Source of the DNA: a virus | Strand: one strand, 5' to 3' | Virus record (IMG/VR): IMGVR_UViG_3300032676_001573 | Location: 1-38,600 of that record | DNA: 38,600 bases | In this document: one piece after another, positions 1 through 38,600 of the stretch | How the letters are laid out: each line of letters starts with the position of its first letter | How positions within the stretch are numbered: position 1 is the first letter of the stretch | The notes under the pieces: generated by a model | What the model saw: only the letters and a program-made list of their open reading frames with translations | The model's database searches: none | What the model was told of the DNA's origin: nothing | Position numbers and translations under genes: made by a program

Positions 1-966
1 GCTCATCCTGTGTCTCAAAATTTAATTATATATAAGGGTGATCAAAATATAATATTAGGAACAACATCTATAGTAAATTATATTTATGATCCTATTCCTA
101 TAAATGGAGAACCTATAAATGGATATATTGAAGATAAAATTACTAATTATATAATAGATAATTTACCATTTACATATACAATTAGTAATACAAATGTAAT
201 ATCAGTAACTGATAATTATATTACATTTATTCAGCCTGGTTATTCTTCTATAATTGTTAGTCAATTAGGTGATGCTAGATATAACCCTGCTAAAATATCT
301 CCTAAAATAGAGGTGACCGTAATAGATGTTGTGCCTACTATTAATAATATAGTTGCAAGTGGATCTAATACTTTATTATTTAATACAAATTTTGATAGTA
401 CTAATTTTAATTATATTAATTTTTATTATGGAACAAGTAGTAATAATTTAAATAATTCAGCTTCGTTTAGTACTATAAATACAACATATAGTTTAAATAT
501 ATCACCTAACCAAAGTTGGTATGTTAAATCTAACTTAACATTTAATAATGGTAATACAGGTGGAGATTCAAACATGTTTAATTATGTTTATAATAATTAT
601 AATTATATTTATTATAATAATACTGGGATTAGTAATAATATTACAAATTTATTATTTATAGGACATTTAGGAGTTTCAAATCAAACTTATATTAATAATA
701 TAAGCCCAACTTATCCAGCTACTTATTCATTAATAAATTCATTACCTACATTTTTATCAAGTGCTACTTATTCTTTAAGTTTCTATGTAAATACATTACC
801 ATCATCTGCAACTTATTCATTAGAGACACTTCCAAATGGAATAATATATAATGGAACATACACTAATGGATCTGGAACTAATGGGGTTTTAATAAATGTA
901 ACTTTTAGTAGTATTAATTTAGTAGGACAAACTAATATTAATTTAATATTAAATACAAATACATAA
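1..966 (+). CDS. Ig-like phage structural protein, C-terminal part (5' end outside window)
   Basis: The reading frame is open from the first base of the window, so the gene almost certainly starts upstream. The GTG at position 10 is only the first internal start-like codon. The visible part is rich in Asn, Ser, Thr, Tyr and Ile with almost no charged residues. It reads as beta-sandwich repeats: one Ig-like unit (about residues 5-105) ends in a segment with GDARYNPA, like bacterial Ig-like (Big) domains, and is followed by a Ser/Thr/Asn/Gly-rich C-terminus. Such proteins are usually surface decorations or fibres of phage virions. The composition resembles the insertion in the tail sheath at 30512-34885. 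Virion location is inferred; no specific family is recognised. Confidence 0.6.
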   Translation, partial: AHPVSQNLIIYKGDQNIILGTTSIVNYIYDPIPINGEPINGYIEDKITNYIIDNLPFTYTISNTNVISVTDNYITFIQPGYSSIIVSQLGDARYNPAKISPKIEVTVIDVVPTINNIVASGSNTLLFNTNFDSTNFNYINFYYGTSSNNLNNSASFSTINTTYSLNISPNQSWYVKSNLTFNNGNTGGDSNMFNYVYNNYNYIYYNNTGISNNITNLLFIGHLGVSNQTYINNISPTYPATYSLINSLPTFLSSATYSLSFYVNTLPSSATYSLETLPNGIIYNGTYTNGSGTNGVLINVTFSSINLVGQTNINLILNTNT

Positions 967-972
967 TAAAAA

Positions 973-1000
973 AAATCCCCTCATTAAGAGGGGATTTTTT
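973..1000. terminator. Bidirectional intrinsic terminator
   Basis: The stem ATCCCCTC/GAGGGGAT with a 5-nt loop is flanked by A and T tracts. It lies between two convergent genes and can act on both strands. Confidence 0.85.
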
Positions 1001-1002
1001 AA

Positions 1003-1710
1003 TTATTCAGAAACTTCAGCTTCTTTTTTTACTTTTTTAGCTTTTGCTTTTTCTTTAAGAGCTTCAACTGATTCAGCAATTACTCCTTCATCAAAAGTTA
1101 CTACCCAATCTTGGATTTCTTTAGATAAAGATTTTGCTTTATTATCATAGTAAGATATAATCTTACTTAGATCTCCAATCTTTCTCAAGATTTCAGTGAA
1201 TAAGAATGTAGATGCTCCTAATCCTTTAACTTTATGCTTAGAAATTAAGTGATAAATATAAGTGATTTCAGTTGCATCAGCAGAGTAACCCTTAATATCT
1301 TTATCATTTGATTGTTTAGCACCTGATTCTTTCCATTGTCCTAACATATTGTATAATTCAATAGCTACAAATACTGTGTTAACATCATATTCCAATTTTT
1401 CTTCTAAAAGATCTTTTAAGAAATGGTATTGCTTTCTGTTTAAATAGAAAGTATAATTTGTTTCTTTTAACAAACTAGCTAAAGAACCCCATAATTCTTT
1501 TGCACTTGTATATAAATCATCTTTCTCTGTTTCAGATTTACCTTTACCATCATTTGATGCAATGAATGCTTCAATACCTTCAATTGTAGTGTCTAAGTTT
1601 ACTTCATCTTCTGATGAAATTAATCTGTATTCTGTTTCGTTAAATGACATAGTTAATTTTGGTTTAATTACACTATTCTCTAACATTGGTTTTTTTACTT
1701 CTTGTTCCAT
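1003..1710 (-). CDS. Unknown conserved-looking phage protein, 235 aa
   Basis: Not recognised. It is a soluble, charged, largely helical protein of 235 residues with no signal peptide or membrane segment. The last 35 residues form a Lys/Glu/Ala-rich helix (AKAKKVKKEAEVSE at the end). It is the last gene of a minus-strand group (5581 down to 1003) headed by the tape-measure candidate, and transcription stops at the hairpin at 973-1000. This position suggests a tail or virion-assembly role, but no motif supports one. Confidence 0.7.
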   Translation of the reverse strand: MEQEVKKPMLENSVIKPKLTMSFNETEYRLISSEDEVNLDTTIEGIEAFIASNDGKGKSETEKDDLYTSAKELWGSLASLLKETNYTFYLNRKQYHFLKDLLEEKLEYDVNTVFVAIELYNMLGQWKESGAKQSNDKDIKGYSADATEITYIYHLISKHKVKGLGASTFLFTEILRKIGDLSKIISYYDNKAKSLSKEIQDWVVTFDEGVIAESVEALKEKAKAKKVKKEAEVSE

Positions 1711-1732
1711 ATTTATTTTTGTTTTTTAATTT

Positions 1733-2170
1733 TTATTTTGTTAAAATATCAAATTCATCTATATCCATATCATCTTTTTGATCAGATGCTAAGTTTTCTA
1801 AACTATTTGCTTTACTTACTTTTTCTATACCATATTTTATAACTAATGATGAAAAAGTTGTAAGATCTGGTTTTACTAATTTAATTTTTCCACTATCAAT
1901 ATTTACAGAAATCTTATCTAATTCTTGTTCAAATAAAATAGTTATTGATTCATCATCCATTAGACCCATCACTTCTTCATTAATAGTAACTAAAATAGAT
2001 TTTCCTAAAAGGACAGCATACTGCTCAGGAATTTTATTTATTTTTACTAAAGTTTTTTGACCTTCATTTCCTTGAAATGCAAAGTCTAGTTCGATTGAAA
2101 ATGCTTTTTTTCTGAAAACATCGTTAAATAGTGATACTGTATGTTCACTTAATTCGTAAAATTTACTCAT
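1733..2170 (-). CDS. Unknown small protein, 145 aa
   Basis: Not recognised. It is 145 residues of mixed alpha/beta character with an acidic C-terminus (DDMDIDEFDILTK). The segment ILFEQELDKI resembles a zincin helix, but the HExxH ligands are absent, so an enzyme call is not justified. It lies 22 nt upstream of the 235-aa gene and 26 nt downstream of the membrane-protein gene at 2197-2625, so it is probably co-transcribed with both. Confidence 0.65.
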   Translation of the reverse strand: MSKFYELSEHTVSLFNDVFRKKAFSIELDFAFQGNEGQKTLVKINKIPEQYAVLLGKSILVTINEEVMGLMDDESITILFEQELDKISVNIDSGKIKLVKPDLTTFSSLVIKYGIEKVSKANSLENLASDQKDDMDIDEFDILTK

Positions 2171-2196
2171 ATTTTTAATTTTTTGTTGTTTATATT

Positions 2197-2625
2197 TTAA
2201 ATAAAATAATGAAAAAGTTTATATAAAATAAAACAACCTACTAAAAATAGTCCGAAATTTATTAAATTTCTATAAACTTTATCTGTCTCAAATAAACTAA
2301 ATCCTATAATTACTAAGTAACTATACTTATCAACTTTTGATATAGAATATATTTTATATAATTCTTTAAGTCCCATAAAATCTAAAGTTTGACCAATTTT
2401 AACACAATTATCTCTGATATAATTTTCAGCAATAGCATTAATATCAGATGTTCTTATATTATAAGGCTCATCAAAATTTTCAACAGGTACATTTATAACA
2501 GTATATAATCTGTTAGATAAATCTTTTCTAAGGTTAAAAGATGAATTAAGAGTTAATAGATTTTTCTTTATAGTAGATCTATAAAGAAAAAATAATTTAA
2601 GTCGGTTAAATAAATTTGGTTTCAT
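2197..2625 (-). CDS. Small protein with C-terminal membrane anchor, 142 aa
   Basis: Not recognised. The N-terminal about 115 residues are basic and soluble-looking. Residues about 120-142 form one hydrophobic helix (FGLFLVGCFILYKLFHYFI), a C-tail-type membrane anchor. A TATATA box lies 6 nt before the ATG (2632-2637 on the plus strand), one of ten such close boxes in this window. It lies just downstream of the tape-measure candidate on the same strand. Confidence 0.6.
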   Translation of the reverse strand: MKPNLFNRLKLFFLYRSTIKKNLLTLNSSFNLRKDLSNRLYTVINVPVENFDEPYNIRTSDINAIAENYIRDNCVKIGQTLDFMGLKELYKIYSISKVDKYSYLVIIGFSLFETDKVYRNLINFGLFLVGCFILYKLFHYFI

Positions 2626-2665
2626 ATAACCTATATATATGAAAATTTATTTTTTGTTTAAAAAA

Positions 2666-5581
2666 TTATTTTTTAAGTGTAGCATTTGCTCTTTGTTTTT
2701 TACTACCATTTCTAATTTCAGTTAACTGATCTTTTAAAGTAATATGAGCACCTGCTGTGTTAGCTGCTATTTGAGCTAAACTACCATTCATAGAACTTAG
2801 CATATTATAAAGATCGTCATTACTTTTACCTTTAGATCCTCCAGAAGAAACAGTTGCATTTTCTTTACCTTCTCCTTTTCCAAAAATGTTATCAAATAAA
2901 CCACTAATTATATTACTTTTATCTTCTAAAGTATCCATCATTTGTCCAAATTGTGCTGAATCAATTAATGACATAAGAACTATATTACCACTTAAAGATT
3001 TAAGAGCATTTAGTTTATCTAAATCTAAATCTTTCATAGAACTTGTTAATTTAGATACACTTTCCGCTAATTCATAATAAGCAATTGCCATAGAAGACAT
3101 TCCAAATACTACACCTATCATTCCTAATGAAGAAATTCCCATACCTTTAGTTGCTAAATATTCTGATAAATCAATATATTTTTTAATCGAATTAGATATA
3201 GTATCCATGAAATCTCCTTCAGGTAAATTAGTTATTTTTATTTGAGAAAATATATCAGCTGCATCTCTTATACCAATGGCAACTGCCGTTATACCATTTG
3301 ATATTTCATCAGTTCCACCAGAGAACCAACCACTATTATCATGTAAATAACCAAATACTGGAGCAAAAGCACCCAATGCTTTTGATATAGCATCTGCCCA
3401 TTCAGGAGTTGGACCACCTGTCCAATCACCCCCTTTAAGAACATCACGAGCTACAGCTAAACCTAAAGCAACTCCTGTTATAGAATTAACTATATCATTT
3501 GGTGTAAGACCACCTGTAAATATACTAAATATACCACCTTTATCTAATTGATTTATTAATGGCATGAATGCTGATAAACCAGTTGAAACTGCTTGTGCCC
3601 ATTCAGGAGTTGGTCCCCCTGTCCATGTTCCTTTTTGGAAAATATCTCTTGCTACTACTAATCCAACTGCGACACCAGTTATAGTATTAATAATATCATC
3701 TGATTTTAGACCGCCGGTAAATAAACTAAATAAACCACCTGTACTTAATTTATCTATAAGTGGATAAAATGCTCCTATAGCCATAGAAACACCTTCTGCC
3801 CAATCTAATGTAGGGTATTTACCATAATTACCTGTACTTAATATTGCTGCACTACCTACTATTAATGCTGCAATGCCTAATACAGCGCCAGCGCCTAATA
3901 ACAAAGCACCAGCACCTAATCCTGCTGATGATTCAATTACGGCTCCTAATGCAAGAGTTGCAACCCCAAATACTAAAAGACTCATACCAACACCTTCCGC
4001 CCATTCAAAAGTTGGAGCATTACCATAACTACCTAATCCTAATATCTGTGAAGATGCTGCAATAACCACTGCAATACCTAATACAGCTATACCTCCATCT
4101 ATAAGTGCTTCCGCCCCAATACCTAATTTTGTCATAACTAAAGCCATACCAACAACTGCTAATCCAAATACTAAAATACTTAATCCAGCTTGTAGAGCCC
4201 ACATAAAATCAGGAGGATTTGTATAAGTTCCTAATGCCAATATCCATGAGGATGCGGTTATAGTAGCTGCAATTAATACTATTGATTCACCCCCTTCTAA
4301 AATATCTTTTGGTTTTAGTCCTAATTTTTTTAATACAAAAATAGATAATCCAATTACAGTAGAAGCAATTGCCATTGTTAAAGCAATTTCAACTACTGAT
4401 AGTAAAACATCAAATTTAATTGGTTTAGTTTTTTCTAATATATATGATGAACATACTATAGCAACAGATAATGTTATTAATACTAATGGTAAAACTATAA
4501 TTTCTCCAACAGAAACATCTTTTAAACCTTTTACTAACATACCTATACCAAAAGATATAACTGCAAATGTTGCTGCTATAAATATAGCAGTTAGTCCTTG
4601 GGCAAATCCAATAGGTACTATACCTTGCATTATTTTAGAAGCTTTTGTTATTGCATAAGATAATGATATTAATATAATTGGTAATGTTATAAATTGAATT
4701 GGGTTAATACCTTTAAATCCGCTAACCATTTGTTTAGCAGAAAATGATACAACAGCAAATGTTGCTGCTATAAATATAGCAGTTAATCCTTGGCTAAAAC
4801 TAATAGGCATAATCCCTTGCATAATCCAAGATGCTAAAGTTATAGCTAACGAAAGAGTTACTAATATTAAAGGTAACGCTATTAATTGCATAGGATTTAT
4901 TCCTTTAAATCCATTTACAATATGTTTTATACCATATGATATAACAACAAATGTTGCTGCTATAAATATAGCAGTTAATCCTTGTCCTATACTAATAGTT
5001 GCTATACCTTTCATAAACCAAGAAGATAACATAAGTGCACCTGATATAATGATTAGTATTAATGAAGTTTTAGCTATTTCTTTTAAATTAAGATTTAGTT
5101 TATAAACTTTTTCAAAAGCATAAGCTATTAAAGGTATAGCTAACGCTAGTGTTACAACACTACCAATGTCAATTTTACCTATTATTTTAAATGCCATACC
5201 AATTGCTAATACAGCAACTGCTATACCAAGTATCATTAAAGCTCCATCTTTAATACGTTTATTTTTATTAGGATCACCAGCATCTTCAACAGCACCTGTT
5301 TTAGAATCAACTCCTTTTTGTGGTTTTTTTGCTATATTTAATAAAGTTTCTTGATTTTTTAAAATCTTTTGATTACTATTTTTTAACTCACTTTTTATTG
5401 ATTTAACATCTGCACTAAGATCTTTTATTTGAGTAGCAATATCTTTAATTTCTTGATTTTTTAAAGCATCTCCAGTAGCCGAACCAGATTCTTTGCTTTT
5501 TTTATTTTTATCTAATGTATTAGCAAGTAAATCTAAGGCTTTACTTAAATTATTAAAAGCATCTAATAGTTTTTTATCCAT
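2666..5581 (-). CDS. Repeat-rich hydrophobic virion protein, tape-measure candidate (971 aa)
   Basis: Residues 1-100 are a charged, coiled-coil-prone region (many Lys/Asp/Gln heptads). Residues about 112-620 are a long series of hydrophobic helices. Residues 620-770 contain Gly-rich units with WTGGPTPEWA, followed by a helical tail. Three 64-residue repeats carry the core QGLTAIFIAATF (starting near residues 200, 264 and 328), and a 67-residue unit with PEWA and GGLFS/GGIFS is duplicated. Length, repetition, hydrophobic helices and an N-terminal coiled coil are typical of tail tape-measure proteins. No lysozyme or peptidase domain is visible. The alternative is another membrane-interacting virion protein. 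The gene heads a four-gene minus-strand group. Confidence 0.55.
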   Translation of the reverse strand: MDKKLLDAFNNLSKALDLLANTLDKNKKSKESGSATGDALKNQEIKDIATQIKDLSADVKSIKSELKNSNQKILKNQETLLNIAKKPQKGVDSKTGAVEDAGDPNKNKRIKDGALMILGIAVAVLAIGMAFKIIGKIDIGSVVTLALAIPLIAYAFEKVYKLNLNLKEIAKTSLILIIISGALMLSSWFMKGIATISIGQGLTAIFIAATFVVISYGIKHIVNGFKGINPMQLIALPLILVTLSLAITLASWIMQGIMPISFSQGLTAIFIAATFAVVSFSAKQMVSGFKGINPIQFITLPIILISLSYAITKASKIMQGIVPIGFAQGLTAIFIAATFAVISFGIGMLVKGLKDVSVGEIIVLPLVLITLSVAIVCSSYILEKTKPIKFDVLLSVVEIALTMAIASTVIGLSIFVLKKLGLKPKDILEGGESIVLIAATITASSWILALGTYTNPPDFMWALQAGLSILVFGLAVVGMALVMTKLGIGAEALIDGGIAVLGIAVVIAASSQILGLGSYGNAPTFEWAEGVGMSLLVFGVATLALGAVIESSAGLGAGALLLGAGAVLGIAALIVGSAAILSTGNYGKYPTLDWAEGVSMAIGAFYPLIDKLSTGGLFSLFTGGLKSDDIINTITGVAVGLVVARDIFQKGTWTGGPTPEWAQAVSTGLSAFMPLINQLDKGGIFSIFTGGLTPNDIVNSITGVALGLAVARDVLKGGDWTGGPTPEWADAISKALGAFAPVFGYLHDNSGWFSGGTDEISNGITAVAIGIRDAADIFSQIKITNLPEGDFMDTISNSIKKYIDLSEYLATKGMGISSLGMIGVVFGMSSMAIAYYELAESVSKLTSSMKDLDLDKLNALKSLSGNIVLMSLIDSAQFGQMMDTLEDKSNIISGLFDNIFGKGEGKENATVSSGGSKGKSNDDLYNMLSSMNGSLAQIAANTAGAHITLKDQLTEIRNGSKKQRANATLKK
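3397..3799 (-). repeat. 67-residue (201-bp) duplicated units within the tape-measure candidate
   Basis: The coding-strand segment for TGGPTPEWA recurs exactly 201 bp apart (plus-strand cccattcagg at 3397 and 3598), followed in each unit by GG(L/I)FS(L/I)FTGGL. A more diverged unit with WAEGV lies near 3790. Confidence 0.7.
4532..5023 (-). repeat. Three 64-residue (192-bp) repeats within the tape-measure candidate
   Basis: QGLTAIFIAATF recurs three times with an exact 64-residue period, followed by VNGFKGINP, VSGFKGINP and VKGLKDVSV. The DNA is nearly identical too (gctgctataaatatagcagt near 4573, 4763 and 4955), suggesting recent duplication. Confidence 0.8.
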
Positions 5582-5631
5582 TTTTTAGGTTAGTTATTAT
5601 TCTTATATATAAAATAATAATATATACATAT
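5582..5631. promoter_or_regulatory. Divergent AT-box promoter region
   Basis: This is the spacer between two divergent genes. It contains TTATATATAAAATA (from about 5603), usable towards the minus-strand tape-measure candidate, and TATATA at 5621-5626, which ends 5 nt before the plus-strand ATG at 5632. The promoter assignment is inferred from recurrence of this box throughout the window. Confidence 0.45.
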
Positions 5632-6048
5632 ATGAAGAGGTTAAAATATTTTTTTAAGAGGGACACTGATAAAGTGTATGCATTAAATCAAATTTTGGAT
5701 AAAATATCTAAAAATGAAACTATATCTACATGTGAAAAGAAATTTTTAGATAACTATAATTTAGATTATATAAAAGATTACTTATATTTATCAAAATACG
5801 ATTTTATTTCACAAGTTAAATATTTGTTAGATAAAAAAGATATGGTATGTAATCTTCAAGCATATAATGATAAAGTTTTAGAAGTTATAAATAAAAAAGA
5901 TAAAGATTTTCTTTTATTAGAAAATCAAGAACATTGTGAAGTAAAAGATAGTTATCTTTACCACATAAATTATATATGCAAAAATGATCACTTTTTATTA
6001 ACCGAAAGTGATGAATTTTATGAAAAAATAGAAACCGATGATAATTAA
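5632..6048 (+). CDS. Unknown protein, 138 aa, with Lys/aromatic N-terminus
   Basis: Not recognised. It is 138 residues, Lys/Asp-rich and helical. It begins MKRLKYFFKRD, a weak match to the shared N-terminal signature seen in many proteins of this window. TATATA at 5621-5626 ends 5 nt upstream of the ATG. The last codons overlap the next gene by 11 bp, so the pair is translationally linked. Confidence 0.6.
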   Translation: MKRLKYFFKRDTDKVYALNQILDKISKNETISTCEKKFLDNYNLDYIKDYLYLSKYDFISQVKYLLDKKDMVCNLQAYNDKVLEVINKKDKDFLLLENQEHCEVKDSYLYHINYICKNDHFLLTESDEFYEKIETDDN

Positions 6049-6319
6049 AAAATTTAACAAATTTGTAGAATCCATTAGTGGAGCAGAAATACCTGTTGGT
6101 GCAGGAAGTATAGGACCGGCATATGGTAATCAAGTATTAGATATAGGAATAGATGCTAAAGATACAGGAGTTTTATTTTCCGAAACTACAGGAAAATATT
6201 ATACATTATATGAGTATCAAGAATTATATAATGCTTATTTAAAGGATGGGGGTAAAGAAGATCTTAAAGACTTTACTAAAGATAATTTAGAAATGTTATT
6301 ACATAAAGCAAAAAAGTAG
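6038..6319 (+). CDS. Small protein with T4 capsid-targeting-like N-terminus, 93 aa
   Basis: It begins MIIKKFNKFVESISGAE. The KKFNKFVES part resembles the T4 capsid-targeting peptide (MKTYQEFIAEA), which the prohead protease cleaves after Glu. The rest has a Gly-rich segment (VGAGSIGPAYGNQ) and a charged helical C-terminus. The start overlaps the end of the upstream gene by 11 bp, and the stop codon lies inside the terminator stem at 6311. A packaged internal-protein role is an inference from the N-terminus alone. Confidence 0.55.
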   Translation: MIIKKFNKFVESISGAEIPVGAGSIGPAYGNQVLDIGIDAKDTGVLFSETTGKYYTLYEYQELYNAYLKDGGKEDLKDFTKDNLEMLLHKAKK

Positions 6320-6337
6320 GCGATGCCTACTTTTTTT
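6311..6337. terminator. Bidirectional intrinsic terminator
   Basis: The stem AAAGTAGGC/GCCTACTTT with a 3-nt loop (GAT) is flanked by A5 and T7. It lies between the convergent genes ending at 6319 and 6340 and contains the TAG stop of the first. Confidence 0.85.
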
Positions 6338-6339
6338 AA

Positions 6340-6705
6340 TTAAATTGAGTGAAGTCCTTGACCATCATTTGATGATTCAATACTAATTACTTTTATTTGA
6401 TTTAATGAATCTCCTTTTTTTACATAGATTTGATTAAGTCCTTTTGCACTACCTCTTTTAAAGATTTCTGTGAAATAAGCAAAAGCATTATCACTTTTTT
6501 CATCATTAAAATTATACCAATTAGAAAACATATCTAATAAAGCAGATTGGTAGCAATCCATTTTATCTTCGTTGTTGTAATATCTAAATTTTTTAATTGT
6601 TTTTTTAGCTAACATTTCTAACATTTTTTTAGCAGGGTTAGTTAATTTTCCTTGAGCTTTTGAAATAACAATTTCAATGAAAAGTTCTTTGTTTTGTAAA
6701 TACAT
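6340..6705 (-). CDS. 55: Late-transcription sigma factor, T4 gp55-like (short)
   Basis: This is the likely phage sigma-like subunit that redirects host RNA polymerase to late promoters. Recognised from the order of gp55 features: NKELFIEIV near the start, a basic helix with IKKFRYYNNEDKMDCYQSA, then NWYNFNDEKSDNAFAYFTEI matching the T4 segment with HNFDETKYKNPHAYIT, then a basic patch. It is 121 residues against 185 in T4, lacking much of the C-terminal part that contacts the sliding clamp in T4. Terminators isolate it on both sides. Its own upstream region has CTATAGTATAAAAAT rather than the common TTTAATATATA box, consistent with different (non-late) control. The family call rests on remembered motifs, not an alignment. 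Confidence 0.65.
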   Translation of the reverse strand: MYLQNKELFIEIVISKAQGKLTNPAKKMLEMLAKKTIKKFRYYNNEDKMDCYQSALLDMFSNWYNFNDEKSDNAFAYFTEIFKRGSAKGLNQIYVKKGDSLNQIKVISIESSNDGQGLHSI

Positions 6706-6759
6706 TTGTAGATATTATTTTTATACTATAGACTTTTTTGATAAAAAGTTTAACAAAAA

Positions 6760-6789
6760 AAGACCTATGTATAAAAATACATAGGTCTT
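6760..6789 (-). terminator. Intrinsic terminator of the 6808-8091 gene
   Basis: A 13-bp perfect stem (AAGACCTATGTAT and its complement) with an AAAA loop is followed on the minus strand by a run of T. It lies downstream of the 427-aa gene and upstream of the gp55-like gene. Confidence 0.85.
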
Positions 6790-6807
6790 AACCGTTATTT
6801 TATTTGA

Positions 6808-8091
6808 TTAGATTTTAACTCTTTCGTTATATTGTAATTCTTTTACAGCTTGTAATTCTGTAGATAGTGCGTTTTCTCTTTTTTCTAAATTAACTAATGC
6901 AGTTGATAAAGTTTCTGATTCACCGATATATTGTAAAGATGTTTTAATTTTACTAATATTGAATTTAATATCTTCTAATTTAAGAACTATTTCTCTTTCT
7001 TTATCTTCTAATTTTCTTTTGCTAATTAATTCTTTATCTAATTTATTTTCAAAGAAATATGTTAAATCGTAATTTAAGTCATTTTTAATTTCATTTACTA
7101 TTTCTAAAACTGAATCATATTTGAATAATGAATGCCCGAATCTTTCATCGCAACGATAAATATAAGATGCGTCTTTATAATTGAATACATAAGCTTCTAA
7201 ATAAGGATTAACTATATTTGATACTTTTTTAACTATATCTAATTCCACGAATTTATCTAAATTATTTGCAGTTTCAACAATTAATGGATAGAAATTTTTA
7301 TTTATTAATGGCACAATTGGAGAATTGAATAAACTTTCTAATGTTGTTTCTTTATTTAATAAATCTTCATTGATATAAATTTGCCCTTTCTTTGATACTG
7401 ATAAGCCGATTGTTAAATTTTCTGAAATTCTAAAGTTAACTCTTTCAGCCGTGATATTTGAATACTGCATTGCAGTTGATAAAGTTCTTAATAAAAGGAT
7501 TTTGCTTTCATCTTTAACATGAGTTTCTACTAAAGTTTTTTCAATGTTATCATCACTTAAGAAAAACCATGAATCTCTAATTAAACAGATATATCCATTT
7601 TCTACTTGTTCTACTAATGTATAAATAGGTTCTCCCTTACCACCTGATAGTAAGTTAGCTCTTTGTTCAGGAGATTTTGTTAAGTTATGTACGAATAATT
7701 TAATCTCAGGAACCCAATCATAAATTGCTAATTCGTTTAATACTTTTGACATTCTATCAGAATCAGAATCTAAATTGATAGTTTGTAAGATAACGTTAAT
7801 AGGTTGTCTATAAAGTTCACCTTGATTTTTAGTATTTAATACACTATATAAATGTTTTAATTCATATACTAATTGATATTCTTTCATATCATTATTTAAT
7901 GCTTCTAAAAAAGATTTTACGCCTTTATCATAAGTATATGTTTTTAATCTTTCGTTAAGCGAAAGAACAGTTTGTTTTTCTGATATATCATTAAGAGAAC
8001 CTAGATAAGCCTCTAATATGTTAGATACTTCTTCTTGCTCAATAGATAAACTTTTACGAAAGTTAAAAATTTCCAATTTAATATTTTTCAT
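6808..8091 (-). CDS. Unknown phage protein, 427 aa, coiled-coil C-terminus
   Basis: Not recognised. It is a soluble mixed alpha/beta protein. Residues about 360-425 form a strong Lys/Glu/Leu coiled coil (KRKLEDKEREIVLKLEDIK and onward). No catalytic motif is visible. A TTTTTATATAAAATATATAC box lies about 40-60 nt upstream of the ATG. It follows the gp15-like gene on the same strand and ends at its own strong terminator. It could be a virion or assembly protein, but this is only positional. Confidence 0.65.
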   Translation of the reverse strand: MKNIKLEIFNFRKSLSIEQEEVSNILEAYLGSLNDISEKQTVLSLNERLKTYTYDKGVKSFLEALNNDMKEYQLVYELKHLYSVLNTKNQGELYRQPINVILQTINLDSDSDRMSKVLNELAIYDWVPEIKLFVHNLTKSPEQRANLLSGGKGEPIYTLVEQVENGYICLIRDSWFFLSDDNIEKTLVETHVKDESKILLLRTLSTAMQYSNITAERVNFRISENLTIGLSVSKKGQIYINEDLLNKETTLESLFNSPIVPLINKNFYPLIVETANNLDKFVELDIVKKVSNIVNPYLEAYVFNYKDASYIYRCDERFGHSLFKYDSVLEIVNEIKNDLNYDLTYFFENKLDKELISKRKLEDKEREIVLKLEDIKFNISKIKTSLQYIGESETLSTALVNLEKRENALSTELQAVKELQYNERVKI

Positions 8092-8163
8092 GAATATTTA
8101 TTATTTTTGTTATTAGTATATATTTTATATAAAAAGTCATTTATTTCTATTTTAGAAAAATAA

Positions 8164-8952
8164 TTACTCATTATTTCTTTTTTGTACTCTTAGTAAATTA
8201 CTCCACCACTTACTTTTCTTCGGATTTACTATCAAATCTTTATTATTTGATTTAAATCCATCATAATTAAAAGCATTTGACCACGTCATATTTTTATCAT
8301 TAAGTTCTAAATTACTTTTTGGTCTTCTATATGCAGGGTAATAAGTAGATACCTCAAATTGCATTGTTAATTTAAGTGAGTTGTCTGATGTCATGTTCTT
8401 TTCTCTCGAAAACTCAAGTGTTTTTGTATCAGGTAATATAATCATAGCATCTATATTCATATAATTATATTCAAATTGAATATATCTATAAAATGAAAAA
8501 GAATCTAAAATAGCTTGGCTACATTTAAAATAATCTATCTCATTTGCTAATAAAATTACTAAATCAAATTTCACACTCAAAGGAATAGCTTTAATTTTTG
8601 TTAAAACTTTTTTTATTTCCTCATTATCATCAATTACAGTTTTTAACCAAACATTTGGATTATTAAATCTATCAGATAAAATATCAAATCCAGTCATTGT
8701 TAAATGACCTCTTGGTATTTTATCAGTATTTAATTCAACATATCTATTATCAGATACAACATCATCAACAAATGAATCTAATAAAAATCTTTCATCACCA
8801 GTTAGAGAATAATAAACAGGTACTGATACTTCTATATTACCACTTGAAAATCTATTAACCCACATTAACTCGGATTCTAAAGTATCTAAAACACAAAGAC
8901 AAAGGTCTCTAAAATAAGAATCATCAAAATTCGAAACATTACCTATTGACAT
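8164..8952 (-). CDS. 15: Probable tail sheath stabiliser / tail completion protein, T4 gp15-like
   Basis: In T4, gp15 caps the contractile tail and holds the last sheath ring. Features that follow the gp15 pattern in order: GNIEVSVPVYYSLTGDE, IPRGHLTMTGFDILSDRFN, a strand-rich middle with VKFDLVILLANEIDYFKCSQ followed by ILDSFSFYRYIQFEY, then a polar loop and LTMQFEVSTYYPAYRRP near residues 205-222. Length is 262 residues against 272 in T4. The start codon overlaps the end of the homing endonuclease gene by 10 bp, so the intruding gene sits directly at its 5' end. The family call rests on remembered pattern similarity and needs a profile search. Confidence 0.5.
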   Translation of the reverse strand: MSIGNVSNFDDSYFRDLCLCVLDTLESELMWVNRFSSGNIEVSVPVYYSLTGDERFLLDSFVDDVVSDNRYVELNTDKIPRGHLTMTGFDILSDRFNNPNVWLKTVIDDNEEIKKVLTKIKAIPLSVKFDLVILLANEIDYFKCSQAILDSFSFYRYIQFEYNYMNIDAMIILPDTKTLEFSREKNMTSDNSLKLTMQFEVSTYYPAYRRPKSNLELNDKNMTWSNAFNYDGFKSNNKDLIVNPKKSKWWSNLLRVQKRNNE

Positions 8953-10235
8953 TTTTTATTTTTATTTTTAAATTCTGATTCCCATATAGAAATCACTTTA
9001 TATCCTAATTTTTCTAAATTTTCTTTTTTATTTATTGTATTATTATACAATTCTCCGAATGTCTTTTTACAAACTTGGTTATAATCATTTTCATTATATT
9101 TATTTAAATTACCATGCCAGTAATCACCATTAAATTCATAAATTATATTATTTTTATAATCAATCCCATCAACAATATATTTATCTACTTTTATTTGTCT
9201 ATTTTCTTTTGGAATAGAAAGTAAATCTAACCATTCATTTTCTGTAGTGTAAAAAGTTCTTGAACATTTTTTACACCCTGAATTTTTATGTAAATGATAT
9301 GACGCATTTGTTGTAAAATATCCATGTATTTTACAACCTAAAGTAATTTTATCATAAATACCATTATATACTAATTTATCATAAATAAAACTATCTCCAT
9401 ATTTTTTTATTGATAAATCAATAAAATCTTGTTTAGAGTGTAAATTTTTACATTTTTTACAACCATAACCATTAATATGATTAATTGCTCTTTGTTTAAA
9501 GTTTCCGTGTATTTTACAATTTATTTCAACTAAATCTTCATAATTTAATAATGTTTTTATATTATCATATGAATATTTATCATTGTGTATTTGTTTACTT
9601 TTTAAAAGAAAATTTTCTAATCCTTTTCTTAAATTATTATGATAGCACAATTTACACCCGCAGCCTTGTAAATGGCAGGTAGGTGTCATTTCAAAAATAC
9701 CATGTTCTTTACATATTATAGGAACTTTTATATTTGCTTTTACAAAATTAACTAAAGAATAATCATACATATTACTATGTAATAGATTTGCTTTCTCAAT
9801 AAAAACATCATTATTTAAAAAACTTTTACCTATACTATTACATTTAGGACACCCGCCTGTTATAGAATCTAAATGTTTTTCTGGAGTTTGTAAAAACTCT
9901 TCATTATGTTTTTTACAAGTAATAATTATTTTACTTTTCTTTTTAATATAAATTACTTTTGAATAATCATATTTATCTCCATGTTTAGATACAAATCTAT
10001 TTATTAATTCATTTATATCTAATTTACGATTAACACTATTTTTAATTAAAGAACATTTTGGGCATCCACATTTATAATGAGATGCTGCATTTTGTTCAAA
10101 ATCACCATGTTCTTTACAAGTAATAATTAATTTATTCTTATTACCTGTATAGATAGTTTTTGAATATTCATAACTATTATTATGAATAAACCTAACTTTT
10201 TCTATGTATTCTTCTTGTGTTAATTTTTTTGACAT
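8943..10235 (-). CDS. Homing endonuclease, Vsr/EDxHD type with five zinc-binding repeats
   Basis: This is a selfish DNA endonuclease. About residues 1-330 hold five tandem units, each with C-x2-H followed about 20 residues later by C-x2-C (for example CKEHGDFEQ with CGCPKC, and CKIHGNFKQ with GCKKC). These are DUF723-type zinc-binding repeats likely to read DNA. The C-terminal nuclease has YEFNGDYWHGN and, after a helical segment, YKVISIWESEFKNK, the Vsr-like fold of EDxHD homing endonucleases. All five zinc units look intact and the Glu-Asp-His residues are present, so it is probably active. It is inserted immediately upstream of the gp15-like gene (10-bp overlap). Confidence 0.85.
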   Translation of the reverse strand: MSKKLTQEEYIEKVRFIHNNSYEYSKTIYTGNKNKLIITCKEHGDFEQNAASHYKCGCPKCSLIKNSVNRKLDINELINRFVSKHGDKYDYSKVIYIKKKSKIIITCKKHNEEFLQTPEKHLDSITGGCPKCNSIGKSFLNNDVFIEKANLLHSNMYDYSLVNFVKANIKVPIICKEHGIFEMTPTCHLQGCGCKLCYHNNLRKGLENFLLKSKQIHNDKYSYDNIKTLLNYEDLVEINCKIHGNFKQRAINHINGYGCKKCKNLHSKQDFIDLSIKKYGDSFIYDKLVYNGIYDKITLGCKIHGYFTTNASYHLHKNSGCKKCSRTFYTTENEWLDLLSIPKENRQIKVDKYIVDGIDYKNNIIYEFNGDYWHGNLNKYNENDYNQVCKKTFGELYNNTINKKENLEKLGYKVISIWESEFKNKNKKCQ

Positions 10236-10271
10236 TTTAGTTATATATTAAAATGATGTTTTCCTCTTGTA

Positions 10272-10317
10272 TTTTTTACATGTGAAAAATGTATTTTTTA
10301 AACTTTTACATGTAAAA
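10272..10317. promoter_or_regulatory. Paired ACATGT palindromes, operator candidate
   Basis: TTTTTTACATGTGAAAAA (10272-10289) and the perfect palindrome TTTTACATGTAAAA (10304-10317) have centres 30 bp apart, about three helical turns. They lie in the spacer between the divergent homing endonuclease (minus) and zincin (plus) genes. Spacing and symmetry fit a dimeric repressor pair, but no cognate protein is identified. Confidence 0.45.
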
Positions 10318-10363
10318 ATATATAATTTAAAATAAAGATACTTTCCTTAAAAATATATAATAT

Positions 10364-11329
10364 ATGGACAATTTAAAAAAATATCAAGAATTTAGTAAAA
10401 GTGAAGAAAAAATATATGAATTTGCTTTAAAAAAGCATATGAATATTATTAGACAAAAAATAGAAAATAATATTAATTTAGGAATGAACAAATTCCATTT
10501 TGATTTTGATTTTAGAAACAAAAATGATTTTAAAGAATTTGATCCATTTGGTGTTATATTTGATATAATTATAGATTATAAAGATAATAATAAGAAGAAA
10601 TATTATGCTTATGTACAAGAAGACATAATTAAAAAAAATAATTTTAAAAATTTTGACATTAAAATAGAAATAATTGACATTAAAATAGATTATTATCAAT
10701 TATTTTCTATAATTGTTCATGAATTAAAACATATATATGACTTATATCATAATAATAATCTTGAATCTTTCGATAAAGTTTTACATACAAATGGATTAAT
10801 AAACTTTTATAAAAAAAATTATTGGATACATGATTTTATGCAATTAAATTACTTAGCATTAGATCATGAAGTAGATGCAAGAATTAGAATGTTGTATGAT
10901 AAATTATATTATCTAAGAACCTTTGATAAATCTATGATTCAAGATGAATTCAAAAAAAATTATTTATATAAATCAGCAATGATGCTTATTAATTTTGATT
11001 CAAATAATATTCTAACAAAAGTTGAATTTAATGAATTGTTAGAATTTACAAATTTATTTATAGAAAATATATTAAAGAAAAAATATGTTATAAAAACATT
11101 TAATGAATTAAAAAATTTTTATAAAGAAATAAAAATAAATTTCGAAAAAATTGGGAATAAATTTTTATTAAATTCTAATGAAATTATAGATAAATTTATA
11201 AGAGACAATAAACCTTATTCTGAAAGTCATTACCTAACTATAGGTTATGAATATAATAATGATGAATTTAATAATGATATTTATGTATATCATGAATTAT
11301 TAGAAATATACAATTATATTAAATTTTAA
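10364..11329 (+). CDS. Zincin metallopeptidase with capsid-targeting-like N-terminus
   Basis: A probable zinc protease. HELKHIYD at residues 119-126 is an HExxH site, and a downstream HEVDAR (residues 168-173) supplies a likely third ligand (Glu169). The gene at 26670 has the same arrangement. The N-terminus MDNLKKYQEFSKSEE closely resembles the T4 capsid-targeting peptide (KTYQEF), suggesting packaging into the head. The remainder is very Lys/Asn/Ile-rich and helical. TATATA at 10354-10359 ends 4 nt before the ATG, and the ACATGT pair lies upstream. The clamp loader gene follows after 30 nt. Substrate unknown; an injected host-directed protease is a hypothesis. Confidence 0.7.
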   Translation: MDNLKKYQEFSKSEEKIYEFALKKHMNIIRQKIENNINLGMNKFHFDFDFRNKNDFKEFDPFGVIFDIIIDYKDNNKKKYYAYVQEDIIKKNNFKNFDIKIEIIDIKIDYYQLFSIIVHELKHIYDLYHNNNLESFDKVLHTNGLINFYKKNYWIHDFMQLNYLALDHEVDARIRMLYDKLYYLRTFDKSMIQDEFKKNYLYKSAMMLINFDSNNILTKVEFNELLEFTNLFIENILKKKYVIKTFNELKNFYKEIKINFEKIGNKFLLNSNEIIDKFIRDNKPYSESHYLTIGYEYNNDEFNNDIYVYHELLEIYNYIKF

Positions 11330-11359
11330 CTTTTTCCTTAAAAAATAATATAATTTTAT

Positions 11360-12337
11360 ATGAAACAATTACTACTAAACGAAAGATGGAGACCTAAAAA
11401 ATTAGAAGATTTGGTTATCCTACCAAGAATCCAAAAGTTTTTTCCGAATGGAGAAATAACCGCTAATTATGTATTTTATGGAACACCTGGAACAGGTAAA
11501 ACTTCCTTAGCAAGAATTTTAATTGGTAAATATTCAAAAGATAAACCTTATTTAGAATTAAATAATTCTTACTATTCTTCAATTGATGATTTAAGAACTA
11601 AAGTTGATGATTTTTGTTCTAAAGTATATACAGGAATAGACTTAGATTCCGAAATAACAAAAGATGATATAAAATATGTATTTTTAGATGAGTTTGAAAG
11701 ATCTTCAATTCAATATCAAGATGCATTAAAAGTTTATATTGAAGATTTCTCTAATAAGAATGTTAGATTTATTTTTAATACAAATAATATAAACAAAGTA
11801 TCTGATGGTATTAAGTCAAGAATGACTTGTATTAATTTTAATACAATAAATGGAGAAGAAGAAAAGTTCTTAAAAAATTCTTTGTATAAAAGAATAATGA
11901 ATGAAATATGTGTTAAAGAAGAAATAGAAATTAATAAAGAAAATTTAGTAAAGTTAATTAACAGAAATTTTCCTGATTTTAGATCTATAATAAATGCTTT
12001 ACAACAGTTTAAATTAACAGGTGAAGTAACAAGTAATAATTCAGTTAATGCTAAATTAAAAACAGATTTATATAATGTTGTATTTAGTGATATGAATTAT
12101 GAAAAGATATATAATTTTATGATGGATAATTTTGGTCAAGATAATATTGATGAAATGTTCCAATTATTTAGTCGTGATTTTATAAATTGGGTTTTCAATG
12201 AAAAAAGAGAACATATGGATAAATTATTTGAAGTTAATTATATTATTTCAGAATATCATAAATTATTAGATACTAATACAGATCCTGTAGTTGTTGGAAT
12301 GACTTTGATTGGGAAATTAAAAGATTTGTTTAAATAA
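11360..12337 (+). CDS. 44: Sliding-clamp loader large subunit, T4 gp44-like AAA+ ATPase
   Basis: It loads the phage sliding clamp onto primer-template DNA in replication and, in T4, supports late transcription. It begins with NERWRPKKLEDLV, the RFC/gp44 opening. Walker A is GTPGTGKT (41-48), Walker B VFLDEFE (about 107-113), sensor 1 FNTNN (139-143) and an SRM arginine-finger motif (153-155). Length is 325 residues against 319 in T4. The gp62 and gp45 partners are not in the window. Upstream, CTTTTTCCTTAAAAAATAAT resembles a segment before the zincin gene and may be a shared non-late control element. Confidence 0.9.
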   Translation: MKQLLLNERWRPKKLEDLVILPRIQKFFPNGEITANYVFYGTPGTGKTSLARILIGKYSKDKPYLELNNSYYSSIDDLRTKVDDFCSKVYTGIDLDSEITKDDIKYVFLDEFERSSIQYQDALKVYIEDFSNKNVRFIFNTNNINKVSDGIKSRMTCINFNTINGEEEKFLKNSLYKRIMNEICVKEEIEINKENLVKLINRNFPDFRSIINALQQFKLTGEVTSNNSVNAKLKTDLYNVVFSDMNYEKIYNFMMDNFGQDNIDEMFQLFSRDFINWVFNEKREHMDKLFEVNYIISEYHKLLDTNTDPVVVGMTLIGKLKDLFK

Positions 12338-12364
12338 AAGAATATATATTTTAATATATATTTT

Positions 12365-12757
12365 ATGTTTGACTTTAAAGATTTTTATATACTATACGAT
12401 GGACATCCTAAATATAATTCTTCTGAAACAGAAGAAGATGATATAATGCAAATGATTATTCAAAAATATGAAGTAATTATTTTTACTAATCAAGGAGAAG
12501 TTTATGGGGAGCCAGATTTAGGTGCTAATTTAGAATCTTTAATTTTTGAAACTAAAGTAAGTGCGGAATATGTTCAAAAAGTAATAAATGATCAGATAAT
12601 TCAATATATACCTGAAATATCAGGAGTAAACTACGAAATAAATTGTTTATTTACAAAAGATCCTTTTAATTATCAAGATATACTTTATGTTAATTTTAAA
12701 ATAGGTAAATATGATGTATATGCGCAATTAGGAGTTTATAATCAGGTTCTTAATTAA
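12365..12757 (+). CDS. 25: Baseplate wedge protein gp25 (gp25/GpW lysozyme-like family)
   Basis: A baseplate wedge component that nucleates sheath assembly in contractile tails. It is 130 residues against 132 in T4. It contains the family core IMQMIIQ...IIFTNQGEVYGEPDLGANLESLIFE in pieces: IIFTNQGEVYGEPDLG, then LESLIFE, and a C-terminal strand pair with DILYVNFKIGKYDVY. TATATA at 12355-12360 ends 4 nt before the ATG. It ends overlapping the convergent hydrolase gene by 8 bp, so no terminator is seen between them. Confidence 0.85.
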   Translation: MFDFKDFYILYDGHPKYNSSETEEDDIMQMIIQKYEVIIFTNQGEVYGEPDLGANLESLIFETKVSAEYVQKVINDQIIQYIPEISGVNYEINCLFTKDPFNYQDILYVNFKIGKYDVYAQLGVYNQVLN

Positions 12758-13358
12758 AATAACAATAAGTACCACTATAAATAAATTTGTGTTGTATAGT
12801 TATATCTAACCCAAATGTTTCCATAGAAACTTCTATATCTTTTAAACAATGTTCTATAGCACCACCTACTAAAATAATTTTTCTTCCTTTTAATTTATTA
12901 AATAGATTTATCATTTTTTTAGTTAAATGAAACCACATATGTTTATGGTTTACAAAAATTATTTTAGTTCCGTGTTTAGTATCAAACATATCACCAACTT
13001 TTAACAAATTATTTTTTTGTTTTTCAACAATAGTTCTATAAACTTCATTAGTTAAATAAGGTTTATAATAAACTAAATGGTGTTCATTATGATAACGTTT
13101 TTCTATTATATCAACTTCATTAAAGTTATATAATTCATCAAAAATAGGTTTTATAGGATTATCAGAAAACATAAAATCTGTTCCTGGCTTATCAAAAATA
13201 TGATTATCGTATATTTGATAAACTTCTGTAAATTCCGCAGAATATTTTTTTAATTCTTCTAAATAAATATCATTAAAGTATTTCTTGAAAGATTTTTGAA
13301 CATCTACAATAACTAATACTTTATCCTCAAATTCTTCAAATATTTTTAAATATTTCAT
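12750..13358 (-). CDS. Isochorismatase-like cysteine hydrolase with capsid-targeting-like N-terminus
   Basis: The start is taken at MKYLKIFEEF (13358), because that ATG has the TATATA box 4 nt upstream (13363-13368) and gives the shared N-terminal signature. A longer frame from 13385 would begin inside the upstream terminator. The fold is shown by VLVIVDVQKSF (catalytic Asp19), a middle KIIFVNHKH strand and ILVGGAIEHCLKDIEVS with the nucleophile Cys in the usual isochorismatase/nicotinamidase position. Members hydrolyse isochorismate, nicotinamide or related amides; the substrate here cannot be told. The N-terminus resembles T4 internal-protein targeting peptides, so virion packaging is possible. 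Confidence 0.7.
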   Translation of the reverse strand: MKYLKIFEEFEDKVLVIVDVQKSFKKYFNDIYLEELKKYSAEFTEVYQIYDNHIFDKPGTDFMFSDNPIKPIFDELYNFNEVDIIEKRYHNEHHLVYYKPYLTNEVYRTIVEKQKNNLLKVGDMFDTKHGTKIIFVNHKHMWFHLTKKMINLFNKLKGRKIILVGGAIEHCLKDIEVSMETFGLDITIQHKFIYSGTYCYFN

Positions 13359-13374
13359 AAAGTATATATTAAAT

Positions 13375-13403
13375 AAAAAAACCACCGATTAGGTGGTTTT
13401 TTT
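13375..13403 (-). terminator. Intrinsic terminator
   Basis: The stem ACCACC/GGTGGT is extended by A/T pairs, with a 5-nt loop (GATTA). It lies just downstream of the minus-strand gene 13420-13902 and directly upstream of the hydrolase promoter box, so it insulates the two. Confidence 0.8.
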
Positions 13404-13419
13404 ATTTTGGTTTTTATTT

Positions 13420-13902
13420 TTAAACTTGTTCTTGAGTTTGAGTTTGTTCTTCTGGTAAATTTTCTTCTGTACTTTCATATTCTTCTGTAGGAGATGATTG
13501 TTCTTGAGCTTGAGGAGCTTCTTGTGGAGTCTCAGTTGGAGTTTCTACAGGTGCTTCTTGAGATTGTCCTTCGTGAGATGCAGGTTTTCCACTACCAAAG
13601 AAATCATTTGGGTTTAACTTCTCAATATCTAAATTCATTTTAATAACTTTATTAACTAACATTTCAGCAAGGTCTTTATCACTGTAAGTTTTACGAACTT
13701 TAATGCCTAAATTAGTTTCTGCTTTTTTAATAAAACCATTAATAAGGGATTGAGGGATCTCAGTAGTTGTTCTAACTTCATATATATCATCAATTATTTC
13801 AACACTTTCATTAATCACTTGTAAAGTTTTTTCTTCTTTAACAGGAACTTCTTGTGCCTTTTTTAATTTTACATGATTTTCATATTGTTTTATGTATTTC
13901 AT
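13420..13902 (-). CDS. Protein with capsid-targeting-like N-terminus and acidic Pro/Gln/Glu tail, 160 aa
   Basis: It begins MKYIKQYENHVKLKKAQE, matching the shared N-terminal signature. The middle (about residues 35-100) is a helical domain with TYSDKDLAEMLVNKVIK. The last 55 residues are low-complexity Pro/Gln/Glu/Thr (repeated ETPTE, QEAP, QTQEQ). Acidic tails with such N-termini occur in prohead core or internal proteins of T4-like phages, so a scaffold-core or packaged-protein role is possible, but no family is recognised. An AATATATAAT box lies about 30 nt upstream. Confidence 0.6.
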   Translation of the reverse strand: MKYIKQYENHVKLKKAQEVPVKEEKTLQVINESVEIIDDIYEVRTTTEIPQSLINGFIKKAETNLGIKVRKTYSDKDLAEMLVNKVIKMNLDIEKLNPNDFFGSGKPASHEGQSQEAPVETPTETPQEAPQAQEQSSPTEEYESTEENLPEEQTQTQEQV

Positions 13903-13961
13903 AAATTTAATTTTAATTTTAATTATATATTATTAATCAAAAGTCATTTTTTATTAATTTT

Positions 13962-14579
13962 TTATAATTTTATTTTCCAATAAGTTCCAACTCCATAATT
14001 AATTTTACCATCTAATCCTTCACTTACTTTTACTTGGAAAATTTGATCTTTATTTGTCTTTAAAATAAGCCCAACTTCCGCTGAATTTATTAATGAACTT
14101 CTATTTCCATTAAGACCACCCCCTATATATAGTTGATTTTTAGCAGCAGGTATTATAGTATTGGTTACAACTATTCTTTTATATGGTATTTTTAAATTAG
14201 TAATTAAAGAAGTACCTGTTAATTTATTTTGAGATATAGTATCTATTGCTGTTACTGTTCCTACTGAATCTATTTTATATATAGCTTTATATATATTTTG
14301 AGTAAAATAATCATTTCCTAAGTTATTATATTGTTTTAATAAATCAGGATAATTTGTATCAGGAATATATTTTGGTATAGTATCCCAATGTTGGGTTGGA
14401 TTAGATTTTACAAATTCAATTTTTCCAGGAGTAGTATCATGAATTTTAATAGTATCATGTATTACTAATGTGTCTGATTTTACTTGAGGGAATGGGGAAT
14501 GGCAACCACAACTATTAAATCTCATTAATAATAAAATAATAAGTAGGGTTCCGATAATTGGAATAAATAATTTATTCAT
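13962..14579 (-). CDS. Membrane-anchored protein with periplasmic domain (DUF6808-like, spanin possible)
   Basis: The start is taken at MNKLFIPIIG (14579), which puts one transmembrane helix (residues about 4-20) at the N-terminus. The frame is also open to 14627, but that start lacks an upstream box. After the helix come Cys residues (SCGCHS), a Thr/Asp-rich stretch (SDTLVIHDTIKIHDTT) and a beta-rich C-terminal part (QLYIGGGLNGN, GVGTYWKIKL). This layout recalls small membrane proteins of Bacteroidetes phages assigned to DUF6808, some next to lysis genes. No lysozyme or holin is seen nearby, so a spanin role is speculative. A TTTTATATATAAAAA box lies 17 nt upstream. Confidence 0.5.
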   Translation of the reverse strand: MNKLFIPIIGTLLIILLLMRFNSCGCHSPFPQVKSDTLVIHDTIKIHDTTPGKIEFVKSNPTQHWDTIPKYIPDTNYPDLLKQYNNLGNDYFTQNIYKAIYKIDSVGTVTAIDTISQNKLTGTSLITNLKIPYKRIVVTNTIIPAAKNQLYIGGGLNGNRSSLINSAEVGLILKTNKDQIFQVKVSEGLDGKINYGVGTYWKIKL

Positions 14580-14636
14580 AGAAACTTTTTTATTTTTATA
14601 TATAAAAAAAATACTTTGTTTTAACAAATATTTTTC

Positions 14637-15641
14637 TTATATTTTATTAGTAAAAGTATAATTATTTATTTGCTTTCTATCCCCATTAATTATTCTGCGT
14701 ATAATCTTAATGTCTATATTAAGAATCTCTGATGCATCATAAACATTATTAAAAGTTTGAATAATATTATTATTTAAATCTAATTGAGATACTTTTTTTG
14801 ATATTTTTCTTCTATCCCATTTTCCTACTTTATATTCTTTTAATGTAGAGAAAAATATATACTTTCTTTCTAATCTTAAATTTTCAGAATCTTTATACAT
14901 TGAATCATATATAATTTTTAAATCTTTAAATGAATAATATAAAATAGAACATAAACCATTTATATCAGAATTATTAATTTTTATACTTAATTTAGTATCA
15001 CTTAATCCATATTCTAAAAATACTTTTTTTATTTTATTTATTATTAAAGTAGAACCTACTAAATCAAATCTTAATCTACCTTCTTTATTATTATTTTCTT
15101 TAGAAATAGAACCATCGCCATCAAATAAACCTCTTAAAAAATGCCAAAATAAATCTGAATTTATTTCAGGTAAATCACAAGTAAAAGATTTATTATTAGT
15201 AATTCCTAAATTATTTAAATGTTTAACTATTAATTTAGAACAAATATGTAATGTATATCGAGTATATGTTTTATTAGTTCTTTTATCAAATGTTTCTACT
15301 TTACATATTTTATGCTCTGATTCAATCTTTTCTTTAAATAATTCAACTAAATCTAAATCTTTTGATATAAAACTGAAACCATATCCTGTATTATCTATAC
15401 TACCATCAGAAAGTATTAGACCTATTAAATAGGCTTTTTCTTTTGTATCTATTTTTTCAAAAAAATTTTCATTTAATGCTCTTTTTCTATTTGATCTAAT
15501 CTCAATATTATTTTTTAATAAAATTTTCTTTACCTGAGTAGTTCTAGTTGGTGTTCCATATATTTTTGATATTTCTACCAAATTTTTACCTGATTTATAT
15601 AATTCTAAAACATGCTCTTCATTAAATTTTTGTAATTTCAT
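14637..15641 (-). CDS. LAGLIDADG homing endonuclease (free-standing)
   Basis: Residues about 5-45 form a helix-turn-helix (NLVEISKIYGTPTRTTQVKK). Two LAGLIDADG helices follow: YLIGLILSDG (71-80) and FLRGLFDGDG (168-177), both with the catalytic acidic residue. A C-terminal NUMOD1-like DNA-reading helix pair (VYDASEILNIDIKIIRRIIN) ends the protein. It is 334 residues with no intein splicing blocks, so it is a free-standing mobile endonuclease rather than part of an intein. A TTTTTTAATATATAAAATT box lies 12 nt before the ATG. Its 3' end almost abuts the membrane-protein gene. Confidence 0.88.
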   Translation of the reverse strand: MKLQKFNEEHVLELYKSGKNLVEISKIYGTPTRTTQVKKILLKNNIEIRSNRKRALNENFFEKIDTKEKAYLIGLILSDGSIDNTGYGFSFISKDLDLVELFKEKIESEHKICKVETFDKRTNKTYTRYTLHICSKLIVKHLNNLGITNNKSFTCDLPEINSDLFWHFLRGLFDGDGSISKENNNKEGRLRFDLVGSTLIINKIKKVFLEYGLSDTKLSIKINNSDINGLCSILYYSFKDLKIIYDSMYKDSENLRLERKYIFFSTLKEYKVGKWDRRKISKKVSQLDLNNNIIQTFNNVYDASEILNIDIKIIRRIINGDRKQINNYTFTNKI

Positions 15642-15736
15642 ATTTTTTAATTTTATATATTAAAAAATAAAGTTTCCTTTGATTATGAAAAACATATTAA
15701 TAAAAACAATTATTTTTATTTTTGAAAATTTTTATG

Positions 15737-15744
15737 TATATTTG
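15737..15744 (+). promoter_or_regulatory. Bacteroidetes -7-like element (TAnnTTTG)
   Basis: TATATTTG is a full match to the Bacteroidetes housekeeping -7 consensus TAnnTTTG and lies 49 nt before the HAD gene at 15794. A TTTG at 15721 is closer than the usual -33 spacing, so the upstream half is imperfect. If real, this gene is read by unmodified host polymerase, that is, early. Confidence 0.35.
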
Positions 15745-15793
15745 TATAAATTAAATATATAATAATAAATAAAAAAAATAAAAATAATAAAAA

Positions 15794-16297
15794 ATGGAAA
15801 ACTTAGTGAGTTTCGACTTCGACAGTACCCTTATACATACTCCCACTCCTGAAAGTGGGAAAGAACTTTGGGAAAAAGAAACTGGTTCATCTTGGGCTGG
15901 AAGAGGTTGGTGGGGTAATCCTGAATCTTTAAACTTAAATATTTTTTATCCACCAGTTAATCAATGGGTATATAAATTTTATAAACAATATTCAGAAGAT
16001 CCTGATAGTCATTGCTTTTTAGCAACAGGTAGAGTTGAAAAGTTAAGAGGAGCAGTAATAAATGTTTTAAAACTTCATGATATTGAAATAGATTTGTATT
16101 GTAATCCTGGTATGGATACATATTTATTTAAAGCAAGATTATTTACAAACCTAATTGATAGATATAAACCAAAGAAATTCATTTTATTCGATGATAGACA
16201 TGAACATTTAATTAAGTTTGTAAATGAGTGGGCTCCTAAACAAAAAGTTCCTGTAGAAGTAATAGATGTAATAAATAAAAAATATTTATTAAAATGA
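15794..16297 (+). CDS. HAD-family phosphatase, Swiss-Army-Knife RNA-repair-like (HAD_SAK type)
   Basis: Motif I is SFDFDSTLIHTP (nucleophile Asp8, acid Asp10), followed by GRGWWGNPESLN. The Trp-Trp-Gly loop is characteristic of the HAD_SAK family. Motif II/III is FLATGR and FKARLF, and the acidic motif IV is FILFDDRHEH. Length is 167 residues. Related phage proteins are thought to remove or transfer terminal phosphates on nucleic acids, in nucleotide or RNA end repair; the exact substrate is unknown. The preceding spacer holds a Bacteroidetes-like -7 element. An HNH endonuclease and ClpS follow on the same strand. Confidence 0.75.
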   Translation: MENLVSFDFDSTLIHTPTPESGKELWEKETGSSWAGRGWWGNPESLNLNIFYPPVNQWVYKFYKQYSEDPDSHCFLATGRVEKLRGAVINVLKLHDIEIDLYCNPGMDTYLFKARLFTNLIDRYKPKKFILFDDRHEHLIKFVNEWAPKQKVPVEVIDVINKKYLLK

Positions 16298-16338
16298 AAG
16301 AGATGATCACTTTTAATATATAAAAAAAAATAATATTT

Positions 16339-16956
16339 ATGTCAACTTGTAAAGAAAATAAAAAATTATATGATAAAGAATATAGAAAAAGAAATAAAGA
16401 AAAATTAAGAGAACAAAAAAAAGAATGGGTTAAAAATAATCCAGATAAAGTTAAAGAAAGTAGAGTAAGAAATAAAGAATCAAAAAAACTAAGTGATAAA
16501 AAATATTCTATTAGAAATAAAGAAAAGTTAAATGAATATAAAAAAGAATGGGCTAAAAATAATCCTGATAAAGTAAAAGAATCAAATTTTAAATATCATC
16601 AAAATAAAATGATAAATGATAAACTTTATAAATTAAAACATTTAACAAGTAATATTATTAGAGATTCTTTTAAAAGAAAGGGGATTTCAAAAAATTATAG
16701 AAGTGTTTATATATTAGGTTGTACTATAGACTTTTTTAAAAATTATTTAGAAAATAAATTTGAAAGTTGGATGAATTGGGACAATTATGGCAATCCTATT
16801 GATGGTTTAATAGAGCCAAATAAAACATGGGATATAGATCATATAATACCATTATCAAATGCTACAACAGAGGAAGAAATTTTTAAATTAAATCATTATA
16901 CTAATTTACAACCTTTATGTAGTTATCACAATAGATTTATTAAAAAAGATAATTAA
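16339..16956 (+). CDS. HNH homing endonuclease
   Basis: The C-terminal nuclease has WDIDHIIPLSNA, then LNHYTNLQPLCSYHNRFIKK: the DH, N and HN residues of the HNH beta-beta-alpha-metal site are intact. The N-terminal half is a Lys/Arg/Asn-rich helical region with an internal duplication (KKEWVKNNPDKVKES and KKEWAKNNPDKVKES, about 43 residues apart), probably a DNA-binding arm. Length is 205 residues. A CTTTTAATATATAAAA box lies about 20 nt upstream of the ATG. It sits between the HAD and ClpS genes, as an inserted mobile gene would. Confidence 0.85.
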   Translation: MSTCKENKKLYDKEYRKRNKEKLREQKKEWVKNNPDKVKESRVRNKESKKLSDKKYSIRNKEKLNEYKKEWAKNNPDKVKESNFKYHQNKMINDKLYKLKHLTSNIIRDSFKRKGISKNYRSVYILGCTIDFFKNYLENKFESWMNWDNYGNPIDGLIEPNKTWDIDHIIPLSNATTEEEIFKLNHYTNLQPLCSYHNRFIKKDN

Positions 16957-16989
16957 AAAAATTAACAAGAAAAAAATAAAAGAAATAAT

Positions 16990-17274
16990 ATGTCAACAAT
17001 TACAGAAACAAGAACATCAACAAAATTAGATGAGATCTTAAGTCAACCATTTGTGTTAATTTTAAATAATGACGACTATAATAGTTTTGAACACGTAATA
17101 GAGTGTTTAATGAAAGTTTGTAAGCATTCTTATGAACAAGCATCTCAGTGTGCTCATATAGTACATTTTAGAGGTAAATGTGATGTAAAAAGAGGTACTA
17201 AAGAAATAGTAACTAAGATGTATGAACAATTAAAGTCAAAAGGTCTTAGTGTGACAATGGAAGAAAATATCTAA
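16990..17274 (+). CDS. clpS: ClpS-like N-degron adaptor
   Basis: ClpS delivers proteins with bulky N-terminal residues to the ClpAP protease. The 94-residue sequence covers a full ClpS core: FVLILNNDDYNSFEHVIECL (residues 21-40), then CKHSYEQASQCAHIVHFRGKC. The residues that hold the substrate N-terminus in E. coli ClpS (Asn34, Asp35, Asp36, His66) correspond to Asn27, Asp28, Asp29 and His59, so ligand binding should be intact. The wording (EQASQCAHIVHFRGKC) is closest, from memory, to Bacteroidetes chromosomal ClpS, suggesting capture from the host. It lies 33 nt downstream of the HNH gene and ends at a bidirectional terminator. No ClpA or ClpP is in the window. Confidence 0.88.
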   Translation: MSTITETRTSTKLDEILSQPFVLILNNDDYNSFEHVIECLMKVCKHSYEQASQCAHIVHFRGKCDVKRGTKEIVTKMYEQLKSKGLSVTMEENI

Positions 17275-17277
17275 TAA

Positions 17278-17307
17278 AAAAAGAGGCTGATTATTCAGCC
17301 TCTTTTT
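17278..17307. terminator. Bidirectional intrinsic terminator
   Basis: The stem AAAGAGGCTGA/TCAGCCTCTTT with a TTAT loop has flanking A and T runs. It separates the convergent ClpS and 463-aa genes. Confidence 0.87.
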
Positions 17308-18698
17308 TATTTATTTTTTATTTTATTAATAATCGAATCTAACTCAATTAATAATAGTTCTTTTTTTTCTTTATTAAATTTATCATCTAATTTTATTAAA
17401 CCATTATCAGCAACCCCATATGTAAGTATAGAATTATATATTTTTTGTATTTCAACGGCATTATTCTTTTTATCCTTTAAGATGTCTAAAGGTATTCCAT
17501 TTGAATATATATCATTTAATCTTCTAGTTTTACTTTCTAAAAAATCTTTTGATTCCTTTGAAAGATTTTTTAAGTCTTCATTTGCTTCTATTTTATCACT
17601 AGCTATTAAATTTTGTAAACTTCTATAAATCTTTTTTGAAATTGAATTATCTTTATTTTTAATTTCTTCATCATTTTTAATTTTTTCAACTTCATTTTTA
17701 ATTTCTGATAATTTATTTAAAATATATTTTTCTTCAGGTGTATTTTTATTTGTATATTCTTTAAATGTATTAACTTTTTCTTCTGTATCTTTCTTAGGTT
17801 CTTTATCAGTTTTTTTAGGTTCTTCATTTGGAGTTTCTCCATTTCCTATTTGTTTAGCATCGGAAGATCCTTCATAATTAAATACCTGATTTAATCCTTT
17901 TAATATAGTAGGATCTTTTACTTCGATACTTCTATTATCTGTTTTAATTATAAATTTTTTATTAGAATCTTTTAAAACTTTCATATCACCAATTTCTATT
18001 TCTGTATCACTTGGTCTATAGATATCATCTAAATGCTTTTTAATAAAATCTAATGCTTTTTTTGAACTATCAATAAATGGAACAACAATGTCTTTTTTAT
18101 ATCCTAATTCTTTAGGTTTATTATATCCTAATTCTTTAGGATTGTTTTTTTCTTCTCCTTGTTTATTACTTTCTATATTACCCGGTATATTATCTTCTTT
18201 CTTTTTATTATCAGAAGGTATTTCTCCTGAAACTTTTTTACTAGCATCTCCATTAACTCCGTCATAATAATAAAATATCAATTTCCAACTTCTATTATGA
18301 ACTTTAGTTCTATCAAATTCTATTTTAGCAATCCTTAAACCTTTATATGTATAATAAAATAATTGATTACTTTCTTTTTTTTCAGAAATACCTAAACTTG
18401 TTAAGCTTTTTATTTTAATTTCTTTTTCTTTAGAAATACCTAACTTATCTTTAACTTTATCCCCAAATTTTTTTATCAATGAAGGACTTATTTCTTTATC
18501 AATTCTTTTATTTAATTCAGGAGTAGAAAAGTTCCATATAGAACTTATTTTTTTCTTAGCTTCCTCAAATGTAAAAAAGTAATTAATTGTTTGAGTATAA
18601 GGTTGTTGACTTTGACCTTCAATTTTATCTACACTAGCGTTTTTATAAACTATATTTCTCTTATCAAAGAGTTCAAAAACTTTAACATAATTTTCCAT
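17307..18698 (-). CDS. Unknown Lys-rich protein with capsid-targeting-like N-terminus, 463 aa
   Basis: Not recognised. It begins MENYVKVFELFDKRN, which fits the shared N-terminal signature (aromatic-x2-Phe). Residues about 40-150 form a folded domain (FTFEEAKKKISSIWNF, then LRIAKIEFDRTK and SWKLIFYYYDG). Then come a Pro/Lys/Asn-rich linker with a short repeat (NPKELGYNKPKELGYKK), a second small domain (205-270), another Lys/Glu linker and a helical C-terminus. TATATA (18704-18709) ends 5 nt before the ATG. It is encoded directly downstream of the terminase C-terminal gene. A packaged internal-protein role is an inference. Confidence 0.6.
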   Translation of the reverse strand: MENYVKVFELFDKRNIVYKNASVDKIEGQSQQPYTQTINYFFTFEEAKKKISSIWNFSTPELNKRIDKEISPSLIKKFGDKVKDKLGISKEKEIKIKSLTSLGISEKKESNQLFYYTYKGLRIAKIEFDRTKVHNRSWKLIFYYYDGVNGDASKKVSGEIPSDNKKKEDNIPGNIESNKQGEEKNNPKELGYNKPKELGYKKDIVVPFIDSSKKALDFIKKHLDDIYRPSDTEIEIGDMKVLKDSNKKFIIKTDNRSIEVKDPTILKGLNQVFNYEGSSDAKQIGNGETPNEEPKKTDKEPKKDTEEKVNTFKEYTNKNTPEEKYILNKLSEIKNEVEKIKNDEEIKNKDNSISKKIYRSLQNLIASDKIEANEDLKNLSKESKDFLESKTRRLNDIYSNGIPLDILKDKKNNAVEIQKIYNSILTYGVADNGLIKLDDKFNKEKKELLLIELDSIINKIKNK

Positions 18699-18716
18699 AT
18701 CTGTATATATTAATTT

Positions 18717-21700
18717 TTAATAATATTTTTTACCATGCCAATCTATACTTCTTTCATAAGTATATGATGTAGCATTTTTCCTTCTGCGATTAACATTTAT
18801 TAATGCAGAATAATCCGAAACTTCTTTAGCTTCACTTGAATTATTTATTATATTATTAATATAATTTAATACATCAGTTGGTAACTCTTTACTAAAATCT
18901 TGTATCATCTCTTTATAATCATAACGACTAAATATAGATGAAGCATTTACTAATGACATAGCACAATTATGAACAACAATACCATCAGCAGTATAACTAT
19001 TATCATCTTCTACTTCTAAATTATATGTTAATCCTTCATATTGATATTTTTCTGATTTTTCTATTAAAGATCCATATTCGTAATTGTTAAACTTTAATAA
19101 ACTTGAAGACTTTGGTCTATTTTCATATATAGTAACCCAATATTGGTCTTTTGTATCTTTATTATATCTTTTTCTTTTATATTTATTTATCAAAGCCCAA
19201 TATCCTAAAGACATAGCAATATCTCTCATACCTAGTGCTAATTTTTTACTTATACTACAACCAATTTTTTTATCTTTTCTATTATTTTTACCTTTTCTAA
19301 TCCAACCATCCCCTTTTAACCAATATTCTAATACATATTTTAGATCTTTTCCTAAAGTATAAGCATAATATGGTATAATTTTTTCTTTTTCACAATAACA
19401 AAAGTTTAACACTTCAGCATAAAATTTACTATTAAAAGATAAATTAGTTGATTTTTTCTTTTTATTATTAAACTCTTGTGTATTAATACCTAAATTTTCT
19501 AAATAATTTTTTATTTCATTAATTAATTCTATTTGACTTGAATTAAAAGCAATTGTAATTCTATAAAAATCATCTTTAATATATACGTTACCATCTGCTA
19601 AAAAAAGTCCTAAAAATTTAGCAAAATTAGAATCTAATATAATTTCTTTTTGTTTGATATTATCTACATAAGAATATTTATTTAATTCAAAAAAATCTTC
19701 CCATTTTAATATTACATTTTTATTATCTTCTAAATTTTCAATAATTGAAACACATCTTCTTTTTGCTTTAAAATTTTCTGGCAAAACCCATTCTCTATTT
19801 GTATAATTATTATAATTCCCTTTTTTACAAATTTTTCTACTATAATTAATATTAGAAGCATATATAGGATGATTATATGTTATATCTAATTCTAATTGAC
19901 CTTTGAATTTTAGTTTATACATATCCCCTTTGAAATTTTTAATACATTTATTAATAACTTTTTTATAATTACCTAAATGAGTTAAAACTAAATCCCCTAT
20001 TTCTATATCTTTAATATATTTATATCCTTTATTAGTCATTATTATAGAATCTTCTTTTAAACAATCATCATGACCAATATCCGCAGCATATCTAACATTA
20101 CCTGCTGATGTTATATGTCTAACAAATGTAGTTATTTCTTTGATATTATCTTCATTAGTTATATTAAAATTTCTTTTGTTCATATTTTCTTGATAATCTT
20201 TAACCAAAAGATTTTTATTATCTCCTAATTTTAACCCTACTTTTTCTTCACTTGAATCCATTCTATGTTTATATCTAAAAAATATACCAGAACCATAATT
20301 ATTACTACCATCAAATACATGCGGTAAATGAGCTAAAAACTCACTACCATAAGTATTCGTTTCTAATACTACTCTAAACTTTTCATAATCAAAATATTCA
20401 AAAGCTAACATATAAAATAAATCTGCTAATTGTTTAACAGAAATTAAATTAGACCTATATAATCCAATTTGTTCTAACCAAAAGAAATCACTAAAATCAT
20501 ATAAATTAGATTTTTGAGCTTCAATTAATTCTATAGGTTTTAACGCTATTCTAAATATATTTATAATAGTATAATCTTGACCTAAACCTTCCGATATATC
20601 AATTGACATTATACCTTTAGTATTTTTACGATTAGCATGATTAAATGTATCCTCATCAACCCATGTTAAGTCTCTATAACTAAATCTTAATTTATCATCA
20701 AACATAGGTATATCTCTATACTCAAAATGTTTTTTACCTTTAATTAAAGTATCAATAACACTTTCACTTAATATAGAACGAGTTGCGTTAATAAAACGTA
20801 AACCATATTCTTGGTTAAATGCATCTTCTCCACCTATATTTTTTATAGAATCTTCTTTCCATGTAGAAACATCACATGCTAATTGAATAGGTGTTAATAC
20901 ATTATTATTGTCATAAAATTGAAAAGATTTTGTTAATTCTTCAGGACATAGTTCATTATTATGAATTGCTATAGTTTCTTTTTCTATTTCGGCATCAAAC
21001 TTTTTTTCTACTTTAGTTAAATGTGAAAAGTTAGCTATAACTTGCTCATATAAAGATTCTTCTGTTAAACCAAATTTAAATAATTTAACAGGGTTTAATC
21101 TATAAAATGTCAAGAATCTTCCTGGTACTTGATACCAATATATTCTTAATGCTTTAAACTGATTTTTTTGCGGATCGCCTTCAGGGCGTTCCGCATCGGT
21201 TAATAATCTATAAAATAGATTCATTCCATTAGGTGTTGATGTAATAATTATTTTTGAGTTTTCTACAGCAGATACTACGGGATAAACTGCTTGGTAATAA
21301 GGTTCAATAATATTAGAAGGAATGTGTGCAAATTCATCTAAGTATAAAAAGTCTATCGTAAAACCGATAGCGGGAGTTCTACTTCTTGCAGCTGTTTTAA
21401 TACGACAACCATTTTCAAATATCATTGTTCTTTGGTTCCAGTTTTTAATACCTACTTTAAGGAAGAATGGAAGGTGAACATATATAGATTTAATTTTATC
21501 TACAATTTCAATTGTTGTACTGGCTATGTTAGCCACAATCATAATATTTTTATCGTTGTTAAATGTTACAAAGTGTAACATGGTAATTGCTGCATTAATT
21601 GTATTATGACTTAATATACCATTTGTATAAAATCTATGATTTGGATCATCAATAGTAAAATCAAACATACTAACTGATGAATTATATTTTACTATATTTA

Positions 21701-22040
21701 TAACTTTTTTATTACCATATTTTGTAAATAATAAATCTCCTTTTTTTAAATCTTTACAAAATACTTCTTCTAAATTGTTAGTAAATAAAATATGATTATC
21801 AGCACATTCTAAAAATAAATTATTTTCTAAAACAATTTTATATACTTTATAAGGTTGTGTTAGATGTATATCAGTAGCTTTAACAAACCCGTTATCAGAT
21901 TCTACTCTTATATCTAAATTCGATATAGTATTTAATATTTTTTTATTTATATCATTTTGATCTAATGATAAATTCCTATATTCATAATTTTCAATTAAAT
22001 TTATTAATTTATAAATTATTTTTATTATTATTTTTTTCAT
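18717..22040 (-). CDS. 17: Terminase large subunit, C-terminal part, with C-intein at its start and a second complete intein
   Basis: It encodes most of the DNA-packaging motor. Residues 1-146 are the C-half of a split intein ending SHN before Thr147. The extein continues TINAAITMLHF, completing the Walker A broken in the upstream fragment (GSRQIGK plus T). Walker B is FLYLDEFA (Asp235, Glu236), and the coupling motif is IIITSTPNG (264-272). The nuclease domain has GIMSIDISEGLGQDY (Asp481), VVLETNTYGSEF (Glu560) and ADIGHDD (658-659), matching the three catalytic carboxylates of T4 gp17. Residues 660-1025 are a complete intein inserted directly after that HDD. After both splicing events the motor would be about 716 residues (121 + 595), against 610 in T4. 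It must be joined in trans to the product of 23609-24139. Confidence 0.92.
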   Translation of the reverse strand: MKKIIIKIIYKLINLIENYEYRNLSLDQNDINKKILNTISNLDIRVESDNGFVKATDIHLTQPYKVYKIVLENNLFLECADNHILFTNNLEEVFCKDLKKGDLLFTKYGNKKVINIVKYNSSVSMFDFTIDDPNHRFYTNGILSHNTINAAITMLHFVTFNNDKNIMIVANIASTTIEIVDKIKSIYVHLPFFLKVGIKNWNQRTMIFENGCRIKTAARSRTPAIGFTIDFLYLDEFAHIPSNIIEPYYQAVYPVVSAVENSKIIITSTPNGMNLFYRLLTDAERPEGDPQKNQFKALRIYWYQVPGRFLTFYRLNPVKLFKFGLTEESLYEQVIANFSHLTKVEKKFDAEIEKETIAIHNNELCPEELTKSFQFYDNNNVLTPIQLACDVSTWKEDSIKNIGGEDAFNQEYGLRFINATRSILSESVIDTLIKGKKHFEYRDIPMFDDKLRFSYRDLTWVDEDTFNHANRKNTKGIMSIDISEGLGQDYTIINIFRIALKPIELIEAQKSNLYDFSDFFWLEQIGLYRSNLISVKQLADLFYMLAFEYFDYEKFRVVLETNTYGSEFLAHLPHVFDGSNNYGSGIFFRYKHRMDSSEEKVGLKLGDNKNLLVKDYQENMNKRNFNITNEDNIKEITTFVRHITSAGNVRYAADIGHDDCLKEDSIIMTNKGYKYIKDIEIGDLVLTHLGNYKKVINKCIKNFKGDMYKLKFKGQLELDITYNHPIYASNINYSRKICKKGNYNNYTNREWVLPENFKAKRRCVSIIENLEDNKNVILKWEDFFELNKYSYVDNIKQKEIILDSNFAKFLGLFLADGNVYIKDDFYRITIAFNSSQIELINEIKNYLENLGINTQEFNNKKKKSTNLSFNSKFYAEVLNFCYCEKEKIIPYYAYTLGKDLKYVLEYWLKGDGWIRKGKNNRKDKKIGCSISKKLALGMRDIAMSLGYWALINKYKRKRYNKDTKDQYWVTIYENRPKSSSLLKFNNYEYGSLIEKSEKYQYEGLTYNLEVEDDNSYTADGIVVHNCAMSLVNASSIFSRYDYKEMIQDFSKELPTDVLNYINNIINNSSEAKEVSDYSALINVNRRRKNATSYTYERSIDWHGKKYY
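18966..20063 (-). other. Complete intein with LAGLIDADG endonuclease, in the terminase nuclease motif
   Basis: These are 366 residues (660-1025 of the C-terminal terminase gene). The first residue is Cys after HDD. Block A is CLKEDSIIMTNKGYKYI, block B has LDITYNHPIY (Thr and His of TxxH), and block F/G is SYTADGIVVHN, followed by +1 Cys. The endonuclease domain lies in the middle with FLGLFLADGN (809-818) and VLEYWLKGDG (903-912). All splicing residues are present, so both splicing and homing look intact. The insertion point lies between the third nuclease aspartate pair and the following helix (CAMSLVNAS). Confidence 0.93.
21603..22040 (-). other. C-terminal half of split intein (146 aa) on the terminase C-gene
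   Basis: Residues 1-146. It opens with a hydrophobic basic helix (MKKIIIKIIYKLINLIENYE), then SDNGFVKATDI, block B-like LECADNHILF (His83), block F with FDFTIDDPNHRFYTNGILSHN and the terminal Asn146 before Thr147. Because block B is in this half, the break lies between blocks A and B, which is atypical. No endonuclease domain is present. Remembered relatives are the atypically split TerL inteins from metagenomes (AceL-TerL). Confidence 0.9.
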
Positions 22041-22103
22041 ATATAAATGAACTTTTTTAATATATATTATATTATCTAATATACCTTAAAAAACAATGAT
22101 AAA

Positions 22104-22550
22104 ATGAAAAATAATTTAAAAGTTTATAAAAACATAGATAAAAAATTTTTAATAAATTTTATAGAAAATAATATTACAGAAAATAATAAAGAAATAATAG
22201 ATATGATAAAAAAATCTATATTAGTAGATAAAGAAGTTTTATTAAGAACAATTTTTGATAAACTAAATATAGATTCAATAATATTATCTGTTAATAAAAT
22301 GGATAATAATAAAGGTTTTGATATTTTATTTATGACCATAACTGATAGTATAGAGTTTTCAACTACTTCTGTTTTTGCTAGCTCTTTTTTAAATTATAGA
22401 AATGAATTGAATAGAAAGAAAATAGAAATAGAAAAAAATTATCCTAAAAAAGAGTATTTAATGATTAATAATCAAATGGATATCTATCTTAATGAAATAG
22501 ATTCTGCTTTAAAATCTTTATCTATCGAAAATTTATTAAATAGCTATTAA
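22104..22550 (+). CDS. Unknown 148-aa protein inserted, inverted, within the fractured terminase locus
   Basis: Not recognised. It is Lys/Asn/Ile-rich and helical, with a conserved-looking middle (DSIILSVNKMDNNKGFDIL, then FMTITDSIEF). It begins MKNNLKVYKNIDKKFLINF, a weak match to the shared N-terminal signature. It is the only plus-strand gene between the two terminase halves and ends at a bidirectional terminator shared with the homing endonuclease. It may be cargo brought in with the endonuclease or an older resident; the sequence does not say which. Confidence 0.6.
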   Translation: MKNNLKVYKNIDKKFLINFIENNITENNKEIIDMIKKSILVDKEVLLRTIFDKLNIDSIILSVNKMDNNKGFDILFMTITDSIEFSTTSVFASSFLNYRNELNRKKIEIEKNYPKKEYLMINNQMDIYLNEIDSALKSLSIENLLNSY

Positions 22551-22551
22551 T

Positions 22552-22580
22552 AAAAAACCACGATTAAATCGTGGTTTTTT
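22552..22580. terminator. Bidirectional intrinsic terminator
   Basis: The stem ACCACGAT/ATCGTGGT with a TAA loop has flanking A6 and T6. It serves the convergent 148-aa gene and the homing endonuclease, whose stop codon lies in the loop and stem. Confidence 0.87.
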
Positions 22581-23580
22581 CAATTCCTAAAAAATTTAAA
22601 CATTTATTTAATGTTTCTTCTTTATTTTTCTTATACTCACTATCCCATATAGTTAAAACTTCAAAACCTTCTTTAATAGCATCTTCTGTTTTTCTCCTGT
22701 CTTTATCCCATATTAGTTCAGCTGTTAAACCTCTTTTTATATTAAAATTATGTGATATATCATTAGCTTTATATATTTTCGGATTAGCGTGATATTGATC
22801 CCCATTATATTCTATTATTTTTTTATTTTTTAAATCAACAAAGTCATAAATCCATATTCCTGATGTTGAACGATTTATCCTAAATTCCCCTTTACTATTA
22901 AATTTATTTGTAGCATAATATAAATTGCATATTTCACTTTCATTATAATAAGTAATTATAATGTTAAATAATTTTTGACTTATTAAAGAGTAACCTCCTT
23001 TCAGATTACCATTTTCTAAAAGACTTTTTTGCCATTTATTTTGTCTATTGGTAAATAATTTTTTACCTTCGTCTTCTCCATATTTCTCAATACATATTTT
23101 TTCACTAAAGGTCCTTTGTCTTTTAGACAACATTTTTTCAGCTACTTCTTCATTATAGCCTTTATCTAAGTAATATCTTATAGAGGTTGTTAATACTCTA
23201 TCTTTAAGAGCTTCTTGAACAAAGAATTTTCTTTGTTCATCAGTTTTATCATCTTTATACTTTATAAAATCTTTTGAAAAGGGTGATCTTGAGCGTCTTT
23301 CTTCTTCAGTAGTTTTTGATACATGATTTGGATTATTTTCTCCAGAAAATTTTTCAGAAAACATTTTTTTATATTTCTCCTCTTTCATATGTTTTCCCAT
23401 TTTTTCGGTATCTTTTTTAGCCATTAAAGGAGCATTAGGAAACTTTTTTAAGTAATCTTCTGAAGTCATACCATGAGATTTTAAATGACCTCCATATAAC
23501 CTTTTTGATTGCTTACCACATTCTCTACAAGTTACAAATTCATATGAATCATTTATAACTATCTCATTTTTTAAAATCAT
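22564..23580 (-). CDS. Homing endonuclease, Vsr/EDxHD type, between split terminase halves
   Basis: The N-terminal zinc finger is of MucR/Ros type (Cys18, Cys21, His32, His36, in TCRECGKQSKRLYGGHLKSH). A linker follows with GENNPNHVSKTTEEERRSRS (NUMOD-like), then a helical region with repeated EKYGED-type turns. The C-terminal nuclease has WIYDFVD, IIEYNGDQYHANP (Glu257, Asp261, His264) and, about 50 residues on, GFEVLTIWDSEYKKN. This is the Vsr-like fold used by the free-standing endonucleases described in fractured genes with split inteins. It starts 29 nt after the N-terminal terminase fragment ends and has its own TTTTTAATATATAAAT box. It most likely homes into the intact-intein or intein-less allele. 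Confidence 0.88.
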   Translation of the reverse strand: MILKNEIVINDSYEFVTCRECGKQSKRLYGGHLKSHGMTSEDYLKKFPNAPLMAKKDTEKMGKHMKEEKYKKMFSEKFSGENNPNHVSKTTEEERRSRSPFSKDFIKYKDDKTDEQRKFFVQEALKDRVLTTSIRYYLDKGYNEEVAEKMLSKRQRTFSEKICIEKYGEDEGKKLFTNRQNKWQKSLLENGNLKGGYSLISQKLFNIIITYYNESEICNLYYATNKFNSKGEFRINRSTSGIWIYDFVDLKNKKIIEYNGDQYHANPKIYKANDISHNFNIKRGLTAELIWDKDRRKTEDAIKEGFEVLTIWDSEYKKNKEETLNKCLNFLGIEKTTI

Positions 23581-23600
23581 AATTTTTATTCATTTTATGA

Positions 23601-23614
23601 TTTATATATTAAAA
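23601..23614 (-). promoter_or_regulatory. Late-type AT box of the homing endonuclease
   Basis: On the minus strand it reads TTTTTAATATATAAATC; TATAAATC is 7/8 to the T4 late -10 octamer. It lies 20-35 nt before the ATG and overlaps the stop of the terminase N-fragment. Confidence 0.5.
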
Positions 23615-24139
23615 AGTTTGGCTCCCCTCAAATTGGAATAATTTTTTATAAAGAAATAATTTTATTTTTTCTAAAAAAGTCAAAGGTCTAATCTTTTTTA
23701 ATTCTTCATAATAAATCATTCCTATGATTTTTTTGATGCCATTTTCAAATAAAACTTCTGTAGTAAAGGAAAAACATTTACCTATCTGACGACTACCACA
23801 TAGAATAGATTTTCTATTTTGATATAATTCTAATATATCTATTTGATAATCTCTTAGTGTTAGATTTTTAATACTACCATCTTCAACTTTAATTTTACAA
23901 TATTTTTGTGCAAAGTATTTTATATCTGTTTTACATTTAATATATTCTGCGATTTCTTCAGGAGTCATTGCGAAGGTTATACCTGCTCTCCTATTTCCTA
24001 TTTCATTTTTGAACCAAGGATTTTGATAACGTTTTAATACAATACCATCATTTAATTTCTGTGTTAATTCTTCAACTAGTTCTGAGTTAAAGACAAATTT
24101 CCTTAATTCTTCTTCGTCTATCTTTGTGCTTTTAGCCAT
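23609..24139 (-). CDS. 17: Terminase large subunit N-terminal fragment fused to N-intein
   Basis: It is 176 residues. Residues 1-121 are the N-terminal packaging ATPase: FAQKYCKI, then LTLRDYQIDILELYQN (the adenine-binding region of TerL) and ILCGSRQIGK, a Walker A that stops at its lysine. Residues 122-176 are an N-intein starting CFSFTTEVLFENGIKKI and ending in a helical, Lys/Phe/Leu-rich tail. The missing Walker A Thr is supplied by the gene at 18717-22040. Without splicing this fragment has half a P-loop and cannot hydrolyse ATP. It is divergent from the small terminase candidate. Confidence 0.93.
   Translation of the reverse strand: MAKSTKIDEEELRKFVFNSELVEELTQKLNDGIVLKRYQNPWFKNEIGNRRAGITFAMTPEEIAEYIKCKTDIKYFAQKYCKIKVEDGSIKNLTLRDYQIDILELYQNRKSILCGSRQIGKCFSFTTEVLFENGIKKIIGMIYYEELKKIRPLTFLEKIKLFLYKKLFQFEGSQTF
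23612..23776 (-). other. N-terminal half of split intein (55 aa)
   Basis: It has Cys1 (TGT at 23774-23776), block A CFSFTTEVLFENG, then a helical tail (PLTFLEKIKLFLYKKLFQF). Only block A is present, so the break comes before block B. The amphipathic tail mirrors the hydrophobic, basic helix at the start of the C-half, so the two could pair. Confidence 0.9.
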
Positions 24140-24165
24140 AAAAGAAAAATTATTTTTTTAATATA

Positions 24166-24173
24166 TATAAATA
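24166..24173 (+). promoter_or_regulatory. T4-type late promoter octamer TATAAATA
   Basis: An exact match to the T4 late -10 consensus, within TTTAATATATATAAATAAAT, 20 nt before the small-terminase ATG. The same AT block read on the minus strand could serve the terminase N-fragment. Confidence 0.6.
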
Positions 24174-24193
24174 AATATCATATACATAAAAAT

Positions 24194-24838
24194 ATGCCAA
24201 AAAAATCAGAAAAAGACGTCAAAATGGAGTCTATAAAAGAGGAGTTTGAAAGAATTCAAGAAACTAGCAAAGGTCTAGATTTAACAAAATACTTTGCAAC
24301 AGAAGATGATTTACCCGATTTAGGTGAAATAGAAATATATAATTACGATTTAGATCTTACTACAGCAAATACTGAAGCATCAGATATGTTAGAATCATTA
24401 GTTGATTTATATTTAGGTGATTCTAAAGTAGTAATGGAACATGGATATATTAAACAAAAAATGAAGCAGGATGCTTCAATATATGCAGAAACTATGTTCT
24501 TGGGTAAAATGACAAGAAAGAACTATTTAACACAATTAAGACAAATTGATAATGGTGATAATAGTGCTAGAATGCATGAAGTTGTAAATCAAACAGTAGG
24601 TCAAATGAGAGAAAATATTAAATTTATTTCTACTCAAAGAACTGAATTAGAAAAATTCTATAAAGAAATTCGTAAAGATTTAGGTTTAACAAATGTAACT
24701 ACTTCAATTGAGCCAGAAGTTAAAGAAGAATTAATCCAAGAGGAAGAAATTAACAAGGTTGTTGAAGATGATAAACAAGTTGTTGATGCAAGAAGTTTGA
24801 ATGATATGATCGATAAAATCCTTAAAAATAAGGAATAA
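24194..24838 (+). CDS. 16: Probable terminase small subunit, T4 gp16-like
   Basis: T4 gp16 regulates the packaging motor as a ring. The 214-residue protein follows the gp16 pattern: an N-terminal YFATEDDLPDLGEIEIY, a basic turn, a central helical hairpin with DASIYAETMFL and, after a turn, ARMHEVVNQTVGQMRENIKF (compare T4 DAAKIFLETA and HMEVFATLMGQM), then an acidic C-terminus. It is preceded by an exact TATAAATA and is divergent from the terminase N-fragment. It abuts a convergent gene with no spacer. The similarity is from memory and moderate. Confidence 0.55.
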   Translation: MPKKSEKDVKMESIKEEFERIQETSKGLDLTKYFATEDDLPDLGEIEIYNYDLDLTTANTEASDMLESLVDLYLGDSKVVMEHGYIKQKMKQDASIYAETMFLGKMTRKNYLTQLRQIDNGDNSARMHEVVNQTVGQMRENIKFISTQRTELEKFYKEIRKDLGLTNVTTSIEPEVKEELIQEEEINKVVEDDKQVVDARSLNDMIDKILKNKE

Positions 24839-25696
24839 TTATCTTTTATTAAAAGATTCAAAAGTCTTGAAAAGATTAGAATAATCTAAATAAACACTTT
24901 TAGAAATAATTTGATTATGCTTATTTGTAGTTAATTGATTTATCTCTAAAAGTGGTTTTATTAAATCTATGTTTTCTTTAATAACTTCTTTTAGACCATT
25001 ATCAGTTTTATTTAAAATACTTTTTAAGTAATTATTTACATCATTATATATACTAAGAGTTCCTAAATCAATATCATAAAAATTAACAACATTATATTGT
25101 TTATTTTGTTTATCTATAAACTTTTTATCTTGAATTTTATATCCAGTCAATAGTCTTAATAAAAATTCTATTTTTTTGTAATGTACAAAATCAGCATCTT
25201 TATCATAAAAAGTTTCATTTATGAAAATGAATTTTTTAATTATAATACCTTCTTCATTTAATTTTTTTTCAACTTTTTCAATTATAGATTCATAATTTCT
25301 TTTAGATAATTTAGAACAAATTATATAATTATCATCTGTTTTATTCTTTAATAATTTATTTAATAAATCTATTCTTAATTCATAGTTAGTATTATCAATA
25401 ATATCTTTATTTAGAAATTCTTGGATAGATATTCCTAAATTATTAAGATCTGCTTTATAATTTTTTGCATGGATTTTTATATTATTATATAATGTTGTAG
25501 GAAGCCAATATACTTTACCATTAAAATATATTTTATTATCTTGACTTTTATATATACCATCTTTAATTAAATTAAATTCATATTCACTTATTTTTAATAT
25601 AGGGATGTTTGGTTTAGTTTTATCAACTATCCATACTTTACTATCTATTACTAAAATAGTATCTATATCAAAAACATTACATTTAAATTTTTCCAT
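24839..25696 (-). CDS. HAD-like protein of a phage family, catalytic site partly altered
   Basis: It opens FKCNVFDIDTILVIDSKVWI, resembling phage HAD proteins whose motif I reads FDLDDTL followed by KVxVVD. Asp10 and Asp12 of the FDID motif are present, but the rest of the loop (TILVID) is unusual. Later DDNYIICSKLSKRNYESI could be motif II, and VVNFYDIDLGTLSIYND resembles the acidic motif IV. It is 285 residues and Lys/Asn/Ile-rich. TATATA (25702-25707) ends 5 nt before the ATG. The enzymatic activity is uncertain and the fold call is tentative. Confidence 0.5.
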   Translation of the reverse strand: MEKFKCNVFDIDTILVIDSKVWIVDKTKPNIPILKISEYEFNLIKDGIYKSQDNKIYFNGKVYWLPTTLYNNIKIHAKNYKADLNNLGISIQEFLNKDIIDNTNYELRIDLLNKLLKNKTDDNYIICSKLSKRNYESIIEKVEKKLNEEGIIIKKFIFINETFYDKDADFVHYKKIEFLLRLLTGYKIQDKKFIDKQNKQYNVVNFYDIDLGTLSIYNDVNNYLKSILNKTDNGLKEVIKENIDLIKPLLEINQLTTNKHNQIISKSVYLDYSNLFKTFESFNKR

Positions 25697-25714
25697 TAAG
25701 TTATATATTAAATT

Positions 25715-26155
25715 TTATTTGACAAAACCTTTACTTATTGCGAAGTCATACATTGTCGGTAAATTAATATGTTTTTGAAATCCTCTTTTAATATCTATTA
25801 ACTTTTTAGACTTACGAAGAATGTTTATTATAACATATCCATATTCTTCTAAAAAATCTAAATAACAATCCGTCCATGGTTTACTATAATGTTCTAAAGT
25901 TTTCCATTCTTTATTACCTCCACTCATCCAGTATAAAGTTTTTTCGGGAGAAATATCTGTTAATTTAACTTTTATATCTATATCCCATAGATTTTTAGAA
26001 TTATCACCAATCATTAGAGCAACTGCTTCACCAACATCATATGTAATTTCATTTCCTATTTCATAAACATATTGGTCTTCTAAATCTTTTATGATGCTGA
26101 TGTTATTATTTTTAAAAATGATGTTATCTGCTTCATTAAGTCTTTTTCTTCTCAT
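25715..26155 (-). CDS. Unknown protein, 146 aa
   Basis: Not recognised. It is mixed alpha/beta, with a Trp-rich middle (LYWMSGGNKEWKTLEHYS, then PWTDCYLDFLEEYG) and a basic C-terminal helix. It starts 3 nt after the stop of the upstream repeat protein, so the two form an operon with the HAD-like gene 18 nt downstream. No membrane segment or catalytic motif is seen. Confidence 0.6.
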   Translation of the reverse strand: MRRKRLNEADNIIFKNNNISIIKDLEDQYVYEIGNEITYDVGEAVALMIGDNSKNLWDIDIKVKLTDISPEKTLYWMSGGNKEWKTLEHYSKPWTDCYLDFLEEYGYVIINILRKSKKLIDIKRGFQKHINLPTMYDFAISKGFVK

Positions 26156-26158
26156 AAA

Positions 26159-26446
26159 TTAAATATTTTTTATTCCTGATAAAAATTTTCCTTCAAATTT
26201 ACCTGCTTCAAATATCCCATTCTCCCAAATTCCATAAAAATTACCACCCTTCCATATTCCGTAATACCAATTTCCAGCATAAAAATTACCGCTATTCCAT
26301 ATAATAGTATCATGTATGATTTCAATATCAGCCATTTCAATTTCTGAATCTATTAACCAATAAAATTTTTGTTTAGATAATATTTTATTTATTTCAATTG
26401 GATCGGTAATGATTTTATCATTAATTTTTAATCTTAAAAATCTCAT
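26159..26446 (-). CDS. Small WxxG-repeat protein (MORN-like), about 95 aa
   Basis: The start is placed at MRFLRLKIND, because a TATATA box (26452-26457) ends 5 nt before that ATG; the frame is open further upstream to 26509. The N-terminal half is a small alpha/beta domain. The C-terminal half is a run of short strands each ending in a turn: IWNSGNFYAGNWYYGIW, KGGNFYGIWENGIFEAG, KFEGKF. The WxxG/FxxG period of about 5-8 residues makes a beta-hairpin stack like MORN repeats. Such repeats are known in large phages of Bacteroidetes and may be structural. Function unknown. Confidence 0.55.
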   Translation of the reverse strand: MRFLRLKINDKIITDPIEINKILSKQKFYWLIDSEIEMADIEIIHDTIIWNSGNFYAGNWYYGIWKGGNFYGIWENGIFEAGKFEGKFLSGIKNI

Positions 26447-26604
26447 ACACATATATATTTTAATCTTAAACTCCAAAATAACCGATATGTGTTTTTTTGG
26501 GAAAAACACATAATTTTAATTTACACAGATTTTAATCAGAATGAAATAAATTTGAATTCATGCAAGATCATGATATATATAATATACTATATTTACTTAT
26601 ATTT

Positions 26605-26644
26605 ACTACATTTTTTTAACTACATTTTTTTAACTACTTTTTTA
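26605..26644. repeat. Tandem 14-bp repeat in a divergent spacer
   Basis: ACTACATTTTTTTA occurs twice in a row (26605-26618 and 26619-26632), followed by the variant ACTACTTTTTTA (26633-26644). It lies between the divergent repeat-protein and zincin genes in an otherwise gene-free stretch (26447-26669). Confidence 0.75.
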
Positions 26645-26653
26645 ATACATAAA

Positions 26654-26664
26654 TTTAATATATA
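26654..26664 (+). promoter_or_regulatory. AT box TTTAATATATA, 5 nt from ATG
   Basis: The clearest example of the recurrent box. TATATA (26659-26664) ends 5 nt before the zincin ATG at 26670, leaving no room for a leader if it is a -10 element. Confidence 0.5.
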
Positions 26665-26669
26665 AAAGT

Positions 26670-27458
26670 ATGAAAGTACTAAAATTTTACGAAAATGTAA
26701 AACTAACCAATGACTTAATAGAGCTTTCTAAATTGATATTAAAATCTATTTTAGAAAATACTTTATTTAAAAAAAATATAAAAGTAAGTTCTATTAGTGA
26801 GTTTGAGCCATTTACTTTAAGTGAAGTAAAAGGAGCTAATTCAATGTATCATAACTTTATTTATGGTAAATTTGGTAAAAAATTACATATCTTTTTTATC
26901 AATACTGATACTAATGCTGATGGATTTAGTTCTGATTCCAAAGGAAGATATGTTTATGATATAAACAATAATATTGCAAATATACATTTAAAATGTAATA
27001 ATTACACTTATGAAAGTTATAATAAACTTATTTCTAGGGATGATGCATTTGAAATAATAGAGTATCATTTTTTAAAAGATTTTCTAAAAACATTTATTCA
27101 TGAATTAACTCATGCTTATGATGATTTTAGAAGTAATTTTAAACTTGTAAAATTTAATGAGCCACCTAATTATAGTGATGTTGAAGGTTATAAAAAGTAT
27201 TTAAATTATAATTATGAAATACATGCTAGATTTAATGCTTTAATATATGATATTGATTTTTATACTACTGATATTGATGAAGAAAATGATTGTTTTGTTG
27301 ATACCTTAAAAGATTTTTCAAATTGTTTATCTCAATTCAAAAATAGAATAAATTCTGGTAGATATGCATTTGATTTATTTACTCAATTAAATAGAAAAAA
27401 AATATTAAGTAAATTTGCTAAATACTATTTAAGTTTACCGAAACAAAAAATAGGTTAA
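26670..27458 (+). CDS. Second zincin metallopeptidase with capsid-targeting-like N-terminus
   Basis: It has FIHELTHAYDDFRSNF (His144, Glu145, His148), an HExxH zinc site, and YEIHARFNA (Glu183), the same third-ligand arrangement as the zincin at 10364 (HELKHIYD, then HEVDAR). The N-terminus MKVLKFYENVKLTND matches the shared signature. It is 262 residues. The two zincins share little sequence outside the active-site segments and the N-terminus, so they look like old paralogues. It is the first of a plus-strand series that continues through three more genes to the tail sheath. Substrate unknown. Confidence 0.7.
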   Translation: MKVLKFYENVKLTNDLIELSKLILKSILENTLFKKNIKVSSISEFEPFTLSEVKGANSMYHNFIYGKFGKKLHIFFINTDTNADGFSSDSKGRYVYDINNNIANIHLKCNNYTYESYNKLISRDDAFEIIEYHFLKDFLKTFIHELTHAYDDFRSNFKLVKFNEPPNYSDVEGYKKYLNYNYEIHARFNALIYDIDFYTTDIDEENDCFVDTLKDFSNCLSQFKNRINSGRYAFDLFTQLNRKKILSKFAKYYLSLPKQKIG

Positions 27459-27498
27459 TAATAATTTAATATATAATAAATAAAAATATAATAGATAA

Positions 27499-28176
27499 AT
27501 GAAATATATCAAAGAAAGGAAATTATTTATATCTAATGTAAAACAACCTTTAATTAACCCTGAATTACTTAATCAAGATTCTAATTTAATTACTGAAATA
27601 GTAGGTAATGATATTAGATTTGGTGGTACATGGTTTGGTCGTTTAATAAATTCTACAATTAGAAGAGCAACAAATGCTTATAAAGGAACTCAAATACAAA
27701 GTTTAGTAACAAAAGTTAGAGATCAATTATACTTAATGTTAGATGAGAATATGAGTGGCGAATTAAAAAATGAATATGGTTATTATTTATATCGTCTTGC
27801 TATGTCTAATGTTGATGAGATGGTTAAAAATGAGGATATTGAGTTTGAAGAAAAAAAGATTCAACTTATCGGTAAAAGTGGTAACGGGGGTTTAATACAA
27901 GCTGCCATTGAAGCATTAACTGAATTAAATCTAAAAGATAAACCAGGTGATTATCAGTATAAAATTGATAATCGTGATTTTATTTTGAAACAATTAAGAG
28001 ATTTTGCACAAAAGTTGAAAACTTTAAAAAATCCAAAAACAGAAGCTAAACCTGAAGAAAAAGAAGAAGAAAAAGAAGCTCCTCAACCAACTACACCACA
28101 AAAACAACTTACATATAATGGTCCTAGTGCAAGTCAGGTTAATAATCAAGTTGGATCTAGTCAATCAAATAAATAA
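27499..28176 (+). CDS. Unknown protein with capsid-targeting-like N-terminus, 225 aa
   Basis: It begins MKYIKERKLFISNVKQP. A folded helical core spans residues about 35-175 (FGGTWFGRLINSTIRRATNA, then NEYGYYLYRLAMSNVDEMV). The last 50 residues are a low-complexity Lys/Glu/Pro tail (KPEEKEEEKEAPQPTTP) and a Ser/Asn end. The N-terminal peptide plus an acidic linker resembles the next two genes. TTTAATATATAATAAAT lies about 30 nt upstream. No family recognised. Confidence 0.6.
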   Translation: MKYIKERKLFISNVKQPLINPELLNQDSNLITEIVGNDIRFGGTWFGRLINSTIRRATNAYKGTQIQSLVTKVRDQLYLMLDENMSGELKNEYGYYLYRLAMSNVDEMVKNEDIEFEEKKIQLIGKSGNGGLIQAAIEALTELNLKDKPGDYQYKIDNRDFILKQLRDFAQKLKTLKNPKTEAKPEEKEEEKEAPQPTTPQKQLTYNGPSASQVNNQVGSSQSNK

Positions 28177-28192
28177 AAATTAAAGTGTAAAA

Positions 28193-29926
28193 ATGAAATA
28201 TATAAAAAAACATCCTAGTTTATCTAATAATTATAAAGAAATTAGTGATTTTGAAATTAATGAAGAGTTAACACCAAATCAAAGAAAAGCTAATTTAATT
28301 AAAGCTCAACAAAGAAAAAATAATTTATCTAGTGGATTAAGTGCATCAAAATATAATGATGTAGATAATTCTAAAAATACAAAGCCACAAGAAATAGAAT
28401 CATCTACTTTAACTAAACCGCAAAGTGCTAGTGCATCTATTTCAACTGATACAACAGGACCACAAAGTGCTAGTGCATCTATTTCAACTGATACAACAGG
28501 ACCACAAAGTGCTAGTGCATCAAATACCTCTCAAACTCAAGGAGGAAGTGCCTCATTAACAGCGCCTACTCAAGGCGCTAGTGCATCAACTCCTCTAACT
28601 ATAGATGGTTTATTTGGATCAATATTTAAAGAAGAAGAAAGACAAAAATGGGAAATGACAGATGAAGATTATAAAAAAATGGAATATATAGGTTCACAAG
28701 ATGTAGAATCATGGTCTTATACTCCAGATGATACAGATAAAGATCCTATTATTAAAATAGTTGATTTATTTCAACAAGCTCATCAATTATATTTTACACC
28801 TCAAATTCCAACAGGAAGACCTTTAGGTAAAGTATCTCAAAAAACTTATTTAGAATATACTTATGTAGGAAAAGAAACAGGTGGTGGACAATGGAGAGAA
28901 GATTCTGCTCCTTCTGGACCATTTATAGTAAATTCTATATTTAATAAATGGAGAGATGGAATTGAAAAAATATTTCAAGATAAAGAAATGAGAAAAATAT
29001 TTGCTAATTCTAAATTTAAAGTAAAAAATACTACAGTTGTAGAAGAACCAAATAAACAAACTAAATTAGAAAGTATTAAATTTATTAATGAAGCTGAAGA
29101 AGCAACTGCTACACCAAGTGGTAATGATAAACAAGGTCAAATAATATTTACATTTATGAGAAATATGCTTGATAAAAATAAATTAGCAGATTTTGATAGC
29201 AATAAAAATAAATTAATGTTTGATTATTTTGGAATTAAAGGGGATTCAGTTGATAAAGTAACATATAACGGTCTACATAAACCTAATAAAAGAGATACTG
29301 ATCCAAACGAATTAAGATGGCAAACTACTGATTGTAAGTATAACGAATTAGATAAAAAATTATTTTTATTAGCTATGAATAATGAAACTATTTATTTTTG
29401 TGTAGGTTTATCTCATGAAGAAATTCTCCCAAAAGATTATATAAAAGGTGCTAAACGTGTTAATGGTACATACTTCTATTACTGGGAAAATGATGATAAA
29501 GAAATTAGAGATTGGGCAACTTCTAAATATCCAAAATTAACACTACAAAATGTTTTAGATAAATTAAATGTAAAAAAACAAAATGGTATAGGATTTTTAG
29601 ATAGCCTAAATGACTCTGGAGACACAATTAGAAAAAGTGAATGTGAATGGTATTTAATGAAATCACCGGGAAGGGGAAGTATAGATTATAAATATGTTGA
29701 AGTACAAGACTTTGAGGGTAAGTACCCTACTAAAAAAGTAGGATCTCAACTTGATAAACCTCTAAAAAAATATGATAGAGATTTGACATCGTATATGCAA
29801 TTAACAGATGGGGTTGCTAATTACCATTCTAGCGAAGAATTATATAATAAATATATTGGTTCTTTATCGCCACTTGTTAAAGAAAAATTTAAAAAAGCGG
29901 TTCTTGAAAGAAAAAAACAAAAATAA
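28193..29926 (+). CDS. Unknown modular protein with tandem Ser/Ala repeats, 577 aa
   Basis: It begins MKYIKKHPSLSNNYKEISDF, sharing MKYIK with its upstream neighbour. Residues about 70-140 are a low-complexity linker of 14-residue units (PQSASASISTDTTG) and related SASAS turns. Residues about 145-300 are a first domain (EWxxTDEDYKKMEYIGSQD-like start, WRDGIEKIFQDKE), ending with SIKFINEAEEATAT, where INE-A fits the T4 prohead-protease rule (Ile/Leu-x-Glu, cut before Ala). A second domain of about 270 residues follows (FTFMRNMLDKNKLADFDSNK). No catalytic motif is recognised. A packaged protein processed by the head protease is a hypothesis. Confidence 0.6.
   Translation: MKYIKKHPSLSNNYKEISDFEINEELTPNQRKANLIKAQQRKNNLSSGLSASKYNDVDNSKNTKPQEIESSTLTKPQSASASISTDTTGPQSASASISTDTTGPQSASASNTSQTQGGSASLTAPTQGASASTPLTIDGLFGSIFKEEERQKWEMTDEDYKKMEYIGSQDVESWSYTPDDTDKDPIIKIVDLFQQAHQLYFTPQIPTGRPLGKVSQKTYLEYTYVGKETGGGQWREDSAPSGPFIVNSIFNKWRDGIEKIFQDKEMRKIFANSKFKVKNTTVVEEPNKQTKLESIKFINEAEEATATPSGNDKQGQIIFTFMRNMLDKNKLADFDSNKNKLMFDYFGIKGDSVDKVTYNGLHKPNKRDTDPNELRWQTTDCKYNELDKKLFLLAMNNETIYFCVGLSHEEILPKDYIKGAKRVNGTYFYYWENDDKEIRDWATSKYPKLTLQNVLDKLNVKKQNGIGFLDSLNDSGDTIRKSECEWYLMKSPGRGSIDYKYVEVQDFEGKYPTKKVGSQLDKPLKKYDRDLTSYMQLTDGVANYHSSEELYNKYIGSLSPLVKEKFKKAVLERKKQK
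28418..28523 (+). repeat. 42-bp tandem repeat (2.5 copies) in coding sequence
   Basis: Units start at 28418, 28460 and 28502 and encode PQSASASISTDTTG. The first two differ at essentially one base (CCG/CCA), indicating recent expansion by slippage or recombination. Confidence 0.85.
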
Positions 29927-29929
29927 TTG

Positions 29930-30457
29930 ATGAAAATATATAAAAAGTTTTCTTCTTTTATTAAAGAAGAAGTAGAAGTACAGGATTTAGAGAATTTAGA
30001 AAGTTTGGAAAACTTAGAAAAACAAGTAATGGAATATAAATCCAAAAAAACTATTTTAGATAAAATTTACCAAACTAATATTAATGAAAAAGATTTAGAA
30101 AATAAACTATTTAATGCTAAATTAGTTATTAGAGGTAAAGATAATAAAATGGCTTTTACCAATGAACTACTAGAAATATGGGCTAAAATTTCAGGTAAGA
30201 AAAAAGAAATACAAAATATAAATGATACTATAGAAGGCTATAAAAATAATATAATTCAAAAACAAGATTTAATTAAAAAAAATCTTAATTTACAAGAAAG
30301 TACAAATGAAGAAATAACAGAATTAAATAAAAAAATTGCAGATAAATTAAATGAAATTAACCTACTAAAAAAGGAAATGACTAAAATAGATACGGAAATA
30401 AAAAATAAATTAACTTTACTAAACAAGAAAATTAGTAATATGAAATCTAAAAAATAG
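29930..30457 (+). CDS. Coiled-coil protein with capsid-targeting-like N-terminus, 175 aa
   Basis: The start is taken at ATG 29930 (MKIYKKFSSFIKEEVEV), 3 nt after the previous stop; a TTG three bases earlier is in frame but unlikely. The N-terminus is one of the best matches to T4 MKTYQEFIAEA, including Ile-Lys-Glu where cleavage would occur. Two long coiled coils follow (residues about 20-50 and 90-175), rich in Lys/Asn/Glu/Leu with no catalytic residues. It may be a prohead core or internal protein. It is the last gene before the tail sheath. Confidence 0.6.
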   Translation: MKIYKKFSSFIKEEVEVQDLENLESLENLEKQVMEYKSKKTILDKIYQTNINEKDLENKLFNAKLVIRGKDNKMAFTNELLEIWAKISGKKKEIQNINDTIEGYKNNIIQKQDLIKKNLNLQESTNEEITELNKKIADKLNEINLLKKEMTKIDTEIKNKLTLLNKKISNMKSKK

Positions 30458-30475
30458 AAAAAATAGATAATTTTA

Positions 30476-30489
30476 TTTTTATATATAAG
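30476..30489 (+). promoter_or_regulatory. Late-type AT box of the tail sheath gene
   Basis: TTTTTATATATAAG, with TATATA at 30480-30485, 26 nt before the sheath ATG. The spacing leaves room for a short A-rich leader, unlike the close boxes elsewhere. Confidence 0.5.
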
Positions 30490-30511
30490 ATAATAAAAAA
30501 AATAACATAAT

Positions 30512-33500
30512 ATGCCAACAATTCAAATAGGACAATATACAAGACCAGGTATATATATTAATGAGTATGACAATTCAATTTTACCAAACGTTGTAGCACC
30601 AGCTGGGAATTATACGTTAGTAATAGGTTTCTCTAAGATAGGACCTGTTAACACACCAGTTTTGTTACAAAGTCAAAATGATTTAATAAATATATTTGGA
30701 AATATTGATAGAACCTTAGAAAGAAATGGTTCTTTCTTCCATAGAACAATTCAACAAATGTTATTATCAGGTCCGGTTTATGCTCTAAACTTATTAGAAA
30801 CTGATGATACTTTAGATCTATTACAATATGCTTCACTTTCAACAGCTTGTAATTATCCTAACTACATTAATTCTAATGGTGCTCCTTATAGCAATTTCTT
30901 TAATACAACAGGTTTCTGGAAAAAAGATACTGAATCATTTAACTATTTAGCTAATGATGAAGCAAATGGTAGTACTGATGGAAATAATCTTAATAGATTA
31001 TTTAACATTACTAATATGAGTGGTAATTATGTAACATTATTTATATACAAAACACAAACAACTTCTTATAACAATAGTCTAATTAACTACTATGGTTCTA
31101 TTGAAAATATTCCTCCATACTTAAAAGCTACAGATTGGGCTTCTGATTATATGGTTGATGTATTAGCAGTAGCTGGTGATTGGTCTAACTATACTGCTTT
31201 ATCAGTTGATCCTAGATGGAACAAATATTTTGATGGAACAGGTCTTAAAAAAGGTCAATTATCAAACTTTGCTGCTGATAGAAATGTAAGTGTATTATCA
31301 TTTTACTCTAATCTTTCTTTCATTCCTTATTTCACTGATTTAAGTGGTAATAACTTATTTATTGAAACTATAATCAATAATGATTTTGCAAACACAGGAT
31401 TATTCTGTGCATTTAATATGGACTTATATGAAACTGGATTTGCTAATGGTTTAGTTGATTTAGTAGGTAATTCAATTGATTCAACAGAATCTATTGACTT
31501 TTTATCTTATAAAGATACAATTGTTGAGAATGTTGAATTTACAAATACTTATTTAGACAGACCAGGTAATGTATTCGGTATTGATATATTAGGAAATCAA
31601 AGATTCACAGGAGCTTTTGGTAGAGATTTTACAAATTCTGAAGGTTATGTAAATAATATATTTCTATCAGCTACTCCTTCTTCTTATACGCAATTTGCTG
31701 GATTTTCTACATATTCTGCACCAACAACTGGATATTTTCCAGGTATTACAGCATCAGGTAATACTATTTATTATGGAATTACAGCAGGGTTAACTGCTTC
31801 AATTAATGTTATTAATTATGGAACTAGTGTATTAGTTACACCTTCTTATTTAGGAAGCAATTTAAATGGTATTAATGGAACTACAATTTCTATATCATCA
31901 ACTATATTTGGAGCAACTGTAACTGCAACTGCAAGTGCTATTGCAAGTGTAAATATAACTGGATTAACTTATTCTGGATTATCTTATAGTTATTTTAATT
32001 TATCAAGTGCTGCTCCTGGATTAACATTAGGTTTTACAATTTCTGCATCAACTGCATCAACTGCTTCAACTGCAATTGCCTCAGATATAGTTAAAAATTG
32101 GAACTTATCATATGGTACCTCTACTGGATATACTATGAGTGTTAATGGTTCTATAATATCATTAGGATACACTAATGGTGGTACTGCAGCTAATGGTTAT
32201 ACTTTTTCAATTAATATTGAAAAAGGTATTACATCATCATTGTTTATTAGTTCAACCTTTTCTGGAGGCTCATCATATAACGCTTTAGCTAATCCTTTAA
32301 TATTAACATTAAATTATCAAACTGAATTTACTCCATTAATATATAATGTAAATTCAGGAGCATATGCTATATCTAATGGAACATACATAACTGTATCAGC
32401 AGGGAATTATTCTTTTAATGTAAATCCTGCTTCCTACTCAGCAATAGGTGAATATGAAACCGCTATTGTATTAAATAATAGTGGTATTAATGCGTTATCT
32501 TCTACAGTACCTGGATTATTAAACCCAAGCGTTCAGCCAACAGATATTGTATTAGGTTATATGGATTATATTATAAATGGTAATGGAAGGTTATCATCAT
32601 TAACATTTAGTCAAGTTACAGTTGGTACTGCTGGATATATAGAACTTGTTAATGGAACAGATTATGTATATAATATTAATAACGGAATATTGAGTTTAAC
32701 TTATTCTAATACAGCTGTATCACCTAATGTTAATCAGTATTTAACATATAGAAAAATAAAATCTTTTAATTATTTATTATCAATTATAAGTAGTTCTAAT
32801 TTTAATAATGGTTGCATTTTATATTCAACAGGGGTTAATGCTTTAATTAATAGTACAAATAATATGAATTTAATTTCATATAATAATTCAAATCTAAGTA
32901 ATAAAAACATATCTATTAATTTAGGATTAACAACAACAAGTATTAACCAAATAGTTTTTTATATAAAAGATGATGAATTAGTAATTGGAGCTCAGGGTAT
33001 GGTAACAAGTGATAATTTACCTATTACATCTTTAACTGGATCTGTTAGATATCAATCATCATTTTATCAAGATTATTATAATGGTGATATAAATACTGGA
33101 GATTATTTCTATGATAATGCAATATCTGGATTAACAACAAGTGTAACACTTAATTTTGTTAATGGTAATAATTATGTTTTATTTACAAATCTTACAACAC
33201 CATTATCAACTTATTTAAACCAAATAGGAACATCTTTTATTTTACCTGATTCTAATTTAAATAATTTCACATTAACTATTGCTAATCCTCTTACAATTAG
33301 TGCTACATATGGTTATTTAGTTAACACAGGACAAAATAATATAACAAATGAAGTAATAGCTTCAACAGGAAATGTATATTTAACAAATACTCAATTCACA
33401 CATAATTTACAAATGGAATTTAATGGTGTAAATGATAATTTATTAAATGTTAAATTTGTAGAAAGTGATAATCAAACTTTATTACCAATTCCTTTAAATT

Positions 33501-34885
33501 TAGGATTTACATTACCAACTTTATTAGATGTAACATCTTATGATGGTGATTATAAAGAAAGTGTAGAAATTATAAGTTTTATTAATGATAATACAATTTC
33601 AGTAGATGGGTCAAGATATTCTAATATCCAAGTAGGAGATTTCTTATCAGCATATGTAGATCCTACAATAGTATTAGAAGTAGGTGAAGTGCCTAAGAAA
33701 ATAACAAGAATCTTAACAAGAAAAGTTAATCCTTCTGATAATACTCAAATATTACTATCTTGTGATTCTAAAGTTGATTCTAAAACTTATAATGGGGTTA
33801 TGGAAACAACAAGATATTCTTCAATTGATAATTATGTATCAACATATAAGGGTATTTCTCTTAAAGGATTTAGAATGAGAAATGCTTCAATACCTGATGG
33901 AACAGAAGCAAGACAATCATCAATACTTGATTTAGTTGGAAAAGGAACACCATTATTTGAAGCTTTATCAAATAAAGATGCAATTGATTTCAGATATTTA
34001 ATTGATTCATTTGGTTTAGGTTTAACAGAATACTCAAAACAACAATTAGTTGATATTTGCGGAGAAAGATTAGATTGCTTTGGTTTCTTAAACATGCCTT
34101 CAATGAAACAATTTAAACAATCAGCATCACCAACATTTATAGATGCTAATGGAGTATTACAAACAAGCTACATTGCAGCAGGTGGTAATTTAGACAAAAA
34201 CCCAGCATTCTTATATTCTTTCGGTATAGGTAGAGGTACAACTTGTGTAGGTTATTTCACTCCTTATGTAACAGTTAGTGATAATGGTAGACCATTCGAT
34301 GTTCCACCAGCAATGTTTGTAGCTACAACTTATATGAAGAAAATAAATGCAAACTCATCTTCTATAACTCCTTGGACTATAGCAGCAGGTATAACAAATG
34401 GTAAAATAAGTGGTTTTGGTAAAACTGAAATTGACTTTACACCACAAGACATTTCTAATCTTAATATGGCTCAAATGAACCCTATTGTATATAAAAAGAA
34501 TAGAGGTTATGTTATTGAGACTGAAAATACAGGTCAAACTGATTATAAATCATCATTATCATACATTCACTGTAGAGAAGTGTTGATTGAATTAGAAAGA
34601 GATTTAAGTGCAATGTTATTAGATTTCCAATGGAAATATAACACAACACAAACAAGAGCAGAAATCAAACAAAGAGCTGATGCTATTTGTAGCACATATG
34701 TAAGTAAAAATGGTTTATATAACTACTTTAACAAGTGTGACCAAGAAAATAATACTCAAATTATCATAGATAATCAAATCGGTGTATTAGATACTTATGT
34801 AGAAATTATTAAGGGTATGGGAGTAATTGTTAATAATATAACAATCCTTAAGACAGGAGCAATTGCTTCAGGTGGTTTCCAATAA
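30512..34885 (+). CDS. 18: Tail sheath protein, gp18-like, with a very large central insertion (1457 aa)
   Basis: This is the contractile sheath subunit. The N-terminal core starts with YTRPGIYINEYDNS and VIGFSKIGPVNTP, classic sheath N-terminus features. The C-terminal core has the polymerisation domain (GRGTTCVGYFTPYVTVSDNG, then TPWTIAAGITNGKISGF) and ends with LDTYVEIIKGMGVIVNNIT. Between them, about residues 370-990 are a Ser/Thr/Gly/Asn-rich, charge-poor region of beta-type sequence with runs such as SASTASTASTA and GLTYSGLSYSY. T4 gp18 is 659 residues, so the protein is more than double in size; the insertion must project from the sheath surface. It is preceded by TTTTTATATATAAG and followed by a strong terminator. 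Confidence 0.92.
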   Translation: MPTIQIGQYTRPGIYINEYDNSILPNVVAPAGNYTLVIGFSKIGPVNTPVLLQSQNDLINIFGNIDRTLERNGSFFHRTIQQMLLSGPVYALNLLETDDTLDLLQYASLSTACNYPNYINSNGAPYSNFFNTTGFWKKDTESFNYLANDEANGSTDGNNLNRLFNITNMSGNYVTLFIYKTQTTSYNNSLINYYGSIENIPPYLKATDWASDYMVDVLAVAGDWSNYTALSVDPRWNKYFDGTGLKKGQLSNFAADRNVSVLSFYSNLSFIPYFTDLSGNNLFIETIINNDFANTGLFCAFNMDLYETGFANGLVDLVGNSIDSTESIDFLSYKDTIVENVEFTNTYLDRPGNVFGIDILGNQRFTGAFGRDFTNSEGYVNNIFLSATPSSYTQFAGFSTYSAPTTGYFPGITASGNTIYYGITAGLTASINVINYGTSVLVTPSYLGSNLNGINGTTISISSTIFGATVTATASAIASVNITGLTYSGLSYSYFNLSSAAPGLTLGFTISASTASTASTAIASDIVKNWNLSYGTSTGYTMSVNGSIISLGYTNGGTAANGYTFSINIEKGITSSLFISSTFSGGSSYNALANPLILTLNYQTEFTPLIYNVNSGAYAISNGTYITVSAGNYSFNVNPASYSAIGEYETAIVLNNSGINALSSTVPGLLNPSVQPTDIVLGYMDYIINGNGRLSSLTFSQVTVGTAGYIELVNGTDYVYNINNGILSLTYSNTAVSPNVNQYLTYRKIKSFNYLLSIISSSNFNNGCILYSTGVNALINSTNNMNLISYNNSNLSNKNISINLGLTTTSINQIVFYIKDDELVIGAQGMVTSDNLPITSLTGSVRYQSSFYQDYYNGDINTGDYFYDNAISGLTTSVTLNFVNGNNYVLFTNLTTPLSTYLNQIGTSFILPDSNLNNFTLTIANPLTISATYGYLVNTGQNNITNEVIASTGNVYLTNTQFTHNLQMEFNGVNDNLLNVKFVESDNQTLLPIPLNLGFTLPTLLDVTSYDGDYKESVEIISFINDNTISVDGSRYSNIQVGDFLSAYVDPTIVLEVGEVPKKITRILTRKVNPSDNTQILLSCDSKVDSKTYNGVMETTRYSSIDNYVSTYKGISLKGFRMRNASIPDGTEARQSSILDLVGKGTPLFEALSNKDAIDFRYLIDSFGLGLTEYSKQQLVDICGERLDCFGFLNMPSMKQFKQSASPTFIDANGVLQTSYIAAGGNLDKNPAFLYSFGIGRGTTCVGYFTPYVTVSDNGRPFDVPPAMFVATTYMKKINANSSSITPWTIAAGITNGKISGFGKTEIDFTPQDISNLNMAQMNPIVYKKNRGYVIETENTGQTDYKSSLSYIHCREVLIELERDLSAMLLDFQWKYNTTQTRAEIKQRADAICSTYVSKNGLYNYFNKCDQENNTQIIIDNQIGVLDTYVEIIKGMGVIVNNITILKTGAIASGGFQ

Positions 34886-34903
34886 TAATTAATAAAAATA
34901 ATA

Positions 34904-34933
34904 AAAAATCCGTTCCAAAAGAACGGATTTTTT
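34904..34933 (+). terminator. Intrinsic terminator after the tail sheath
   Basis: The stem AAAAAATCCGTTC/GAACGGATTTTTT with a CAAAA loop lies 18 nt after the sheath stop codon. Confidence 0.87.
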
Positions 34934-34981
34934 ATTAAACATAATTAGGAGTTTTTAATATATATGTAAAAACAAAATGTT

Positions 34982-36670
34982 ATGGATTTAGAAATTTTTA
35001 AAAAAAGTGATCCTTCTGGAAGTATGTGTAAAGAAAAATCTTTGTTAAAAACATATCCAAAGGAATATGAATATATTATTGATTATTGTATAAATAATGA
35101 ATTAGAAGATTTACCTTTTAAAGAAAAAGTTTTTATTTCTGTCAATAATTTAAAAGAAGTTCCTAAATGTAAAAATAATAATTGTAGTAATAAAGTAAAG
35201 TATAAAAATTCAACAATAGGATATTTAACTTATTGCTCTAATAAATGTATAAGTTCAGATGAAAATATAAAAAAATATAAACAAGAAAAATCTATTGTTA
35301 AATATGGAACTAAAACCCCTGCTGAATCATTAGAAATAAAACAAAAAATTATAAAAACAAATTTAGAAAAATATGGGGTTAATTCTGCTATGTGTTTAGA
35401 AAAAACTCAAGAAAAATCTAAACAAACTTTATTAAAAAATTGGGGTGTAGATAACCCTAATAAATCAGAAGAATTAAATAAAAAAAGAATAGAAAGTTTT
35501 AAAATAAGTGATTTTAAAGAAAATTTTAAAAAAACATCCATTGAAAAATATGGAGTTGAACATCATTGGATGATAAAAGAAATACATGATAAATCAATTG
35601 ATGTTTTTTATTCTGATTATAAAAAAAGAATAATAGATAAAATTAATCAAAATGATTATGAATTTAATGGTTTTAATAAAAATATAACTACATATTTAAA
35701 ATTTTTTTGTAAAAAATGTAATACTAATTTTGAGATATTAACTTATCAATTTTATTATAGAGTCACTAATAATACTAGTATATGTACTAATTGCTTTCCT
35801 ATATCAGAAAGTTCAAGTATTAAACAAATTGATATTTATAATTTTATTAAAGAAAATTATAATGGAGAAATTATAGTAAATACTAAAGATTATATTAATC
35901 CGTATGAAATTGATATTTATTTACCAGAATTAAAATTAGGGTTTGAATTTAATGGGCTATATTGGCATAGTGAGAAATTTAAAAAAGAAGAATATCATTT
36001 AATAAAAAAACAATTAGCAGAAAAAAATAATATTAATTTATTTACTATATGGGAAGATGATTGGGTTATTAAAAAAGAAATCTGTAAATCATATATTCTA
36101 AATAAGTTAAACTTAACATCTAAAATAGGAGCACGTAAATGTGTAATTAAAGAAGTTGATTATACAACTTCTAAAAATTTTTTAGATAGGAATCATTTTC
36201 AAGGTGATTGTAAATCATCAATAAGAATTGGGTTATATTATAATAATGAATTAGTTAATCTAATGACATTTTCTAAATTAAGACTTCCTTTAGGTGGAAA
36301 AAATCAAGAACATGTTTATGAGTTAACCCGATATTGTAATATAATAAACACTAATATAATTGGCGGAGCTTCCAAATTATTAAAATATTTTATTGATAAA
36401 TGGATTCCAATTAGAATAGAAACTTATTCAGATAATTTAATTTCTAATGGAAATATGTATGAAAAATTGGGTTTTACTTATTTACATACATCTAAACCTG
36501 GATATTGGTATGTAATTGATAAAAAAAGAGAACATAGGTTTAATTGGAGAAAATCTAAGTTAGTCAAAATGGGTTATGATATAAATAAAACTGAAGAAGA
36601 AATTATGCTAGAATTAGGATATTATAGAGTATATAATGGCGGCAATAAAAAGTGGATTTTTTTATTATAA
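34982..36670 (+). CDS. Large homing endonuclease: zinc site, Vsr-like nuclease, GNAT-like C-terminus
   Basis: A 562-residue mobile endonuclease. Near residue 60 it has a zinc site (PKCKNNNCSNKV, then YCSNKC). Then come repeated helical turns (KYGTKTPAES, KYGVNSAMCL, NWGVDNPNKS, KYGVEHHWM), like NUMOD-type DNA-reading units. A second zinc pair (FCKKCN, ICTNC) precedes the nuclease core, which has EIDIYLPELKLGFEFNGLYW (then HSE) and INLFTIWEDDW. The last 190 residues look like an acetyltransferase-type fold (NFLDRNHFQGDCKSS, YEKLGFTYL). The second acid of the EDxHD pattern is replaced (FNGLYWH rather than FNGDYWH), as in Hef-type relatives. It is inserted directly after the sheath terminator with its own TTTTTAATATATATG box. 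Confidence 0.8.
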   Translation: MDLEIFKKSDPSGSMCKEKSLLKTYPKEYEYIIDYCINNELEDLPFKEKVFISVNNLKEVPKCKNNNCSNKVKYKNSTIGYLTYCSNKCISSDENIKKYKQEKSIVKYGTKTPAESLEIKQKIIKTNLEKYGVNSAMCLEKTQEKSKQTLLKNWGVDNPNKSEELNKKRIESFKISDFKENFKKTSIEKYGVEHHWMIKEIHDKSIDVFYSDYKKRIIDKINQNDYEFNGFNKNITTYLKFFCKKCNTNFEILTYQFYYRVTNNTSICTNCFPISESSSIKQIDIYNFIKENYNGEIIVNTKDYINPYEIDIYLPELKLGFEFNGLYWHSEKFKKEEYHLIKKQLAEKNNINLFTIWEDDWVIKKEICKSYILNKLNLTSKIGARKCVIKEVDYTTSKNFLDRNHFQGDCKSSIRIGLYYNNELVNLMTFSKLRLPLGGKNQEHVYELTRYCNIINTNIIGGASKLLKYFIDKWIPIRIETYSDNLISNGNMYEKLGFTYLHTSKPGYWYVIDKKREHRFNWRKSKLVKMGYDINKTEEEIMLELGYYRVYNGGNKKWIFLL

Positions 36671-36708
36671 AAAATTTTCATATATTTATAATATAAAAAA
36701 TATTTATT

Positions 36709-37002
36709 ATGAATAAAGTATATCTACAATTTTGGGAATTATCAGAAATTAATCAAGAAGTTAAAAATGACGGAGTATCATTACATCTTACAATCAATGA
36801 TTGTAAAAATTATATAAATCAATTTTATAAAAAACGAGTAGGAAAAAAAGTTCCAAGTAAATATTCTCGTATTGTCGGAGAACCTATATTAGTTGAGATA
36901 ACTGAAAAACTTTTTAAGTTAGTAAAAAAGAATTTGAATCTTAAAATACGAAGTTATAATTATAATAATCTTATTAAATTAGAAGATATAATTATAGTTT
37001 AG
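36709..37002 (+). CDS. Unknown small basic protein, 97 aa
   Basis: Not recognised. It is basic and alpha/beta (MNKVYLQFWELSE, then NQFYKKRVGKKVPSKYSRIV). It has no membrane segment or zinc site. It overlaps the convergent head-completion nuclease gene by 11 bp. The upstream spacer has only a diffuse AT tract. Confidence 0.55.
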   Translation: MNKVYLQFWELSEINQEVKNDGVSLHLTINDCKNYINQFYKKRVGKKVPSKYSRIVGEPILVEITEKLFKLVKKNLNLKIRSYNYNNLIKLEDIIIV

Positions 37003-37498
37003 ATAAGAATTTATCAGTTATTATAATAAACTCAAAACCTTTTTTCTCACAAAACTCAATCATGTATTTCCATTTACTTAAATTTTTATTCCACATTTTT
37101 AGGGAATATTCAAAATTTTTAAGTTGTTTAACTGTAGCATTTTCTTTTAAGACTGGTGCTACAGTTTCACTATGTGGTTTAACTTCTGCTATAATTTTTG
37201 CAATACTACCATCAGGTTTTTTCATTTCATAATAAAAATCTGGATAGTAACTATGTTTAGAACTAATTAAACCTTGTGTACCATTATCCCAATCAGTTTT
37301 AACGTATTCTACTTTAAAATTTTCAGCAGACCATCTAATAACTTTTTCACTATAATCAAAAAATATCATAGCTTTTTTCTCTAATCCTGAACGATAATAT
37401 AATCCACCTTGATTATTTAATTTTAAAACTTTGTCTTTGTTTTTTGGAATATATAAACCTTGATGATAATTACTATTATTTGGTTTTGAATTAAGCAT
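36992..37498 (-). CDS. 4: Head completion nuclease-like protein, T4 gp4 (gp50)-like
   Basis: In T4 this protein completes filled heads so that tails can attach. Matching features: NYHQGLYIPKNKDKV at the start (T4 has a closely similar QGLYIP opening), a basic YYRSGLEKKAMIFFDYSE helix with a possible catalytic Glu, YYPDFYYEM (Asp) and IIAEVKPHSET (Glu-x-Lys), a PD-(D/E)xK nuclease core of TnsA type, then NLSKWKYMIEFCEKKGFEF. It is 168 residues against about 150 in T4. It is divergent from the 230-aa gene, sharing a 14-bp AT palindrome. Confidence 0.75.
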   Translation of the reverse strand: MLNSKPNNSNYHQGLYIPKNKDKVLKLNNQGGLYYRSGLEKKAMIFFDYSEKVIRWSAENFKVEYVKTDWDNGTQGLISSKHSYYPDFYYEMKKPDGSIAKIIAEVKPHSETVAPVLKENATVKQLKNFEYSLKMWNKNLSKWKYMIEFCEKKGFEFIIITDKFLSKL

Positions 37499-37515
37499 AT
37501 TAAAATATTATTTTT

Positions 37516-37529
37516 TTAATATATATTAA
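37516..37529. promoter_or_regulatory. Symmetric divergent AT box TTAATATATATTAA
   Basis: A perfect 14-bp palindrome between divergent genes. It gives TATATA 4 nt before the plus-strand ATG (37530) and about 21 nt before the minus-strand ATG (37498). Confidence 0.5.
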
Positions 37530-38222
37530 ATGTCAGAGTTGTTGGAAAGAGTTAAATTATCTAATTTAGTATATGGAAAAGATATACCCGATGTTTTTAA
37601 ACAAAACTCTTTATTTTTTTATGAAAAATATGGAAAGTCAGATAAAAGTGTCTTAAATGTAAGTCCTGGTAACATGAAGTTAGGATATTTTTATCATCTT
37701 GATTATAAAGATGATTCTAATTGGATTAAATATTCTCCTATATTTACTATTGATTTCAAAAAGTTTGATAACTTAATTATTATATATGGAGTTAATTTTA
37801 ATTTTATTCCAATTGAAATAAGAGTATCTATTTTTGATAAATTTTTTATAGATAAAAACTTTGATAATAATATAGGATTAGCAGTTAATTATGAAGGATG
37901 TTATAATGAATTATTAAAATATGGATATGAATGGGCTATCGTAGAATACAATATGGCTCAAATAGTTTTAGTCCATGAAATTAATATGGAATTAATTCCT
38001 AGATTTCTATATTCAGGGCATCCAATAAATAAATATGATCCAAAAAAATTATATGAAATTTGGAAAACTAAATTAGAAACAAGAGATAAAAGACATGCTG
38101 AGTTATCTAAATTATTAGTTAAAGATATGTTTGATATATCATCAGATATTGATAAAAATTTCACAGAATTAAAAGACCATATTAATAGAATACAAAAAAG
38201 TTATAGTAAGTATGGAAAATAA
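37530..38222 (+). CDS. Unknown phage protein, 230 aa, next to head-completion gene
   Basis: Not recognised. It is alpha/beta with strand-rich segments (YSPIFTIDFKKFDNLIIIYG, then IEIRVSIFDKFF), an amphipathic middle and a charged C-terminal coiled coil. In T4 the neighbours of gene 4 are 2, 53 and 5, so a baseplate or tail role is possible, but no sequence match to gp53 was seen. TATATA (37520-37525) ends 4 nt before the ATG. Confidence 0.6.
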   Translation: MSELLERVKLSNLVYGKDIPDVFKQNSLFFYEKYGKSDKSVLNVSPGNMKLGYFYHLDYKDDSNWIKYSPIFTIDFKKFDNLIIIYGVNFNFIPIEIRVSIFDKFFIDKNFDNNIGLAVNYEGCYNELLKYGYEWAIVEYNMAQIVLVHEINMELIPRFLYSGHPINKYDPKKLYEIWKTKLETRDKRHAELSKLLVKDMFDISSDIDKNFTELKDHINRIQKSYSKYGK

Positions 38223-38235
38223 AAATATTTATACA

Positions 38236-38600
38236 ATGAAATTCAAAGAATTTATTTTTGAAGCAACTAAAACAGACATAAAAACTCTTAAAAAGAGTAT
38301 GCCTTTACAAAAAGTTAAACACTCAAAAAGAGTTGCTAATTTAATTAAGTTATTAACAGTATCTCAAGATGTTCATAATGCAGCTTTATATCATGATTTC
38401 TTAGAAAGAGGTGGGTCTATTGATGTATTAAAAAATATGGTTAGTTCATATTCAATTAAATTAGTTGAGTTTTTAACATATTATGATAATGATGTAAAGT
38501 TATCTAAAAATAAATCATTAGATATCTTAAAAGAAAGATTTAAGGATATAGATACAAAAACAAAAAATGATATTATAGAAATTAAAATATGTGATCGTAT
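38236..38600 (+). CDS. HD-domain phosphohydrolase (RelA/SpoT-hydrolase-like), N-terminal part
   Basis: Cut by the window end. It begins MKFKEFIFEATKTD, the closest match in the window to the T4 capsid-targeting peptide (MKTYQEFIAEA), with IFE-A fitting the prohead-protease cleavage rule. The following domain has HSKRVANLIKLL (His29), then HNAALYHDFLERGG (His-Asp at 53-54) and a late KICDR, the order seen in RelA/SpoT and MESH1 hydrolases (HD, then LADR). It may hydrolyse a nucleotide such as (p)ppGpp; the substrate is inferred only from motif order. Confidence 0.65.
   Translation, partial: MKFKEFIFEATKTDIKTLKKSMPLQKVKHSKRVANLIKLLTVSQDVHNAALYHDFLERGGSIDVLKNMVSSYSIKLVEFLTYYDNDVKLSKNKSLDILKERFKDIDTKTKNDIIEIKICDR

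What the first reader, a model, noticed from the sequence alone, without database searches (positions are those of the whole stretch)
18717..24139. Packaging motor gene split inside its Walker A by an atypically split intein
Seen: GSRQIGK ends the N-extein at 23777, followed by an intein Cys1 and 54 more residues. A separate gene starts with an intein C-half ending SHN, then TINAA, so the join restores GSRQIGKT. Block B (LECADNHILF) is in the C-half, so the break lies between blocks A and B; most natural split inteins break later, at the endonuclease site. Known: fractured genes with split inteins, and atypically split TerL inteins from metagenomes (AceL-TerL). New here would be the 55/146 split in a complete phage locus with amphipathic helical tails on both halves that could drive association, and the dependence of packaging ATPase activity on trans-splicing.
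Basis: partly seen in the sequence, partly recalled or inferred. Interest (0 to 1): 0.9.

Follow-up and report, generated by a model that had tools for sequence, protein, structure and literature searches.

The report
Split intein in phage packaging motor
This phage appears to make the ATPase that packs its DNA as two separate proteins that must be stitched together by a split intein whose halves carry matching helical arms, and related phages hold the same gene in both the joined and the broken form, which hints at where and how such genes break.

Summary
The terminase large subunit (TerL) gene is split inside Walker A (GSRQIGK|T) by a 55 + 146 residue split intein, broken between blocks A and B; a VSR-type nuclease gene lies between the halves, and the C-gene carries a second, contiguous intein. 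Close relatives (L003, L004) have both sites empty. It belongs to a large family (201 C-half relatives in IMG/VR, best 80 kept). Of 78 loci with both halves in hand, 67 carry a helical arm on each half, 7 on neither, 4 hang on the start codon. Seven natural contiguous inteins hold both arms in one chain, and AlphaFold2 folds one as a Hint domain plus helical hairpin, so the split lies at the hairpin tip; in the related pair L089/L091 the nuclease gene sits there. Halves can drift: 12.4 kb apart in the 735-kb record LR756501, on opposite strands in L090. Reported natural atypical IntN pieces are 15-37 residues (passages read; key papers not held). Docking by the arms, splicing and nuclease activity are inferred. 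Verdict: a real new variant of atypically split TerL inteins.

The parts
23777..24139 (-). TerL N-extein, 121 aa, ends GSRQIGK (Walker A up to its Lys)
   Evidence: (phrog_5989 E 7.7e-18)
23612..23776 (-). IntN, 55 aa (Cys1, block A, alpha1, helical tail)
23627..23683 (-). IntN helical arm LTFLEKIKLFLYKKLFQFE
   Evidence: conserved in relatives; helix 47-59 in the contiguous homologue L058
22564..23580 (-). 338-aa VSR-type nuclease gene between the halves, probable homing endonuclease (ROS/MucR-like N-terminus, DUF559-like C-terminus)
   Evidence: fold match weak
22552..22580 (.). perfect 14-nt inverted repeat AAAAAACCACGATT/AATCGTGGTTTTTT after the nuclease gene, possible two-way terminator
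   Evidence: the terminator scan did not list it
22104..22550 (+). 148-aa frame, opposite orientation, between nuclease gene and C-half; no match outside this phage among the loci held
21603..22040 (-). IntC, 146 aa (helical head, block B ECADNHILF, blocks F and G, ends SHN)
   Evidence: (PT-HINT E 2.1e-4, below its cut-off)
21936..22040 (-). IntC helical head MKKIIIKIIYKLINLIENYEYRNLSLDQNDINKKI
   Evidence: (helix 64-78 in L058)
20064..21602 (-). TerL C-extein part 1, 513 aa (starts T+1)
   Evidence: (PF03237 E 1.5e-14)
18966..20063 (-). second, contiguous LAGLIDADG intein, 366 aa, after DIGHDD
   Evidence: relatives in L006 and L014 (52% and 50% identical), absent from L003 and L004
18720..18965 (-). 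TerL C-extein part 2, 82 aa (starts Cys+1)

Best explanation
It is a working, naturally split class-1-type intein that rebuilds the phage TerL. Shown from sequence: two genes; intact catalytic residues (Cys1, block B His, block F Asp/His, His-Asn end, Thr+1); in-frame empty sites in close relatives; a helical arm on each half that natural contiguous relatives hold in one chain, predicted as a hairpin in the one modelled. Inferred mechanism: the two TerL pieces are made separately; the arm ending IntN and the arm starting IntC pair as the antiparallel hairpin of the contiguous relative, at the S2 position after alpha1; this docks the short N-half so that the Hint fold closes; trans-splicing then makes the P-loop (GSRQIGK-T). 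A second, cis-splicing event restores the DIGHDD-C motif near the C-terminus. Inferred origin: the VSR-type nuclease gene inserted at (or was lost from) the hairpin tip, where the chain can be cut because the arms still find each other; afterwards the nuclease can be lost and the halves can move apart.
For: Empty sites at both junctions, flanks of the first 97.4% and 96.2% identical in DNA, far flank of the second 92.2%. The same layout in many relatives: 46 of 72 same-strand pairs have a match to the window's nuclease in or overlapping the gap. Arms go together: of 78 loci with both halves in hand, 67 long/long, 7 short/short, 4 mixed where the first ATG was taken as start. Seven contiguous inteins with both arms in one chain. 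AlphaFold2 of contiguous L058: pLDDT 88.8, pTM 0.83, helices 31-42, 47-59, 64-78; Hint fold, VidaL 6vgv Z 20.4, rmsd 2.0, 141 aligned. L091 against contiguous L089: homology stops at L091 4868 = L089 6003 and resumes at 6012 = 6009, the gap in L091 holding the nuclease gene. dN/dS of N-arm 0.26 and C-arm 0.23. Halves 12.4 kb apart in LR756501 and on opposite strands in L090. Cultured phage Atu_ph07 has helix-like ends on both halves.
Against: No expression, splicing or proteome data. The model is of a contiguous relative whose N-arm rests on seven rows; no two-chain complex was modelled and no contacts were measured. The N-arm's hydrophobic moment is ordinary (0.293 of shuffles as high). All seven arm-less loci fall together in the tree (SH-aLRT 86), so the joint presence of the arms may reflect one or a few events. 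Other atypically split inteins are reported to associate by clustered hydrophobic residues with IntN pieces too short for such an arm (PMC11766414, passages), so the arms are not needed by the fold as such. Direction (fission or fusion) is open: the tree is poorly resolved (41 of 91 inner branches open) and unrooted.
Confidence: 0.8

Rival explanations
1. The arms are not a docking device but membrane-seeking or aggregation-prone segments, or vestiges of nuclease insertion, with the Hint halves associating by the hydrophobic mechanism reported for the Cat intein.
For: The C-arm is strongly hydrophobic in some members (L026 MINLLKGIILILIGFIE; L028 FFILLIIQLIE). Arm-less split relatives exist. 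PMC11766414 (passages) describes association of Cat through clustered hydrophobic residues.
Against: Purifying selection on both arms; arms present or absent together; natural contiguous inteins that keep both arms with no nuclease gene between them; hairpin in the model.
Confidence: 0.13
2. The gene is broken: the intein no longer splices and the phage uses another terminase.
For: The window is a 38.6-kb record without end repeats, so the rest of the genome is unseen, and 5 of 24 related records hold a second TerL-like ATPase-only frame.
Against: Exteins are 96-99% identical to uninterrupted alleles; catalytic residues are intact; the four second copies that I read have lost the Walker A lysine and the nuclease domain.
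Confidence: 0.05
3. The halves work as a non-covalent two-chain ATPase without splicing.
For: The arms alone could hold the chains together (inference).
Against: The break is inside the P-loop, between Lys and Thr; across the family the IntC core is under purifying selection (dN/dS 0.15).
Confidence: 0.02

Closest known systems
AceL-TerL, GOS-TerL and engineered Cat split inteins (passages of PMC11766414 and PMC13014065; original papers not read)
   Same: TerL host, short IntN, split after alpha1 (S2) between blocks A and B. CatC (6dsl_B) matches profile positions 38-145 of the C-half alignment.
   Different: IntN 25, 37 and 30 aa; Cys+1 and so probably another insertion site. Here IntN is 55 aa, IntC 146 aa with a 35-residue helical head, Thr+1 at Walker A.
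VidaL intein (6vgv)
   Same: Best fold match of the contiguous relative, Z 20.4.
   Different: IntN of 16 aa split at S1 (PMC13014065, passages); the whole chain is only 145 residues in 6vgv.
Contiguous TerL mini-intein of Salmonella phage Maynard (Ackermannviridae), annotated Cys110-Asn268
   Same: TerL mini-intein with a related C-part: about 34% identity in Kuttervirus relatives, 33.7% for Maynard against L089; in Kuttervirus dinky it follows RQSGK, the same P-loop place.
   Different: One gene, no nuclease gene inside; no hydrophobic hairpin in the homologous intein of dinky, by reading the letters.
Fractured genes with split inteins and free-standing nucleases (Dassa 2009, recalled; not held)
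   Same: Two gene halves with a nuclease gene between.
   Different: Those split at the usual endonuclease site (recalled); here at an S2 hairpin tip.
Agrobacterium phage Atu_ph07 TerL genes ASV44708/ASV44707
   Same: Split at the Walker A Lys, helix-like ends on both halves.
   Different: Ser1, shorter IntN, no nuclease gene between. In its genome paper (term search of the text) the word intein does not occur.

Membership tests
Inteins (Hint fold) | Nucleophile at residue 1, block B His, block F Asp/His, C-terminal Asn, Ser/Thr/Cys at +1 | tested here: met
   Cys1, ADNH, MFDF..HRF, SHN, T+1
Inteins (Hint fold) | Hint fold | tested here: met
   model of contiguous relative L058 only: VidaL Z 20.4; the window's own halves were not folded
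Inteins (Hint fold) | In-frame insertion, empty alleles exist | tested here: met
   L003, L004
Inteins (Hint fold) | Protein splicing activity | not testable with these tools
   needs expression
Atypically split TerL inteins (AceL/GOS/Cat type) | Break between blocks A and B after alpha1 (S2) | tested here: met
   S2 definition from PMC13014065 passages
Atypically split TerL inteins (AceL/GOS/Cat type) | IntN of 15-37 aa (range stated in PMC13014065) | tested here: not met
   55 aa here; 71 relatives 46-72 aa, median 54, after my own 44-75 aa filter; arm-less relatives 32-40 aa
Atypically split TerL inteins (AceL/GOS/Cat type) | Cys+1 | tested here: not met
   Thr+1 at GK|T here; Cys+1 for AceL, GOS and Cat in a table of PMC11766414
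VSR/EDxHD homing endonucleases (nuclease gene between the halves) | VSR-like sequence relatives | tested here: met
   phrog_22677 E 5.8e-22, itself without named function; several of 26 matched phage records annotate the hit as VSR endonuclease
VSR/EDxHD homing endonucleases (nuclease gene between the halves) | VSR/I-Bth0305I fold | tested here: inconclusive
   Foldseek 1cw0 prob 0.99 E 0.083; 3r3p prob 0.93 E 0.21; the three rows ranked above them are mitoribosomal proteins; no match at E 0.001; model pTM 0.48
VSR/EDxHD homing endonucleases (nuclease gene between the halves) | Cuts intein-less terL and drives homing | not testable with these tools
   needs a cleavage assay

The most novel reading that the evidence does not exclude
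A helical hairpin inserted at the S2 site of phage TerL inteins is both a landing pad for homing-nuclease genes and a docking module: a nuclease gene at its tip turns one gene into two that still find each other through the former hairpin arms, so genes pass between contiguous, nuclease-split and nuclease-free split states repeatedly, and the halves may then move kilobases apart or onto opposite strands.
Probability: 0.5. Interest if true: 0.82.

Novelty: new variant of a known kind. Interest (0 to 1): 0.7.

Why it matters
How natural split inteins arise is usually told from finished examples. Here one family holds the joined form, the form with a nuclease gene at the break, nuclease-free split forms and widely separated halves, sometimes in close relatives, so the route can be tested with real intermediates. 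The arms could be a natural docking handle for atypical split inteins, of use in protein engineering (AceL-TerL is called a low-affinity intein in PMC11766414, passages). It also suggests that TerL-based phage classification can meet a truncated marker: LR756501, a 735,411-base record whose length fits the 735-kb genome described in PMC7162821 (passages; a term search of its text finds neither intein nor split), has TerL in two pieces 12.4 kb apart.

Tried and rejected
A first mixed alignment (A3) put the IntN arm on top of the IntC arm; it was not used for folding, and IntN rows were trimmed before the arm for A4 and A5. Promoter scan: 22 sites against 19.5 expected from shuffles, uninformative. 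PF03354 search of the own record: no match; another terminase family (PF03237) fits. PDB sequence search with the nuclease gave only Ros at E 0.84. Hydrophobic moment does not support an amphipathic N-arm. An intron instead of an intein was considered and dropped: the inserted residues carry intein blocks and the empty sites are in frame. The first dN/dS run counted some contigs twice; one search replaces it. In one search the row L062 is misplaced: its nuclease reads in frame into the C-half, so the gap value is wrong. In one search two counts are printed for the contiguous rows: 7 changes when all 94 rows are labelled contiguous or split (used here), and 1 in the group table, which compares them only with the seven other labelled rows and leaves 80 rows out. 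Searches of the hairpin alone against fold libraries were not made.
Full report
WHAT IS THERE. On the minus strand the TerL gene is in two pieces. The N-gene, 24139-23609, has 121 extein residues ending GSRQIGK (last base 23777) and 55 intein residues. The C-gene, 22040-18717, has 146 intein residues ending SHN, then 513 extein residues, a second contiguous LAGLIDADG intein of 366 residues, and 82 extein residues. The exteins add up to 716 residues. Between the halves lie a 338-aa nuclease gene (23580-22564), a perfect 14-nt inverted repeat (22552-22580) and a 148-aa frame on the other strand (22104-22550) that has no match outside this phage among the loci held. PHROG assigns both exteins, and Pfam the C-extein, to T4-type or other TerL families; Pfam gives nothing for the N-gene.

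EMPTY SITES. L003 and L004, two other contigs, have an uninterrupted terL, 99%, 98% and 96% identical in amino acids over the three extein parts, with neither intein. For L003 against L001 (the window's near-identical contig, 99.9% over 16.5 kb), the DNA flanks of the first site are 97.4% and 96.2% identical, with 4 bases of overlap; at the second site 4 bases are unaligned and the far flank is 92.2% identical (letters). At the second site the residue after the junction is Leu in L003 and Cys in the window. L006 and L014 have only a relative of the second intein; L005 (on a 276-kb contig) only the split one with its nuclease gene.

A FAMILY. The IntC alignment A1 (12 rows) found 201 relatives among 249 pattern matches in IMG/VR; the best 80 were kept. 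A profile of the IntC core gave 139 hits at 20 bits or more, 100 different; several loci are overlapping pieces of one contig. After filters (TerL, at least 30 residues before the core, under 90% identical) 71 IntC rows remained; 71 IntN rows remained after requiring Cys1 and 44-75 residues; their lengths are 46-72, median 54. The length filter excludes shorter ones by construction: the arm-less loci have IntN of 32-40 residues.

THE ARMS. Most TerL members examined end IntN with a helix-like stretch such as RKLTFLEKIKxxLYKLYxKL and start IntC with one like LKxxIxxLIxxIEkyEYRNLxLDxNDIxKKI. Of 78 loci with different IntC cores and both halves in hand, 67 are long/long, 7 short/short, and 4 'mixed' (L063, L064, L068, L159), where a full head is readable upstream of the first ATG. 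The seven short/short loci are two TerL (L031, L112), three ATPase genes of a gp46/SbcC look (L105, L108, L114) and two Clp-like genes (L030, L111); these gene names are my reading of the letters and come from no search. They fall in one group of the core tree (SH-aLRT 86), so the Fisher value treats related loci as independent and should not be used as a probability. For 12 pairs drawn from 69 loci, dN/dS is 0.26 (0.15-0.43) for the IntN arm, 0.23 (0.15-0.34) for the IntC arm, 0.30 (0.22-0.39) for the IntN core and 0.15 (0.11-0.19) for the IntC core. Against a simple amphipathic reading, the hydrophobic moment of the window's N-arm is matched by 29% of shuffles, that of the C-arm by 1.8%.

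THE JOINED FORM. Seven loci (L058, L085, L089, L095, L104, L190, L195) hold a contiguous intein of 192-215 residues at the same site, with both arms in one chain. AlphaFold2 of the L058 intein on a 61-row alignment (7 contiguous rows, 33 C-halves, 21 N-halves trimmed before the arm) gives pLDDT 88.8 and pTM 0.83, with helices 31-42, 47-59 and 64-78; the last two are the arms. The rest is a Hint fold: VidaL 6vgv Z 20.4, rmsd 2.0, 141 residues aligned; CatC 6dsl TMt 0.81. By sequence profile, CatC, VidaL and gp41-1 match only from about position 37-43 of the C-half alignment, so the head has no counterpart in them at that level. One search warns that one domain can fill such a list; I did not search the hairpin alone and do not claim that its fold is new.

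WHERE IT BREAKS. Contiguous L089 and split L091 are relatives. Their DNA aligns up to L091 4868 = L089 6003 and again from 6012 = 6009 (78.6% and 73.7% identity), so L091 has 1143 bases where L089 has 5. Those bases hold the nuclease gene, whose ATG overlaps the N-half stop (ATGA); the C-half ATG follows 2 bases after the nuclease's two stop codons. Pair L194/L195 behaves alike with 28 bases of L195 unaligned; pair L025/L058 is less exact, with 68 bases of the arm region of L058 unaligned. L095 and L091 are 94-96% identical on either side but differ in the hairpin itself, which suggests exchange there. On the core tree (94 rows) the seven contiguous rows need seven changes of state; the tree has few columns and 41 of 91 inner branches are open, so the number is soft, and it cannot tell gain from loss.

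THE NUCLEASE AND THE DISTANCE. In 46 of 72 same-strand pairs (different cores, both halves within 14 kb) a match to the window's nuclease lies in or overlaps the gap; 17 of 72 have a gap under 200 bases (row L062 in that bin is an error). One nuclease (L023/L024) is on the opposite strand. In LR756501 the halves are 12.4 kb apart with 13 frames of at least 120 aa between them, on both strands. In L090 the N-half is on the minus strand (11813-11313) and the C-half on the plus strand (5926-8136) of one contig. I could not check assemblies. The nuclease is related to VSR-type phage proteins; its fold match is suggestive only, and the three top rows are unrelated mitoribosomal proteins.

CULTURED RELATIVES. 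Agrobacterium phage Atu_ph07 has the break at GRQLGK|S with helix-like ends on both genes, 11 bases apart, and no nuclease gene. Salicola phage SCTP-2 has TerL in three annotated pieces, at 429748-429356 (minus), 256428-257321 (plus) and 218077-215993 (minus); its first junction is arm-less, and the middle piece ends in what I read as a second IntN. Salmonella phage Maynard (Ackermannviridae) carries an annotated contiguous mini-intein in TerL, and its relative dinky shows it at the same site.

HOW IT PROBABLY WORKS. Shown: two open genes, intact intein residues, conserved arms, joined relatives. Inferred: arms pair as in the hairpin, the Hint fold closes, trans-splicing makes the P-loop, cis-splicing of the second intein completes the C-terminal part. 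Inferred for evolution: the hairpin tip tolerates a nuclease gene because the arms keep the halves together.

WHAT IS KNOWN. PMC13014065 (passages, second part of the reference list) gives natural atypical IntN as 15-37 aa, with S2 breaks in AceL and GOS TerL. PMC11766414 (passages) gives AceL 25/104, GOS 37/115, Cat 30/104, all Cys+1, with hydrophobic association. PMC10189870, PMC11923092, PMC12707363, PMC10448857, PMC6892783, PMC6102473 and PMC7162821 were read in passages only. I found no description of hairpin-armed split inteins in the listings of searches; the library lacks Stevens 2018 and Dassa 2009, and Thiel 2014 was not looked up, so this is no proof of absence. Filed as: a member of the inteins; like the atypically split TerL inteins in break position, but not the AceL/GOS allele, because IntN length and the +1 residue differ.

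Noticed in passing
L197 355-1527, L198 275-1174, L199 357-1094, L200 233-1045: Second TerL-like ATPase-only frames without nuclease domain in 5 of 24 related records (a further 61-aa match in LR756500 not counted); the four read have SRQMGI(T/S) or SLESGVN in place of SRQxGK(T/S). The fifth record (L138's contig, frame not read) has an uninterrupted main TerL, so the frame is not tied to the intein.
   Followed up: partly
Salicola phage SCTP-2 MF360958.1: 429748-429356, 256428-257321, 218077-215993: TerL of a cultured jumbo phage in three pieces on both strands, the first and second about 172 kb apart on the record; the first junction is an arm-less split intein, the second looks like another split intein.
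   Followed up: partly
L031 7218-11321 and L112 3641-7000: Two further TerL genes with a second split-intein C-half downstream, so probably three gene pieces.
   Followed up: partly
L194 4260-4874, L195 5404-7896, L196 5177-5845: Erysipelotrichales/Firmicutes MAG contigs: inteins at the same TerL site with Ser (L195) or Thr (L194, L196) at position 1 and Ser at +1, so no cysteine nucleophile; Thr1 would be unusual (recalled).
   Followed up: no
L019 268 onward (Krischvirus MIZ4), L171/L172 6103 onward: Contiguous inteins at the same Walker A site that begin with Ala, so possibly of another splicing class.
   Followed up: no
window 8943-10235, 14637-15641, 16339-16956, 34982-36670: Four more nuclease-like genes (DUF723/DUF559-like, LAGLIDADG, HNH-like below cut-off, DUF7487) in the same 38.6 kb.
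   Followed up: no
window 30512-34885: Tail sheath gene of 1457 aa; the best sheath profile matches lie in its last 400 residues.
   Followed up: no
L062 5773-7872: Nuclease frame reads without a stop into the C-half of TerL.
   Followed up: no

What the first reader, a model, noticed from the sequence alone, without database searches (positions are those of the whole stretch)
22104..23580. Vsr-like homing endonuclease and an inverted gene occupy the gap between intein halves
Seen: the endonuclease (Glu257, Asp261, His264; MucR-type finger at the N-terminus) starts 29 nt after the N-half stop and has its own AT box. A second, oppositely oriented 148-aa gene separates it from the C-half. This fits the fractured-gene model in which a free-standing endonuclease invades an intein gene and its cleavage spreads the whole fracture. 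The extra inverted gene with a shared bidirectional terminator is not part of the simple model and may be cargo.
Basis: partly seen in the sequence, partly recalled or inferred. Interest (0 to 1): 0.7.

Follow-up and report, generated by a model that had tools for sequence, protein, structure and literature searches.

The report
Split-intein terminase gene with endonuclease and cargo
A phage's DNA-packaging gene is broken in two by a gap that holds a homing endonuclease and, here, one extra back-to-front gene; the two half-proteins carry a split intein that should rejoin them, and comparison with dozens of relatives suggests the gap is a landing place where mobile and passenger genes collect.

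Summary
On the minus strand, a T4-type terminase large-subunit gene (TerL) is split at its Walker A motif into an N-half ending in a 55-aa intein-N and a C-half starting with a 146-aa intein-C. Between them lie a 338-aa Vsr/I-Bth0305I-like endonuclease (ENDO) and, reversed, a 148-aa gene sharing its terminator. This is a member of the published 'fractured gene' kind, with a variation.

Two contigs with 98-99% identical TerL exteins lack the insert cleanly. ENDO's N-terminal (MucR-finger) half occurs in all TerL copies and in none of the copies in DnaB, SbcC/gp46 or ClpB genes, while the catalytic half is shared. In one pair a 94-98% identical tract covers intein-N and ENDO, with 55-75% flanks. 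These point to target-specific homing.

Extra genes occur only between ENDO and intein-C (about 10 of 44 alleles), often with a second homing endonuclease abutting the C-half. The 148-aa gene has no relative anywhere searched; its function is open.

In two related phages, including the published 735-kb genome, the halves lie about 12.3 kb apart. Ackermannviridae carry a contiguous mini-intein at the same site. No activity was tested.

The parts
23777..24139 (-). TerL N-extein, residues 1-121, ending in the Walker A motif GSRQIGK
   Evidence: phrog_5989 terminase 7.7e-18
23612..23776 (-). Intein-N, 55 aa (Cys1; core of about 30 aa plus a C-terminal amphipathic tail), then the N-half stop at 23609-23611
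23599..23615 (-). AT-rich promoter-like motif TTTTTAATATATAAATC just upstream of ENDO
   Evidence: 33 matches in the window against 11.4 expected; function inferred
23182..23580 (-). ENDO N-terminal module, residues 1-133: MucR/Ros-type finger and linker; the TerL-specific half
22564..23181 (-). ENDO C-terminal module, residues 134-338 and stop: Vsr/I-Bth0305I-like nuclease with E257, D261, H264
22552..22580 (.). Bidirectional intrinsic terminator shared by ENDO and the 148-aa gene; it contains the ENDO stop codon
22104..22550 (+). 148-aa ORFan cargo gene, inverted, with its own AT-rich upstream motif at 22054-22070
21603..22040 (-). Intein-C, 146 aa: N-terminal amphipathic helix, block B CADNH, ends ILSHN
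20064..21602 (-). TerL C-extein part 1, +1 Thr; Terminase_6N
18966..20063 (-). Second, contiguous LAGLIDADG intein in the TerL nuclease domain (GHDD|C...HN|C)
   Evidence: absent from L028 and L033
18717..18965 (-). TerL C-extein part 2 and stop

Best explanation
This is a fractured terminase gene kept by homing. A mini-intein at the TerL Walker A site was invaded in its N-proximal linker by a free-standing Vsr-like endonuclease gene, leaving two ORFs whose products rejoin by protein trans-splicing (inferred). The endonuclease recognises intein-less TerL DNA through its N-terminal module and cuts near the Walker A codons (inferred). Repair from the fractured allele copies intein-N and ENDO, often with the rest, into the new phage (homing shown only by its traces). 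Once the gap exists it tolerates further insertions on the ENDO/intein-C side. In this phage that insertion is one inverted ORFan with its own promoter-like motif and a terminator shared with ENDO; it is most likely a passenger gene carried along, not part of the splicing or cutting machinery. Its inversion breaks the usual ENDO-to-C-half translational overlap, so the C-half must be expressed from its own start signals.
For: Empty versus fractured alleles at 98-99% TerL aa identity, with clean junctions. All 41 distinct lineages have Cys1, 38 end in HN and 40 have Thr+1. At least 12 fractured/empty changes on the extein tree. The ENDO N-terminal module is in 45 of 45 TerL copies and 0 of 12 copies in other genes, while the catalytic module is in all (host genes called in 78, 103, 104). 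L162/L158 share 94-98% over intein-N plus ENDO against 55-75% outside. ENDO and intein-C distances stay correlated after removing the extein distance, partial r 0.36, p 0.0005. Cargo lies only between ENDO and intein-C. Ackermannviridae have a contiguous intein at the same site.
Against: No cleavage or splicing was measured. SNP density around the window's insertion shows no clear co-conversion tract (N side 1 in 100 nt; C side 6 in the first 100 nt, then 0). The 148-aa gene occurs only in this allele, so co-transfer by homing is not shown for it. The Vsr/I-Bth0305I match is weak by sequence and by fold E-value.
Confidence: 0.82

Rival explanations
1. The 148-aa gene is a functional partner of the element (regulator of ENDO, target-site immunity factor or helper of fragment assembly), kept in place by selection.
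For: It sits inside the insert, is absent from the empty alleles and shares ENDO's terminator.
Against: About 34 of 44 fractured alleles have no such gene, and most cargo-bearing relatives have a different gene there. No homologue was found.
Confidence: 0.15
2. The fracture is a frozen, vertically inherited gene fission; ENDO is a bystander no longer active.
For: L041 and L040 lack ENDO but stay fractured. The 735-kb phage has no ENDO between its halves. ENDO is disrupted in L008.
Against: Patchy distribution with at least 12 changes, near-identical empty and fractured pairs (window/L028; L041/L089), a conversion tract, and intact conserved active-site residues in the window.
Confidence: 0.1
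3. ENDO targets an unrelated sequence and simply uses the TerL gap as a safe place.
For: Vsr-like nucleases recognise varied targets; a related ENDO stands free next to an intact TerL in Caulobacter phage Cr30.
Against: The N-terminal module tracks the host gene in four gene classes, and Cr30's ENDO beside TerL has the TerL-type module (blastp 9.5e-6 to the window).
Confidence: 0.08

Closest known systems
Fractured genes (Dassa et al. 2009, doi 10.1093/nar/gkp095; known to me from memory and from citations in PMC7090010, PMC10448857 and PMC3653736; the text is not held)
   Same: Gene split into two ORFs with intein halves and a free-standing Vsr-like endonuclease gene in the break
   Different: Here the split is N-proximal (IntN 55, IntC 146 aa) in TerL, and an unrelated inverted gene with a shared terminator lies in the break; relatives carry other cargo, up to 12.3 kb between the halves
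Aeromonas phage Aes123 PolB split intein with 'putative VSR endonuclease' (JN377899)
   Same: Same order IntN half, Vsr endonuclease, IntC half; homologous catalytic region
   Different: PolB host gene, different N-terminal module, no extra gene
AceL-TerL, GOS-TerL and Cat-TerL atypical split inteins (PMC11766414)
   Same: Short IntN and long IntC in TerL; IntC is weakly similar to CatC (PDB 6dsl, E 6e-4)
   Different: +1 residue is Thr, not Cys; IntN 55 against 25-37 aa, IntC 146 against 104-115 aa; extra amphipathic stretches on both sides of the break
I-Bth0305I, EDxHD homing endonucleases (PMC3943268)
   Same: Vsr-like catalytic fold; separate DNA-binding region
   Different: Not intron-encoded; MucR-type finger module; similarity weak
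HEG-islands (PMC10448857)
   Same: Homing endonuclease genes bracketing other genes, seen in L004, L118 and L189
   Different: Here the bracket lies inside a trans-spliced gene, and in the window only one endonuclease is present
Contiguous TerL mini-intein of Ackermannviridae (e.g. Klebsiella phage May, NC_047900)
   Same: Same Walker A insertion site, homologous intein domain
   Different: Unfractured, about 159 aa, no endonuclease gene inside

Membership tests
Fractured gene with split intein | Host gene in two ORFs, each with an intein half at the same extein junction | tested here: met
Fractured gene with split intein | Endonuclease gene free-standing inside the break | tested here: met
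Fractured gene with split intein | Intein-less homologues with a continuous gene | tested here: met
   L028 and L033 at 98-99% TerL identity
Fractured gene with split intein | Halves splice in trans | not testable with these tools
   Catalytic residues conserved; in L040 the halves lie on opposite strands
Fractured gene with split intein | Endonuclease cleaves the intein-less allele | not testable with these tools
   Indirect only:
Vsr-like / EDxHD homing endonuclease | Conserved acidic/His active site in a Vsr-like fold | tested here: inconclusive
   E257 and H264 invariant, D261 and D294 near-invariant; fold prob 0.92-0.97 but E above 0.1; mapping onto EDxHD positions not done
AceL/GOS-type atypical TerL split inteins | Short IntN split between blocks A and B, in TerL | tested here: met
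   block B CADNH lies in IntC
AceL/GOS-type atypical TerL split inteins | Cys+1 nucleophile and fragment sizes 25-37 / 104-115 aa | tested here: not met
   Thr+1 in 40 of 41; 55 and 146 aa (PMC11766414)
HEG-island | Genes bracketed by two homing endonucleases that move together | tested here: not met
   The window gap has one endonuclease; bracketing seen only in relatives

The most novel reading that the evidence does not exclude
A split intein turns an essential gene into a protected cargo dock: once trans-splicing makes the halves independent, the ENDO/intein-C junction collects a second homing endonuclease and passenger genes and can end as a permanent fission with the halves more than 12 kb apart, as in the 735-kb phage. 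Matching amphipathic helices on both sides of the break would serve as docking modules that make this possible.
Probability: 0.45. Interest if true: 0.78.

Novelty: new variant of a known kind. Interest (0 to 1): 0.62.

Why it matters
It supplies empty, contiguous, fractured, cargo-loaded and widely separated versions of one essential gene, so the steps from intein to gene fission can be tested. It also shows an endonuclease family whose N-terminal half appears to be exchanged to match the target gene, useful for understanding how homing specificity evolves, and offers many new atypical split inteins with possible built-in docking helices.

Tried and rejected
H148 function: Pfam and PHROGs gave nothing significant, AF2 without alignment had pLDDT 57 so no fold search was made, and phmmer, tblastn and record searches found no homologue. 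A capsid-targeting-like N-terminus was tried as a common cargo feature; H148 does not match it, so it was dropped. Chance ORF: rejected. Recent co-conversion in the window itself: inconclusive. An apparent ENDO transfer flagged by low distance (L037/L158) was first missing from a strict BLAST filter and then resolved as a bounded tract. Locus L021 was at first mis-scored as empty because it is reversed; the tree was rebuilt without it. The one genome-contig scan gave three distant hits and no host for this phage. Dassa 2009 could not be read.

Full report
What is there. The window is a 38.6-kb virus record. On the minus strand a T4-type terminase large subunit is encoded in two pieces. The N-half (23609-24139) runs to the Walker A lysine (GSRQIGK) and continues into a 55-aa intein-N starting with Cys. 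The C-half (18717-22040) starts with a 146-aa intein-C ending ILSHN, followed by Thr+1 and the rest of the terminase, which is itself interrupted by a contiguous LAGLIDADG intein. Between the halves lie the 338-aa endonuclease and the reversed 148-aa gene. All reported elements were confirmed; the N-half/ENDO spacing is 28 nt. The ENDO stop codon lies inside a perfect bidirectional terminator at 22552-22580. The 148-aa ORF is a genuine coding frame.

The endonuclease. Pfam finds a Ros/MucR finger at residues 14-68 and DUF559 at 292-331. A profile of 21 homologues has I-Bth0305I as its best, though weak, solved-structure match. The AF2 model matches Vsr and I-Bth0305I by fold with probability above 0.9 but E-values of 0.11-0.16, so 'Vsr-like' is likely rather than proven. 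E257, G260 and H264 are invariant; D261 and D294 are nearly so.

Empty, fractured and contiguous alleles. IMG/VR contigs L028 and L033 are 97.4% identical on the N side and 96.2% on the C side at the DNA level, with 98-99% identical TerL exteins, and lack the insert with a clean junction. On a tree of 73 extein sequences the fractured/empty state changes at least 12 times; the five shuffles printed gave 22-26. No contiguous version was seen among close relatives, but Ackermannviridae TerL (Klebsiella phage May, 736 aa) has an intein of about 159 aa (residues 110-268) at the same Walker A site, homologous to intein-C (37% over intein plus extein).

Evidence of mobility and target choice. The same catalytic module is found in fractured genes for TerL, DnaB-like helicase, SbcC/gp46-like protein and ClpB-like ATPase, each broken at a Walker A GK|S/T (identities). 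The N-terminal module of the TerL copies is found in all TerL copies (44 used to build the model, plus L164, which was not used, at 2.3e-51) and in none of 12 copies in other genes (E above 1). N-terminal modules cluster by host gene: TerL, DnaB, SbcC, ClpB. Caulobacter phage Cr30 has a free-standing ENDO with a TerL-type module next to an intact, intein-less TerL. L162 and L158 share 94-98% DNA identity over most of intein-N and ENDO, falling to 55-75% outside. In L163 versus L116, the ENDO N-terminal module (87-96%) and the first 500 nt of C-extein (88-96%) are alike while the nuclease half is 34-53%. ENDO and intein-C distances remain correlated after removing the extein distance (partial r 0.36, permutation p 0.0005), although matrices of related sequences are not independent. 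These are traces of homing and domain exchange, not a demonstration of cleavage.

The gap as a cargo site. Across 45 fractured alleles (two of them, L123 and L125, the same allele) the spacing from N-half to ENDO never exceeds 151 nt. ENDO to intein-C is at most 78 nt in 34, often overlapping, and 441-3429 nt in 11. The cargo differs: a 197/198-aa gene in L003, L008 and L123; 132 aa in L038; 309 aa in L113; two paralogues in L154; inverted 256- and 335-aa genes in L004; inverted 106 aa in L020. Second homing endonucleases of phrog_3339 type occur in L002, L004, L009, L118 and L189, with their stop overlapping the C-half start by 4-11 nt; one is inverted in L018 and one is decayed in L008 (family call made on L002 and L004, the others by similarity). 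The bias, 10 against 0 by lineage, is suggestive but not corrected for shared ancestry. The 148-aa gene fits this pattern: it is found only in the window's allele and a near-identical contig, and not in 24 other relatives' records, the phage collection or the other loci. Its function is unknown; passenger is the most likely role.

Extreme outcomes. In L040 the N-half lies on the opposite strand about 3.2 kb from the C-half, without ENDO. In L138/L189 the halves are 12,313 nt apart with ENDO beside the N-half, and in the 735-kb phage LR756501 they are 12,371 nt apart with many of the same genes between and no ENDO there. A 735-kb genome was reported as complete, curated and circular in PMC7162821; that LR756501 is that genome is inferred from its length. 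Both carry intein halves with Cys1 and Asn at the end, though the penultimate His is Leu, so splicing there needs testing.

A further feature. All TerL lineages examined carry an IntN tail of the type RxLTFLEKIKxxLY and an IntC head of the type IIYFLIQLIEKYEYRN, with variation; the head is strongly amphipathic (mean hydrophobic-moment z 2.05, tail 1.25). These parts are additional to the fragment sizes reported for AceL- and GOS-TerL (PMC11766414). I infer, without a structure, that they help the fragments find each other.

Verdict. An ordinary member of a published kind in outline, but a clear variant in content, and its relatives make several steps of fractured-gene evolution testable.

Noticed in passing
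window 8943-10235, 14637-15641, 16339-16956, 18966-20063, 22564-23580: At least five endonuclease-type insertions separate this phage from L028/L033, which are otherwise closely similar over much of the shared region; L028 keeps a 43-aa piece of the 430-aa gene.
   Followed up: partly
LR756501.1 609226-611493 and 623865-624410 (L197): The 735-kb phage record has its terminase in two ORFs 12.4 kb apart with split-intein ends, and no endonuclease gene beside them.
   Followed up: partly
L190 6225-8435 (+) and 11612-12112 (-): TerL halves on opposite strands after an apparent inversion; the neighbouring genes are rearranged too.
   Followed up: partly
L153 7761-8873: ENDO is inverted relative to the fractured TerL.
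   Followed up: no
L104 8923-9735: A 270-aa terminase N-domain-like paralogue with a degenerate Walker A follows the fractured TerL.
   Followed up: no
window 38212 onward, 27499, 28193, 13420; L038, L138, L154 gap genes: Many small genes start with MKxxKxFExF-like sequences resembling, from memory, the T4 capsid-targeting sequence (e.g. MKFKEFIFEA).
   Followed up: partly
window 22033-24173 and elsewhere: The motif TTTTTAATATATAAAT is enriched (33 against 11.4 expected); it may be a T4-late-like promoter.
   Followed up: partly
L041 9909-9986: A fracture with no endonuclease (76-nt gap), 97% identical in extein to the empty L089.
   Followed up: partly
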